A stretch of DNA of 64,000 nt, taken from contig KL647297.1 of the NCBI GenBank assembly GCA_000727475.1, positions 3,365,080 through 3,429,079 on the forward strand, in the 5' to 3' direction. This document shows positions 1 through 64,000 of the stretch, piece after piece; position 1 is the first letter of the stretch, and each line of letters begins with the position of its first letter. The DNA is from Sarcocystis neurona. Lineage: Eukaryota; Apicomplexa; Conoidasida; Eucoccidiorida; Sarcocystidae. The translations under genes and the position numbers were made by a program. The notes below the pieces were generated by a model. That model worked only from the letters and a program-made list of their open reading frames with translations. It was not told the origin of the DNA and made no database searches.

Positions 1-150
1 GAGCAGCAGTGGAAGAGCAGCAGCAGCAGCAGAGGAGAAGCCGCAGCAGCAGAGGAAAAGGAGCAGCAGCAGCAGCAGCAGGCGAAAAGCAGCAGCTTGC
101 CTGTGTGAGAGCTACTGCGTCGGCGGCGCTGCGCTGCTGTTCAACTTGCA
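1..150 (+). other. CAG-rich edge segment, possible partial exon
   Basis: A CAG/GAG tract open in all three plus frames. The frame from position 9 reads Glu/Gln/Ala/Arg-rich and could end at a CCT|GTGTGA donor near 102. The strand and gene cannot be decided from this fragment. Confidence 0.2.
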
Positions 151-429
151 TGGCAGCGACGGTTTCCTCCTTCGCATCTAGCTGTTCACCAAAAAGAGAA
201 GGAGCGTATTTACACATGCAAAGTATATGTAGACAACGGAGGGGGAAGAGAGGAAGAGAACCGTTGACGAAGGAGAAGGAGCACTTCACCGCAGAGGAGC
301 CCCGGTGGGAGCAGCAGCCGCGGAAAAAAAGAATGAATGACAGCAGATCAAAGAACAGTTTTTATCCGCGTCGCGAGTCTCTGCTGCTGCTGCTGCAGCA
401 ACGAATCTAAACAGCAACAGCACCCACGT

Positions 430-815
430 CCACAACTACACCGTAGAAGTCTCAGGACAAAACATATATATATATATAAGCAGACCCATATATATATATA
501 CACACATAACCGCACTCCTACGTATATTTACATATATATATATATATAAACATACTCATATATATATATATATATATATAAACATACCCATATATATATA
601 TATATAAACATACCCATATATATATACATATATATGAGCAAACACAGGCACTTATACGTATAGAAATGTACCCCACCTACATATATATATGTATATATAC
701 ACAAATATACAAACATCTCCGTCTGTTGATATATAGGTGCTATATATATGTATATATCAGTAAGTCTACGGGCAGAAAACTGACACTATTAAGAGAGGAA
801 ACTAGAGAGGTAGGT
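430..815. repeat. TA/CATA microsatellite
   Basis: Near-continuous (TA)n with interspersed CATACC and CATATG units. It encodes only Tyr/Ile shadow frames. It lies downstream of the coiled-coil gene. Confidence 0.85.
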
Positions 816-899
816 GCAGGCAGACATGCATGCAGCCAGCAAGACACGCACGCAGCTAGCGAGGCACGCAGCCAGCTAGCTAGGCATGCATGCAGCCAG
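815..899. repeat. Imperfect tandem GCATGCAGCCAG-type repeat
   Basis: Three to four diverged copies of a unit of about 24 bp built from CATGCATGCAGCCAG and GCACGCAGCTAGC lie directly after the proposed terminal stop codon. This is likely 3' flank of the coiled-coil gene. Confidence 0.5.
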
Positions 900-950
900 T
901 TACAGAAGAGAGACCCCTTCACTCTCCTGGTGCCCTCTTTCTGTCTCTTC
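900..950 (-). CDS. Candidate terminal exon of the coiled-coil gene
   Basis: Acceptor TCACCTGCCTGCAG opens EETERGHQESEGVSLL and a TAA stop at 902-900. Phase 0 matches the 2278 donor and the acidic helix continues naturally. The separation of 1.3 kb is filled by TA repeat. Confidence 0.45.
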   Translation of the reverse strand, partial: EETERGHQESEGVSLL

Positions 951-1534
951 CTGCAGGCAGGTGAATATACGTGAAGACGCATGCGGCTGCATTGCACCAC
1001 CGCGCCGCAGACGAAAAAGTGGACCTACCACTCATGCGCAGCAGCAGAAATATGGGCAACACACACATATATATAAACAACACACACACATATATATATA
1101 CATGTATATATGTACTTATGTGAATACACGTATATGTGTATATACACAGAAAAGAAGTAGAATACACAATGAAATATACACATGCATATATATATATATA
1201 TATGTACAAGAAGTAGCATTCACGCTTCCTCTAGTTGACGACGAAGAGACACCGAGGCCGTTACACAGATATACAGAAGCGCAGACAAGCTGGCTGATGT
1301 ACGAATGCATGTGCATCTCTAGCGCATGCAAACGCATGCACTCCGGCATCAGACGTTCCCGGGTAGTCCGCTGAGTTTCTCATATATGTGTATATATGTA
1401 TGCGTCCAGGCCTACACATATCTATATATACACGTGAGTGTGTGTAGCCCTACATATATATACGATCGGTTTCACATATATTTATACGCATGTGTACGTG
1501 TAGTCCTATATATACACGTATATTCATACATGTG

Positions 1535-1574
<40 letters not shown>

Positions 1575-4500
1575 CCCACGCATGCGTCCACGGGTGTATA
1601 CAGACAGGGTTGGCATGCAAGTACTTGCCTGCATGCAATTTTTGCGTGAGCTCCGATGAAGAGCCTTGTTGTCGCCATATTCTTCCCACGTAAGTCATAC
1701 ATTCGGTCAAACATATATATATATATATATATATATGTGAATAGTTAATTTTTATATATTAAAGCAGATCCGCATGTCTGCATGCGTGTGTGGGTGCCGC
1801 TACTCTGCAAAGTGATTTCGGGACGCCCACGTGCACACAGACCGTCGAAAAGCACAGCAGCGGGGGCAGATTCCACTCCCTACAAAAATGCATGCATGCT
1901 CCTACGTGTCCAAATATTTATATGCATGTGTATGGACGTACACATATATACACGCGTCGGGTATGTAAAAGTATGCCAGCTTACGTCTACATATATGTAA
2001 CCATTGTTATACACATATATACATATATATATATGTGTATGTATATGTGAGGGTGTTTATATATGCGCCACGCGACAATGAAGACTGTTTACCTGCCCAT
2101 GATATGTACACGTATGTATGTACGGAGAAGGAGGATTTGCCTGGTATATATATTTTTGACCCGACGTTTCCTCTTCTCTCTGTATACACATGTGTATATA
2201 TTTGTCTATTTGTATCCATCTGTCCGTCTCTCTCTCTTGGTACATACACGTGGATATATATGCAGGTGGCTGCCTACCTCTTTACGTAGACTGTCTCTGT
2301 CGCTATCAGCGAGCAGCAGCTCCCGCTGCAGCTGCTGCACTGCTGTTTGCAGACGGGTGAGCTCCGAAGCTGCAGCTGCAGGGACGACAGCAAAGCGGCA
2401 ACAGCAGCACCGGTGGGAGCAGAACAATAGCAGCCGGAAAGGCAGCAGGTTTGAGGAAGAAGAACGCGAGGAGCGCGTGCGCAGCAAGCAGCAGATTCGG
2501 CAGTACAAGAAGGAGAATCCGCCAGCAGCAGCAGCAGCAGTCGCGTCGTCCAAATAAGGAGCGGCAAGAGCAGCAGCAAGGAAAGAAGAGCAGAGGGTGC
2601 TGCTGTTGTTGCTTCTTCTTCTTTTGTAGCAGCAGCAGCGAGATACAGGCCCCCCGGCAACAGCCACACGCGAGAGCAGCAGCTACCCAACAACAGCAAC
2701 AGCAGCGTCACCCCTGCGCCACTAGCAGCAGCTGCAGCAGCGCCCACGCTTCTCGGTCACAGCAGCACGCGCAGACACGACGCAGAAGCACCAGCGTTAG
2801 GAGGAGCATCCTAACAGCAGCAGCAGGGACGAATCGACAAAAAAAGGAGCAGCACCAGCAGCAGAAGATCGGTGGAAGGGGGGCAGTTGGCAGCCCGAAC
2901 AGCAACCGCAGCACAGCAGCAGCTGAGAGGGAGCAGCGGCCTCATGCAGCTGTCCCGCACGCACTGCAGCAGGAGCGACAGGTCGAGCGAAGTATTACAC
3001 CAACAGCGTCCCAGTAACAAACTGCTGCTGCTGCACCGGCGAAAAGTCCTTTTAAAAAATTGCAGGTACATTTGCCGCTATGTGTGTACATATCTCACTA
3101 TTACCTAATATACCTGTCACTGTCTCTCTACACATATATATATATATAACATGTGCAGCTGCAGCGACAGCACACTAACACATATATACATATATATATG
3201 TATACATGTAGGTAGCAACAGCTCACTTCTGTAGTTATATAAATATGTATATATGAATATATATATAGATGTAGCGCCAGCACAAATTACTGCAGATCTA
3301 TACATGCGGGACGAAAATGTAGATGTCGCGGGTGCACCAAGCACTGTAGTTATGTATATATATATATATATGTATATCTATCTATATACGTATGCGCATA
3401 TGTATACATATATGTATATATGTGAAGGTTGCACGTTTGTGTGTGATGCTGCTGCAAGTGAGATGGAGTGAAATTGAGAGGTCGATTTACGTCACTTGTA
3501 CATCCACAGAAGTTGATGAACGGCAAAAAAAGAAGTCCTCCCATAGTAGTAGGAGGAAGAAGAATAGGGTTGTAGCTGGGAACAATGTACACACAAATAC
3601 ATATATATATATATATATATCGAAGAGTATCTATAAATATACATATATGTAGGAGGAGGCACCAGCAGAATCGACCGGTGACAACACCCAGCAGCAACGG
3701 TTGAACGGACTGCAGCAGCAGCAGCAGTGGCAGAAGAAGAAGCAGCACCAGCAGCAGTGACAGCAGAAGGGGTCCTACTTCTTGCTTCGGGAGTGTCCTG
3801 TTGTTGCAGGGCGGTCTGAAAAGATGCAGCAGCAGCAGCAGTAGCGCAGCATCCGGTTGTCTCCCGTTAAAAGCAGCGCGGCCTGGCACTTCCCCGCACC
3901 CACGCGCGCGTACCGCACGGCGGAAGTCGTCAGCCTCTTACTACTGCCACACATGTACATATAACTATATATGTGACGCGTCACTACATATATATAGAGA
4001 GAAACCTACATATTGACAACACGTACATACGTAGACTCACATATATACAAGTGCAATGCATTTTTGCCGCATAGAAACTCAAGAAGATCCCAGCGTACTT
4101 CAGCTGCACATGTACATATACAGATACGTAGATATATGTGCATGCGCCTGTACGTATATATATGTGCGTAGACGCCTGTATATATACACACACAGAATAT
4201 AGGCATAAACTTGCATACATAAAAGTGAACCATATTGAGGCGGCATATATACTAAAGAAGCTGTTCCCGTGTCCTGCAGTTGCACACACGCACACACATA
4301 CATATATAGAGAGATAGGTAGAACTCTAAGCATGCGTCTGCAGGGGTGTACATACGTCCACCAAGACCCACACATATAGTAGTGAACTCCATGGATGCAG
4401 GACGTAGATCGAAATCCACGTGCATGCCAACATGTATATATCGGGAGCCACGTCATACGCACAAATAAAAAGTGCCCGTCTTTGCCTTGGACACGCATGC

Positions 4501-7500
4501 GTCGGAATATATCCCGTTCGCTGGCCTTGGGGTGGTGTTGCTGCCCTCTTCCCCCCCGTATACGTGGACATCGAGGGGTAGGCGCCTTCCACCCGATACA
4601 CGGACGTCGTCCAATGTTGTCTTCGTGGCTGTGAAGAGGTTTCCTTCCGTCAAAAAGACCCCTTCCCCTTCCTCGCTTTGTTCGCTTCCTTTCAAGTCCG
4701 CATATAAGTCTCCACGCGCTCTCCACGTATATATGTGCATGCACGTATTTTGGCAATGTATATACGCGACAGCCCCAACAGAAACAGGTCGCTTACTTAT
4801 AGGAAGTGCCACACATAGACGTATAGACAAGCATACACATATATGTATCAAGAGAGGGAGAGACGTGTGTGGGGAGTATAAACTAAGGCAGCTATACGCA
4901 TATATTGCCACGTCTACACAGACAGATGTTCGCATGCATATATATGAGGAGTATATACTGACACAGGTAGGTAGACACATGTCCACATATATAAGGATTT
5001 ACACACATGTATATATATGTGTCTATATAGATAGGGATGTAGACACGTGGGTAGGTAGTAGATGGAGAGATGAATAGGGATAGGAAGACACATGGAAAGA
5101 CACAGATGCAATCCACAAGTAAAGTTAGACACGTAAGGACAAATCAATACAGGCAGACACTTTTAAACATAGAACTAGAGAGAAAGATAGAAAGAAAAAG
5201 ATATGAAGACGACCATAGAAAGTACGACTAATATGTGTACACAGAGAGAAAGACAACGATATAGAAAGACATACATATATATATATGCATATATGGAAAT
5301 ATATAGAGATAGAACGATATACATATATATAGAGAGAGATGGATGGATAGATGGATAGAGAGCTAGGTAGGCCTAGATCGATAGAGGAATATAGAGGGGA
5401 GGGTCAATATAGATAGATATAAATCAATAAATGTCGATCGATACATTAAGGCAAATATAGACAGACAGGTAAATACATATATATAGAGAGAGAGACGTGG
5501 GTATAGATAGTAATATATATATGTATATGTGTGAATGAATAGATAGATACAGGTGAACAAGTATAGAAAGAAAAGAATTGAATAAATAGAGATAGATCGA
5601 CGTATATATATGTGTGAAGAAATACGTATGTGTCGATGAATATAGACTGGTGAGATAGAGAAATATACAGACAGATAGGTATACACGTCTGCTCACCTAT
5701 ATATACGTAGACAGATAAATGACGCTGGATTGACAGCATAGACAGGTAGGCGAGTGAATATATATAGAGAGAGAAAGGGAGAGCAAAGACGGTGGAAATA
5801 GTACCCGTTTCTTCTACGAGGAAGCTCCTGGACAGAGAAGGGTAAATTTTTGCATGCATCTGCAGTATTTCCGTGCATGCACACAAGCGGAGATCGACGC
5901 ACATTTGAGGAGGTCGACAGAAATACGGATAGAGACAGAAAAAAGATGAGAAAAGTGAAAGAGAAAAGCAGCTAATACGCCTCTGCCTCTGTGTATGTGT
6001 GTGTGTGTCTGTACGGCAGCTGCATGGGTGTCGCCATCACACGGGAGGGTATATTATCGACAGCTGGTTGATGCGCATGCAAGAAGCAAGTAATTCATTG
6101 AAGAATATTTGTTGGGCTAGCAGTCGAATGAGAGCAGCTCGGCGAGGGAGGTCCTGCAACAGGAGGAGATGTGCCGGTGGGTGGGGACAGGAGGAAATGC
6201 TACGAGGAAATTCTCTGCCTAAAATTCGCGGAAGCAGCAACGGAATTTCCACGCCTGCTATTCCTTCTCCTCTTCCCTCTCTTGCCATCTGTCTCGCCTC
6301 TCCCGTTTCTTACTCAGAAGTTGCGGGTGGAGTGCTTACCTGCTGCTGCCGCCGCTCACAAGAAAATGCCGCGCTGCTGCTGTTGCTGCTTCTCTCCCCC
6401 GTTCTTCTCTCGGCCGGGTCGCTGCGCGGCATCGTAGAGCAGCACAGCAGCAGCAGCAACAGAGCGCGTCAGCACCAGGAGAACGACACCACCAACTGCA
6501 GCAGGGCAGCAATCCCCAGCAGCAGCAGCAGGAAGAAGAAGACAACAGATACGCAGCCAAGTGCAGCAGTCGCGGGAACTGCTCCTGACCAATAGGAGCA
6601 GCAGCAGCAGACGGCATTGCTGCCAGCAACAGAGGCGTCGCGACTTTGGTAGCAGCAGCAGCACGAGGAGGAGGAGGAACAGAGGGAGAGGAGCAGCAGC
6701 AGCAGACGGCGTTGCTGCCAGCAGCAGAGGCGCCGCGGCTCTGGTAGAAGCAGCCGCAGCAGGAGGAGGGATGGGACAGTGAATTTCCCTGCATGCGAAG
6801 AAGCAGCAGCAAGAGAGTTTTTTTCCGGCGACAGCCGGAGGAGAAGCCAAGCAGCAGGACAGCAGCGGCGCAGCCCAGCAGGAGCAGCAGCAGAAAGACA
6901 CAAGCCAGCAGCTTTGACTCTTTCTTCGTCAGCACTGCGGCATCAGCAGCGGCAGCGGGAAGGAAAATAAGAGAGAGACAAAGAACGGCAGCTACCAGCT
7001 TGCCGTAGATCCCCGCCGCGCAGGAGAAGCTTCGGTTGCTGCTGTTCCTGCTCCCCTTCCTATTGCTCCTGCTGCTGTTGTCCCTGCTGCATCACCGCAA
7101 GGAGCTGCTGCGGCTGCTTCCGGAGAATCTGCTGTTCGCTCTCCTCCTCCTGCCACTCCTGTTGCTGCGGCCCGGTCCCTTTCTCCGTCCCGTCCTCCTC
7201 CGGCTTCCTTCTCCTGCGTCTGCGTCTCCTGCTGCTGCGGGCTCGACAGGTCCTGCGAAGAGAATACCGGAGAAAAACAAAAAAAAGACAGACCGGCCGT
7301 ATTGGCACAGACGTACAGCTCCTGCATGCGCTCCGTAAATATCCATACATATATCCGTAGAGAAAAAGAGAGGGAAAGAGGTTCGTGTCCACACACACAT
7401 ACACACACATATATACATACATATATACGCACCTATATACACAAACACATGTGTATCCATGCATGTGTGTACGTATGCACGTATGTATGTGTGTCAGTCA

Positions 7501-10500
7501 AAGTTTTCCTCTGCTTTCTCGTGTGGCCGTTTATATATCAAGGCGATGAATAACTTCTATTGAACTTCGATAGGAGAGACAAGAAGAGAGAAGGGCCACA
7601 AGAGACCAACCGCGGGCCGAAGAAGCGCCAGAAGGCGCCGTCTGGCGGCTCAAACAAGAATAAAGACGTGCATGCCCTGGTGTGGATATATATCCCCCAA
7701 CACGGATAGACAGCCAAAATGCATGCGCCCATACATATACAAACATATACATATAAAACAAATACAGAGATGGGTATACACACGCATTTGTGTCGGAATC
7801 GAGAGGGGGAAAGGGGAGTTGCTGCTGCCAGCGATATGGACGTGCTGTCGGCTTCACAGAAAGAAAGACGTGCAGCGACAGCCACCGCCTTCAACTGCCA
7901 GCCAACTCCTCTACAACCGCGTAGGAAAAGTTGCACATTCGAAGATAAAGAGAAATGAAGAGAGCAACAGGGCAAGCAGCGGATATTCGTTGGAATCACA
8001 CGTGCCCACTAGACGCACACCCATACAACAACGTCTTCAAATGAATGTATCTTCCACCTTCCACATATATATATATATATATATATGTAGGGGCCTGTAT
8101 ATACATATATATATATATATATCAATATGTTAATCTGACTATATATGTGTGTGTATACATATATATATATAAAAGGGCCTTTATATATATATATGTGTGT
8201 ACATATCAGCATGTGTATCTTTCTCTCCCTCTTTGTCTATCTAGTTATATATAAGGGCCTGCATGTATGTAAATATAAATGTATATATCAATATATCTAT
8301 GTATCTACCTCTCTCTCTATCTCTCTATCTATCTGCAGATATATATATATATATGTGTAAGGGCCTGTATGTATACGCCTTATAGGGACGTGAACATATA
8401 TCTAACACTCCATACATATATATATATATACGTTTGTCGCCACATATATAGAGAGAAGAATAGAGAGGAAGACAGAAAGAGAGAAATATATGGTTCTTGC
8501 TGCTGCACTTGTGTCCATAGTTGCCATTTTATGTACGTGATTAACTAATATATACATGTATATATGCACATATATGTATATATTTCTTGCTGTTGGACTT
8601 GTATATGTCTTTGCTTTTGTGCGTACGTATAAAACGAAGAGCAGCTCTCTTCTGCTGTGTGGGCGCGCATGCTCTCTCTTTGTGGGAATGCACGCGTCCC
8701 CCTTCTTACGGGAAGACCCCTTTACACATACATACATGCATATGCAGATACCTACACCTGCGTTTCTCTTTATATACAGATGTCCACATACACCACATAC
8801 ACCCACACACACCTGTGCGTTTTTCTCTCTTTTTCTCTCTGTATACAAATATATATATACACACCTGTGTGTCTCTCTTTTCCCCTCTTTCTCTGTCTCT
8901 ATATATACATATACACTGGCATATATGCACATATACATAACACCTGTGTGTCTCTATGAATATATATGTACATATATATATACACAGCTATGTTTTTCCT
9001 ACATATATATACGCATATGTACCTGGGTTCCTTTCTCTCTTTTTCTCTCTCTTTCCATATATGTACACCTGTGTTTCTCCATAAATACCTATGTACATAT
9101 ATATATACCCACCTGTGTTTTTCCCTGTATATATACAAATGCGCCTTTGTTTTTCTCTGTTGCTCCCTCTCTTTCCATATATATATACACCTATGTTTCT
9201 CTCCATCTCTCTATCTCTCTCTAGATATGCATATATATATATACCTCTGTTTCTCTATAGATATATATGTACATATACATATGTGTATATACACCTGTGT
9301 TTTTCTCTGTATTGATATGTACCTGTGTGTCTTTCTCTCCTTGTCTCTGTCTTTCCATAGAGATACACCTCCTTTTCTCCGTCTCTCTCTTTAAACGTGA
9401 ATACATATATACCTGTGTCTCTCATATATGCTTGTGTTTCTGTCTTTGAGTGTCTATTTCTATCTACACGTATATGTATATGTGTCTCTCTCTGCAGATG
9501 TATCCATAGATATAACTCTGCGTCTCTCCGTATATATGTATATATATCTATATCTTTGTCTCTATGTACATGTATATTTTCATATCTGCCTCTCTTTCTG
9601 TACACGTCTACGAATATGTATATACATGTATATACATATCTGCCTCTCTGTGTCCATGTGTGTATATATCTGCGTCTCTCTGTACACGTGTATCTATATA
9701 CATATATACATATGTGCCTCTTTCTGTCCATACACATAGACAAATACATATATCTGCGTCTCTCTGTGCACGTATATATATATATATATATGTATCTTCT
9801 TCTCTATGTCCATATGTACATGCGTCTCTGTACATGTGTGTATATTTATTATACATGAGTATGAGCGCATGTGTAGGGCACAGACGTGTGTGTGTGTGTC
9901 TGCGGGAAGAGGTAGGAAGTCCAATTTGGAGGAGAAGAAGAAGTGTGGTTGTTGAAGAAGGTGGCTGCTGATGTGGGAGAGAAATAAAGAAATGTTTACC
10001 TGCGTCTCCTGAAGCAGTCGGAGCGCCAGTGCCTGCGTCGTCAGTCATTATTCCCCGCACAGCAGCAGCAGCAGAAGGGTGACTTCGCTTCAAGAGGCCG
10101 AATAGATGTGAAGATGTGGACACAGGGGAAGACAAAGGCACTGGCGTCTATATTAGCCGCGCGCATGCATGCGTAGGCTGCTCATGTTTCCAGAGCAGAC
10201 AGGGCAGCTCCCCTCCTCTACCTTTCTTCCCATACTGTCTCTACTAGCCTCCTCCACGTTTTCTTCCCTTCCCTCTGTCCCCCTCTCTTTCTGCTGTTCT
10301 CTTCTTCTTCTCCTCCTCTCTCTGTCCCACCTCTGTCTCCCTCTGTGTGTCTCCCTGTCTACACGTCTCTTCCCCTGTCTCTCTCCTTCCCCGGTCTTTC
10401 TGTCTCCGTCTGCGTCTCCCTGTCTCCCTCTGTGTCTCCGTCTCCCCCCTGTCTTTCCCCTTTCCTGGTCTGTCTCTGTCTCTGCCCCTGTCTCCCTGTC

Positions 10501-13500
10501 TCCGTGTGTGTCTCCCTCTCATTCGCTGTCTCTGTCTTTCTCTGTCCCGCCTCTCTGTCTCCCTGCCTTCGTCTCTCCGTCTCTTCCCCTGTCTCTCTCC
10601 TTCTCTGTCCTGTCTCCGTCTCTCTGTCTCCGCCTCTCCGTCTCCTGCCCTGTATGTCTCCCTCTCTGTTCTGTCTCTGCGTCCGTCTCCTTCTCTTCCC
10701 CCTCTCTGTCTACCTCTGTCCGTTCTCTCCGTCTCTCTCTGTGTCTCCGTCTCTTTTCCTGTCTCTCTTCTCCCCTGATCTTCCCCTCTGTTTCCTTCTC
10801 ATCCCCTGTCTGTCTCTTCTCTGTCCTGTCTCTCTGCCTCTCCGTCTCCCCCTGTCTCCGTCTCTTGCCCTGTCTGTCTCCCTCCCTGGTGTTCCCCTCT
10901 CTCTCTCTGTGTCTCCGTCTCCTCCCCTGTCCCTCTCTTCCTCTGTCTCCGTCTCTTCCCCTGTATCTCTGCTTCTCTGTCCGTTCTCTCCGTCTCTCTG
11001 TGTCTCCGTCTCTTCCCCCGTCTCCTTCCCTGTCTCTCCCTTTCCCTGACCTTTCTCTCTGTCTCTCTTCCTGTCTCTGTCACTTTCATCGATCTCTCGT
11101 GAGACGACGACGACATCAGCTTGGGAAGTGGAAGGAAAAAGCGAGGAAAGAGAGGAAGACAGTGAATACTGTCGGGTGAGCCAGCCCCAGCAGTCGCATG
11201 AATAAACGCACGCAGCGACTCGAGAGGGAGACGGTGGGGTGCTGCTGAGAAAGACAGAAAAAAGGGAGAGAGCGGAGAAGAAGGAAAGCGGTAAACAGCA
11301 CAGAAGCAGGAAGAGTGGAAGACAAAAGGACGGAGACAAGAAGGAAGAGACACGACGGGAGAGCAGAAACAGAAGGAGACGGAGACAGGAAGAGAAAGAA
11401 ACGGAGACAGAAAGGGGGGAAAAGAGAGAGTGAGAAGAGAGGAGAACAAAAGAGGGCCGCTTGGAGGCCGAAGAGTCTGCTGCTGTCGCACTTCATGCCG
11501 GGAGACGGGGCTGCGTCTTCCCGTCACGACTACGGAGACGGGAAGAAGAAAGGGAGACGGAGAGAAAGGGGAGACAGGGAGACAGAGGGAGGAGTACGAG
11601 AAAAGACAGAGACAGAGAGAGACAGAAGAAAAGACGGAGAGATAAACAGACAGAGAAATGGAGAGAGAACACATATATATATGTGTAGGCAGATTCACAC
11701 ATATATATTGATATATGCACGCAAGGAGGTTGATAGTCTTCTTCGAAAAATAGGCACGCATGCCTCTCCTACAATATATATATGTGTGTGAATAGAGAAA
11801 AAGAGAGAGAACTCTTTGCCCAACAAGAAGCAAGAAAAGGGGAAAACGGACTTTGTTCTATTCAAGAAAATCCTAAACGTTGCCTCAGCCCCAATATACA
11901 TCTGCTTCTACATATTTGATTCTCCCTCGCTCTCTCTCACTTTCTCCCTCTCGTCTTCTCTCTTACTTCCTCTCTCTATAAAAATATATATACGTCTCAA
12001 TCTCTCTCTGTATATATATATTTATAAATATCCATATATATGTGTATACACACGCCTCTGACTCTCTCTCTATACATATATATATAAATATATGCGTCTC
12101 ACTCTCTCTCTCTGTATATATATGTAGACAGCGGACTCTCTATCTATGTATGTATATATACATCTCTCTGTCTCTCTCTATATATATACTTCTCACTTTC
12201 TCTCTGTATATACATATACATAAGTTTGACTCTCTCTCTATATGTGCGTATACATACATCTTACGACCCCTCCCTCCCTGCATATATATACATACAGATA
12301 TAAGTGACTCTCTCTCTCTGTCTACACGTGTGTATATATACGTCTGACTATCTGTCTCTCTTCGTATATATACGTCTATATACATGCCACTCTCTCTGTC
12401 TCTATCTCTCTCTATATACATACGTCTCGCTCTCGGTATATACGTATGTGTGTGAACACGTGTTAGGCTCTCTCTCCCTATATATATGTATACAGTTACT
12501 GGTGAAGAGTTTGTACCTGTGCCTTTTTCTCTGCAGCAGCAGCACGAGCTTTTTGAAGAGCAACTTGGGCGGTCAGTTTGCTGCTTTTTTCTCCCAGGCG
12601 TGTCACTTCTTCCTTGACGCTTCCGAAAGCAGCTTCCATATGCTGCAGCAGCTGCCACCCGTTGCTGCTGCGCTGGGTTTCTTGCTGCAGCTGCTTCTGC
12701 AGCTGCTGCACCTGTTGCTGCAGCTCCTCCCGTTGTCGTTGCTGCTGCTCCAGCTGCTCTCGTTGCTGCTCCAGCTGCTCTCGTTGCTGCTGTTGCTGTC
12801 GCTGCTGCTGCTCTCGCGCCGCCGCTGCTGCCTGTTGCTGCTGCTGCGCCGCTGCTGCTGCTGCCCGGTGCTGCTGCAACTCTCGTCTCAGTTCCGCAGC
12901 CGTCACTTCCTTCTGCAGCCGGAAGGAAATGACGCACCGCAGAAGACGCAGCAGCAGCAAGAGAGGGATTCACCAGCAAGCGACAGCGCATTGCCAGAGA
13001 CAGCCGTACACGACGCAACAGCAGCAGTGGCTGCAGCAACGTAGGGGTGGCAAGCAGCAAAGTAGTAGCAGCAAGAGCCGCTAAAGCAGCAACAGCAAGA
13101 GCCGCAAGAGCAGCAGTAAGGACAGCAGCATCAGTGGTTGGGAAGAAGAGGGCAGGGAGGATGAACGAGCAGCAGTTGAGACTCTGTAGCAGCAGCAGCA
13201 GCAAAAGACGAACAACAGCCACGAGTTGAAGGGGGAAACGAAAAAAGAGAAGAGAGAGAGGAAAGAGAAGAATGAGAAGAAAGTGAGTAAGGAAGAAACC
13301 ACACACACGTGGTGGTCTTCATTAGTTTGCAGTACCTGATGAAGTGTTGCATGCGCCTCCTCGAGAGCCTTCGTCAGCTGCTGCACCTCTTCTTTGCACT
13401 GCAACAGCTCCCTGCAGCACCACATGAAGCGAAGAAGAAGACGCAGCAGCAGCAGCATTTCAACAGCAGCCACACACGACTCAGAGTAGCGCAGTTCACA

Positions 13501-16500
13501 CGACACAGCACCCCAGCAGAGCCAAGGCGCAGCAGCGCAGCGTACGCAGCACCGCAGCGGAGCCGAGGAGCGGCAGCAGAGCCGAGGAGGAGGAGCAGGA
13601 GCAGCTGCAGGGCAGAGTAGGGGGCAGCGCAGGAGAGCCGGGGAGCACCGCAGCAGAGCCGAACAGCAGCGGCAGCGCGCAGAGCGCACACAACACGGCA
13701 GCAGCTCCCAGCAGCAGTTCCCTGCAGCAGCGCGCAGAGTCCGCAGCACCGCAGGGTCGCCAGTGAGCAGCAGCAGCAGAGCAGCAGGGAAAGGCGGGGT
13801 TTGCGCAGCAGCCTCGCCGGGCAGCAGCAGAGGTCAAAAGAGGAGGAATAAGTTGCAGCAGTGTGCGTCAGTCGTGGATTTCTCTCTGCAGAGTCGGAGG
13901 TCCTTCTCTCCACTTTTAAGGAGACGGTCTCTTCCTCGGCATCGTGTCTGCTTCCCCTGTTGAGTCCTAGTGAACCCTTCACATCTACACGGAGACACAC
14001 GCATGCATATATACGCACTTCTGCTTTGTCTCTGTTCTTGCTTTCTCTCTGTCTCTCCGTCTCTTCCATTATCTCCCCCTGTCTCGTCCTCCCCTTCTTT
14101 TTCACGTTCTCCTTTTCTCTGTCTTTCTCTCTGTTGCTCTCTTCTCCCTGCATTCCTCTCCTTCTCTTCCCCGTCCGTCTCCTTCTGTCCTCCTCCTTCT
14201 TCACAGCCACACACACACACGAACGCTGCACACCTTTAAAAATCTCTTCTCTTTATGTCTCTCTGCATGTCTGCATGTCTCTCTGCATGTCTGCTTTGTC
14301 TTCCTGTCTGTCGCTGTCTCCCCGTCTCCCTGTCTGTCTCCCCTCTATCTCTGGAGCTGTCTCCCCCTCCGTTTCCCTCTCTCTTTGTCTGTATTCCTGT
14401 CTCTCTCCCTGTCTCTCCGTCTGTCTCCCTGCTCGTCTCCCCCCCCATTTCCCTTTCTCTCTCTGCCTGTCTCCCTGTCTCTCTGCCTATCTCCATTTAT
14501 CCTTTCTTCTTAAAAACATGCTTCTCGCAAGAAGAAACGGGTGTTTTCAGCAGCAGCAGAAAAGAGAAGAAAAAGTCGCCACCGTGAAGTCTCTCAGCAA
14601 GAGAAAGGAACAAAGAAATATGTGTGTCTCGTTCATCTGCTTGACGCGTAGATAAACTGGCTACTAGACACCAGAACTGCCACCCGACCGCCGAGCAGCC
14701 CCAGGCGTCCAAGTTCTGCATGAAGCGCGGGGTTTTCTCGCAGCAGCACCAGCAGCAGTAGAACTCCGGAGAGACACAGAGAGAGATGCTCAGTCACTGC
14801 AGCGCAAGCGTAGAAGAAGAAGAAGAAAAGGAAGAGGAAAAGGAGGAAGAAGAAGAAGGGGAGGCAGCACAGATGTACGAGCAGCAACAGACGACAGCAC
14901 CGCGGCAGCAGCATTTGTTTCTCACTGCACACGGCAGCAAAAAGAATGCTGCAGGGCAGCTGCAGACGAATAGTTCACCAAGGACGTGGACGACGGGCAC
15001 AGGCATGCGGCCGGGACAGCAGGAGAGGCGCGTCGTCAACGGTCGGGGGGGGAAGAGAGCAGCAGCGCGTAAAGGGCGACCTTGGCACAAGGGGAAGAGG
15101 CCAAAACGGCAGCAGCAGCAAGAGGAAGAAGCCAAGAAGCAACAAGCAGTCCCCTCGGCTGCACACACTACTCTCCTATCTCTCTCTCTGTATGTCTCTT
15201 TCTTCCACCTCCGGAGCAGCAGCAGCAGCAACTGTCCCAGCGCGTCCCGAGGGAAGCGCAACAGCGGCAGCAACCGGCCGCAGAAGAGGAGCAGCAGCAG
15301 GAAAGGAGCAGGCACGCAGGAGCAGAACGGTTGTTCCCATATGTGAAGACTTGCTTCTTCCTACTGCTTCTCCGTCGCTTGTCGATTTTCCTCTGCGGCA
15401 GCGGCAGATGCTTTCCATTGCAGCAGCTCAGCAGCAGCAGCTTCTCGTTCCTCCTGCGCAAAAACCAACGTAACCTGACAGCCGCAGCAGGCGCATGCAA
15501 AGCCGCTGCCTTTTCTTCCTCCCAGCTACCAAGAAAACGCAGCAGCAGCACCAGCAGAAACAGCGTCAGCAGCAGCAGCAACAGCAGCAGCAGCGACAGC
15601 AGCAGCAGCAACAGCAGCAGCAGCAACAGCCGCAGCAGCGATAGCATCAGCAGCACCAGCAGCAGCAGCAGTAGCAGTAGCAACCGGCTCTCTGTCTCGG
15701 ACCTTTTTCTCCTGAAGAATGAAGGAAACATTTATTCTTCGTCTCGCTTCTCGCACGTCAGTCAGAGCGGATGTACATACACCTGCGCCTCTATACACAT
15801 TTATATGTACGAAGAGAAATATATGCAAAACTTCCTCTGCATATGACCCGCTTCACACAAAATAGAAAAACACGCACACACGCAGACACGTCTAATGAGG
15901 CTAACAAAATGGGCGTGCGATACTGCACACATATACGCATGCATATATACGTGTACACATACAATATTGCATGCATATATATATATATACACGTACAGGT
16001 ACGCCAATATATATATATATATATATGTATATGTATATGTATATGTTCGCGTGGATTTTCTATGTGTATATATATATATATAGGGAGAGAGAGAACAAAT
16101 GCAGTTAGAGGTAGATCCAACATCGCCGACTTGTACGTGGAATTTCCTACGCCTATATATATATATATGTATATATAGACATGTATATGTAGAGAGAATG
16201 TATGGAGAGAGAACAATACCGAAGATATAAATACACACGTATATAGATATAAGTATGTAGAGAGATATAAGAGAAGGATATGTGCATATATATAGGTATA
16301 TATTTACGTGTATGTATATAAATATATGTATGTGTAGAGGAAACAGGGACGTGTATATACAAAAGTATACATGTATGTGTATGTAAAGAGAGGAAGCGGA
16401 AAACAGTTTTTACATACATACATATACATATATATATGTGTGGACCACGAGATTATACACATACATATATACACATATATATACACGCATATACGTATGT

Positions 16501-19500
16501 ATGCATACATATGTATGTATATATATACATACATATATATATACATATATATATACATATATATGGACCACGAGAGTGCGCTCTACTCAACGATGGCTAC
16601 TGCTGTAGTACCCGGGCTTTGTGTAGATCTTCCTGCAGAGAGGCAATGGAGACCTGCTGCTGCAGGGAGGGGAGGGGCTGCCTCTGCTGCTGCGGCAGAC
16701 GACTTGCGCGACGGCTTGTCACTCGCTGCTGCTGTTGCTGCTTCTGCTGCTGTTGCTGCTTCTGCTGCTGTTCCTGTCTCTGTGGGGTGTCGCGCTGCTG
16801 CTGTTTCCGCTGCGCCGCCGACTTTGGCTGCTGTTGCTGCTGCTGGTTCTGCTGTGCGGCCTGAAGTTGCTGCTGCGTCTGAAGCAGCACGCGCTGAAGG
16901 CTCTCGATATTCTCCTGCTTCTGCTGCTGTTCGTACATGTGCTGCTCCTCGTTGCGTCGAAGCTGCTGCTGGAGTGCTGCCACCTGCTGCTGCAGCTCCT
17001 CGAGCCGCTCCTCTGTCCGGGGCCCTTCCAGCGGCAGCTGCTGCTGCTTCTTCGAAGACGCCGGGAGAGCAGGTGTCCCTGCAGAAGCGCGAAGAGCAGG
17101 AGAAGCAGCAGCTGCTGCACGTGCGGCCTGCAGCTCCTCCTGAGACTGAGAGAAGCTGCAGCAACAAGCAGAAGAAGCGCCGGACAGACTACCACCGCTC
17201 GTCCACCCGGCGGTAGGTACGCGCAGGCTGGCAACACTACGCTCCTGCCATACACGCAGAAGCATGCATCCATTGAGAGACCCACGTACACCCCTGTCTT
17301 GTCAAAATTCGCCCGAATTTTCGCTGTACACGCATGCATGTGGAGACACTCACGCATATACCGAGACAGACAGAAGAGGAAGGCACGTCGTAGTAGGAAT
17401 GCCGAACAAATGACAGCAACAAGGCGGCCAGAAAGGACACGTACTTGGCGGCACGTTTCTCTCCTCAGATGTATGAAAGACAGCATCCACAAGAAAGAAA
17501 AGGAAGTTGAGAATCCTTCTCTCGACGACCACGTCGCGTTGAGGTGCATGCATACATATTCATCGGCCAGCCAGGTACTGCCGTACTTTGCGGTGCATGC
17601 ATGCAAGGATACACCTACACAGACCCACAGGTGTACATACGTGCCGTGTAAATTGTTTGCCGCTTCATCTACGTGCTCACATATGTATATATATATGATA
17701 ATAACTCCTCTAGGTGGGCAACGAGGCAGCAGCTGTCTTCGATTCCGGTGGACACGCACATATATGCCAAGCGTAAAGACGAGACACACTGTCGACGAGC
17801 CCCGCTCTTCCCAGCAGCAGACGCATGCATCTCTCCACGCGTTGTACGCGTGCGTGAGTGGCGCGTGCAGCGGAATAGGTGTGTCTCTCTGTGTGCGGAT
17901 GCTTCTCTTCTGAGAGAAAATCCACCTGCTGCAGCACTAGCAGAGATGTCCCTGCCTACACATGGGGACGCAATGTGTCAACATTTGTTGAGACTAGCAA
18001 ACAGAGCAGGACTTGCTGCCTGGGCGCCATCCCTCCCGACGCATGCAGCTGCGCGAGTGGAGAGAAGAAGAGGAATAGAAAAGGAGAGTATTCGTCTAGT
18101 TGCGCTGCGAGCCCGAAATTGGGAAAGGCAGAGGAAGAGGAGAAGCAGCAGCAGGTGGGGGTGGGCATTCTTGCTGTTCTGTTTAAATTCGCGCGCGCAT
18201 GCGAGCACCCCCTGCGTCGCAGGCCCCGGCGCACAGAGAGAAAGAGAGCAGCAGCCCGTGGCCCGTCGCGCGTGTTGAGGCACGCAGACAGCAGCAGCTT
18301 CTCCTCAAGAGGAAAAGGAAGACGTCTCCTTGCAGAGCTTCCCAGCCACAGGCAGAAAATATCACAAACTTCTCAACACAGAGTCGAAGAGAAAGGGGAA
18401 GTTGTACGGACAGCTGGACAGGTAGAACAGAGAACATATCTTGCATGTGTGTGGGGGCCTGTGCGCAGACCGACGTGCATGCGTATATAAGACACACGTG
18501 TGCATGCAGACATATATATATATATATATATGTTTGTGGGCAAATTTAAGGCGCTCGCTTGGCGCCAACGACGGCGGAGGAGAATATCTACGCAGCAGTG
18601 GCGCACGTGGGGAAAGGAGAAGAAGCAGCAGCCAACGTGGAGCGCAGCAGCGAAAAGGTGCCAGCTCCTCGCGCATCCTCGTCGTCTGCCAGTTCCCAGG
18701 CGTTGGTGTAAACAGTCAATTGCATGAAAATAGACAAATAAATATTCCTGCATGCGAGTCTTTCTCTCTCTTTCTCTGTCTGTATGTGTTTACAAATATA
18801 CGCGTGCATATATATATATATATATGTAGGTAAATAGATACTCTTGCATGCGAGTCTTTCTCTCTTCTTCTGTCTGGGTGTGTTCACAAACATACACGCA
18901 TGTATTTATATATATACATACGGATGTGGCTGTATATTGATATATATGTATGTGTGTGTGTGTGTGTGTCAGTAAAGCCATGCCCAAGCGCATGCACGTA
19001 TATATAGGCGCGTGGTTGTATGGGTATTTATAGTGTTTAATACAAACATGTTAACAGACTTCTGCATGCGTCCAGTTGCGTCGCAGTAGTCGCTGCAGCT
19101 CTACAAACGAATCAAATGGATGTTTACCGCTTCATAAGAAGTTGGAAATTTTTAACAGCCCTCACAACGTCTTGCAGCAGATGTTTGACCAGCGGCATGC
19201 TACTCGCAGTAAAAGGCTCGTAATATCGTAGGGACAGGAGCTGCAGCCGAAGCCGTGCGTATTCTTCTGCTTCTTCTCCTGCTGCGTCATCTCCTCCTAT
19301 TTCTTCTTCTTCTTTTTGTCCTCCCTTGTGCTGCTGCGCCGTTCTGTGATCGTTCGGCCACTGCTGCTCTTTCTCCTGTCGCTGTGGCTGCTGCTGTGTC
19401 CCCTCCGGCTGCTGTGGCGGCTGCAACACGGCTGCGGCACCAGCGGCAAAGGCGCTGCTGGTTCCGCAGACAGCAGCGTTACTCTCCTTCCCGACTGCTG

Positions 19501-20905
19501 CTGTGAGAAGTGTCGGGCCCGCGCAGACACGGGGAAGTCGAATATCTACATCATCTTCTCCTCTTCCATTCGCTGCTTCTGAAACAAATGGTGTTGTCCT
19601 TCCTCCTGCTGCTGCTGCGGCTCGTACTCCAACAGCTGCTGCGCTGCTGCTTCCGTCTTTGCCTTTCTTCGCCGCTGCTGTTGTTCTGCTGCCCCGTCCA
19701 GCTGCCGCTGCTGCTGGGAGGGGGGGAGGAGGGCCTTGTCCTGGTGCTGCTGCTGCTGCTGCGACAGGCTTCATTCCTTCTGCTCCTGCACGCGGTCCAG
19801 CTCCTGCCGTCCCCGAGCGCAGCTCTACCTCTGCTGCCGCTGCTGCTGCCGGTCTTGCCACGGGGCTTGTTGCTGCTGCTGCTGCTGCCTCGAGATTCGC
19901 AGCCACTGCCGCTTGACTTTTTCCCGCCGTCACAGCAGCACACTGGCGTATGAAGCTGTCTCCTGCAACAGAGGTCACGGGCGCTGCAGAGGAAGCAGCA
20001 GGGGCAGTAGAGAGCGGAGTAGCACGCGCAGAAGGGACAAGAGCAGCAGCAAGTTGTCCAGCAGAGGCAGCAGCGGAAGAAGCAGCATCAGCAGTCCTAC
20101 GAGAACTTACAACAGATGCAGCAGCAGAAGCAGCAGCAGGATTCGAAGACAACAGAGTAGAAGACGTAGACCGACGAAAAGTGGGAGGGAGAGGAGGAGG
20201 TGGAGGAGGAGCGACAGCAGCCGCAGCAGAAACGCGACGCCCTGCCGCAGTGCGGCGGAAGTGCGGCAACTCAAGCACGCACTCTCTGGGCGGTGGCTCT
20301 GCCACACCCCAAGAAGCAGCAGCAGCTGCAACAGCAGAGGTCGCGTTTTCCTGTGCTGGTACGAATTGAGCTGGCTTTGCTGACACTCGTGCTGCTGCTG
20401 CCGCTGACAGTACAGCGCCTGGCGGCTCACCTGCGGTGGCGGCTGCTGCTCGTGGGGACAAGCAGCAGCAGCTGCTGCTGGTGCTGCATCTTCTCTCGCT
20501 GCTGCCCCCGCTGTGGGCGGCTAGGTGAGCCGCTGCTGCTGCGGTGTGCGCGGCCAAAGGAGGGACCGGATGCAGGTCCGCATGTGGGGTGCTGCCTGCG
20601 CTGCTGGCTGCAGTTGCTGCTGTCGCAGTCCCCAGGAGCGCATCGTCGTCCTGCTGCTGCTGCTGCTCCCGCTCTTCCTTCTTCTCGACAGCAGGGCCCC
20701 CAAGTGCGGGGCGCTGTATGGGGCCGTGGAAATGCGCAGCAAAGCAGCTCACTTCTTCCCCGGTGTACTGCCTGTACGTGATGCTGCTGCTGCCCACGAC
20801 CGGACGAAACCCGTGTTGCTGCTGCCCCTGCTGCTGCTGCGCTGCTCGTCTCTCCCCGCCTCCTCGCAGCAGCACGGACAAAGCCGACGGCGAACAGCGA
20901 TGCAT
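900..20905 (-). CDS. Large coiled-coil protein, CEP135/Bld10-like centriole protein candidate
   Basis: The exon set on the minus strand is 20905-19128, 17155-16612, 15453-15365, 13411-13336 and 12912-12517. These five join in phase with no gaps. Likely later parts are 10032-10000, 7252-6996, 2375-2278 and terminal 950-900, with some exons between 10 and 2.4 kb not found. The first exon ends in a segment close to the N-terminal signature of CEP135/Bld10, a cartwheel and centriole assembly protein: EYARLRLQLLSLRYYEPF and then SSMPLVKHLLQDVV. Human CEP135 has a similar Y.+.R++L..LGYRQ...+..LPLVE+L..DLV. Everything after it is heptad-like coiled coil, as expected for that family. Unusually, the signature follows about 545 residues of Ala/Gln/Pro repeat instead of sitting at the N-terminus. 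A generic coiled-coil protein remains possible. Confidence 0.55.
1030..2260. repeat. TA-rich intron of the coiled-coil gene
   Basis: TATATA/CATATG microsatellite with scattered TGCATGC motifs, between the proposed exons at 2.3 and 0.9 kb. No supported coding segment was found here. Confidence 0.6.
2278..2375 (-). CDS. Leucine-heptad exon of the minus-strand coiled-coil gene
   Basis: Between acceptor GTCCCTGCAG and donor AAAGAG|GTAGGC the frame reads SELTRLQTAVQQLQRELLLA and then DSDRDSLRKE, a regular coiled coil with little repeat. The alternative acceptor six bases on would drop two residues. The upstream minus-strand sequence is CTG/pyrimidine-rich, as expected of an intron. Confidence 0.6.
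2386..3060. repeat. CAG/CTG-rich intronic tract
   Basis: CAG-dense on the plus strand, so CTG/pyrimidine-rich on the coding minus strand just before an acceptor. Plus frames here look Glu/Gln/Arg-rich but are mirror images of the pyrimidine tract. No other evidence of a gene was found. Confidence 0.4.
3100..4450. repeat. TA-rich interval with a short CAG patch
   Basis: TATATA microsatellites at 3130-3440, 3600-3650, 3960-4010 and 4020-4330, with a CAG patch at 3660-3860. A 30-codon plus-strand frame at 3265-3350 (DVAPAQITADLYMRDENVDV) has normal codon use but no splice or homology support. Confidence 0.5.
4453..4760 (-). CDS. Unrecognised open frame, possible exon
   Basis: A minus-strand frame without repeats reads ARGDLYADLKGSEQSEEGEG and later DACVSKAKTGTFYLCV before a TGA at 4453. 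It has balanced composition, unlike its surroundings. It lies inside the span of the coiled-coil gene and could be one of its missing exons, but phase does not decide. The opposite strand is also open here. No family is recognised. Confidence 0.3.
5040..5790. repeat. GATA/GACA-type purine-rich satellite
   Basis: Long run of GATAGATAGA, GAGAGAAAGA and ATATATAGAGAG units on the plus strand. Its complement yields only Ser/Tyr/Ile shadow frames. No gene is seen; intronic relative to the minus-strand gene. Confidence 0.75.
5791..6990. repeat. CAG/CTG tract region between candidate exons
   Basis: 5.8-6.35 kb is mixed sequence without a supported exon. 6.35-6.95 kb is CAG-dense and open in all six frames. 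A minus acceptor CTTCGCATGCAG near 6780 could start another exon, but no frame there is distinctive. Confidence 0.35.
6996..7252 (-). CDS. Candidate low-complexity exon of the minus-strand coiled-coil gene
   Basis: The strong acceptor TATTCTCTTCGCAG opens two plausible frames. One starts DLSSPQQQETQTQEKEAGGG and runs Ala/Gly-rich to donor AGCTG|GTAGCT. The other is Gln/Glu-rich (PQQQEWQEEESEQQILRKQ) and stops at a TAG near 7060. Phase 0 from the upstream microexon favours the first. The pyrimidine/CTG region downstream (6.3-6.95 kb) shows no clear exon. Confidence 0.4.
7330..8560. repeat. TA/CA microsatellites with AAGGGCCT spacer units
   Basis: ACACATATATAC repeats at 7390-7490, and TA runs at 8060-8430 separated by recurring GGGGCCTGTATAT or AAGGGCCT spacers at 8090, 8172, 8255 and 8358. 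7.5-8.04 kb is mixed, with short minus-strand open pieces and no supported exon. Confidence 0.6.
8700..9890. repeat. CT/TA minisatellite, CACCTGTGTTTCTCTC type
   Basis: Many diverged copies of a unit of about 50-60 bp combining ACCTGTGTTTTTCTCT with CCATATATATACA, then from 9.45 kb a TATCTGCGTCTCTCTGTACACG version. Open frames on both strands are repeat shadows. Confidence 0.8.
10000..10032 (-). CDS. Candidate 33-nt coiled-coil microexon
   Basis: Acceptor GACGACGCAG and donor GACGCAG|GTAAAC enclose 11 codons, ALALRLLQETQ, in phase 0 at both ends. It continues the helix of exon 5. Its small size means chance occurrence cannot be excluded. Confidence 0.4.
10190..11100. repeat. Polypyrimidine CTGTCTCC satellite
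   Basis: About 900 bp of nearly pure C/T with scattered G on the plus strand, built from CTGTCTC, CCGTCTC and CTCCCTGTC. It is open in all plus frames as Ser/Leu/Pro but has no coding character. On the minus strand it sits in an intron after a possible exon at 11130-11060 (SREIDESDRDRKRDREK). Confidence 0.85.
11225..11690. repeat. Purine-rich GGAGACAG satellite, inverted relative to 10.2-11.1 kb
   Basis: The plus strand is now A/G-rich with GGAGACAGAAAGG and GGGAGACAGAGG units, the complement class of the preceding tract. Two strong minus acceptors end here (TTTTTTCTGTCTTTCTCAG near 11248 and CTTCCCGTCTCCGTAG near 11531), so short exons of the minus gene may be embedded. Their frames are unresolved. 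Confidence 0.6.
11900..12500. repeat. CTCTCT/TATATA minisatellite
   Basis: Alternating GACTCTCTCTCT and TATATATACGT units, about 45-60 bp per cycle, in the intron directly after coiled-coil exon 5. Confidence 0.8.
12517..12912 (-). CDS. Coiled-coil exon 5 of the CEP135-like gene
   Basis: Acceptor TTCCGGCTGCAG opens KEVTAAELRRELQQHR. A Gln/Ala block follows with QREQLEQQREQLEQQQRQRE, then non-repetitive GWQLLQHMEAAFGSVKEEVT and KLTAQVALQKARAAAAEKKA. Donor GCACAG|GTACAA keeps phase 0 after exactly 132 codons. Confidence 0.65.
13336..13411 (-). CDS. Coiled-coil exon 4 of the CEP135-like gene
   Basis: This 76-nt exon runs from acceptor GTGCTGCAG to donor CATCAG|GTACTG. It reads ELLQCKEEVQQLTKALEEAH followed by ATLHQ, a clean amphipathic helix free of repeats. 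The phases are 2 in and 0 out. Confidence 0.65.
13440..15360. repeat. Intron with CAG, pyrimidine and GAA tracts
   Basis: 13.44-13.87 kb is CAG/GCAG-rich, 13.98-14.51 kb is polypyrimidine CTGTCTCCCTGTC satellite, and 14.7-15.35 kb is mixed CAG/GAA. This lies between exons 3 and 4 of the coiled-coil gene. No exon is needed here by phase. Confidence 0.5.
15365..15453 (-). CDS. Coiled-coil exon 3 of the CEP135-like gene
   Basis: This 89-nt exon lies between TTTTTGCGCAG and AAGCA|GTAGGA, reading EEREAAAAELLQWKASAAAA and then EENRQATEK. It enters in phase 0 and leaves in phase 2, exactly what its neighbours require, and extends the same helix. Confidence 0.6.
15454..16611. repeat. Intron with CAG run and TA microsatellite
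   Basis: 15.53-15.68 kb is (CAGCAGCAA)n-like. 15.78-16.57 kb is TATATA/CATATG. This lies between exons 2 and 3 of the coiled-coil gene. Confidence 0.6.
16612..17155 (-). CDS. Coiled-coil exon 2 of the CEP135-like gene
   Basis: The acceptor TTGTTGCTGCAG opens FSQSQEELQAARAAAA. Further on are heptads such as RLEELQQQVAALQQQLRRNE and QENIESLQRVLLQTQQQLQA, then a Gln-rich run and SIASLQEDLHKAR. The donor CCCGG|GTACTA leaves phase 0. Leucines recur at a/d positions outside the Gln runs, which separates this frame from the two alternative readings on the same strand. Confidence 0.6.
17156..19127. other. Intron 1 of the CEP135-like gene
   Basis: 1,972 nt of mostly ordinary sequence with TGCATGC motifs, TA runs at 18510-18535 and 18805-18830, and a (GT)n run near 18955. 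One minus-strand frame at 17937-17770 (MLQQVDFLSEEKHPHTERHT and on) looks protein-like and could be an alternative exon. Direct joining of 19128 to 17155 is in phase without it. Confidence 0.4.
19128..20905 (-). CDS. Exon 1 of the CEP135-like gene
   Basis: The chosen ATG at 20905-20903 follows a pyrimidine-rich leader; upstream the frame is open but is only TATA-type repeat. The 592 codons begin MHRCSPSALSVLLRGGGERR and contain a non-repetitive patch (SITYRQYTGEEVSCFAAHFH), then Ala/Pro-rich low complexity with a PPPPPP run near 20.2 kb. The last 47 or so residues (19270-19128) hold the CEP135-like motif. The exon ends ATGAAGCG|GTAAAC in phase 2. The TAA stop seen in this frame at 19126-19124 falls inside the intron. 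Phase fits the acceptor at 17155. Confidence 0.6.
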
Positions 20906-20929
20906 CGCAGCCGAAACAAGCAGACACAA

Positions 20930-21340
20930 AGATACAGACACATGTAGAGAGAGAAAAGAAGGGCAAAAAGAGACAAATGCATACACATATATGTACATAC
21001 ATACAGAGAGAGCGATAGACATATATGTGTGTATGTCTATACATTCAAAAGACAGAGAGACGTAAACACACATATATATGTACGCACGACAGAGAGGGAG
21101 ATCTGCAGATGTAAGCCTATAGAGAGACAGATAGAAACAAATATATATGTATATGTACATATATGTGTAGATCATATGGGGAGAGGAACAGAGATACATA
21201 TATATACCAATGTACAGAGAGACAGACAGAAGGGTATACATACGTATGTACTTCTGTATTCGAAAGTAGGCATATATGTGGCGTGTGGATGTTCTCTTCG
21301 TATCTCTATCTCTGTATATATAAACAGAGACACAATATGT
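20930..21340. repeat. TA/GAGACAGA repeat upstream of the CEP135-like start
   Basis: ACATATATATG and AGAGAGACAGA units in the proposed 5' flank of the minus-strand gene. No promoter element could be recognised. Confidence 0.6.
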
Positions 21341-21463
21341 GTGGAGACGAAGATCTACTACTACGTGTGTGAGCGCAGCATTTCCATTCTGCCCGTTTCT
21401 CCCTCTGCCTTTTGCTCTGTTCACCACTTCTTATTCTTTTTTGTTGGTCCACGCTCTGCTGCT

Positions 21464-21684
21464 TCAATCCTCCACGTCCGCCTCCTCCTCCTCCTTTTCG
21501 TCTGATGCTGCTGGTGCTGCTGAGAAACCCGTGGCTTCTGCTTGAGCAGGTGGGTGCTGCACACCCGAAGCAGCCGCAGCCGCAGCAGCAGCAGCACAGA
21601 AGCAAGCACGTGAGAGAGACTGCTGCTGCTGCAGCAAAGTCTCAGGACTGCAGCGACATGAGGAACGGAGAAAGCTACTTTTGA
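21464..21684. other. Coding-like segment, strand ambiguous
   Basis: Minus strand: an Ala run then SGVQHPPAQAEATGFSAAPA and an acidic tail ending in TGA at 21464. Plus strand: a GCTTGAGCAG acceptor then VGAAHPKQPQPQQQQHRSKH and a TGA at 21684. Both look like terminal exons. The minus reading has the more typical Ala/Glu composition. Confidence 0.3.
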
Positions 21685-21890
21685 CACTGCTAAATTAAAT
21701 GATGTCTACAAATTAATCTACCTGTTGTCGCCTCCCTCTCTCTCTGTATGTATGTATATTTACATATATACACACACATACGTATGTATGTATATATATA
21801 CGTGAAGAGAGTCAGCGACCATGGGTCCGCGCGAGCGTGTTCTTCTGTATTTCTATGTGAAGGAAAGACGCAGAGAAACAGCAGCAGCAC

Positions 21891-22098
21891 ATGTCCTGGC
21901 GAGGAAAAAACGAGCTGCTGTTGCTGCAGCAGATGGCAGCAACGGCAGCAAACTGGCTGTCACACACACGAGCAGCAGCTGCTGCTGTTGACGAGAAGGA
22001 GGAGGAGGTGGAAGAGGAGGAGAAGAGGAAAAGCAGCAGCTGCTGCTACGACGGAGAGGCAACGGGCAGCTTCTTCTTCATCAGCTATCAAAGAGACA
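21891..22098 (+). CDS. Unrecognised candidate first exon
   Basis: ATG at 21891 opens MSWRGKNELLLLQQMAATAA, then [20 protein letters not shown], an acidic run and YDGEATGSFFFISYQRD before a possible ACA|GTACGA donor. It would be divergent from the CEP135-like gene. A bipartite helix and acid patch are visible; no family is recognised. Confidence 0.3.
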
Positions 22099-22559
22099 GT
22101 ACGAGTGCCACTCCCAGCGGCAGCTGTTGCTGCTGTGGGGTTTGTTGCTGCTCACTTAGAAGAAAAAAGGAACCCGCCTTCCCCATCTCAGCAGCAGCTG
22201 CTGCCTGCCTCGACGTAGCTACACCCGCATGCAAAAATTTTCGTACACACACTGATTCATGTGTATATACGAACCTGTATATATATATATATATACACAC
22301 ACACATACATATACATAGGGACACACATATACATATATGTATAGATGATGTATATGTATAGAAAGACGGGGAGAAGGAAGGCAGGCAAGAAGTTCAAGAA
22401 GCAAAGTAGAGGGAGGAAGAAAGCATACTAGACGGGAAGTGGTGCTGCAGGTTAAAGCACCCTACGGCCTGCCTTTCCTCTCTTCTTTCTCTTTTGCCCA
22501 TGTCAACATTTTCATACATATATATATATACATGCGCGTGCGTTGCGCAGTCGAAGGGA

Positions 22560-22631
22560 AAGTTACTTCGGCTGCTATTTCTGTTTCGGCTGCTGTTGTT
22601 GCTGTTGCCGTTTCTGCTGTCGCTGCGATGT

Positions 22632-22668
<37 letters not shown>

Positions 22669-22960
22669 TGCTCTAACATCTTCGCATCCGCTGCTGTTGC
22701 TGCTGTCGTTGCTGCCATTGCTGTTTCCGCCCAGCTACTGCTGCTGCTGCTGTTGCCCAGGAAAAGGCGGGCCCTATCATTGCGCCGTCCGTGGCAATTT
22801 TCCCGGTCAGTCCTGCGAGGTATCCTCCTCCGCAGGCGCACGTCTTAGCGAGCAGACAGGAATAGTAGATCTCTACACGTGTGTAAAAAAATTTATATAC
22901 GAATATATACAAAGATGTACGTTCCATACGTATATATACGTCATCTGCAGACGCCTTCAA
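22560..22960. other. CTG/CAG region open on both strands
   Basis: Minus: YLAGLTGKIATDGAMIGPAF, then Gln-rich to a TAG. Plus: an Ala/Val/Pro run including a repeated PAPAPA stretch. Neither strand has decisive splice support. Confidence 0.25.
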
Positions 22961-22989
22961 GCACAGGTAGACACAGAGTTCAACAAAGG

Positions 22990-23640
22990 TGTCCTTTTAC
23001 TTTGATAAGCAAAGGCGCGTCATTTTTTTCTCACCGGGGTGATTTTCCTGCCGTCTTTGATGCAGAAAACAAAGCTTCTGTAGACGTTCGAGGTGCGCAT
23101 ATCTATACGTATACACAGGCGCACTACATATGTAGAAGTGGGTGGGACAGGAATACGTAGGCGTTTCTACGCAGGTAGGTGTGTGCGTCTCATGATTCCA
23201 ACGATGTGCTATTTTCTCTCCCTTTATGACCTCCTACATCGAAAAAAAATGTTGCCAGACATTTTTCCGTACTATGTGTCATTATCTGATTCTACCTCTC
23301 TTTCTGTTTGTATCTACGTATACAAGTTTATGTATACTGAGGCGGCAGGGATGCACTGTTATTTTGTGAGGCGGTTTATCGAACGTCGATAAAGAAAAAC
23401 CGTAAGGGAAATCACGAGGTAAAAAGGACCAAGGCTACCGATTGGTTTGGGGGGAAAAAGGGGTAACAGAGAGCTTTTTCAATTGCCGGGAAGTTCATCT
23501 CTAGTTTTTTTTTCGCGACTTTTGCAAAAAGAAGGAAGCAAGGACGCAGGCGGAGTGCAGCGCACACGCGCGCCGGTGCAGTCCAAGAGCCGCACCGCGG
23601 CATAACAGGAAGGGAAAAAGACAGATATAGCGAGAAAAAA
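22990..23640. other. Non-repetitive interval without a supported gene
   Basis: Ordinary base composition without CAG or TA tracts, unlike most of the window. Short open frames occur on both strands. It may be flanking sequence of the segment at 23.64 kb. Confidence 0.3.
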
Positions 23641-23643
23641 GGG

Positions 23644-23958
23644 ATGAGTAGTGAAAAGAGACAAAAAAAAGAGCATCTGAAAACGCTGCGCTCTGACGGG
23701 CAGCTCGCAGGCTCCAGACGGTCACGGTCACCCTCGCATAGTTTCGACAGAGAAGAAGAGGAACTACTCGCTGGGTCATGGAAGAAGGAAATGGGGGGAA
23801 AGGGAACCAAAAAGATCAGTCAAGCTTTGGTAAGAATGCATAGAAATGGCGTACATCCTGCTAAACTTTCCAGCGTTCACGCGGTCCTCGGTCAGTTGTA
23901 CATTAAGGAAAGTACGCACTTTGTGCGAATGGGGAGGAAACGTCGAACAAGCACGTGA
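23644..23958 (+). CDS. Unrecognised basic 104-residue open frame
   Basis: MSSEKRQKKEHLKTLRSDGQ, then SRRSRSPSHSFDREEEELLA and on to a basic tail. The frame is repeat-free with plausible codon use. A TTTG|GTAAGA donor inside it at 23828 suggests it may be an exon of a spliced gene. Confidence 0.35.
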   Translation: MSSEKRQKKEHLKTLRSDGQLAGSRRSRSPSHSFDREEEELLAGSWKKEMGGKGTKKISQALVRMHRNGVHPAKLSSVHAVLGQLYIKESTHFVRMGRKRRTST

Positions 23959-24042
23959 GGAACTCAAACACGCGCACCACTGGAACGCGGATATTGCAAT
24001 GGCAAGAGAGGAAACGGGAGAAAATCAAGCACTGCTAGCCAG
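23876..24042 (+). CDS. Possible exon with one TPR/HAT-like helix pair
   Basis: Overlaps the previous frame in another register: after AAACTTTCCAG it reads KVRTLCEWGGNVEQAREELK, then HAHHWNADIAMAREETG, ending at a GCCAG|GTGGGA donor. The GGNVEQAR...A...N spacing resembles TPR/HAT repeats, but only one repeat is seen. It is not in phase with the 23828 donor. Confidence 0.3.
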
Positions 24043-24668
24043 GTGGGAAGGGAAAGGAGTCGATATCTAGACTAAAAGGCGTTTTAGATGGTACCTTTGC
24101 ACAATGGATAGCGAACGTGCTCAAACGGAGACAGAGCGAGCCGTCGAGAACGAAAAGAGAAAGCAAAAAATCAGCTTTTTCAGCAGGCATCTCTCCAAGG
24201 CGGTCACTTGCTTGTGGAGCAGGACTCTTGGAAGTCAACTACATGAAAAGGTAGTAATCACTTACGTAAATTCACACATACGCGTGTGTGTGAGGGTGGG
24301 TGTGCGTATGATTTTCACACAAGTACATATATATCTAGATCGTTCTATGACAGTAGACAAACACCCACATGTACGTCTATATATGTGTGTACGCATATAG
24401 ATTTGATATACGTAACGGACAAAGAACAGGCGACTTTGCCGAGACCAGCGCACGCGGGGCGCGGGAGAGGCAAAAGTTTGCACTGGAGAATTGAGAAACG
24501 AACTCGAGAGACGCTCTCAGCCGTAGCGGTGTAATTTCTTTTCACAGGAAGAGCTAGTTTTGCCGTCACAATTTCTTCTGGTTATCGGCTTCTTTGTCGT
24601 GAAATATCTGTAGACGCGAACGCGTAGTCATAGCCACTTGACGACTACTTGCGAAGCAACACTCGACT

Positions 24669-25036
24669 TCAGCGAAGCTCACACTCCATGAACACAAGAA
24701 TCTTTTGTCTCATTCGTATGAAGTGGTGAATTCTCCTCTTTTCTTGTATCCGCTGAAGCTGTCTCTTTCCACAAAGTTCGGGTGCAGCCACAGGACCACC
24801 GGTACGAGGAGGGCAAGTCTTCACCTGCTGAGGAGTGGGGGTAGAAGACACGGAGAAAGAAAGGAGGTGACTAAGTAATGCTTCTTTTCTTTTCCCTTTG
24901 TCTCTGCCGAGGCAGCATCACTGCAAGGTGGCAGATCGACGCTTTTAATCATCGCCTGCTCTCCTTTACCCTACTAAAAAACAAGAAACAGAACATTCCC
25001 TGCACTTCCTCTGTGGCTCGAGTCCGTCGGAAAAGC
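24669..25036 (-). CDS. Unrecognised spliced gene, 3' part
   Basis: The terminal exon 24827-24669 follows an excellent acceptor (CTTCTACCCCCACTCCTCAG). It reads QVKTCPPRTGGPVAAPELCG, then KRQLQRIQEKRRIHHFIRMR and a TGA. Upstream, acceptor TTTTTTAGTAG at 24971 opens GKGEQAMIKSVDLPPCSDAA, in phase 0. Acceptor TTTCCACCTCGCAG at 25037 opens FSDGLEPQRKCREC. Introns are unusually short (under 100 nt) for this window and free of repeats. The basic C-terminal helix suggests nucleic-acid or ribosome binding, but that is only inference. Confidence 0.45.
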
Positions 25037-25931
25037 CTGCGAGGTGGAAAAACGCAATCTCCTGTATGAACACATTTCCACTGACTGCTCTTAATTGCTA
25101 AAAGTGATTGCTAAAGCTTAACGGGGAGGAACGTTCCCTTTTCCGTCGCCCCCTCTCCACTTTTCACTGGTTAACACGTCGACACTTAGAACGGCGCGTA
25201 TACTTTTCTCGGTAGGACGAAGGCGTATAGCACCGCCAAGCACGCGAGTGAACAGCACTTTTTAACTTCTCTGTACCAGCGCCCGAAGCAAAATCGGGGA
25301 GTTTCCTCGATATACGAGGGCCCTGGAAGTCCCAGAATCAGTAAATTTCCTCTTTTGTGTCACACTCCTCCATGAACCCGGGTCATGTGCACGGCTCTCG
25401 GGTGCGTCCCGTCTTGTACTTTCTGAAGTACGGGTGGATCGACATCTCTTCAGCTTCGGTAGCAGCTCTGCACCGCCATTTTACCGATGAAAAATTCCCC
25501 CGTGTGCTCCCTTTAGGTCGCAGTAGAAGGGAGGACAACCCCAAGAATGCTTATTAGATAATGTTTAACGTCTTCTGTATAGCTCCTGTAGGTCGAAGTA
25601 GAGAAAGGGTGGATAGACGCGTGATTGTGTCAGAATGAAGTAGGAGGCATGGACAATTCGACTGCGAGAGTGTGTACATGTACACCTATTTATGAGAAGG
25701 TTACTACAAGTAGATTTGCCCAAAATGTAATTTTTGATATAATGTGACTTTCTGTGTACCGGGGCTCCACAAACTCGTAAAGATATCGTCGTTACAAGAG
25801 AATTTGACCCTTCCTGATATCTTCACGGGTAGTGACACTGATGTGTTGCATTCCTTCTATGCACGTGAACACACAGATGTATACACAGATATATGAAAAT
25901 AGACCGAGTGTGACATTCACACGTGTACACA

Positions 25932-25964
<33 letters not shown>

Positions 25965-26150
25965 TTGTATGAAGACGGTGCAACATTGGCACCAGTATAC
26001 GTACAGGAGTTTAAATTGAAATTTAAGGAATAGAGGAGCATGCCTGCGTTCTGGGACAAGCCACAAAGTACAAAGACGTCCTTAGCGAGGATGTAAGTAC
26101 ACCGGGATCAGACATAAATGTCTATACGAGTGTACCTCCGCGTAGATCCT
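25037..26150. other. Non-repetitive interval, coding potential ambiguous
   Basis: 25357-25557 is open on plus (LYFLKYGWIDISSASVAALH) and partly on minus (AEEMSIHPYFRKYKT). Neither can be confirmed. A TA microsatellite lies at 25930-25965. Possibly the 5' part of the gene ending at 24669. Confidence 0.25.
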
Positions 26151-26153
26151 CTA

Positions 26154-26345
26154 CTAGGTAATCAACACACTAACGTATATTGTAACGAGGTTTACTGGCA
26201 GATGTACGTGTCTTTTCATATCTATGATGAGCCGCAGATATATCTGTCCTAGGGAAATTGCTTCCGGTTGCGCCTCAAAGAGATCCCTGTTTGCTGATCT
26301 CGCCTGCTGCGCTGCCCGTAGGCTTCCCCCGCACTGTATACAGCT
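26154..26345 (-). CDS. Unrecognised open frame, possible exon
   Basis: After a CTGTATACAG acceptor the minus strand reads GGSLRAAQQARSANRDLFEA, then QPEAISLGQIYLRLIIDMKR. It is repeat-free and helix-like. The opposite strand is also open. No family is recognised. Confidence 0.3.
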   Translation of the reverse strand, partial: SCIQCGGSLRAAQQARSANRDLFEAQPEAISLGQIYLRLIIDMKRHVHLPVNLVTIYVSVLIT

Positions 26346-26399
26346 ATTATTACTACGCAAAAGCTACGGTGTGACACGACGTGTATACAATTATATGTG

Positions 26400-26620
26400 C
26401 ATGCGTAGAAGCATTATCATTTTCGTGAAACGTATATACGTACGTATATGTACATATATGTAGTTATATATATATATATGCGTACGTACGAAGATGTTAT
26501 ACAGCTGCGTGTGAGTTCATTTTGCGAAGCACATGTGCAATTACATATACATATATATGTATACGTATGCAGTACGAGCGTAAGTTTGTATAGTAAGACA
26601 CACATACGTCTATACCGATG
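26400..26620. repeat. TA/TACG microsatellite
   Basis: TATATA, ACGTACGT and CATATATATG units. Sequence from 26.62 to 27.0 kb is ordinary with no supported gene. Confidence 0.6.
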
Positions 26621-27088
26621 TCTATATTCTTACATATCCAGCAGAACGCAAAGGTATAAGTGTATATATTTTTGTATGTGTTTTGAAAATTCCACATGCA
26701 TGCATGCAAAGATTGGCTTTGAAACAGCGGAGAGAGGCTGCTGGCGCACTCCACGATATGTGCAACTTTCGGTCCTTTGCCTTGAGTTAAAGTTAAGTCG
26801 GTACTTGATATTTGTGTAAAGCCTGCTTGCCAATGTTATCTTGGTTCATTTTGTATACGCGAGTAGAGTGCTCGTAGTCACCGTCGCTCGTGACCTTACC
26901 CATTCGTGATAGAGAAGAACCAAGCAACTCAGCCGATAGACACAGATGTCCAGACAAGTAAGTGAAACCACAGATACGGACGTACGTCTCCCTGTATATG
27001 TATAGACAGAATGAAGTCTTCTTACGCTCAGCCCGCGAAAGCTTTTACGACGAGCAATCGTGGCGATACTAGAATAGACAGGCACATA

Positions 27089-27144
27089 TTTTTTTGTGGA
27101 GGGTCATGCAGCACTGCACTGCTGCATGACCCTCCCACAAAAAA
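27089..27144. other. Near-perfect hairpin, 25-nt arms and 6-nt loop
   Basis: The left arm 27089-27113 and right arm 27120-27144 are reverse complements, with one base indel in the GTGG(G)AGGG part. The loop is CTGCAC. The outer ends are T and A runs, and the core is AGGGTCATGCAGCA. This could be a foldback element, a regulatory RNA stem, or a terminator-like structure. It lies at the left edge of an Ala-codon-rich region. Confidence 0.8.
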
Positions 27145-28030
27145 GTATGCTGCTAGTCCTGCCACTGTCCCTGCTGCTCTTGGAGCTGGCGGTTGTGGTG
27201 CTGCCCCTGCAGCAGGCGGTCGACTGGCTCTCACGGCGGGGGCAGTTCAGCTTCCCTGCCCCTCATTTCGGGAACCTCTGTCTCTGAGAGGCATCGCAGT
27301 AGAAAGTCTCACGCAGAAAGCTGGTCTCGCTGCACGCGTTACACTTCTTACTGCAGCAGCTGCTGAGGATTTAGCCTGACGTCACTGCTACTGCTCTTTC
27401 ACCAGCTGGTGGACGTGCTGTCGTGCTGTTGTCACAGTACTGTCGTGTATGCTGCTGCAGCTGGCACCTCAGGCGCTGCCCTGTCCTGGCCGCCGCCGTC
27501 TCTTTGCCGGTGATTAGACCTGCGGTTGCACGCGGTGCACTCGTTGCTGCTGTTTCGTACGCGACTTGCCTCGTTGGTTTACTAGTCAGTGCTACTACAC
27601 CCAGTACAAACGCCGCTTTGGCTGCTGCTGCTGCTGCTGCTCTTTCCCACCCCACATTGTTGAAACCGATCCGCTTGGCCGGCTTGTTGCTGCTGGCCCA
27701 GCTGCTGCGGCTCTAGCAATTCACGTGTGCTGTTTAGTTTTCGGCTGACCGCGCTGCTGCTTTTGGTCCAGCTTATCCATATTCACGCGTCCCATCTTTT
27801 TCTCCGTGCTAATACGCGGCGCTGACAGTTGTTGGTGCTGCAAGACTTACACGTGCCGTCCCTGCTGACGCAGGTGCCGCCTTTTTTGCTACTGCTTTGT
27901 GTAATTCACTTGCTGGTACAGCAGCCTGGATAAGTGTATGCGCTGCTGCTTTTCAGTCGGCCACATACGCAGTTAGCAATGCCTACGTGAGTGTCTTTTC
28001 TGTTGCTGTTTCATGAGCCACCCCTGCGGC
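27145..28030. other. CTG-rich region with several degenerate open frames
   Basis: Plus frames show alternating Ala-rich stretches (such as SVCAAAFQSATYAVSNAYVS near 27.95 kb) interrupted by stops; minus frames such as ETAATSAPRATAGLITGKET near 27.5 kb are also open. No continuous reading exists, so it may be a decayed or intron-split Ala-rich gene. Confidence 0.3.
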
Positions 28031-28359
28031 CTCGTCGCACATGTGTTGCTGGATGTCGTGTGCCGATGCGCATCTTTCAAAAGGGCACGCTGTTTGCTAT
28101 CTTGCTCTCTCTTGCTACCCCTTCCTCTCTCTGTGTCTCTTCACTTGGGCGGCGCAGTTGTTTTCTCTAGCAGGCTCGAGAGTTCTTAATTTCCTCGACA
28201 CACATACACGAAGCAAATCCTTGCGTTTCTTCGTGCGTACACAGGTCGTTCATACGTGACGGATGGCACACGGTGTTCTTCGCCAGCAGCTGCTAGCTCG
28301 GAAATATCATGTTCAGAGTTAGCAACCCGCAGTTTGTTCACTCTCTTCACGTAGACACA

Positions 28360-28620
28360 CGTGCAATACGTATATATATACATATATATATATATACTCG
28401 TCAGTTTGCTCGTAATTCCATTTTGCAGTGAATGCACAAAAGTATCTTCATTTACATATATATATATATGAAGATGTCTTCTCATAGACACCTATCTACA
28501 CGTGTTTGTGTACATAGTGGTGGCGCGTACGCGTGTGTAGATAGAGAGAGAGGTGGACACAAGCAACGCGTACACACACAGACGTACAATATTTATATGT
28601 ATGTATATAGACTTTCCTTG
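28360..28620. repeat. TA/ACGT microsatellite patches
   Basis: TATATA runs at 28370-28397 and 28455-28475 within otherwise ordinary sequence. No gene supported. Confidence 0.5.
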
Positions 28621-28777
28621 GTTGGGATTGAGCGGGACGTATTTACGCACGGTAGTACTGCCGTTAAATCGCCACGTATGTGCCGACATCTTGGGGCCCG
28701 TCTTCCTGTCGCTCACCGTATCCACCAATGTTGACGAATGCCAACATGTGTAACCAACATCTCTACGTTTTCGCAGA

Positions 28778-28993
28778 CTACAATCGAGAGGATTTTTTCA
28801 ATAATTTGCAGTCCCGTACATAAGCGTAGCTCTCTCGACCTGGCAGTCCTTTTCCAGGCGCAGAGACGTACATGCCGTCCTTCCACACCAGATACAAATC
28901 CTTCAGCATCTGTGTATTTGTAGGTGAGCGTAGCGTACGCCTGTCCGCGCAGGGTCGTGTCACTTCTTCTCGCAGTCTCGCGTACTCCCACAT
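28778..28993 (-). CDS. Unrecognised minus-strand exon, probable 3' end
   Basis: A repeat-free frame reads QMLKDLYLVWKDGMYVSAPG and KGLPGRESYAYVRDCKLLKK, ending at TAG 28778. An ATACACAG acceptor precedes QMLKD. A second frame (GQAYATLTYKYTDAEGFVSG) is open over the same bases, so the frame is not certain. No family is recognised. Confidence 0.35.
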   Translation of the reverse strand: MWEYARLREEVTRPCADRRTLRSPTNTQMLKDLYLVWKDGMYVSAPGKGLPGRESYAYVRDCKLLKKSSRL

Positions 28994-29153
28994 TCACATA
29001 CACATATATATGCACATATATACACAAACATATACGTATATAAATGCATATACACGCGCGTTTCTGCACTTCAACTGCTGGTAGGACACTTCAATGCAGG
29101 TGATTTTCTGTTAACGTTGGTCTCTGTCTTCGTGTGGGGGGGACAAGTCACAC

Positions 29154-29267
29154 TCCAAGACTCTCCTCTGCTACGGTGAAGGCCTCGATGGCTCTCAGCG
29201 CATGTCTCCGCATGTGATCTGCTGCTCTTTCGCACGCTCCACTTCGCTGGTCCAACTGTCTTCTGTG
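29154..29267 (-). CDS. Unrecognised minus-strand helical exon
   Basis: Exactly 38 codons lie between GGGGAGTAG and CTTGGA|GTGTGA: HRRQLDQRSGACERAADHMR, then RHALRAIEAFTVAEESLG, an amphipathic helix. It may belong with the exons at 30.9-31.5 kb and 28.8-29.0 kb. Confidence 0.4.
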
Positions 29268-29509
29268 CTACTCCCCTTCCCACCCACAACACACCGCTGC
29301 TGCTCTCCCGACCGCACCATGTGTGTGGCTGCCGCTGCTGGTCAGCCGAGCCAAACGTAGCCATGTTGCTGCTGCTCTTTCAGACGGACGCGTGCTGCAG
29401 CTGCTGCCGGCGTACGAGGAGGTGCTGTAGCTGCTGTTACTGCTTTTGCATGTCGCGTGCAGGTTCTCTAGTTGAGACCGGCATGAGAGTCTGCTGCTTC
29501 AGGTGTACT

Positions 29510-30262
29510 CCAGCTGCCTCAACTAGCCACCGGTGTACACACAAAAATCGAAGCAGCAGCAGTCCACCACTTCTTTTTCGTAATTCTAACGGTGTCGGTG
29601 TACTGCAGCTGCCTCAACTAGCCACCGGTGTACACACAAAAATCGAAGCAGCAGCAGTCCACCACGTTCTTTTTCGTAATTCTAACGGTGTCGGTGTACT
29701 GCAGCTGCCTCAACTAGCCACCGGTGTACACACAAAAATCGAAGCAGCAGCAGTCCACCACTTCTTTTTCGTAATTCTAACGGTGTCCNNNNNNNNNNNN
29801 NNNNNNNNNNNNNNNNNNNNNNNNNNNNNNNNNNNNNNNNNNNNNNNNNNNNNNNNNNNNNNNNNNNNNNNNNNNNNNNNNNNNNNNNNNNNNNNNNNNN
29901 NNNNNNNNNNNNNNNNNNNNNNNNNNNNNNNNNNNNNNNNNNNNNNNNNNNNNNNNNNNNNNNNNNNNNNNNNNNNNNNNNNNNNNNNNNNNNNNNNNNN
30001 NNNNNNNNNNNNNNNNNNNNNNNNNNNNNNNNNNNNNNNNNNNNNNNNNNNNNNNNNNNNNNNNNNNNNNNNNNNNNNNNNAGCTGCCTCAACTTAGCCA
30101 CCGGTGTACACACAAAATCGAAGCAGCAGCAGTCCACCACTTCTTTTTCGTAATTCTAACGGTGTCGGTGTACTGCAGCTGCCTCAACTAGCCACCGGTG
30201 TACACACAAAAATCGAAGCAGCAGCAGTCCACCACTTCTTTTTCGTAATTCTAACGGTGTCC
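29510..30262. repeat. 95-bp tandem repeat array with assembly gap
   Basis: Units starting CAGCTGCCTCAACTAGCC begin at 29511, 29606 and 29702, then again at about 30082 and 30176, so the period is 95-96 bp. Copies are nearly identical. An N run at 29789-30081 (293 bp, close to three units) interrupts it. The period is not a multiple of three, so it does not encode a repeat protein in one frame. Confidence 0.92.
29789..30081. other. Assembly gap (N run)
   Basis: 293 undetermined bases inside the 95-bp tandem array. Confidence 0.99.
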
Positions 30263-30599
30263 TAATGCCGCTCTTGCTGCTGGGAGTGTTGCTGGGCTTG
30301 TGCTGCAGTGTCCTCTCCTGCTACCTCTCCTGTGTGTCACTCAGCTGCCCTACGGCTGCTGCTCCACAGCTCCTACATATATAGAGAGAAGTCTGAGAGT
30401 GCGGGCGCATGCCTGCTTCTTCGCTGCGTCCGGGCCACTTGCTGCCGCTTCCGTGCCTGACCCCGCTGCTTCGGCTGCTCCTGCTGCACCTCCCAGGGGG
30501 CTGGGACTTACTGCAGGGCTTTGTGCTTCTTTTTTCCTTCTATTCGAGCTGCAGAACGTCTCAAGAAGCTAGCTGCTGTGTTGCTTGGTGCGCACGCAG

Positions 30600-30845
30600 T
30601 CGACTCTTCATATCACCAGCAGAACTGCGGCTGTCGGTCTATCCTTATGTGCTGCGACTCCGGCCCTCGTATTTCTTTGGCTGCTCGAAGCACCTTCTCC
30701 TGCTCCTCCTTCTTCTCTTCTTCTTCTTGGACTTCCCTGCGCCCCTTTCGGCTCAGATGTCGCATAGGACGTAACACGCCGCTGCTGCGACTGCTGCTCT
30801 TCTGCTGCTACCGCCTTCGGTGCAGCTTCCTTCGACTACCCCCGC
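30600..30845 (-). other. Minus-strand coding-like segment, frame unresolved
   Basis: Two frames are plausible: RREVQEEEEKKEEQEKVLRA then IRGPESQHIRIDRQPQFCW and stop, or EEQQSQQRRVTSYATSEPKG then a Gly/Ala-rich part with a CTG|GTGATA donor. It may be the exon following 31009-30859. Confidence 0.35.
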
Positions 30846-30858
30846 GCGCTTCACTTAC

Positions 30859-31009
30859 ATATCTACACCTCTACAGACCAGCTGCCACGGATCCCGTCCT
30901 GTCACTTCTAAGCCGGAGGTTCTCCGCAGATTTGCTGCGCTGCGCTGGACCTCGTAGACGACGCGTGCTTCTTCGCTTCCTCCCCTTGAACCGCCAGCTG
31001 GTGGTGGCG
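30859..31009 (-). CDS. Unrecognised minus-strand exon with consensus donor
   Basis: After a CTGCTGCAG acceptor the frame reads APPPAGGSRGGSEEARVVYE, then VQRSAANLRRTSGLEVTGRD and PWQLVCRGVD before GATAT|GTAAGT. The donor is textbook and the last 35 residues have normal composition. No family is recognised. Confidence 0.5.
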
Positions 31010-31064
31010 CTGCAGCAGCAGCAGCAGCACTGTTGAGAAAGTTGCGGCTGCTTGCGTGCCGAGA

Positions 31065-31500
31065 TCAGTAGACATTGCTTCCTCTGCTCATAGACGCGCT
31101 GTGCTGGCGCATGTATCTACGACTTTCTCTCGTAAATAAGACAGAGCGCCGCTGCCGTCTCTTGCGCGCACAAACGAAGAAGTCCCTATTTCCCTTCGAC
31201 TGCCACTGCTGCTGCTGCTGCGCAGACAGTGGAAGGACGTTGCCGAGGCATCCTACCCGTCGCACACAAGCGGAAGGTCACTCTCGCTCCGACGGCCAAA
31301 ATACTCTTCATAAGGCAGCTGCCCGCGCTTCCCCAACCAGCTCTATCCCTCACCAGGAAAACAGTGGAGGAAATCTCGTGTCTACTGTTGATGTCCCCCA
31401 GCTGCCTACGACGATTCTTAAGGAAGAGAAAGTGTTCATCCAGAGAAGTACGCACAGAACACGTGTACCTCTCTGTAGACGAGTAGACCTCCATAAAGAG
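31065..31500 (-). CDS. Unrecognised two-exon segment
   Basis: An ATG near 31497 opens MEVYSSTERYTCSVRTSLDE, then HFLFLKNRRRQLGDINSRHE up to TTCCTG|GTGAGG. Acceptor CTTCCACTGTCTGCGCAG continues in phase 0 with QQQQWQSKGNRDFFVCARKR and MRQHSASMSRGSNVY before TGA at 31065. Basic and Arg-rich; no family is recognised. The plus strand is also open here, but without matching splice sites. Confidence 0.4.
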
Positions 31501-31564
31501 ACATTTACTCCGACTGCAAAATTTCCGCATGCGCACATGTCTGTCTACAGGTACATCTCCGTCT

Positions 31565-32060
31565 ATCCGTCTACATATATATATATATATATATATGGGA
31601 AGATTACAACGAAGATAACTCTGCCATATTTATATGTACGTGTATATCTATTTATATCTATCTATATATACATATACACGTGTATACACGGGAAGAATAG
31701 AATGAAGATAGATTTGCTTTACGTATATGCGCACGTATATCTATCTATCTATATATATATGGGGAGATCAGAATGAAGGAATATTTGCTATATGAGTATC
31801 TGTACGTATATCTATATGCACATATACGTGGAAAGACTAGAATAAAGACAGATTTGTTAGATTCAAACCTTTATGTGTGTCTGTCAATCTCCATGTATAT
31901 ACGCATGAAAAGATTAGAATGAAGGCACATTTGCTCTATCTATATTCATACGTACATCTACCTATCTACACGTATACGTATATGAGCTTGGGATATCTAT
32001 ATCTATAGGCGTGTCTATCTACCTGTCTGTCTCTCTGTAAATATATGTATGTGGGAACAT
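31565..32060. repeat. Minisatellite, unit with GAATGAAGA.AGATTTGC
   Basis: About five diverged copies of an 80-95-bp unit made of GGGAAGA(C)TAGAATGAAGATAGATTTGC plus TATATCTATCTATATATA. No gene is seen. Confidence 0.75.
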
Positions 32061-32263
32061 TTGGCTGAGGGCAGCTTCACAAAAATTTCATGTTCGTAAT
32101 GGGTTCCTCTGTGTGTTTGGTAGATATAATACACGTGAGTATCTTGCTGCTGATATATATGTGCGCTGCTGCTGTTTCTCCCCTACTGCTGGCTGCTGCT
32201 TCTCCTGCGCTGCGGCTGCTGCAGGAAGGGGCCACCGCCTGCTGTTGCTGCTCGTCCATCCGG

Positions 32264-32446
32264 TCATTTTCCGTATTGCCCGTCCGGCACAGAGTCTTTT
32301 TTTGCAGCGTTTTCTATTCGATTGCTTCGCAACAAAATTGACTTGTTGTTGTTGTTGCTATTCGTCTTTTTTGTTCCTTCTGCTGCACCACCCATCCCCG
32401 TCGTCCCGTTTTCTTTCCGTCGCTCCCGAAGAAGAACCCAATTCAT
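32264..32446 (-). CDS. Unrecognised open frame with poly-Asn
   Basis: The minus frame MNWVLLRERRKENGTTGMGG continues with a KTNSNNNNKS stretch and stops at 32264. Asn runs are rare elsewhere in the window. No splice or homology support. Confidence 0.25.
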   Translation of the reverse strand: MNWVLLRERRKENGTTGMGGAAEGTKKTNSNNNNKSILLRSNRIENAAKKDSVPDGQYGK

Positions 32447-32580
32447 CTTCGAGAAGACTTCACGCTGCTGTCTTCCTGCTGGCGGTGGTGTTGCTACTGG
32501 TGCACTAGCACTGCTGCGCTGCTGCTACTGTCATACTTTCCTCAGGTGCGGTAGTAGCAGCGCCCCTCTTCTATCGTCTG

Positions 32581-32799
32581 CTACTGCGCAGCTGCGGTAG
32601 CGCCTGGCTTCTGCTGCTGCTGTTCGTCGTCCTCCTCCTCCTCCTCGTTCTCTTCCTTTTCTTTCGTCCTCTGCCTTTCTGCTGCTGCTGCTGCTTCTGG
32701 GGCTGTTGGGCCTCGGGCTGCTGGTCCGCCTCTGCCTTCCTGCTGCAGCTGCTGCTGCAATACGTCTGCATGTGTTGGCGCTGCTTTGCTGCACTGCAT
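32581..32799 (-). CDS. Candidate terminal exon, Ala/Glu/Gln-rich
   Basis: Minus frame with [40 protein letters not shown], an acidic run and QQQQKPGATAAAQ before TAG at 32581. It resembles the low-complexity tails of other genes here. The other two minus frames are Ser/Arg-rich. Start unknown. Confidence 0.3.
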   Translation of the reverse strand: MQCSKAAPTHADVLQQQLQQEGRGGPAARGPTAPEAAAAAERQRTKEKEENEEEEEDDEQQQQKPGATAAAQ

Positions 32800-32869
32800 T
32801 AGCGCGCTGCTGCTGCGGTCGCTCTTTGGGGGCGCGGAGAACGCAGCAGTCGCTGCTGTGGCATTTCAA

Positions 32870-34470
32870 ACTGCACATATATATAAAGACAACATACAAA
32901 TGCCACGATCACGTAAACACATATATATATATATAAAAACGCCTACACATACATATATATATATATATATAATCTAGATGAGGGTCCCTATACATGCATA
33001 CATGCATATATATATATATATGTATAGCTGTGTGTTGAGCAGAAGGGTGTTGGATATGTAGGAGTAGAAAAGCAGCGCCAACACATATATGGAGGACGAA
33101 TGTTGTAAGTTGAATAGACGTTTACGTTAAACGAGAGAAATAGACAGAGAGAGAAAGATGCATGCATATACATTTAAATTGACGAAATCTCCCTAACAAA
33201 TCAACAAATGTATATATACATATATACCCACACCTCTGTGTCTGTCTGTCTCTGCATGCTCCATTCACAAAGTAATCCACACGCATGTATACATATATAG
33301 TTAGGTAGAAGATATATAGTCTATCCACATTCATATATAAAGTCAGGTTAGATGATATGTAGTCTATACATTTATGTATATATACATGTAAGGTCAGGTA
33401 CAAGATATATAGTCCATCCATATCCATCCATATATATATATACGAAGGCAGGTTAGACGGAATATAGGTGATCTATACACTTACATACATACATCTGTAT
33501 ATATTGTCACGTAGAAGATAGATAATCCATCCATGTCCATATATATATACACACATGCATATATAGGCAGGCTAGATGATATATAGTCTATCCATACACA
33601 GATATATATATATATATATATGAGTGCGCAAGTGGTATACTCGCAGGTAAGTGAAAGCGTTGCGAATATTTGGGTGGAATTCATACAGAGGCTCTTTCTT
33701 ATAAATATCGGCCTATCACTTTAATTTCTCTTCCATATGTAAACCTACCAATAAATGAATTTCCCTGTATATATGCAGAAGATATATTTCTTCCTCAACA
33801 GTATCTACACATGTAGAAGTCTATCTTTACACATATATATAGAACTGAACAGATACATAGGACAGGGTCTTCCTGTATGAAGCATTGCCTGAAATGATGA
33901 CTTCCCTTCCATATCTATATCAGTCTGTTCATCAATCTCCATTTCTCTCTCTGGCTATAAATATATATATATATTCTCTTCCTCCCGACCTATATCTATA
34001 TACGTGTAGAACTTTAACTTTTCTCTGTAGAAGACGAAGAGCTGCTAGAAAAAATCAAAGCAGAGGTAGTCATGGGGGACGGCATCCGCTTTTTATCTAC
34101 ATGTGTACGCACCCACACATATAGATACCTTACACATACGTATATATATATATATATATGCAGTTCTGTCCACACAGATCTATGCCTGTATAGAGATATA
34201 GATAGATGGATAGATTAACACATAAACACATATATATATACGTATTTAGAGAGGTAAACAGATATAGATATAGGTAGATTTAGATATAGGTACATACAGA
34301 TTTAGACAGATACAGATATAGATAAATATAGGCACATTCAGACAGACAGAGAGATATATCCTTGTAGGCATACACGACCGGAGGCACACAGGCAACACAT
34401 GCCTACGTGCATTTCCCTGTATATACTATATATATATATGCATATATATATATATGTATATTTACAGGCG
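32870..34470. repeat. TA-rich region with AGGTCAGGTAGAAGATATATAG minisatellite
   Basis: TA microsatellites throughout. At 33295-33605, diverged 70-80-bp units contain GTCAGGT(TA)GA.GATATATAGTC and CCATCCATAT. A plus-strand CGCAG|GTAAGTG donor consensus at 33645 stands alone, without a recognisable exon. Confidence 0.65.
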
Positions 34471-34625
34471 TATACGGTTGAATGCATGCGCTGTGGCTTT
34501 GAGGAACTTGATTTTAGAAAAGAAAAGACCAGAGAAATAGAATATATCTGCGACAGAAAAGAAGGGTTTCGCTTGCTTCCATCTTGTAGACAAAGAAATG
34601 TACTACTAGCGCAAAGAGAAGAAAT

Positions 34626-35094
34626 ATGAACCATTTTGTCGTTATGAGAGCAGCAGTTGTACCAGCACACGTCAGAGCAGCTGCAGCAGCAAATGCAGCA
34701 GCGGCTGAGCAGGAACGTAGCACCAGCCATACGCCGACGAGCAGCAGCAGCACCGCAAATGCAGCAGCATATATAACAGCAGCAGCAGAATTCGAAGAAG
34801 CAGCAACAGCGCTGGCAGCAGCAGGAGCAGCAGTAACAGTAGCAGCCGCAGCTGGTGTGGAGCTAGAGAGCTGCGAAGTGGGAGCAACAGGATCTACAGC
34901 AACAGGAACCGAAACCCTAGCAGCAATTGCCCACTCGCTGCAGCAGCCACACCAGCAGAGCCGTAGCAGCAGCAGCAGCTGTAGCAGCAGCAGCCGTAGA
35001 AGCAGCAGCCGTAACAGCAACAGCAGCAGCCGTAGCAGCAACAGCAGCAGCCGCAGCAGCAGCAGCCGTTGCAGGAGCAACATCAGCACTGGCG
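34626..35094. other. CAG/GCA-rich segment open on both strands
   Basis: Plus: ATG 34626 opens an Ala-rich frame (AAAYITAAAEFEEAATALAA) that runs antisense into the T-protein last exon. Minus: an Ala/Val/Thr-rich frame that could be a further T-protein exon after a 35139 donor. Undecided. Confidence 0.3.
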
Positions 35095-35280
35095 TCAAGG
35101 GCGGTGGAAACAGCAAACCCTGTGTAGTATCCTTACACCTGGATAATTGTGCTGCACGAAAGGCAGCCGATGCACGTAGGCAGCAACGAGGCATCGGAAG
35201 CGTCTGCTGCGCAGCGCCCGACCGCGTCGTCTAGGGCTCCAGTGAGCCGGAACGGGGAGAGGAATGCTGATCAACAGCGG
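35095..35280 (-). CDS. GCVT: T-protein last exon: LPFVQHNY C-terminus
   Basis: A strong acceptor (CTGCTGGTGTTTCAG) opens [20 protein letters not shown], then a stretch ending [14 protein letters not shown]-proteins typically end G..L.V.VRG+...A.V..LPFVP.NYY, so this is the natural C-terminus. The frame stops at TGA 35097-35095, about 17 residues later. Alternatively the CCAG|GTGTAAGG donor at 35139 is used and a short further exon lies downstream. Confidence 0.75.
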   Translation of the reverse strand, partial: PLLISIPLPVPAHWSPRRRGRALRSRRFRCLVAAYVHRLPFVQHNYPGVRILHRVCCFHRP

Positions 35281-38200
35281 CTGAAACACCAGCAGAAGAG
35301 AAGCACAACAAGCGGCAGCAAGAGCAGCAGCACCAACAACAGCATCAGCACAAGCAACAACAGTAACCGCAGCAGGAGCAACAACAGCGACAGCAGCAAC
35401 TGCATCAACATCAGCAGCAGCAACAGGAGAAGCAGCAGCAGCAAAAGGAGACGCAGCAGCAGCAAAAGGAGACGCAGCAGCAACAGCAGCAGCAGCAGCA
35501 ACGGGGAAAGCAGCAACGGCAAAAGCAGCAGCAGCAACAGCTCCTTGCAGAAAATATATACATATACGATGCTGTATACGTGGATGTGTCTCTACATCTA
35601 AAGACACGTGTATATACATATACACATATATATGTATATATGTATATTGTAATCTAAAGAGACGTGTATGCAGATATGTGTATACTGCAGTACAGCTGCA
35701 AGTCTCTGACGTGCCTGTCCATGCTTGGCGAATTCCCGAAGAACAAGGCCCTGAGCAATTCTGCTGTTGAAGAAGGGACTCCACGTGCAGGACGTGATGC
35801 AGCCAATAGGCCGTCGGTGAGGATTCGAATAGATAATACAGCCCTCATGTGGAAAATAATGATCGGATGCTGCTGCTGTTGCTGCTGCTGCTGTTGTTGC
35901 TGCTGTTGCTGCCGCCCCTCCGGTGCATTCGTCTCTCTCGCTGGACCCTATTCCTCCTCCTGCTGTTCTCCCTGCGCCTGCTGCTGCTGTCGCAGCTGCT
36001 GTTGCTGCTCTTGCTGTTGCTGCTGCCGTTGCTGCTGCCGTTGCTGCCGCTGCTGCGTCTCTTGCATAAGCTTCAGGGCCGGTGCGCCTACGGTGTGGCC
36101 TCACTGCAACAGCAGTCACCTGCTGCATGTACCGGCTGGCACTGCTGCTGCAGTTCACAGCAGAATACCGTCCCCTGCCTCCTCGCATAACTAGGCCAGG
36201 ACCTTTTCCACGTGCGTCCGCTGTCGTTTCTTTGCCTGCTGCTGCTGCTCCAGCTTCTTCTCTTCCTGCTGGCGTCCCTTCTCCTTCTCCCGTTGCCGCT
36301 GCACTTCCTTTTCCTGCGTCGGATGCACCTGCTGCTGCTGTTCCTCCTGTTCCTGCTTCTTCTGGGCCTGCTCTTCTTGCTGCTGCCTCCCGTCCTGCTA
36401 GTACGTTTCGAACTGTGGGAAGGGTTGCCTTGTTATTTAATTCGCCTGCATGTGCTACTGACGCAGGTTCACCGTCGTCTTTTACCACCTCGCAGCCTTC
36501 ACGCCTGCGCTGCTCCTGCTTCCTCTTCGCCACCGCTCTCTGCTGTCGCTGCTCCTGCTCCTGCTGCTGCTCCCTCCGGGGATGCTGCTGCTGTTGCTGC
36601 TGCTGCTGCACCCGCCCTCGTAGCTGCTGCTGCTGCTGCAGCTGCTGCTGGCGCTGCTGCTGCTGCTGTTGCCAGAGTTTGACAGCAGCAAGTCTTTGAC
36701 GAGAGCCCAGGACAATTCCTACGCGCTGCACCTTACTTCCTGCTGCTACATGCCGCTGCACTGCAGCATAAGACAGCAGTAGCCTCCGTCGCACTTTATA
36801 TAGCGACAAGAGACAGCAGAGAGACGCGTGCGCGACCGTGTGCTGCGTCTGTATGTCTACACCCATGATGGGGAGCCCTGCTTCCATTCGAAGCATATTC
36901 AACGCGTGAAGTGTGCCTACAGCAGCAGGAAGACGACCAAGTGAAGAGGCGGGAAGTGAAGAAGAGGAAGAAAAGGAAGAAGGAGAATCAGAAGAAGACG
37001 TGAAGAGCGAAGAGGAAGATGCAGGCGAGGAACAGGAGGATGGGAAGGCAGCAGCTGCCGCGTCAGCGGGAAGGGCGCTAGGCGAGGAGGCAACAGCAAC
37101 AGCAGGTGAAGGAGAGGCGGCAGCTGCAGCGGCAGCTGAAGGAAGGGCAGCAGCAGCGGAACCACGAACGGACGGAGAACCAGCAGCTGCGGCGGCAGCG
37201 GGAAACGAATAGGGCGCAGCAGGAGCAACAGGAGCAGCAGCGGAAGAACACGCTGCAGCAGGAGCCACAGCAGGAGCGGAAGGTGACACTGCAACAGGAG
37301 CAGCAACAGCAGCTGCAGTGGAAGGAGACGCTGCAGCAGGAGTGGCAGCGGCAAAGACGTTTGTCGTCTTCAAGTCCCTTTGGAGCGCGGCGCTTCGCTC
37401 ACGTGGGTTGCCTCCTGTCGAAATGCTGCTGCTACGCATCCGGCTGCTGCTGTACGTGTGGGGTCTGCCGCACGCAGTTGCTGACGGACGTCTACATGAA
37501 AGACTATTAGCTGTTTGACGCAGAACAGAAAGGTCTGCTACGTCCTGCATTTGCTCCTGCTGTTTCTGTTTCTGCTGTCGCTCCTGGTGCGGAGTCCCGT
37601 CGTCTCCTCCTTCGTCGGAGGACTCATGTGCAGAGGAAGAAAAGCGGTCCTTCTGTGTCACTCCCTTCTCGGAAAAACTGCATGCGTTCGTGTCTCCGTC
37701 CACGAGACTGCTGCTGGTGCAAGTAACGCCTTCCCCGTCGCTCAAGCAGCTTCTGCTGCCCCTCCTGCTGCAACTGCTGTCTTGAGTATGGCTACTGATA
37801 CTGCTGTTCATCTTCTTCCTACTGCAGTTGCTGCTGCTCTTCGTGCTGCTGCTCCTGGTGATGCTGTTCCTGCTGCCGCTGTTGCTGTTGTCGCTGCCGC
37901 TGCTGTCGCTACTGCCCCTGCTGTCGCTACTGCTGCTGCTGGTAGTCATGTTGCGGTCGTTGTCGCTGCTGCTGCTCCTGCTGCTGTCACTGCTGCTGCT
38001 GCTTCTTGCTGTGCTGCTGTCACTGCTGCTGCTGCTTGCTGTGCTGCTGTTGCTGTCGCTGCTGCTGGTGCTGTTCGTCACGTTTCTGCTGTTGTCGCTG
38101 CTGCTGACGCTTCTTTTTCTTCCTTCTCCTTCTTTTCTGTGGTAGCTGCAGTTCGACGGAAGGGGACAACATCTGACAGCGTCCTCCTTTGGGTGTCTGG

Positions 38201-41200
38201 GCAGCAGGAGTCTGCAGCAGCACGGCACCACGTTCGCAAGCAAACACCACAGCAGCAGCAGCATCAAGCAACAAGACAAGAAGAACAGCAAGAACAAGGA
38301 GAAGGGCACGAAGACGACGGAAAGACAGACGAAGGCGAAGACGAAGAAGAAGAAGAAATCCCCCTCTTTCCTGGGCAGAGACGCATTAAAAGACACAGAG
38401 CCGCTAGCCGAAGAAGAGGAGAGGAGACCGGCAGAAAGGCCCGGGTCACGAGAAAGAGACAGAGATATACCCCCTTCTTCCGGGCCCTTTTTCTAGAGAT
38501 ATACTCCGTTCTTTCTGGCCCTTCTCTAGAGATCTACTCCGTTCTTCCGGGCCCCTAGGAGTTGCAGCAGGACTTCAAGTAGGAGCAGCAAACTCCTCTG
38601 TTCGCCGTGGGAGTCACAGGAGTCGTCGAGGAGTACGAACACGAGCAGTTGTCCCAGGAGGAGCAGCAGCAGCAACAGGAGGGGCAGGAAGTATGAAGCA
38701 CTCGTCCTTGTCGGTGTCTAGCAGTGTTGTAGTCGTTGTCTTCTAGTAGGAATAGCAAGAGTAGTAGGAGCGCTAGTCCTCCAGCAGCAGCAGTAGTGCT
38801 AGTAAGCTGAGCTCCCTAGAAGTAGTAGTACCTTTCCCAGGAGTGCTAATTGAAGGAAAAGCAGCAGTAGAGGTAATAGTACTCTCCCAGGAGAAGTAAT
38901 ACTACTAGTAGCAGCAGTAGTAAGACGAGAGCAAGAAGCAGTCCCATATACCAGGAGTAGGAGGGGATGAAGTAGTCTCATCTACTCGGAGTTGCTGTTG
39001 TCTACGAGTAGCAGGAAACGTATCAGAAGCAGCAGTAGCAGCAGTCGTAGGAAGCGCGGGAGTCGCACACGCGGGCAGTAGTAGAAGTGGAAGTTGTCTA
39101 CGCCTCGTCATACGAGTCGTAGTAATCGCAGGACCACGAACTCTCTGCGAAAAGCAGGAGTCGTCGTAATACAGAGGAGCCGTCATAATATACTACCATG
39201 CGTTGTAGCAGCAGCAGTGCCACGAGTACTGCAAGTCGTACGAAAAGCAGGAGTACTACAGCAGCAGAGTGTATATATATCTCTACACGAGAAGGTGGAG
39301 GAGGGAAAGCAGGCAGCAACATCGACAGCAGTAGTAGTAGTAGTGAGCAGCAATGATATATAACTGTCTGTATAGGAGAACAAACAGTAGTAGTGCGAGT
39401 CATCGTCGTCGTCGTAGTAGCAGTAGTATTAGTATTAGTACGAGTCGTCTACGAAGATAGATGTACTACATAAGCAGCAGTATATCTGTATGGGAGGAGG
39501 AGAAGCAGTAGTAGGGCGAGCCGCACGAGTAGAAGTACTCGACCAGCAGTGGCATGCGTATAAGAGAAGAAGCAGCACTAATACAAGTCGTAGTGAGGGC
39601 AGTGGTAGCAGCACTACAGGAGCAGCAATGGCATATATGTCTGTGTAGGAGGACAAGGAGTCCTAGTAGTAGCACTACCAGTAGCAGTAGTAGTAGTAGT
39701 AGTACAGGTTGTATACGAGTAGCAGGGGTAGGCGTATTAAAGGGGCAGAATATAAGTCTAGAGGGACAAGGAAAACAAGAAGTAATCTCCTCGTTGCAGC
39801 GGAGAGCATCTGCACCGTCTGGTTGACCGGCTGCCTTCTGCAGCGTGTGGCTGCCCGGCTTCCTGCCTTCTGCAGCATGTGGCTGCCCGGCTGCCTGCCT
39901 TCTGCAGCGTCTGGCTGCCCGGCTGCCTTCTCTTGGCGATAGACGTCTCTCTCTCCGTCTCTCGCTGCCCCTACCCCTTTGCTTACATACGAGTCCATAT
40001 AAAGACGTGACGACTGCAGCAGTTTTGAGAATGGCTGACCACACTTGTCCACAAAAAGGGGAGAAAGTGAATAGAACCTTGCTGTTTATGTCCCACACAT
40101 ACACACACATATAGGTGACTCTCAGCAGAGAATCCTATATTATGTGAAGAAGTAGTAGTAGGGGGACTCTCCTCGAGATGCGTACAGATACACATATATA
40201 TATATATATATTTTTACACGTGTGCTCTTGGGCAGGCAGACCGAGACATTCAGGGATGACGCAGACGCTTCTCTCATATAGAAGAAAAAACTGCGCTACT
40301 CCCACGTATTAACTACACAGGTGGATATATGAGCAAGCATGCACGAAGGCAGGGACACGCCGCGAACAACACAGAAGTCTAGACACAAGTACCCAAAGAG
40401 AAAAGAGAGAAAGGAAAAAAACCACCTGCTGCTCTAAACTTCCTTCTCTCTGCTGCTCTCGCATATATATATATATACATATATATGAATTTGTATGTAA
40501 AGGCACACAAATAGATAGACGCATGCGTGTACGCACACATGCGTACGCCACCCTACATATATACATATTTGTATATAGTCGTGAACGTAATATGTATGCG
40601 AGTGTGTGTGTTGAAGGATTTTTACCGGAGAAATGAAAGAGCAGCAGCAGTTGAGTCGAAGCAAAATTCGACACCGTCCTCTCCCGTCATACCGGCTCGT
40701 ACACAGGGGACAACCCAGCGTCTGCAAGGGGAGGAGCACGAGCAGCAGGAAGGCGCCGGGAATGCGGTGGGATAGCGCACGCTACAGCAGCAGCAGGAGC
40801 AGCCGCAAAAGCAGCAGCACCAGAGGCGCTACGCGTCCCAGAAGCGGACGCCCTCCCAGGAGCACAAGCAGCAGCCGCAACAGCAACAGGAACTGCAGCA
40901 GCTGGACGAGCAGGAACAGCAGCAGCAGAAGCTGTCACAGCAACAAGAGCAGCCACTGCAGCAAAAGGAGCAACAGCAGCAGGAGAAGCAAGAGCAGTCA
41001 CAGCAGCAAGAGCAGCCACTGCAGCACGAGGAGCAAGAACAGCAGGAGCAGCAAGAGCAGTCATTGCAGCAGGAGGAGTAAGAGCAGCAGGCGCAGGAAC
41101 AGCAGCAACACCAGGAGGAGCACCCACAGCTGCAAGAGCAGCAACGACCACTGCACCACAAAAAGGCGCACACGCAAACAGCAGCAGTGGCTACAGCAGC

Positions 41201-44200
41201 AGTCCAAGTGGAACATCCGCAGATGCGCCCAGTAGCAAGGTTCGAGTGTGTGGCAATTAAAGGGCAGCTGCCGCAGTAGCAGGAACAGTAGCTAGGGCAA
41301 AGGAGGATGAGTGCCACAGCCCCAGGAGAAGCCGTTGCGGATGCGTCATCAGCAGAAGCAGCAGAGCAGCAGACGAAGAGCAGCTGCAGAGTCCCCAGCA
41401 GTAGCAGGCGGGACAGCAGCAGACGGAGCAGCAGCAGCAGCAGCAAAAGGAGCAGTAATGTGGATTTCTGTTTCTGGCTGAACTTCCCCACCTTGGCGGC
41501 TGTCGTGCTGCAGCTCCAGCAGAAGGAGAATCAGCAGCAGGAGCAGATACCGTCATTTCGAGTTCAAACGCAGACATGTAGGGCAGGGACAGCAACTGCT
41601 CCGCACGCATTGGCTTTCCCCACGCGCTTCGCAACTGCAACACCACCCTCTCCTTCCTGCCGCTACTGCGACTGTCGATGCTGTCGCCTCTGCTGCTGCT
41701 CTCCTTGCCGTTGTTGCTGTCTTTGCTGCTGCTCCTGCCGCTGCCGTCGCTGCTGTGGCTGCTGTCGCTGCTGCGCCTGCTGCAGCTGCTGTCGTCCCTG
41801 AGTGCCGTCTACAACAGCAGCAGCAACACACAAACCCACCGTTGCTCAAATAGAGGCGGGACTGCATATACAGAAAGGTATGTATGTACGCACCAGCACG
41901 AGCGTAAATATATATCTCCCCACATATACATATGTGTGTACTGGGCGAGCCGCGTGAGAGCCTGCGCTGTGTTTTTGTACCTACACAGGCTAGCCAATAT
42001 CCACCTGACTTCATAGGTGTAACCTAGATACAGGCGGAAGAAAAAATACTCTTTTAAGGAAATAAAAGTCATACAGTCATGCGTCACCTGTAGGAATGCC
42101 TACGTGCATGCGGATGGAAGTGACAGCGTCGACAAAAAAGTGGGCCGCCGAGGCAGAGGCGCACCTGCGCGCAGCGTCACGCCGCGTGCTAATCCGTCAC
42201 AGCGGGAGCAAACAAGTGCAGTGGGTGAGAGCCCCTAGAGCAGCAGCTAGGTAGCGGGAGCAGCAACAAGGCAGCAGGAGCAGGAAGGCAGCAGCGAGAA
42301 GCAGCAAGGCAGCAGACGCAGCAGCAGCAAGTCAGCAGTAGTAGCAGCAAGGGAGCAGCAGCAGCAGCAGCAAAGCAGCAGGAGCAGGAGCAGCACGGCA
42401 GCAGCAGCAGCGGCACGGGAAGAGCAGGAGCAGCAAGGCAGCAGAAGCAGCAGCACGGGAAGAGCAGCAGCAGCAGCAAGGCAGCAGCAGCAGCGAGGCA
42501 GCAGCAGCAGCAGCGAGGCAGCAGCAGCAGCAGCGAGGCAGCAGCAGCAGCAGCGAAGCAGCAGCAGGAAGGCAACAGGAGCAGCAGCGGGATCCTTGGG
42601 AGGCGCGTGCGCGCACCAATGGAAGCCGCAGGTAGTGGTGCGGCGAAGCGGTGCAGCAACGTTCGCGCGCAGCTGCAGCAGTAGTACAAGCGGAGGGAGG
42701 AGGGGCAGCTGCAGTAGCAGCAGAGAATAGCGGGGAGGCGAGAAGCCAGAAAGGTGCAGAGATGGCAAAGTTGAAGGGCAGAAAAAAGACAGTGAACTGT
42801 GGAGAAGATCACAGAAAGTATGAAGAAGAAGAGGAAGAGAAATAGGAGAGGAAGAAGAGGTAGAAGAGAAGGAAGAAGAAGGTAAAAGAATTACCGAGTG
42901 ATCTGAGCTCCTTGTGGTGATAATTCGATGTAGCAGTGTAGGAAGGGAAAGCGGCCCCTGCAGGGAGATGACGCTCGCATGCGGTGGAGCTGCAGAGAGA
43001 TGCACGTCCAGCCCTCCCTGTCTGCAGACGAGCAGCACCAGCAGCAAAGAGAAAGAAGAGCAGCAGCAGTAGCAGCAAAGAGAATGAAGAGCAGCAGCAG
43101 CAAGGAGAAGGACGAGCAGCAGCAGCAGCAAAGAGAAAGAAGACCAGCAGCACTAGTAGTAGGGGAGAGAAGCACGAGCAGCAGCAGCAAAGAGAACGAA
43201 GACCAGCAGCAGCAGCAAAGAGAAGGAAGAGCAGCAGCAGCAGCAAAGAGAAGGAAGAGCAGCAGCAGCAGGTGGAAAGAGAAAGACGAGCAGCAGCAGC
43301 AGCAAGAGCACCGAGGAGAGAGGGGGAGACGAAAGTGCGTCGGAGAAGAATAAGAAGATAAGGAAAAGAGAAACATGACCCCAACAAACGTATTTATATC
43401 TGTCTTCAATATATACATATAACACATATGTCGCGCCACAGCAATATACCCAAGAAATCTCTAACAGCGGCACAAATATGGAGAGAGAAAGTGTCCCAAG
43501 AACTAACAAGAAGATGTCTACATACACACAAATACACATCAACATATTAATACGTATGTGTGTATGCTTTTACGTTCTCATATAGATGTGCATAAATAAA
43601 AACACACATATACGTATATAGAGACAGGGTCACACATACACATCCGTATGTATACACATGCATATGTACATATATATATATATTTGTATGTATATGAAGA
43701 TGCCGGAACTACGTGTCATATGAAATGAACACGACGTGGCTACTGTGGAAAGACGCACAGAGGTTTTACCGGAGGTGGATGGTCCATCCATCAACTGCCC
43801 AGTTATACCTACACACATCTCCATATTCATTTACACACGTTCATTTACATACATATCTATACAGAGAAAGAGAAAGAGCAAAAGAGACACACAGAAAGAA
43901 ACAACGAGTATATATATATGTAGATACAGATATATACATATATGTACAGATAGATATAGATAGAGATACATGAGTTATGTTTGCATGTGTACCAGCATAT
44001 TCTTCATTACATATATATATATATATATATAAATACTATAAAAATATATATATATATATATGTGATGAAGTATAGTGGGCGATACACATACCCCTAGGTA
44101 GATAAATATATAAATATACGTGTGCACATGAATATATATATATACATATATATGTACAGATCACTCTTTCATTCTCTCTATATATAGATACTTATAGATA

Positions 44201-45928
44201 GATGTGTATGTATACGTGATGAAGTAGACGCGGGTATACACATTCGTGGGTAGATAAATACATTAAAATACATGTAAATATATATATATATATATATGTA
44301 TACGGATCTCTCTCTCCCTGCCTATACATATATATATATGTATTAGACATGTTGCCATATGCACATACGAATGCTTAGAAAATTATACGTGTTCCATCCG
44401 TTCACGCACACATACACATATACATCAATTACATACCTATACATTTTATATATATAAGGTATAACACATATATGTATATATAGTTTATGGAGTGCGTGAC
44501 ACGTACCTGCAGTAGTTAAGAAAATGAGAAACATATTCGAAAGTATGTGCAGGGGCAGCACCAGAAGTCCACAGATAAAACGTGTCTCTACATTTTGCTG
44601 CGTAGCAATCTTCTAGGATGAGTCCTCGAGAATCAAGAAGCAGGGCGTACTGCACGTCCCCCACCTACAAAACAAGGGAAAGAAAAAGTTTAGCAGAAGT
44701 AACAGCAGGAACGTCAGCAGCAGGTCCTAGTTGCTATTGGACGAGACAGGAGCAGCTGGTGTGGCACTGGACTGCAACAGCAACAGGAGAAGAAGAAGAG
44801 AGTTGCAGCAGCAGCAGCAGCAAGCGGCCGTGGACGGCAAGCAGGAGAGCAGCAAAAGAAGTGGAGGTTGAGGAGGAGGAGGAGGAGGGGGAAAAGCAGC
44901 CGCACCAGGAGGAGGAGGCAGCAGCCGTCTAGAAAGCAGCAGTGGCATATACATCAACAATAACGGCACGTACGATAAGAGAAGCTGCACCCGCAGCAAT
45001 TGGCAACACCTACCAACAAACAAAAGAGCAGCAGCAGCAGATGCAGCAGTAACACCGGATGGCGGAACAGCAGGGTAATAGTGGCAGCGCGCATTTGATA
45101 AGAGGCAACCACCTTCCACCAACTCACAGCGGCAACAAGAATCGGCAGCAGTGGCGTCCCACCACCAGCAGCAGCAGTCGCAGCAGCAGTAGCGTGCCAC
45201 CAGCCGCAGCAGCAGTAGCAGCAGCAGTGGTGTCCCACCAGCCGCAGCAGCAGCAGCAGCAGTAGTGCCCCACAGCCGCAGCAGCAGGAGCAGCAGCAGC
45301 AGCAACTCATGGGAGTCCTTGTAGCAGCAGTAACGCGAAAGTGAATCATCAGCAGCAACAAGGCCGCCACGTCCGAGTAGCGCAGCAGCAGCAGCAGCAG
45401 AAAAAGAAGAAATGCACTGCGCGGCAGCAGAGGAGAAAGAGGAGCCCGGAACAGCTAGATCCGCGAGGCCCCAGAAATGCGATTGCGAACGTCCGAAGAA
45501 GGAAGCATCACCGCAGCAGCAGGAAAGCCAGAAGATGGGAGGACAGCAGCACAAAAGAAGAAGAGATACAGGAGAACGCCGAAGTCGACGAATGGAGACC
45601 CTGCAACAGAGACAAGATGCATCACATAGTGGATTTGATATGATTTATCGATAGATCTCCTATTTCTCCTTTAACGAACAAAAATGTAAGTCGAGAATGA
45701 ATTTCCGGTGAGACAATTCAAATATTCAATGGCAGAAACAAACACCTAGTCGTACATCCATGTACAGGTACAAGAAACTACTTCTCCCCCTCTCAATCTA
45801 TATACACATACGTATATATACGCGTACATGTACACACTAGAGACTATCTCTTTCTCTCTATACATATGTATATATATATGTATATAAATACACATACATA
45901 TATATGTATGTGTACACACTACAGACTA

Positions 45929-45962
<34 letters not shown>

Positions 45963-48900
45963 CATATATACACATGTATGTGCATACCTATATATACATG
46001 CACGTACATGTATATAGATATGGATAGGCGTACACACAAGAGACCAAAAACACATATATATACCTCTCTCTCTGTGTATATGTATACATATATATATACA
46101 CACATGTATGTATATATATATGAATGCGTGTGGGCATTCTCTCTTTTAATAGAGAGAGAAAAGATTCTAGAAAGTGAAAGCGGACTTTTTCAATATCGAG
46201 TTGTATTTATATAGATATAAATATATATATGTATATGTGTAGATAGGGAGACAAAGAAAGAAAGGAGGTCGACGCTAAGAAATATGGATAAATTATCATA
46301 CAAAAAGAACACATGCAAACCTTTATACACGTAGACACACACTCAAATTCAACAGGCAAGACATATACATATATATATATATATATATACACTCATATAT
46401 TTATATACGCGATTGCAAATTTACATATATATATATATATATTTATACGTATGTGAATATACCTATACATATATGGATACACGTGATTTCTCATTTATAC
46501 ATATATATATATGTATATATTTATCTGTGCCTAAATATCCATATATATATATATATATATACACTTGTATTGTTCACTTACAGATGTATATATACATATA
46601 TGTACATGTATATACAGATATTTATACGTATGCGAATACGGCTATATATATATATATTTGATTTTCCATATATATATATATATTTATCTGTATGTAAACA
46701 TGCACATGTGTGTTTATATATGTACAGATCCGCATATGTACTGTAAGGTGCGCAGTGTTATAATGAGGGAAGACTTTACGTAATAATAGTGAAATTCACA
46801 AGCCCACTTCCATACAAATATATATATATATATGTATATATATATTCATTCATATATATATATATATGAGATTACGTCCGTAGATATATGAGAGACGCCT
46901 TTTGTATAGATATGTGTGTAAATGGCAGGAGAGTCAATAGTCAACATGGCCCTCAAAAGAAGGAAATCGAAGAAGATTTTGCTAGTGGGAGATAAAGACA
47001 GGAACAGAGCTGCGGAGAAGATCAAATAGAAAAGAAATATTAAATTCTTCTAAAAGAATACTTTGAATACACGAGAATTTATAAACACAGAGCGAAGAAT
47101 GAGTGAAACATAGAGAGAGACACACACACACAGAGAGAGAGACAAACGTATGCAGTTATCTTGTTGGTAGTGGACCTGTGTGCCTCTCTCTCTCTCTCTA
47201 TATATATACATGGGAGGACCGGGGTATATACGAGACGGCTTAACAGAAATCCTTCGTAGTAGTAAGTGAGAAAAATTCACAGAGAAAGACACCAAGACAA
47301 AAAGAGTGCGTCGATAAATACAATATATATATATATATATGTATAGACATGAATCTAGTCACTTAATGCTAAACTTATACATATATATTCATAAGTACTA
47401 TTGAATATATGTCTAGACCCGAATCTATTTACTTACTCCTACATATATACATATATATGTGTGTGCATCTACATGCCTACATATAAACATATGTGCGTAT
47501 AGACGTACACCTACTTACTTGTTGTTGACTATATATATATATACAAACAGGGTGTATTTTTATCAATTGTTTAACATAGATATATATATGTATATATGTA
47601 TAAGTGTAAATCTACTCTGACTATATATATATGTACATCTAGGCGTACATTTATCTGCTGTTCAATATATATACATATATATATGTATATGTATATAGAT
47701 GTATACCTACTTATTTATTGTCGAATATATATATATGTACATGTGCACGTGAGTGTACACTCATTTATTCTTGATATATATATATATATATAGGTATAGA
47801 CGTGTGAAAATATATATATATAGGTATAGACGTATGTGTACGTACTTACCGTTGAATATATATGTATATACACACGTATATACATATGTATGCGCTGCTG
47901 AATCTACATACATATATGCATGTATTTACATATGTGAATGAATGTAGATACACGGGAAATCGCATTGTGGGGCCTATCCGCAATATTTGACAGCAGTATA
48001 CTGCTGAAGAGGGGAAGTTTATGTTAAGTATATGAAGACTAAACACTTTGTGGAGAATATAGAAAGTGGCAGGTTTAAGAGAAAGCATAAATGAGAGAGA
48101 AAGACAAAAGTATACAGGTATGTCCATACATGTATATAAATGTACTGAGGAAAAAAACGTATTTTCCTTGCCTTCATCGCCCTCTCCACGTCGCATGTGA
48201 GCAACATGTCCATCACAGAGAGTCGATCTTCCCCAGAAATCTTCCACAGGCGACGAAAGGAAACATCAAAAACAGCGCAGGACTCACGAGCCGCTTTATA
48301 CGCGTGCAGACTTCCCCTGCAAGCCCAAACAGCCCCAGCAGCATCACCCAAAAAAACAAGCAGCAGCAGCATCGGCAGCAGCAGCAGCAAAAAAGCAAGA
48401 CACCCGGTCCTAGCGGTCTCGGCAGCAGAATAGACGCAAACGTAGAAGCAGCAAGAAGAGCAGCAGCAGCCGCAGCAGCAGCAGCATTTCCAGCAACAAG
48501 AGAAAAACAATAGCAGCAGAAAAACCACCAACATCAGAGGTAGCTGCTCCAGGAGAAGCAACAACAGGAGCAGCAGCAACAGCAGGAGCAGGAGTAGGAG
48601 CAGCAGCAGCAACAGCAGCGGGAGCAGGAGCAGCAACAGCAGCAGGAGCAGGAGTAGGAGTAGCAGGAGCAGCAAGAGCAGCAGCAGGAGCAGCAAGAGC
48701 AGCAGCAACAACAGCAGGAGCAGCAACAGCAGGAGCGGCAGTAGCAAGAGCAGCATCCATCGCCACACCAGGTGCAATAGCAGCAGCGGCAACAAAAAAC
48801 AAAAGTCGCGGGTGTCACCTACGGAGAGGCACGCAGAGATGGAGGACCAGATAAAGGGAGAGCACAACAGATCAAAGGAGAGAGAAGCCACAGAGAAAGG

Positions 48901-49514
48901 GAAAGAAAGGAAGAACGAGACGCACGCATGTAGACAAATAGATAGATATATACGTCGAAGGTATAGTCACGTAAAGACTCTCGCGCATATGTGTAGACAA
49001 GCAGCTCCGCATGCAGCCACACACGGGGGCACGAAGGAACAATATAGAGAGGAAAAGGATTTGTGTATTTATTTGAATAGGCCAAGCGGCAGAAAGTGAC
49101 ATTCGTGTAGAGAGTTAATGACAGGAAATAAAATTCCCTTCTTCGGCAACAGAAAGGAGAGAACGATATATGAAGAGCGGAATGCTGGCAAGCAGGCGCA
49201 CACCTGCAAAAGCTACACTCACTTACCTATATAAATGTCCATACATTTATATACAGACACGTGCACATATATAGAAATACACGTACATACAAGTGGATAT
49301 ATATACATACAGGTTTATACAACTATATATACGTATATATACATATATATTGACATGAGCAAAGGGGAAGTATGTATGCATATAGAGAGAGAGAGAGAGT
49401 CACACACCTATGTAGATGTCTATATATAGAGGCAAGTGTACACATATATATATGCACCTACATACAAATGTATATATATCCATACGTTTATACAGACATA
49501 TATATGTATATGTA

Positions 49515-49546
<32 letters not shown>

Positions 49547-52500
49547 CTGAGGTGAACAGAGAGGCATATATGTATGCACGTATGTGTGTATATATATATA
49601 AAGTGAGACTCACACACGTATGTAGACGTCCATGTATTTATATATAGACGTGTGTGCATATATATATATATATATTTACATGAGAAAAAGGTGTACATAT
49701 ATACACATATGTATATAGACATAAGCCGAGACTCACACACGTACATAGATGTCTACGTATTATATATATAGACATGTATACATACACACACATATATATA
49801 TGCACGTATATAGAAGTGTGTGTATATACGTTTATACAAATATGTATACATATATATTAACATATACAAAGAGGTATATTCATATATATATATGAAGTGA
49901 CACACATATGTATGTCGATATGATGCACGTGAACAGTTATATTGTTGCTGTAGCGGTATAAAGGCAGAAGTATAACATCCACCTACACATCTATAAATAT
50001 ATACATATATACATATGGACAGTACACACCAACATTCACATATATATAGATAGAGATAAAGGCACTTACATCAAAGTAGAGATATATGAGGAGAAGAAGA
50101 GCCTTCACCATCGTTTCCTCTATTCATACGTTGGCTTTCTAGTACTTCCCCCTTTTCCTGTCTGTGTGCCTCTGTCTCTCTCCCTCTCTCTCTCCCTGTC
50201 TCCCTCTGTCCTTCCCTGTCCCCCTCCCTGTCCCCCTCCCTGTCTCCCTCTCTGTCTCCCTCCCTGTCTCCCTGTCTCTCTCCCCGTCTCTCTCCCCGTC
50301 TGTCCCTGTCCCCCTCTGTCCTTTCCTGTCCCCTCCTGTCTCTCTCTNNNNNNNNNNNNNNNNNNNNNNNNNNNNNNNNNNNNNNNNNNNNNNNNNNNNN
50401 NNNNNNNNNNNNNNNNNNNNNNNNNNNNNNNNNNNNNNNNNNNNNNNNNNNNNNNNNNNNNNNNNNNNNNNNNNNNNNNNNNNNNNNNNNNNNNNNNNNN
50501 NNNNNNNNNNNNNNNNNNNNNNNNNNNNNNNNNNNNNNNNNNNNNNNNNNNNNNNNNNNNNNNNNNNNNNNNNNNNNNNNNNNNNNNNNNNNNNNNNNNN
50601 NNNNNNNNNNNNNNNNNNNNNNNNNNNNNNNNNNNNNNNNNNNNNNNNNNNNNNNNNNNNNNNNNNNNNNNNNNNNNNNNNNNNNNNNNNNNNNNNNNNN
50701 NNNNNNNNNNNNNNNNNNNNNNNNNNNNNNNNNNNNNNNNNNNNNGTCCCTGTCCCCTCCTCGTCCTTCCTGTCCCCTCCCTCGTCTCTCTCTCTCTCCC
50801 TGTCCCCCTCCCTCGTCTCCCCGTCCTCTCCCCCTCCCCGTCCCCCTCTCTGTCTCCCTCCCTGTCTCCCTGTCTCTCCCTGTTTCTCTTCTCGAGGAAC
50901 TTCCCTTTTCAGAAACGTACCTAAATGTTTGTAGAGGCAGCAGACATTCGTTGAAGTAATCGAAATGAGAGACCCCAAGACTTCTCCAGAAGTTTACAAG
51001 AGATTCGTTTCTCTTTGCTTGACGCATTTGATAAAATATGTCGTCCATCGAATTCATTTGAGTCTCATCATCTACAAACAAATCTTCTTCTTCTCCTTTC
51101 GCTTCTCCAAGTTCCCCTCTTCCTGCTACTCCTTTTCTCTCTTCTTCACCTCGTCTTTCTTTCTCTTTGATCTCCTCTTCTTCTTTATCATCTTCTCTCC
51201 ATCCTTTCTCTTCTTCTTCTTCTCCCCTTTTGTGTGCCTCCTGAATAGCCACAAAAAAGGAACGCCGAGGGACTGCTTGTCCTGCTGCGTCCTCCTCCTG
51301 CTGCTGCTGTGGCTGCTCCTGCTGCTCCTCCTCCCAACGCGCCTCTTGACAACCTTTCGACGCTTCCTTCTCCTCCTCCTTCTCCGTCTCCTGCTGCTGC
51401 TGTCCCTCGCGCTGCTGCTGCTTCTGCTGCTGCTGCAGAGGAAGACGAATGGGAGTCGCTGCGGCTCTAAGTCGCTGCTGCCGCTCCTCTTCTCCCCACA
51501 CAGACCGCGGCTCCCGTCTCCCCTCCTGCTGCACCCGGATCCCGCGTTTTTCTTGCATTTGCTGCTGCTGCTGTCGGATGTGTGGGGCTTTCACTACTCC
51601 TGCAAGGTGCGCTGCTTCTTGATGAAAGAGAAATTCTCGCTGTCTTCTAGCGACCACCGCTGCTGCTTCTGTTGCTGCAGCACCCGCAGAAAAATCCCCT
51701 GCTTCTCCATGGCTGTCGCCCATCTCCTCGTCCTCCTTATCTGCTGCTACTGCAGCTGCTGCTCTCTCTCTCTTTCCCAACAAGTAATCTAGCCTTTCCA
51801 TGCTGCTGTTGCTGCTGTCTTCGTAAGAGGAGAAGCACGTGGAGGAGCCGGAAGCAGCAGCAGCAGCAGAGTCGACGACACCAGGAGCAGGAGCAGAACC
51901 GAAGACACCAGCACCAGCAGCAGCAGCCGCAGAATAAGAAGCAGCAGCAGTAACAGCAAAAGGTGGATGAGGTTTTCCAGGCGAACTCCTCGCAGCAGCA
52001 GCAGCACTGCTGTGGCACGTCTGTCCAGCACGAGAGGCAGCAGGAATATCAGCAGCAGCAGAGAACGAGGAAAGGAACGATGGTGAAAAAGAAGAAGGCG
52101 GTGCGTCTCTTGCTGCTACTCCTCCCACTTCTGCTCCTGTTTGTGCGACTCCTGACCCTGCCGTTGCTATATGTGCTGCTCTTGCTTCCGCTGCTGCTGT
52201 TGTTCCTCCTCCTCCTTGCCGGACTGCTCTTGCTTCGGCTGCTGCTGCTGCCCTTGCTGCTGCCGCCCTTGCTGCTGCTGCTCTTGTGTTTAAATCAGGG
52301 AAATTCTCATTCGTTCGCCTTCGCGAATACAGCTCACAAACAAGTCGATCACGCATGCGAGCATTAGCAGCAGCAACTACCACAGCAGGAGCTGCTGCTG
52401 CTGCTCTTGAATCTGCCGCAGTGGTTTCTGCTGCTGCTGCTGCTGCAAGACGACCAGAATCTGCTGCATCTTCATGTAGACGGTCAGGGGAGGTATCCCT

Positions 52501-55500
52501 TTGACGCTGCTTCTGACTCAGCAGCTCCTGCTGCTGCGTTTCCTGTCGTCTTCTCCAACGAGAAGACTGCCGCCTGAACAGCTGCTGCTCCTGCTCACCG
52601 TCCTGCTGCAGCTGCCCACTGGTGTCTTGCTGTTGCTCCTCCTCCTCCTCCTCCTCCCCCTGCTCCTGATCCTGCTGCTGATGCATCCGCTGCTGCTCCT
52701 TCTCTTTGTTATCCTGTTGCTGCCCCTCGATCTGTTGCTGCTGCTGCTGCACAGTGCATTGCTTCTGTGGACTATTCTGGTGCCGCCTTTGGATTTGTAG
52801 CTGCTGCTGCCGAGGAATGCGTGGCTGCTGCTGCTGCTGCCGCCGCGGCTCTTCGCTGCCGACCCGCTTCTGTTGCTGCAGTTGAAGGCGTTGCTGCTGC
52901 TGCCGCAGCTCACGAAGGGTGCGTTGCTGCAGCGCATGCAGCAGGGGATCCACTTCTGTATCTCTTGCAATTGCTGCAGCATTTGAAGCAGCGGTCGCAG
53001 CGGCAGAAGAGTCACTTACAATGCTTAGCGGGTCTGCTGCTATTGGTGCTGGAGCAGGCAACGTCGCAGCAACAGCAGCAGCGCCAGCGCCCGTGACAGG
53101 GAGAAGAGAAGAGACACCAGCAGGTGCCGGATGAGAAAAGCAAGCAGTGGCAGCAGGAGGACTTCCAGGAGCAGCAACATTGACAGCAGCAGCAGGAGAA
53201 TTCGCAGCAGCAGCGGCAGCTGACTGCACAGCAGAGGGGCACGAAGGAGAAAGGCGAAATTGCACGAGAGGTGAGGACGCAGAAGAAGAGAAAGAATTAA
53301 CGGAAGAAGCAGCAGATGTTGTTGCAGGAAGCATGAGGTGCTTCAACTGCAAAGCAGCAAACGCATGCGGAGGAGGCGCCAGATGTTGCACCTCTTGTTG
53401 GTATCTAAAGAACGTTGCCGCTGCTTCTGTTGCTGCTGCGGCTGCGTCTGCCTCTCCTGCCTCTTCTGCTTCTGCTGCTGCTTCTGCTGCTGCTTCTGCT
53501 GCTGCTTCTTCTGCTGCTGCCACTCCTTCTGCTGTTGCTCCTGCTGCTGCTGCTTCGGGTGCTGCTGGTGCTCCTTCTGCTGCCGCTGTGGAGTCGGCAG
53601 AGAGCGCCCCCACCTCCCCTCCGGCAGCGGCAGCATCAACAGCGCAGCCAGCAGCAACAGCAGCAGCAAGACTCTCCACAGCGCCAGCAAGAGAACTCTC
53701 TCCCACAGCACCCTTGTCAGCAGCAGGGGAATTTTCAGCTACGGTAGACTCCGTCCCAGAAGCAGCGGCAGTAGCATCACCAACGTCTCCACCAGCGAAG
53801 ACAGCTACGGGAGAAGAAAGTGAAGCAGACGGAGCAGCAGCACCCGCAGTTAAGCCGTGCCGGCGACGCAGCCTTCTCTCAGGAGCAGCTGCAACATAAG
53901 CAGCAGCAGGTGCAGTAGAAGGAAGAGCCACCTGGGGGGGGGCAGCAGTAGGCGCAGAGGCAGCAGATGCAGCAGCGGGAATAGCAGCAACAGGAGCAGC
54001 AGTAGCTGGTGTCGGCCCAGGGGCAGCAGGAGCAGAAAGAGCAGCAGCAGGAATAGCAGCAGGATCAGTAGCAGGAGTAGTAGTCGTAGGCGCAAAGGTA
54101 CTAGTAGCAGAGGCAGCAGCGGGGAGTGGCTGTGGTCGGGCGGAGGAGGAAGCAGCAGCAGGAACTGTCACGCGAGGAGGAGCAGCAGGAGGAGGAGGAC
54201 GCGGACGGGAAGAAGAAACAGCAGGGAGGCTTCTGTGCGTAGCAGCAAATTTCCTCTTCATTCGTAGGATAGACACAAGGAGAGCCTCTGCCGGCAGAGT
54301 CTGTTGATGTAGAAAGGCTTCATAGGCAATATTGCTTCCTTCATTTTTTTCGACTGCGTACATCGGCTCTCGCCAGCCGCCTCTGCTGCTGCCGCTGCTG
54401 CAGTCGCCGTAAGAAAACGAGGGGACCGGAGGGGGACGAGCAGCAACAGCTGCAGTAGATTCTCCGACTGCAGCGGCACCTGCATCGGCCATGGTGCGGC
54501 CTTCCACTCTCCTCCGAGAAGGACGCTTCACCCGGGCGGCTGCTGCTGCTGCTGCCACGGCCGCATACGATGGAAGTCTACCAGCTACGTCTGCGCTGCT
54601 CGTTTTGTTGCTGCTGCTCGTGCTGCTGGTGTTAGTGCTGCTGGTGTCGCTGCTGCTGCTAAGAAAGGAAGGACGGCAGCGGGCATTCGTGAGCCGCTGC
54701 ATGCGAAGCTCTTCCTCGCGCTGCTGGCGACGGGCAGCTATTTTACGCGTGACTGGCCCGGAGCCAAAACAGCGTATGCCAGAAGAAGCATAGCAGCAAC
54801 AACAGCAGAGTGTCAAGGAGGAGGAAGAGGAAGAGAAGGAAGAGCAGGAGCAGCAGCAAGGTGAGACGAAGGAAGAGGACGGGTACGACGTGGAGGTGAG
54901 TGAGGAGAAGCAGCAGGAGGAAAAGGAAGAAGAGAGAGAGCAGCTGGACGGGGAGGAGGAGGAGGAGCAGCAGCAAAGGTACGGATAATTACGGAAGTGG
55001 CACTTCGTACATGAGTGCGAACAACGACCTCCTTTCACTCCCTTCCCACGTCGACTGCTGCTGCTGCTGCTCGCCGTTGACTCAGGGCTGCAGCTGCTCT
55101 GCCTGCTATCGCTGCCGCTGTAGGCGCCGCTCCTGCCGTGATTGCTGCTGCAATCACGGCAGCTGCTTGAACGACGGCTGGCGCAGTAGCAGCAGCAGCA
55201 GCGGCTGGTGGCGCCACTACTTCTGGTGAAACTGCCCCTGCAGCAGTGGTTGCTGCCACTGCAGCTCCTGCGGCTGTGGCTGCTGGAGTTGCTGCATACA
55301 AGGGGACCCCCGCTGCCCTGGGGGAAGAGCTTGAGACGGCTGTCTGGACGGGGTGACGGCACCGAGTACTTCCTCAACAACAGCAATGCTGCCTGCAGCA
55401 TTTTTCTCAGGCTTCTTCTCCTCCTGCTACTTCTCCTGCTACAGGTGTCACCGCTGCAACAGGGCGGCGCAGTACGGATGCTGCACCTTCGTGGCAGCTC

Positions 55501-55729
55501 CCAGGCAGCAGCGCATGCAGCTGAAGCAGCACGAGCAGCAGTATCACTTACACGGCAGCTGCAGCAGCGAGCAAAGCAGCAGCAGCAGAAGCAGAACAAC
55601 CCAGAGCCAGTAAAATATGTCACCACGAGTTGGATATGGCGTCACTGCGACATACGGGCAGGGGCGCACGTGCAGTGGCTCTACAGCTGCACAACTCTGT
55701 GAAGGATGTAATTCAGCTTCGTAGACCAT
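35095..55729 (-). CDS. GCVT: Glycine cleavage T-protein-like aminomethyltransferase, giant repeat-expanded gene
   Basis: The T-protein takes the aminomethyl group from the H-protein and passes its methylene to tetrahydrofolate, normally in mitochondria. Ten minus-strand exons were traced by homology and splice phase: 55729-55552, 55291-55050, 54723-50921, 48316-48172, 44664-44507, 42164-42104, 41634-41492, 40721-40626, 38211-35694 and 35280-35095. All phases match and the joined length is a multiple of three, about 2,509 residues. Family segments appear in the usual order: the N-terminal LLPLQ region, [77 protein letters not shown] and [10 protein letters not shown] normal family member has about 370-410 residues, so most of this protein is inserted Ala/Ser/Gln/Glu repeat. 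The first two exons, and so the start ATG at 55729, are the weakest part. An IBA57/YgfZ relative is less likely because the GEDG and EAGLP motifs are those of true T-proteins. Confidence 0.82.
35540..35680. repeat. Short TA microsatellite in the last T-protein intron
   Basis: CATATACACATATATATGTATATA run. The rest of the intron (35281-35540) is CAG-dense. Confidence 0.7.
35694..38211 (-). CDS. GCVT: T-protein exon 9: C-terminal domain with very large Ser/Ala/Gln insertions
   Basis: This 2,518-nt exon follows CTGCTGCAG. It starts [15 protein letters not shown], then runs through a Ser-rich block (37.7-38.1 kb) and an Ala/Pro/Ser block (36.95-37.4 kb). About 430 residues into the exon it returns to family sequence: [20 protein letters not shown], near 36.85-36.92 kb, ending in [12 protein letters not shown] near 36.7 kb. 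A second Gln/Ala insertion of over 250 residues follows. Last comes [20 protein letters not shown] (about 35.8 kb), the family's G.VTSG..SP.....IA strand. The chosen donor is GCAGCT|GTACTG in phase 0. The T-protein C-terminal barrel is thus broken into at least three pieces by repeats, but without a stop or frameshift. Confidence 0.8.
38212..40625. repeat. T-protein intron 8 with AGT-type triplets and minisatellites
   Basis: 2.4 kb intron. 38462-38556 holds three copies of a 35-40-bp unit (GAGATATACTCCGTTCTTCC). 38560-39720 is an imperfect AGT/CGT-triplet tract full of TAG and TAA on the plus strand. 39822-39935 holds three to four copies of a 34-bp GGCTGCCCGGCTGCC.TCTGCAGCGT unit. 40190-40215 and 40460-40490 are TA runs. 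Confidence 0.7.
40626..40721 (-). CDS. GCVT: T-protein exon 8: TGEDGVEF active-loop segment
   Basis: This 96-nt exon between CTTGCAG and CTCCG|GTAAAA reads [19 protein letters not shown], then [12 protein letters not shown]. The TGEDG.E motif is a hallmark of T-proteins and lines the folate pocket. The usual RxGYTGEDG tyrosine is replaced by Met here. The other two frames on this strand contain no family motif. Confidence 0.85.
40727..41480. repeat. CAG/GCAG-rich T-protein intron 7
   Basis: AGGAGCAGCAAGAGCAG-type repeats between exons 7 and 8. On the coding strand this is a CTG/pyrimidine tract leading into the CCCCTTGCAG acceptor. Confidence 0.55.
41492..41634 (-). CDS. GCVT: T-protein exon 7: [11 protein letters not shown] segment
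   Basis: After acceptor GGTGTTGCAG the frame reads [20 protein letters not shown] and then SAFELEMT, equivalent to the family's LRKLPFM...MEV region just before the GEDG loop. An Ala/Pro-rich insertion follows. The donor CCAAG|GTGGGG leaves phase 2, as exon 8 needs. A different donor after ELEMT (GTATCT) would be out of phase. Confidence 0.72.
42104..42164 (-). CDS. GCVT: T-protein exon 6, short linking exon
   Basis: This 61-nt candidate exon lies between acceptor GCGCGCAG and donor GCATGCAC|GTAGGC. Read in the phase left by exon 5, it gives [14 protein letters not shown], which aligns with the family strand preceding the LALQGP turn (xxLxVxDxxxLLALQG). It leaves phase 0, as exon 7 requires. 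It was chosen because it satisfies both phases and the alignment. Confidence 0.6.
42165..43340. repeat. CAG tandem arrays in T-protein intron 5
   Basis: 42290-42590: repeated GGCAGCAGCAGCAGCAGCGA units. 43030-43320: a 27-33-bp unit of AAAGAGAAGGAAGAGCAGCAG. They lie between exons 5 and 6; long frames in them are shadows. Confidence 0.6.
43380..44506. repeat. TA-rich part of T-protein intron 5, with 155-bp duplication
   Basis: TATATA and GATAGATA microsatellites. A 155-bp unit starting GTGATGAAGTA occurs at 44061 and 44216, with the copies diverged. Confidence 0.6.
44507..44664 (-). CDS. GCVT: T-protein exon 5: [11 protein letters not shown] segment
   Basis: A polypyrimidine acceptor (CTTGTTTTGTAG) opens a 158-nt frame reading [20 protein letters not shown] and then [11 protein letters not shown] and [10 protein letters not shown]. 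This matches the family's V.Y.LLLNE.GGI.DD....R....Y.L..N strand-turn region. In the family this segment carries the catalytic aspartate pair; here the pair reads E-D. The exon ends at TGCAG|GTACGT in phase 2. It is not CAG-rich and has normal codon use, so it stands out from the surrounding TA repeats. Confidence 0.82.
44665..48171. repeat. T-protein intron 4: CAG block then long TA block
   Basis: 44.7-45.6 kb is CAG/GCAG-rich and open on both strands. A plus frame ending [20 protein letters not shown] at 45.64 kb looks protein-like but has no other support. 45.78-46.87 kb and 47.15-47.96 kb are TA microsatellite with recurring GTATAGACGT.C.CCTACTTA units. Confidence 0.55.
48172..48316 (-). 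CDS. GCVT: T-protein exon 4: ESCAVFDVS folate-domain segment
   Basis: The acceptor GGGCTTGCAG opens a frame reading [19 protein letters not shown], then a [19 protein letters not shown] segment. This corresponds to the family's EH..R...GLFDVSHMG..+.G.DA..FL..L.TNDV. The best in-phase 3' end is ATGAAG|GCAAGG, a GC donor, because it joins exon 5 without a gap in the alignment ([17 protein letters not shown]). A GT lies a few bases further on (AATAC|GTTTTT), but it puts exon 5 out of frame. Upstream is a pyrimidine/CTG-rich stretch that reads as polyleucine and is intronic. Confidence 0.8.
48317..50347. repeat. T-protein intron 3, proximal part
   Basis: 48.34-48.80 kb is AGCAGCAGCAACAGCAGGAGC-type repeat. 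49.23-50.07 kb is a diverged tandem repeat of about 150-180 bp with CACACACGTATGTAGACGTC and TATATA. 50.16-50.34 kb is CTCCCTGTC pyrimidine satellite running into the gap. An AG|GTAAGTGAG donor-like site near 49231 (minus) has no exon before it. Confidence 0.6.
50348..50745. other. Assembly gap (N run)
   Basis: 398 undetermined bases inside a CTCCCTGTC satellite, within T-protein intron 3. Sequence on both sides (50160-50347 and 50746-50890) is the same satellite. Confidence 0.99.
50921..54723 (-). CDS. GCVT: Exon 3 of the T-protein gene: low-complexity N-terminal extension plus first T-protein helix
   Basis: This is an open stretch of 3,803 nt. It holds Ser-rich, then Ala/Pro-rich (about 53.2-54.2 kb), then Gln-rich (52.5-52.9 kb), Ala-rich and Glu/Lys/Gln-rich segments (51.1-51.5 kb). 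Only the last 40 or so residues resemble the enzyme: [19 protein letters not shown] followed by [10 protein letters not shown], matching the family start where an LG and a PxQ precede the AR..GLFDVS motif. The exon ends at a TTTAG|GTACGT donor at 50921 and splices in phase to 48316, giving [15 protein letters not shown]. The frame stays open beyond 50921 into a GA-rich repeat and an assembly gap, but that part is intron. The acceptor at 54723/54724 was picked because it keeps phase with the upstream exon; nearby alternatives exist. Confidence 0.75.
55050..55291 (-). CDS. GCVT: Candidate second exon of the T-protein gene, alanine-rich
   Basis: The acceptor CCTTGTATGCAG opens an Ala/Val/Pro-rich frame of 80 codons. 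A donor GAC|GTGGGA leaves phase 0, which fits the exon 3 start at 54723. Composition is the only other support. Confidence 0.4.
55552..55729 (-). CDS. GCVT: Candidate first exon of the T-protein gene
   Basis: An ATG in a CCATGG context opens a 178-nt frame ([14 protein letters not shown]..) that ends at a textbook CCGT|GTAAGT donor. It contains a short leucine-rich hydrophobic stretch, which might act as a targeting or anchor segment. Its phase matches the acceptor at 55291. There is no homology to confirm that it belongs to the same transcript. Confidence 0.4.
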
Positions 55730-56990
55730 GGACAAAATCACACAAAGAAGACCCCTACGCTTGTGTGTACGTTGGAGGAAGACGCGGGAATTAGAGAAGA
55801 AAAGCGGTGCCCGGGCGCGCACGCATACGTGTCGCAGAGAGAACGCCGTGGTAGATGCGAGAGCGTAGTGTAGACGGCGGCGAGACACAACAGAGTGAAG
55901 CTCCAAAGGCGCAGAAGGAAGGCGCGGCAGCGTGGAAAGGGCGAGAGGGGCGCGTGAGTTTTGTGAGAAGAAAGGCAAAGAGCAGATCTGCAATGGGGGA
56001 ACCGAGGAAGCTGAAGACTGAAAGAAAAGAAAATGGAAGAACAGAAAGAAAACACAGGGTCCGGAGCGCCGTGGCTCTCGGGAAGGAGCCGACGACGTTT
56101 CGGCACGCGAAAAGGAAGAACGGACACAAGAAATGAAGAGAGTGCGTGTGGAGGAAATTGCCCCTGCACAGAAAAGTGGGAAACAGAGGAGGAAAAACGT
56201 CCTGCTTCGTATGTCAGAATAGACTTTCCACGAGCCTTCACGCCTTTGTAGTGTCCTACGGTATACCACGCTTATACGGCTGCTATACAGAGACAGGGAG
56301 CGAGAGCAGTACCTGACGGATTCACTCCTTACGTGTGTGTGTGTGTGTGTATGTGTGTGTAAGACTTTTCACTGGGAGTGCTGCAGACGCAAGTTGGTGG
56401 CACAAACTCAGAGAAGGGCACGCACGGATGTGTATGTGTGTGACTGTGTGTATGCATATACATATTTATATACATATAGATATCCATATATAGAGAGAGG
56501 GACGTAGAGCCCATACATACACGGGTCCCGGATGAAGTGTGGAGACCGGGTTAATGGGAAATTCGAAAAACACTCGGTACAGCTGCTCCACGAGGGCTCA
56601 CGCTGTCTAAAAACTGCGCGAATATACCCCGTCCTGTCTCCTACACATCAGCAGATAGTGTAGCGGAGCTGCTCGCAGGAATTGACGTGAAGTAGCTGAG
56701 AGGAGGGAACCAATGTGACACGCTGTCTTTCGAAAAAGTAAAAGCCGACGGAATGTCCGTTCGGAAAAGTGAACACGCCTCGATCAGCATTTTTCAAAGG
56801 CAAGGTAGGAAAGCAGCTGGGAATTCCGGCACACTGTGGGTAGGGAAAGGTACCGCGGCAGTATCGTTACGGCGGGAAGACGAGAAAGGTGATATATAAA
56901 GCCGCGCGAAAAGTAGACACGACGTAGAAAAAAAAGAAATCTACGCATGAAAGAAGCGGACAGGGTGTAAGGAGCTGTTTGCCCGCGAAG
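55730..56990. promoter_or_regulatory. Probable 5' flank of the T-protein gene
   Basis: 1.3 kb of non-CAG sequence upstream of the proposed start codon, pyrimidine-rich on the minus strand, with a (GT)n run at 56333-56360. Open frames on both strands here are not convincing. Called regulatory only from position; no motif was identified. Confidence 0.3.
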
Positions 56991-57040
56991 CCAAGTGGAC
57001 ACAGGGGAAAATGAGAACATCAAAAAACACGGGGAAATAG

Positions 57041-57640
57041 GGTGTACGTACACCCCACGAAGAGACTCGTGGACACCCGCTGGAGCCGCTTCCGTTACAC
57101 ATATATTGGCCTCCACTGGAGTCCCGCATAGCGGTGACATCGTAATCTTCCTCTATATTCTCTTAAGAAAACCCTCTTTCGTACCGTTCGTCAATTTTCT
57201 AGTGCAGACAAATACACTCTCTGAGGTGTACGTACACCCCACGAAAACGACTCGTGGACGCCCGCTGAAGTCGCTTCCTCTACACACAGCTCCGCCTCGG
57301 CCGTAGTCCCGCATACAGGTAACATCGGATTCTTTTTTATATTCTCTCGAGAAGACGCTCTTCAGGACCGTTCGTCAACTTTATCGTACAGACAAATGCA
57401 CTTTTCGATTCCCGCCTGGATCGTCCGCCGAGGTCTATGAGGCAGGCGGGTGTCTCCCCCAGCTACACGAGCCGGCTGGTGTACGTCCACTACCACTTCG
57501 TGTCACCAACGTGCTGGCGGGTGCTTTTCCACACACACACATCTCCCTACTACAGAGCCGAGCATGCCGGTAAGATTTCCACGCATTTTTTCCTTTGTGC
57601 TTACCAATATAAGTGACATACACGTAGGCAAGCACGTCCG
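57041..57640. repeat. 184-bp diverged tandem repeat
   Basis: Two clear copies start with the 12-bp palindrome GTGTACGTACAC at 57042 and 57226, followed by CCCACGAA.A.GACTCGTGGAC. A third, more diverged copy begins near 57477. Shared blocks include CCCGCATA..GGTGACATCG.A and ACCGTTCGTCAA.TTT. Confidence 0.8.
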
Positions 57641-57834
57641 GAGGTCATAAACACGAGTATACTAGCGAGATAGCTGCTGCATTCCCCTCCCCCACACAAA
57701 CACAAATCATCCAGCTGAACGAGTACCCGCCTCACGACGCGTGCCATTCAAGAGCAACAGTGCTCTAGACCAGCGAGGGCCAAACCAGCAGCACTACAAA
57801 AGCAGGAGTTACACATAGCCGCAGCAGGAGGTGG

Positions 57835-58353
57835 CTACACTGGCGGCACTGCAGAAGCAGCGGCTGCACGTATCAGCGACAAGAGTAGTAGTCCCGGCGG
57901 CTGGAGGGTACCAGCAGCAGCTACTACAACAGCCCGTGCTGGCACAGCAGCAGCGATAACCAGGGAGAGCATCGACCGCTCCCAAGAGCGACAGCGCCGC
58001 CGGTGGAGCTGCCCAGGAGTAGCCGGTCGAGTACCCAGCAGCATCTGCGCGCGCCGCACGAGCACGCGTACGCGCGGCACAAATCCTGCCAACTTGGCGG
58101 TGAAATCCTCCCTGCAGATAGCAGGAGCACTGGCGGCAGCGACGGAAGCACCTGCAGGAGCAGAGAAACGAAAATGGGCCATCCCTTCTTTGAAGCAACG
58201 GAAAGCAGACTTCTGATAAAACGACAGCGAGTGAAGGCTTCTTGCGTGCCGCGGTGCTTGGTATGTCTCTCCCCGCAGCTTGTCTACCTTCCCCTGCTGC
58301 TGCTGCTTTGGTACCGCTCTTCTTCCTCTCCCTCCCTCCCGCAGTTCGCTCAA
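57835..58353 (-). CDS. Unrecognised open frame, 172 codons
   Basis: Minus frame MSELREGGRGRRAVPKQQQQ, then SLHSLSFYQKSAFRCFKEGM. From 58111, after a CTATCTGCAG acceptor, EDFTAKLAGFVPRVRVLVRR and AQMLLGTRPATPG. The acceptor suggests the last part is a separate exon. A second minus frame is also open. No family is recognised. Confidence 0.35.
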   Translation of the reverse strand: MSELREGGRGRRAVPKQQQQGKVDKLRGETYQAPRHARSLHSLSFYQKSAFRCFKEGMAHFRFSAPAGASVAAASAPAICREDFTAKLAGFVPRVRVLVRRAQMLLGTRPATPGQLHRRRCRSWERSMLSLVIAAAVPARAVVVAAAGTLQPPGLLLLSLIRAAAASAVPPV

Positions 58354-58632
58354 TCGTGCAGCCGCTACTGCAGGCAGCTACGCGACTAGGGTGAGACGGG
58401 GAGCCAGAGATGACGCGGCTGGGTGTCGTGTGCCCCACGCAGCTGCTGCCGCCGGCGGGCACCCACCAACCCCAGATGGCCGTTTGCCGCATGTGTGTGA
58501 GCGCCGAGTTGCATACATCTTGTACTCTTGGACCGTCTACCTGTATTAATTTGTCTTGTCTTTTCCTCCTTTATTTCCTTGCAGCAGGTTTTCTGCATAC
58601 TAGTTCAACAGTGCGACCTTTGACCAGCGCAG

Positions 58633-59440
58633 TCATTTGCTGCGCCGCACCACAGCTCGTGGCCAACGCCTGCAGGCCGGCGCACGATCACGTTCAAAAC
58701 GGATGTGCGGAAAAAATGAAGCCGCTGCTTCTTCCCTTCTCTCCACTGCCATCTTCTTCCACGTGTGCGTCTTGTCCACTCCCTTTGCGCGCCTCTCTCC
58801 TGTCCGGTTCCTCCTCCTGCCGTTTTGGGGCTGCTGCTGGGGGTGTTGCTGCTTCGCCCGCTTAGAGCGACGCTGCGAAGTCACCTCCTTCCTTTTTTGC
58901 CGCTGAGGCGGGCCTCATCCATTGACCGCAGCACAACTTGATGAATAGCGAAGACAACTCCGTCGCCACAGGAGAAGCGGCAGCGGCGACACTTCCTCGT
59001 GCAGCCTGGAAGGGGGACAACGGCAATGCCGGCAGCACCAGCAGCGAAAACGGAGTCAGGGAGCACACACAAGCAAGAACCCACCCGCACCGCTAGACGC
59101 GGCAACAGCAGCGACGCTGCCGTCAACAGCCACACAGTGCCTTCGCAGGAATATAGGCAGCAGCAGTTGCAGTAAAAGGAACAGCAGCAGCCAAGGTGTG
59201 CCGTAGCAGCGCTTTACAAGCCCCAGGCGTATCTTCTTGGGAGGTGCTCAGGCAGCAATCGCTGCAGCAGATGCGGTCCAAGCAGCACAAGCCGCAACTT
59301 GAGGAGCGTGCGCTAGGGAGACGAAAACAGCACCGGAAGGAACAGCAACAGTAACAACACAGCGTGACACGCAGCAGCAGTAACACAGCAACGAACGCAG
59401 CCACAACACCAGCAGCAGCACACAAAAGTAGCAACAGAAG
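58633..59440 (-). other. Minus-strand coding-like pieces, unresolved
   Basis: 58884-58633 reads a very basic frame (RRSKRAKQQHPQQQPQNGRR, later HTWKKMAVERREEAAASFFP). Near 58.93-58.99 kb a frame reads VVFAIHQVVLRSMDEARLSG. Near 59.22-59.30 kb LVLLGPHLLQRLLPEHLPRR ends at a GGGCTT|GTAAAG donor. They could be exons of one gene. Confidence 0.3.
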
Positions 59441-59473
59441 TGTCCCCAGGGCCTCAGAAATTCTCGTTTTTAA

Positions 59474-59853
59474 GTGAGGAGTTCACGAGATATATTTTCT
59501 GATGAAACTGCCGCTCGGTATATGGCGAGGAGCGCCCACATGCCAGAGGAGGAAGCTGCTGCTGCTATTGGTACACGAGCGACACGACTGCACAGAGGAG
59601 CAGCAGCAGCAACGGCTAAGGGCCCTTCGGCAGCTGCTATGGCAGCAGCAGCGGCTGCCGCGAACTCCGATTCCGGCACCTTACCAGCAGGAATAGCAAC
59701 AGCAGACCAGCAAGTGAAGCAGCAGCTGCTGCCGATGGTCGCTTGTGCCGCAGGAACAACAGCAGCCGCAAGCACGAGCCGAGGCACCAACAAGAGCGGC
59801 AGCACTCGGGAGCGAAGAAGCGGCAGCATTTCTTGGAGAGAATTAGTGTTGCG
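59474..59853 (+). CDS. Possible upstream exon of the pyrophosphatase gene
   Basis: Plus frame MRSSRDIFSDETAARYMARS, then AHMPEEEAAAAIGTRATRLH, an Ala-rich middle and SGSISWRELVL before TTGCG|GTAGAC. Codon use is even outside the Ala run. It is linked to the pyrophosphatase only by strand and proximity; the minus strand is also open. Confidence 0.35.
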
Positions 59854-59958
59854 GTAGACAGCAGCAGTGCAGGAGGGAGAGTGTTCTAGACAGCAGCAGC
59901 GCAGCAGCAGCAGCAGCGACAGCAGTGCAGCAGACAGAGCGCCACGGCCTGCAGCGGT

Positions 59959-62392
59959 TTGTTGAATACAGCCGTAGCAAGTGGGTGGGGGGAGAGAGTT
60001 ATCGGGTCAACAGGAATGTGGCAGCAGCGGAAGTGTGGGGCGGCAAAGGAAGCGGCTGCTACAGCAGCCTTGAGAAAGCAAAGCCTCACGTCTGCATCTG
60101 CAGTTTTTGTGTCTGTTGCTGCTGGTTTTCTCTCGACGCACTCGCTACTGATGGCTGCTCCCTGCTACACGTACAGTACATCCGTGCTGGCTTCCTTCTC
60201 TCTGCCGCTTGTGGGGTGTCGATGGCGAACAGCAGCGAGACCCACACCCACCAGCTTCGTCGCAAGCAGATCCCCCCGCCGCAGCAGCACCAGCAGCCTC
60301 TGGTTCTTCCTTCACAGAAGCAACGGCAGCAGCTGTGGCTACGGCAGCAGCACCAGCAGCAAACGTCGAGACGGGTGCACCAGGGACAACAATTCTTCCT
60401 TCTCCTCTCCCTCCTCCAGCCCCCGCAGCAGCAGCAGGGGTACAAGCAGCGACAGCAGCGGTACAGGCCGCAGTAGCACATCTTGCAGTCGCAGCAGCAG
60501 CAGCACGAGGAGCAGTAGCAACAGCAGGAGCAGCGGTTCGCAAGACACGCGCAACAGCAGCAACGAAAGTAGCCAAGGCAACTTGTCGTTGACGAACAGC
60601 AGCAGTCACAACAGGAGATGGTACGCTACGGCGTACATCTCGTTCTCTTCTTCGTTCTCGTCTTGCCGCGTGGGCTTCTCCTGTTGCTCTTCGTCCTGCA
60701 GTAGCAACAGCAGTGGAAGCAGGGGAAAGTTGCTTTTCTCGGACGAACGTCGACCTCCGTTTTTGCTTTGTTTCCAATCACGGCCCCAGTGTTCACGCCG
60801 GTTGATAAGCCCGAGGAGCACGTCGCAGAGCGGCAGCAGCAACAGCACGAGGCAGTATATCTCCTCCTTCGGCGATTCTGCTGCTGATGCTGCTGCTGCT
60901 TCTTCGTGGGCCGGAGCTTCGCCTGCGGCTGCTGCTGCTGGACCTCTGAGTTTTGAAGGTGCTGCAGGAAATGCTGCTTCTGCTTCTGGGGCCTTTCCTT
61001 TGTCCAGAAGAAGTGACCGCAGGCGAGATGCTTCCTTTGCCTCGGCAGTTTTGACGACACGGCGACCTGTGTCGCACCAGCTGCTGCTCCGTGGGACTAT
61101 ACGCAGAAAATTTGCTACTGCTGCTGGTGTGCCCAAGATGCCCGCAGCAACGGCTGGAAGAGCAGGAGGAGCAGGAGGAGAATGGAAGCGAGAGCACTGC
61201 AGCAGCACCCCACAGTCAGGAGCGCGTGCGGTAGACGAAGACAGAGGAGCAGCAGCAGGCGCGGGGCCGCATGCCGCGGGTCGAAGAGAAGAAGCAGCAG
61301 CCACAGGGGCAGAGGCAAAAGCAGCAACAGCAGCAGTAGCAGCAAGAGGACGAACGGGAGGAGGGTCTGCAGCAGATGTACCAGCCGAAACGGATACCAG
61401 CAGACCAGGAGCAGCAGCAGCAGCAGAGATAGCAGCACAAGAAGAAGCAACTGCAGCAAGACGCGAAGTCACAGCAACAGGAACAGAAGGTCGAGGAAGA
61501 AAAGGAGGAGTAGAAGCAGCAGCAACAGGAGGAGAATCAAAAGCAGCAGTTGAACAAAGGCTTCCACAGGAAGGCTTAAACCGCTTATCAACAGCGCCTG
61601 GTTTCCAACAGCAGCTCCCTCCGTCGCTAAGTTCACGCGCATCTTTCCTTCCTTCTCCTTCGTACTCTTCTTTTAGGTCGTCTTTCTCCTCCTTGGTTTC
61701 TTCAGCGGCTTCTTTTCCGTCTTCTTCTCCTGCCACGGCTTCTTCCCGTCTGGGCTTCACAGGAAGCCGTGACCTACCAGGTGCAGCAGCAGCAGCAGTG
61801 ACAGCGACAGGTTCGACCCAACGAGCCACCAGGGCAGCAGCAACGATACGTACCGAAGAAGAAGAAGCAAGAGGAGGAGGAGGAGCAGGCGAGGAAGAGA
61901 GCAACATCTTTCAACTTGGAGGTCGCCAGGTGAAGCGAGTTATCAACGGGGAAGTCGGCAGTCGGGAATTTTCGATTCACCTTTGTGACGCAGAGACGCA
62001 GCGGCCTCTTTCCTTCTGGCACGACATTCCTCTTTTCTATCCGCATGCAGGAGAAAAGGAGAAAGAAGCAGGAGCAGCAGCAGCAGGAGCAGAGGCAGGA
62101 GGAAGAATAGAAGAAACAGCAGCAGCAGCAGCAGGAGAAGCAGCAGTCCAAGAAGAAGAAGCAGCAGCAGCAGCGCGAAGTGGGGAAGCGTGGGTAGCGG
62201 GGGAGGGGGGTGGGCTGAAGGAGGAGAAGAAGAGTAGCGTGCTGGGACCGAGGGACGGAAGCAGCAGCAATCCCAGCAGCAATAGGGAGCTTTATAGTAT
62301 GATTGTTGAGGTCCCGAAGTATTCGAGAAGAAAGTACGAAATGCAAATTAAACGTCCCTTTACTCCAATTCAACAAGATCTCACTATCTACG
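59959..62392 (+). CDS. Soluble inorganic pyrophosphatase (family I), 5' part
   Basis: Family I pyrophosphatases hydrolyse PPi to two phosphates and pull biosynthetic reactions forward, usually in the cytosol. The frame 59959-62392 is open throughout. Enzyme sequence is clear from 61921: GRQVKRVINGEVGSREFSIH, then RPLSFWHDIPLFYP. After an Ala/Glu-rich insertion of about 77 residues (62056-62286) come LYSMIVEVPKYSRRKYEMQI and FTPIQQDLTIY. In VEVP and KYE the glutamate, lysine and glutamate match E. coli Glu20, Lys29 and Glu31. The exon ends near TACG|GTAATC at 62392. The part with the DxxxD aspartates lies beyond the window. The first 650 codons are Ser/Ala/Thr low complexity, so the true start and any introns before 61.1 kb are uncertain. 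Confidence 0.72.
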
Positions 62393-62439
62393 GTAATCTT
62401 CGACTCTCCAAATTTCTTCTTCTCTGTATTTCATGGCTC

Positions 62440-64000
62440 ATATATCTGTACAACATATATATATATGTGCATAGACATATATGTGTATAGTTTTCTACAG
62501 TAATAGACGTACAGGTAATCCATTCTCTTGCATGCTTTTCCGTGCATATATTCTCCAGGATACCGTCTTGAGACGACACACGTTACGTACATATATATAC
62601 ATATATAGGTAGATATAGATATAGGCACACACTTCGTGTATATATATATATGTAAATTCATATATATATATATGTACATGTATGTATAGATAGATAGATT
62701 TAGATATAGACACACACTTCGAGAATGTCTGTATATATATAAATTCATATACGTATGTATCCATATATATGTATATATAGATCGATAAATACAGATATAG
62801 TAGGTATGGATATACACTTTATATATATAAATGCAGACGAACACAGAAGTGAATATCTGCATAGAGATAGTTATCTAAAGATATGGCATTGACTACTGAT
62901 ACCTATTCTGTGTATACATATATACACATGCATATGAATATATATGTGTGTATATTCACTTATGTGTAGATTGAGACAAGCACATTATAGTGGATATTTG
63001 AATAGTAGGGGTATCGATAGATAGAGAAGTATATCGTCGATTGTTGGTGATTGTGTTAGTAGTTGTTTATGGGCAGACAGTGAGACCGTGCAAATCCACG
63101 ACATGAGGAAGAAAAGAGGAGAAACGAAAATTCACTCTTCATCGATGCCACAGAAAAGTTTGCTAAACTTTTAAAACGGGGTAACTACCCAAAAAAACAC
63201 ACGTATTCTTACATAGAGATATAATGTCTGACTATACGTATAGATAGATATAGATGGATACGCCCATGGATAAATAAGGAGATCTTTTGACGGATCAAGT
63301 TGGTAAGAGTATGTCTACATATACGTACATATATATCCATATATGCGTACGTATATACATACGTATACCACAGCAGTGCGCATACATATATAGATATATA
63401 TATTTTGAGGGATTATACATATATGGATGCCTATATATGTACAGAGGCATACATATATAAATTTACCACAACTGCGTACATATATATGCGTGTATATCTT
63501 TATTAAGGAAATTTATATATATATGTGCCTACGCACGTACGCATACGTACGTATATATGTGCATACCACAACTGTATATATATGTATATATACGTACCCG
63601 TGTATACCTGCATAGACATGACTATATATTTATATATATATATGACGTCTGTGTGTGTGTGTGTGTGTCTCTCTCTCTCTCCGTATCTCTCTCTCTCTCT
63701 CTCTGTATCTCCCCCTCTCTGTATCTCTCTCCCTATATATTTCTCTATGTATATCTCTCTATATAATATATCTCTCTATATAACATATCTCTCTATATAA
63801 TATATCTCTCTATATATATTTATATTTCTCTCTCTATATCTCTCTCTTTCTGTATCTCTCTCTGTGTATCCCCCTCTCTGTATCTCTCGCTTTATATATA
63901 TATATATGTCTCTGTATCTCTCTAAACACGTATATAGCTGTATATGTGCCTGATACACATGTGTTCCAAGATTTTCTCTCTGTGTGTGTGTGTGTGTTTG
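62440..64000. repeat. TA, GATA and CT microsatellites in the pyrophosphatase intron
   Basis: 62.45-62.85 kb: diverged 100-110-bp units containing GATATAG.CACACACTTCG and TAAATTCATATA. 62.9-63.3 kb is ordinary AT-rich sequence with nothing recognisable. 63.3-63.6 kb is TA/ACGT. 63.65-63.95 kb is (CT)n mixed with TATATCTCTC, and (GT)n lies at the end. Confidence 0.7.

Follow-up and report, generated by a model that had tools for sequence, protein, structure and literature searches.

The window analysed here is a stretch of 64,000 nucleotides (C10:3365080-3429079) in a 123-Mb assembly of 74 contigs (G000). Its minus strand carries a gene for T-protein (GcvT, aminomethyltransferase) at 55401-35095, in which the aminomethyltransferase segments follow one another in conserved order from 51.1 to 35.1 kb. 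These segments are preceded by an open frame of 1,493 codons, the first ATG of which lies at 55401. The rebuilt gene model consists of 8 exons with consistent phases and without internal stops, joined across five GT-AG and two GC-AG introns (Table 1), and it ends at the stop codon at 35095, exactly where the original prediction had placed it. The predicted protein is 2,290 residues long with the nearest acceptor of exon 7 (37077) and 2,646 or 2,663 residues long with the acceptors at 38145 or 38196, respectively.

Table 1 Features of the T-protein gene in the window
Feature	Coordinates	Strand	Description
Exon 1	50921..55401	-	N-terminal extension and first T-protein core residues; donor TTTAG|GTACGT; start codon inferred
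Run of N	50348..50745	.	Inside intron 1
Exon 2	48172..48316	-	GC-type donor AAG|GCAAGG; GCV_T match on its ORF
Exon 3	44507..44664	-	Catalytic-Asp position, the second acidic residue of the LDD/LED motif
Exon 4	42895..43021	-	LQGP segment; tblastn with P0014 and phase check
Exon 5	41492..41808	-	Ser-rich insert (site 1), then conserved segment
Exon 6	40626..40721	-	GEDG loop
Exon 7, probable 5' part	37078..38196	-	Acceptor 38145 or 38196; Ser-, Gln- and Ala-rich insert (site 2)
Exon 7, minimal form	35715..37077	-	EAGLP segment, C-terminal barrel insert, SNPHRRPIG segment; donor CAG|GCACGT
Ala-coding GCT repeat, intron 7	35281..35544	-	Judged non-coding
Exon 8	35095..35280	-	Conserved segments through to stop

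The extension encoded by exon 1 is about 1,450 residues long and combines Ser-, Ala-, Gln- and Glu-rich stretches with conserved blocks common to the relatives. The openness of the exon 1 frame exceeds chance, and each of the other five frames contains 22-41 stops. The gene had been predicted to start at 55729, but the ATG there opens a frame that hits a stop. The long first exon already begins with an in-frame ATG at 55401, so a separate 5' exon starting from 55729 is unnecessary. Of the ten minus-strand exons proposed to join without a phase error, the consistency of the phases has been retained, but eight exons suffice. The LQGP exon was located by homology to relatives, among the tblastn matches listed. 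The Ala-coding repeat in front of exon 8 looks intronic: the AG that immediately precedes it does not fit the phase of the 35714 donor, and a TTTCAG acceptor at 35280 rejoins conserved sequence after the repeat. GC donors, at 48171 and 35714, apparently serve two of the seven introns. Two CT-rich stretches of the window, 10157-11179 and 50172-50889, read as Ser/Pro/Leu-rich open reading frames; the latter is a TCTCCC-type tandem repeat that flanks the gap in intron 1.

When the inserts and the LQGP exon are taken out, the joined core scores 92.4 bits against Pfam GCV_T (cut-off 25.6) and 28.2 bits against GCV_T_C (cut-off 25.9), the two profiles against which the original prediction had proposed to check it. 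These scores and the ordered segments on the minus strand bear out the T-protein identity. Single open reading frames fall just short of the same cut-offs, the exon-2 frame matching GCV_T with 22.8 bits (6.3e-5) and the exon-7 frame matching GCV_T_C with 25.7 bits (1.0e-5). The NCBIfam naming cut-offs, which belong to models built for prokaryotes, were missed by the compact query (79.2 against 235.85 bits for TIGR00528; 107.7 against 459 bits for NF010093), and the protein is therefore classed as a relative within the GcvT family, equivalence to the bacterial enzyme being unproven.

The catalytic Asp of the LDD motif, the GEDG loop and the LR(M/L)EAG segment are all present in the alignment of the window protein. 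We take the Asp of the LDD/LED motif to be the catalytic residue of T-protein; the title of PDB 3a8k, a D97N complex, points the same way, and a literature search for a paper on this Asp found none. Human T-protein (PDB 1wsr), which has the GcvT fold, shares the GEDG and LR-EAG motifs and the catalytic-Asp position with the window protein but, unlike it, consists of 375 residues without extension or inserts. The predicted structure of the Eimeria stiedai relative, a different protein from that of the window, shows the complete fold of human T-protein with inserts placed between fold elements. Identification as a subunit of the mitoribosome or of a respiratory complex was rejected, as PDB searches with the proteins of T. 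gondii and P. berghei (E<=0.001) gave exclusively aminomethyltransferase-type or related GcvT-domain chains; one literature search yielded no paper on such a link. The T-protein queries did not match subunit chains of RNase P/MRP and telomerase in the PDB by sequence either. These chains, whose titles name the complexes alone, are presumably POP1, an RNA-binding subunit.

The length of the insert before EAGLP (site 2) depends on the acceptor of exon 7. The insert comprises about 52 residues with the acceptor at 37077 and about 408-425 residues with those at 38145 and 38196, both of which are phase-compatible, the 5' part of exon 7 adding about 356-373 residues. Between 38144 and 37079, the exon-7 frame has no stops and the other five frames have 7, 12, 7, 5 and 3; among 1,000 simulated Markov sequences each of orders 1, 2 and 3, only 0, 0 and 1 were open over this interval. 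The three-periodic coding score goes positive near 38190, where the long-form acceptors sit. Over about 38190-37750 the three minus frames are inseparable by this score, and over about 37440-36920 plus-strand frames lie above the exon-7 frame. Even the certain EAGLP segment scores below zero, so little weight can be put on the coding score. Nor do codon-position entropies separate exonic from intronic repeats.

An acceptor at 37077 (GCCTCCTCGCCTAG) is also in phase, and its use would make most of the insert an intron: exon 7 would start there, the site would be Toxoplasma-like, and the 81 residues from GEDG to LRMEAG would come almost to the 79 of T. gondii. The ambiguous coding score upstream of 37077 is compatible with this arrangement. 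However, the 356 codons upstream are the sole open frame of six, with hardly any simulated sequence open to the same extent, and in row P0001, too, the frame stays open ahead of this point, over some 100 residues. A mostly intronic insert, with a protein of 2,290 residues, is thus unlikely. The long form of site 2 is clearly favoured over the short one because of its open frame and in-phase acceptors, in agreement with the earlier claim of more than 430 residues between the GEDG loop and EAGLP (437 or 454 from GEDG to LRMEAG).

The insert in the C-terminal barrel (site 3) extends over about 36677-35868, from the RVG strand to SNPHRRPIG, and is Gln/Ala/Glu-rich. It is open in frame, whereas the other minus frames contain 9 and 5 stops, and 0, 7 and 8 of 1,000 Markov sequences of orders 1, 2 and 3 were open over its length. 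By the same test, openness is not significant for the Ser-rich insert of exon 5 (site 1) and for the 52-codon stretch 37076-36921, so these two are supported by splice phase and by comparison with the relatives. Low-complexity inserts in both halves of the enzyme, as originally proposed, are supported. In the short model, 24 residue runs of at least five were counted (A 11, Q 6, S 4, E 2, C 1), the longest being 8, and most repeat tracts of the protein are degenerate.

Protein searches over sequences of about 216-4,028 residues returned 9, 22 and 5 matches at E<=1e-5, the first search having scored the best 7,994 candidates by shared words. The longest matches are those of T. gondii (P0010; 1,800 residues), named "glycine cleavage T-protein (aminomethyl transferase) domain-containing protein", and of Besnoitia (P0011; 1,772 residues), named likewise. 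In both, about 1,100 residues with the blocks known from the window protein extend the N-terminus, the core is interrupted at the three sites that carry inserts in the window protein, and a C-terminal segment is shared with it. An inflation confined to this gene is not supported. The window protein exceeds both in its extension and in the C-terminal barrel insert, and at site 2 as well in the long model, whereas its site 1 is not longer than theirs (Table 2). Cyclospora and two Eimeria species have smaller versions of the same architecture. Plasmodium and Cardiosporidium have the extension and an enlarged site 1 without the other two inserts; the Plasmodium proteins, annotated as putative aminomethyltransferases of 812-858 residues, share the related core and the RGGW N-terminal block with the window protein. 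It follows from these spacings that neither the extension nor any of the three sites is recent, and that the window genome has enlarged two of the sites and the extension further.

Table 2 Residues before the core and at the three insert sites of the window protein and its relatives
Protein	Before FDVS-type motif	QGP to PYMS (site 1)	GEDG to LRMEAG (site 2)	RVG to PIG (site 3; P0009 left out)
Window	1,509	97	437-454 (81 in short model)	~305
T. gondii	1,173	94	79	147
Besnoitia	1,135	112	69	152
Two coccidian contigs				188 and 194
Cyclospora	550	87	57	62
Eimeria (two)	516-643	52	54-59	86-97
Cardiosporidium	463	113	37	23-24
Plasmodium (two rows measured)	~410	62 (P. vivax), 86 (P. berghei)	37	23-24
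Chromera	693	57	49	23-24
Presumed dinoflagellates (three)	55-262	40-47	39-40	23-24
Bird and compact, presumed bacterial proteins (two)	48-52	19-20	36-37	23-24 (bird, P0007)

The core of the window protein is most similar to that of T. gondii (identity 0.59 over 433 columns) and Besnoitia (0.58), followed by those of two Eimeria (0.42 and 0.40; about 430 columns), Cardiosporidium (0.36) and two Plasmodium species (0.34 and 0.32). In a gene tree of 13 chosen rows and 435 columns, in which row P0001 is poorly aligned upstream, the window protein falls into a group that also contains Toxoplasma, Besnoitia and two coccidian contigs, and its separation from Eimeria has a support of 99. The hint of Eimeria in the original prediction is not supported. 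Because the annotations of Toxoplasma, Besnoitia, Eimeria, Cardiosporidium and Plasmodium each hold the conserved segments in one protein, it is unlikely that these segments belong to separate transcripts; a single long gene is supported. The conserved blocks of the extension (54.8-51.6 kb), namely GPVTRK, RGGW..P...V.K and HAF....K.L, are common to the coccidian relatives, and the RGGW block is also found in Plasmodium. No Pfam match at E<=1 was obtained in the N-terminal extension of the proteins scanned. Helices with a pLDDT of about 80-90 in the models of relatives suggest that the N-terminal module may fold.

Of the 10 matches that the compact core query gave in the whole genome, nine follow one another in order along a single strand of the window and one, with E=0.06, lies elsewhere; a second T-protein copy was not found in the 123-Mb assembly with this query. 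A second, canonical T-protein gene was also sought with a bird AMT query (E<=10) and with PF01571 (E<=0.001), with zero matches genome-wide. Because PF01571 missed the T-protein exons of the window itself, only the core query counts against a second copy. That the locus is a decaying, repeat-stuffed pseudogene might be suspected from its large repeat content and from the assembly gap in intron 1. However, a coding sequence of 6.9-8.0 kb is free of stops and frameshifts and has consistent splice phases, the core is 59% identical to that of T. gondii, and a second copy was not found, all of which makes decay very improbable.

Repeat insertion looks like a habit of this genome, because the H-protein and a neighbouring pyrophosphatase carry repeat inserts too. 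The open frame of the H-protein (L001:1-2118; G000:C21:481230-481469) has Ala-rich segments, apparently inside the lipoyl domain. On the plus strand of the window, the open reading frame 61750-62487 contains segments of soluble inorganic pyrophosphatase that are split by a low-complexity insert of 81 residues, where PDB 5wrt has 7. The match has an overall E of 2e-12, its first segment alone being weak (13.8 bits), and Pfam is silent on this frame at E<=0.01. Among the matches listed for SHMT, no comparable repeat insert was seen. The window also contains tandem duplications of 95 bp at 30082-30261, beside a gap at 29789-30081, and of 184 bp at 57041-57402.

The same genome encodes an H-protein (GCV_H at C21:481230, E 1.2e-12, and 1.1e-16 on the longer stretch L001) and SHMT (6 exon matches). 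In contrast, an exon-wise genome search for P-protein with PF02347 or TIGR00461, profiles that gave matches in 11 of 14 and 10 of 14 control genomes, returned no match at E<=10. This miss is weak evidence because the exon-wise search with PF01571 (E<=0.001) also missed the T-protein of the window. It nevertheless agrees with a passage of a review (PMC3426790) in which T, H and L but no P are reported for Plasmodium. With H- and T-proteins in the genome but no match for P-protein, the role of the T-protein is uncertain. All nine Plasmodium and Hepatocystis rows of the alignment (P0015-P0022, P0024) have Thr or Ile at the position of the catalytic Asp, and the Asp is kept in the window protein and in 18 of 18 other rows covering the site, a count that extends over 29 of 32 proteins and leaves out P0023, P0026 and P0032. 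To judge from this replacement, the haemosporidian protein may not be a normal aminomethyltransferase.

These observations raise the question of whether the protein still takes part in glycine cleavage at all. Its T-protein fold and helical module could instead serve as a scaffold or in one-carbon transfer with H-protein alone, as could be argued from the P-protein that neither model matched in a genome with SHMT and H-protein, from the Plasmodium gene set, from the N-terminal block common with Plasmodium and from the loss of the catalytic Asp there. The retention of this Asp in the window protein and in all other rows, as well as the weakness of the P-protein miss, speaks against it, and such a change of role is improbable for the protein described here. 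More speculatively, in apicomplexans with T- and H-proteins but no P-protein, the T-protein might have turned from glycine cleavage to something else, with a conserved N-terminal helical module that is absent from the compact T-proteins compared and with coccidian core loops as platforms for long translated repeats, here of more than 400 residues inside the folate domain; we regard this broader proposal as doubtful.

It is probable that the gene encodes the coccidian orthologue of apicomplexan T-protein, on the Toxoplasma side, with an ancestral extension and three permissive loops, and that its repeats are translated and looped out of a normal fold. This reading draws on the gene structure, as established by homology and phase, on the open frames, on the matching insert sites of the relatives and on the complete fold predicted in the model of a relative. 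In the proposed mechanism, the ancestor would already have had the long N-terminal extension and the three permissive core loops. Repeats of period 3 (CAG/AGC/GCA type), which would keep the frame while growing, would then have lengthened the extension and two of the loops, namely the one from the GEDG loop to EAGLP and the one from the RVG strand to SNPHRRPIG. Splicing would join eight exons and the repeats would be translated, the compact enzyme folding as usual with its inserts looped out in a disordered or helical form. Each insert is thus presumed to be translated, and the protein would reside in mitochondria and catalyze aminomethyl transfer to tetrahydrofolate using lipoylated H-protein. 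It is probably a functional, extreme member of a known coccidian form of T-protein. The gene also gives more weight to the question of which function H- and T-proteins have in organisms that lack P-protein.

If its inserts are translated, the protein exceeds every relative in the searched database (about 216-4,028 residues; longest match 1,800). In Eimeria, CAG-type repeats encoding Ala, Gln and Ser have been described in 30% of E. falciformis and 57% of E. tenella genes, and a passage of the same paper states that they are absent from functional domains (PMC4287421). In contrast, the repeats of the window T-protein, the runs of which are short, seem to lie inside such domains, and their translation would make this gene an apparent exception to that Eimeria-based statement. 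Plasmodium, Eimeria, Toxoplasma and the window genome form a graded series, along which the growth of repeats can be traced in a compact enzyme whose loop sites stay the same.
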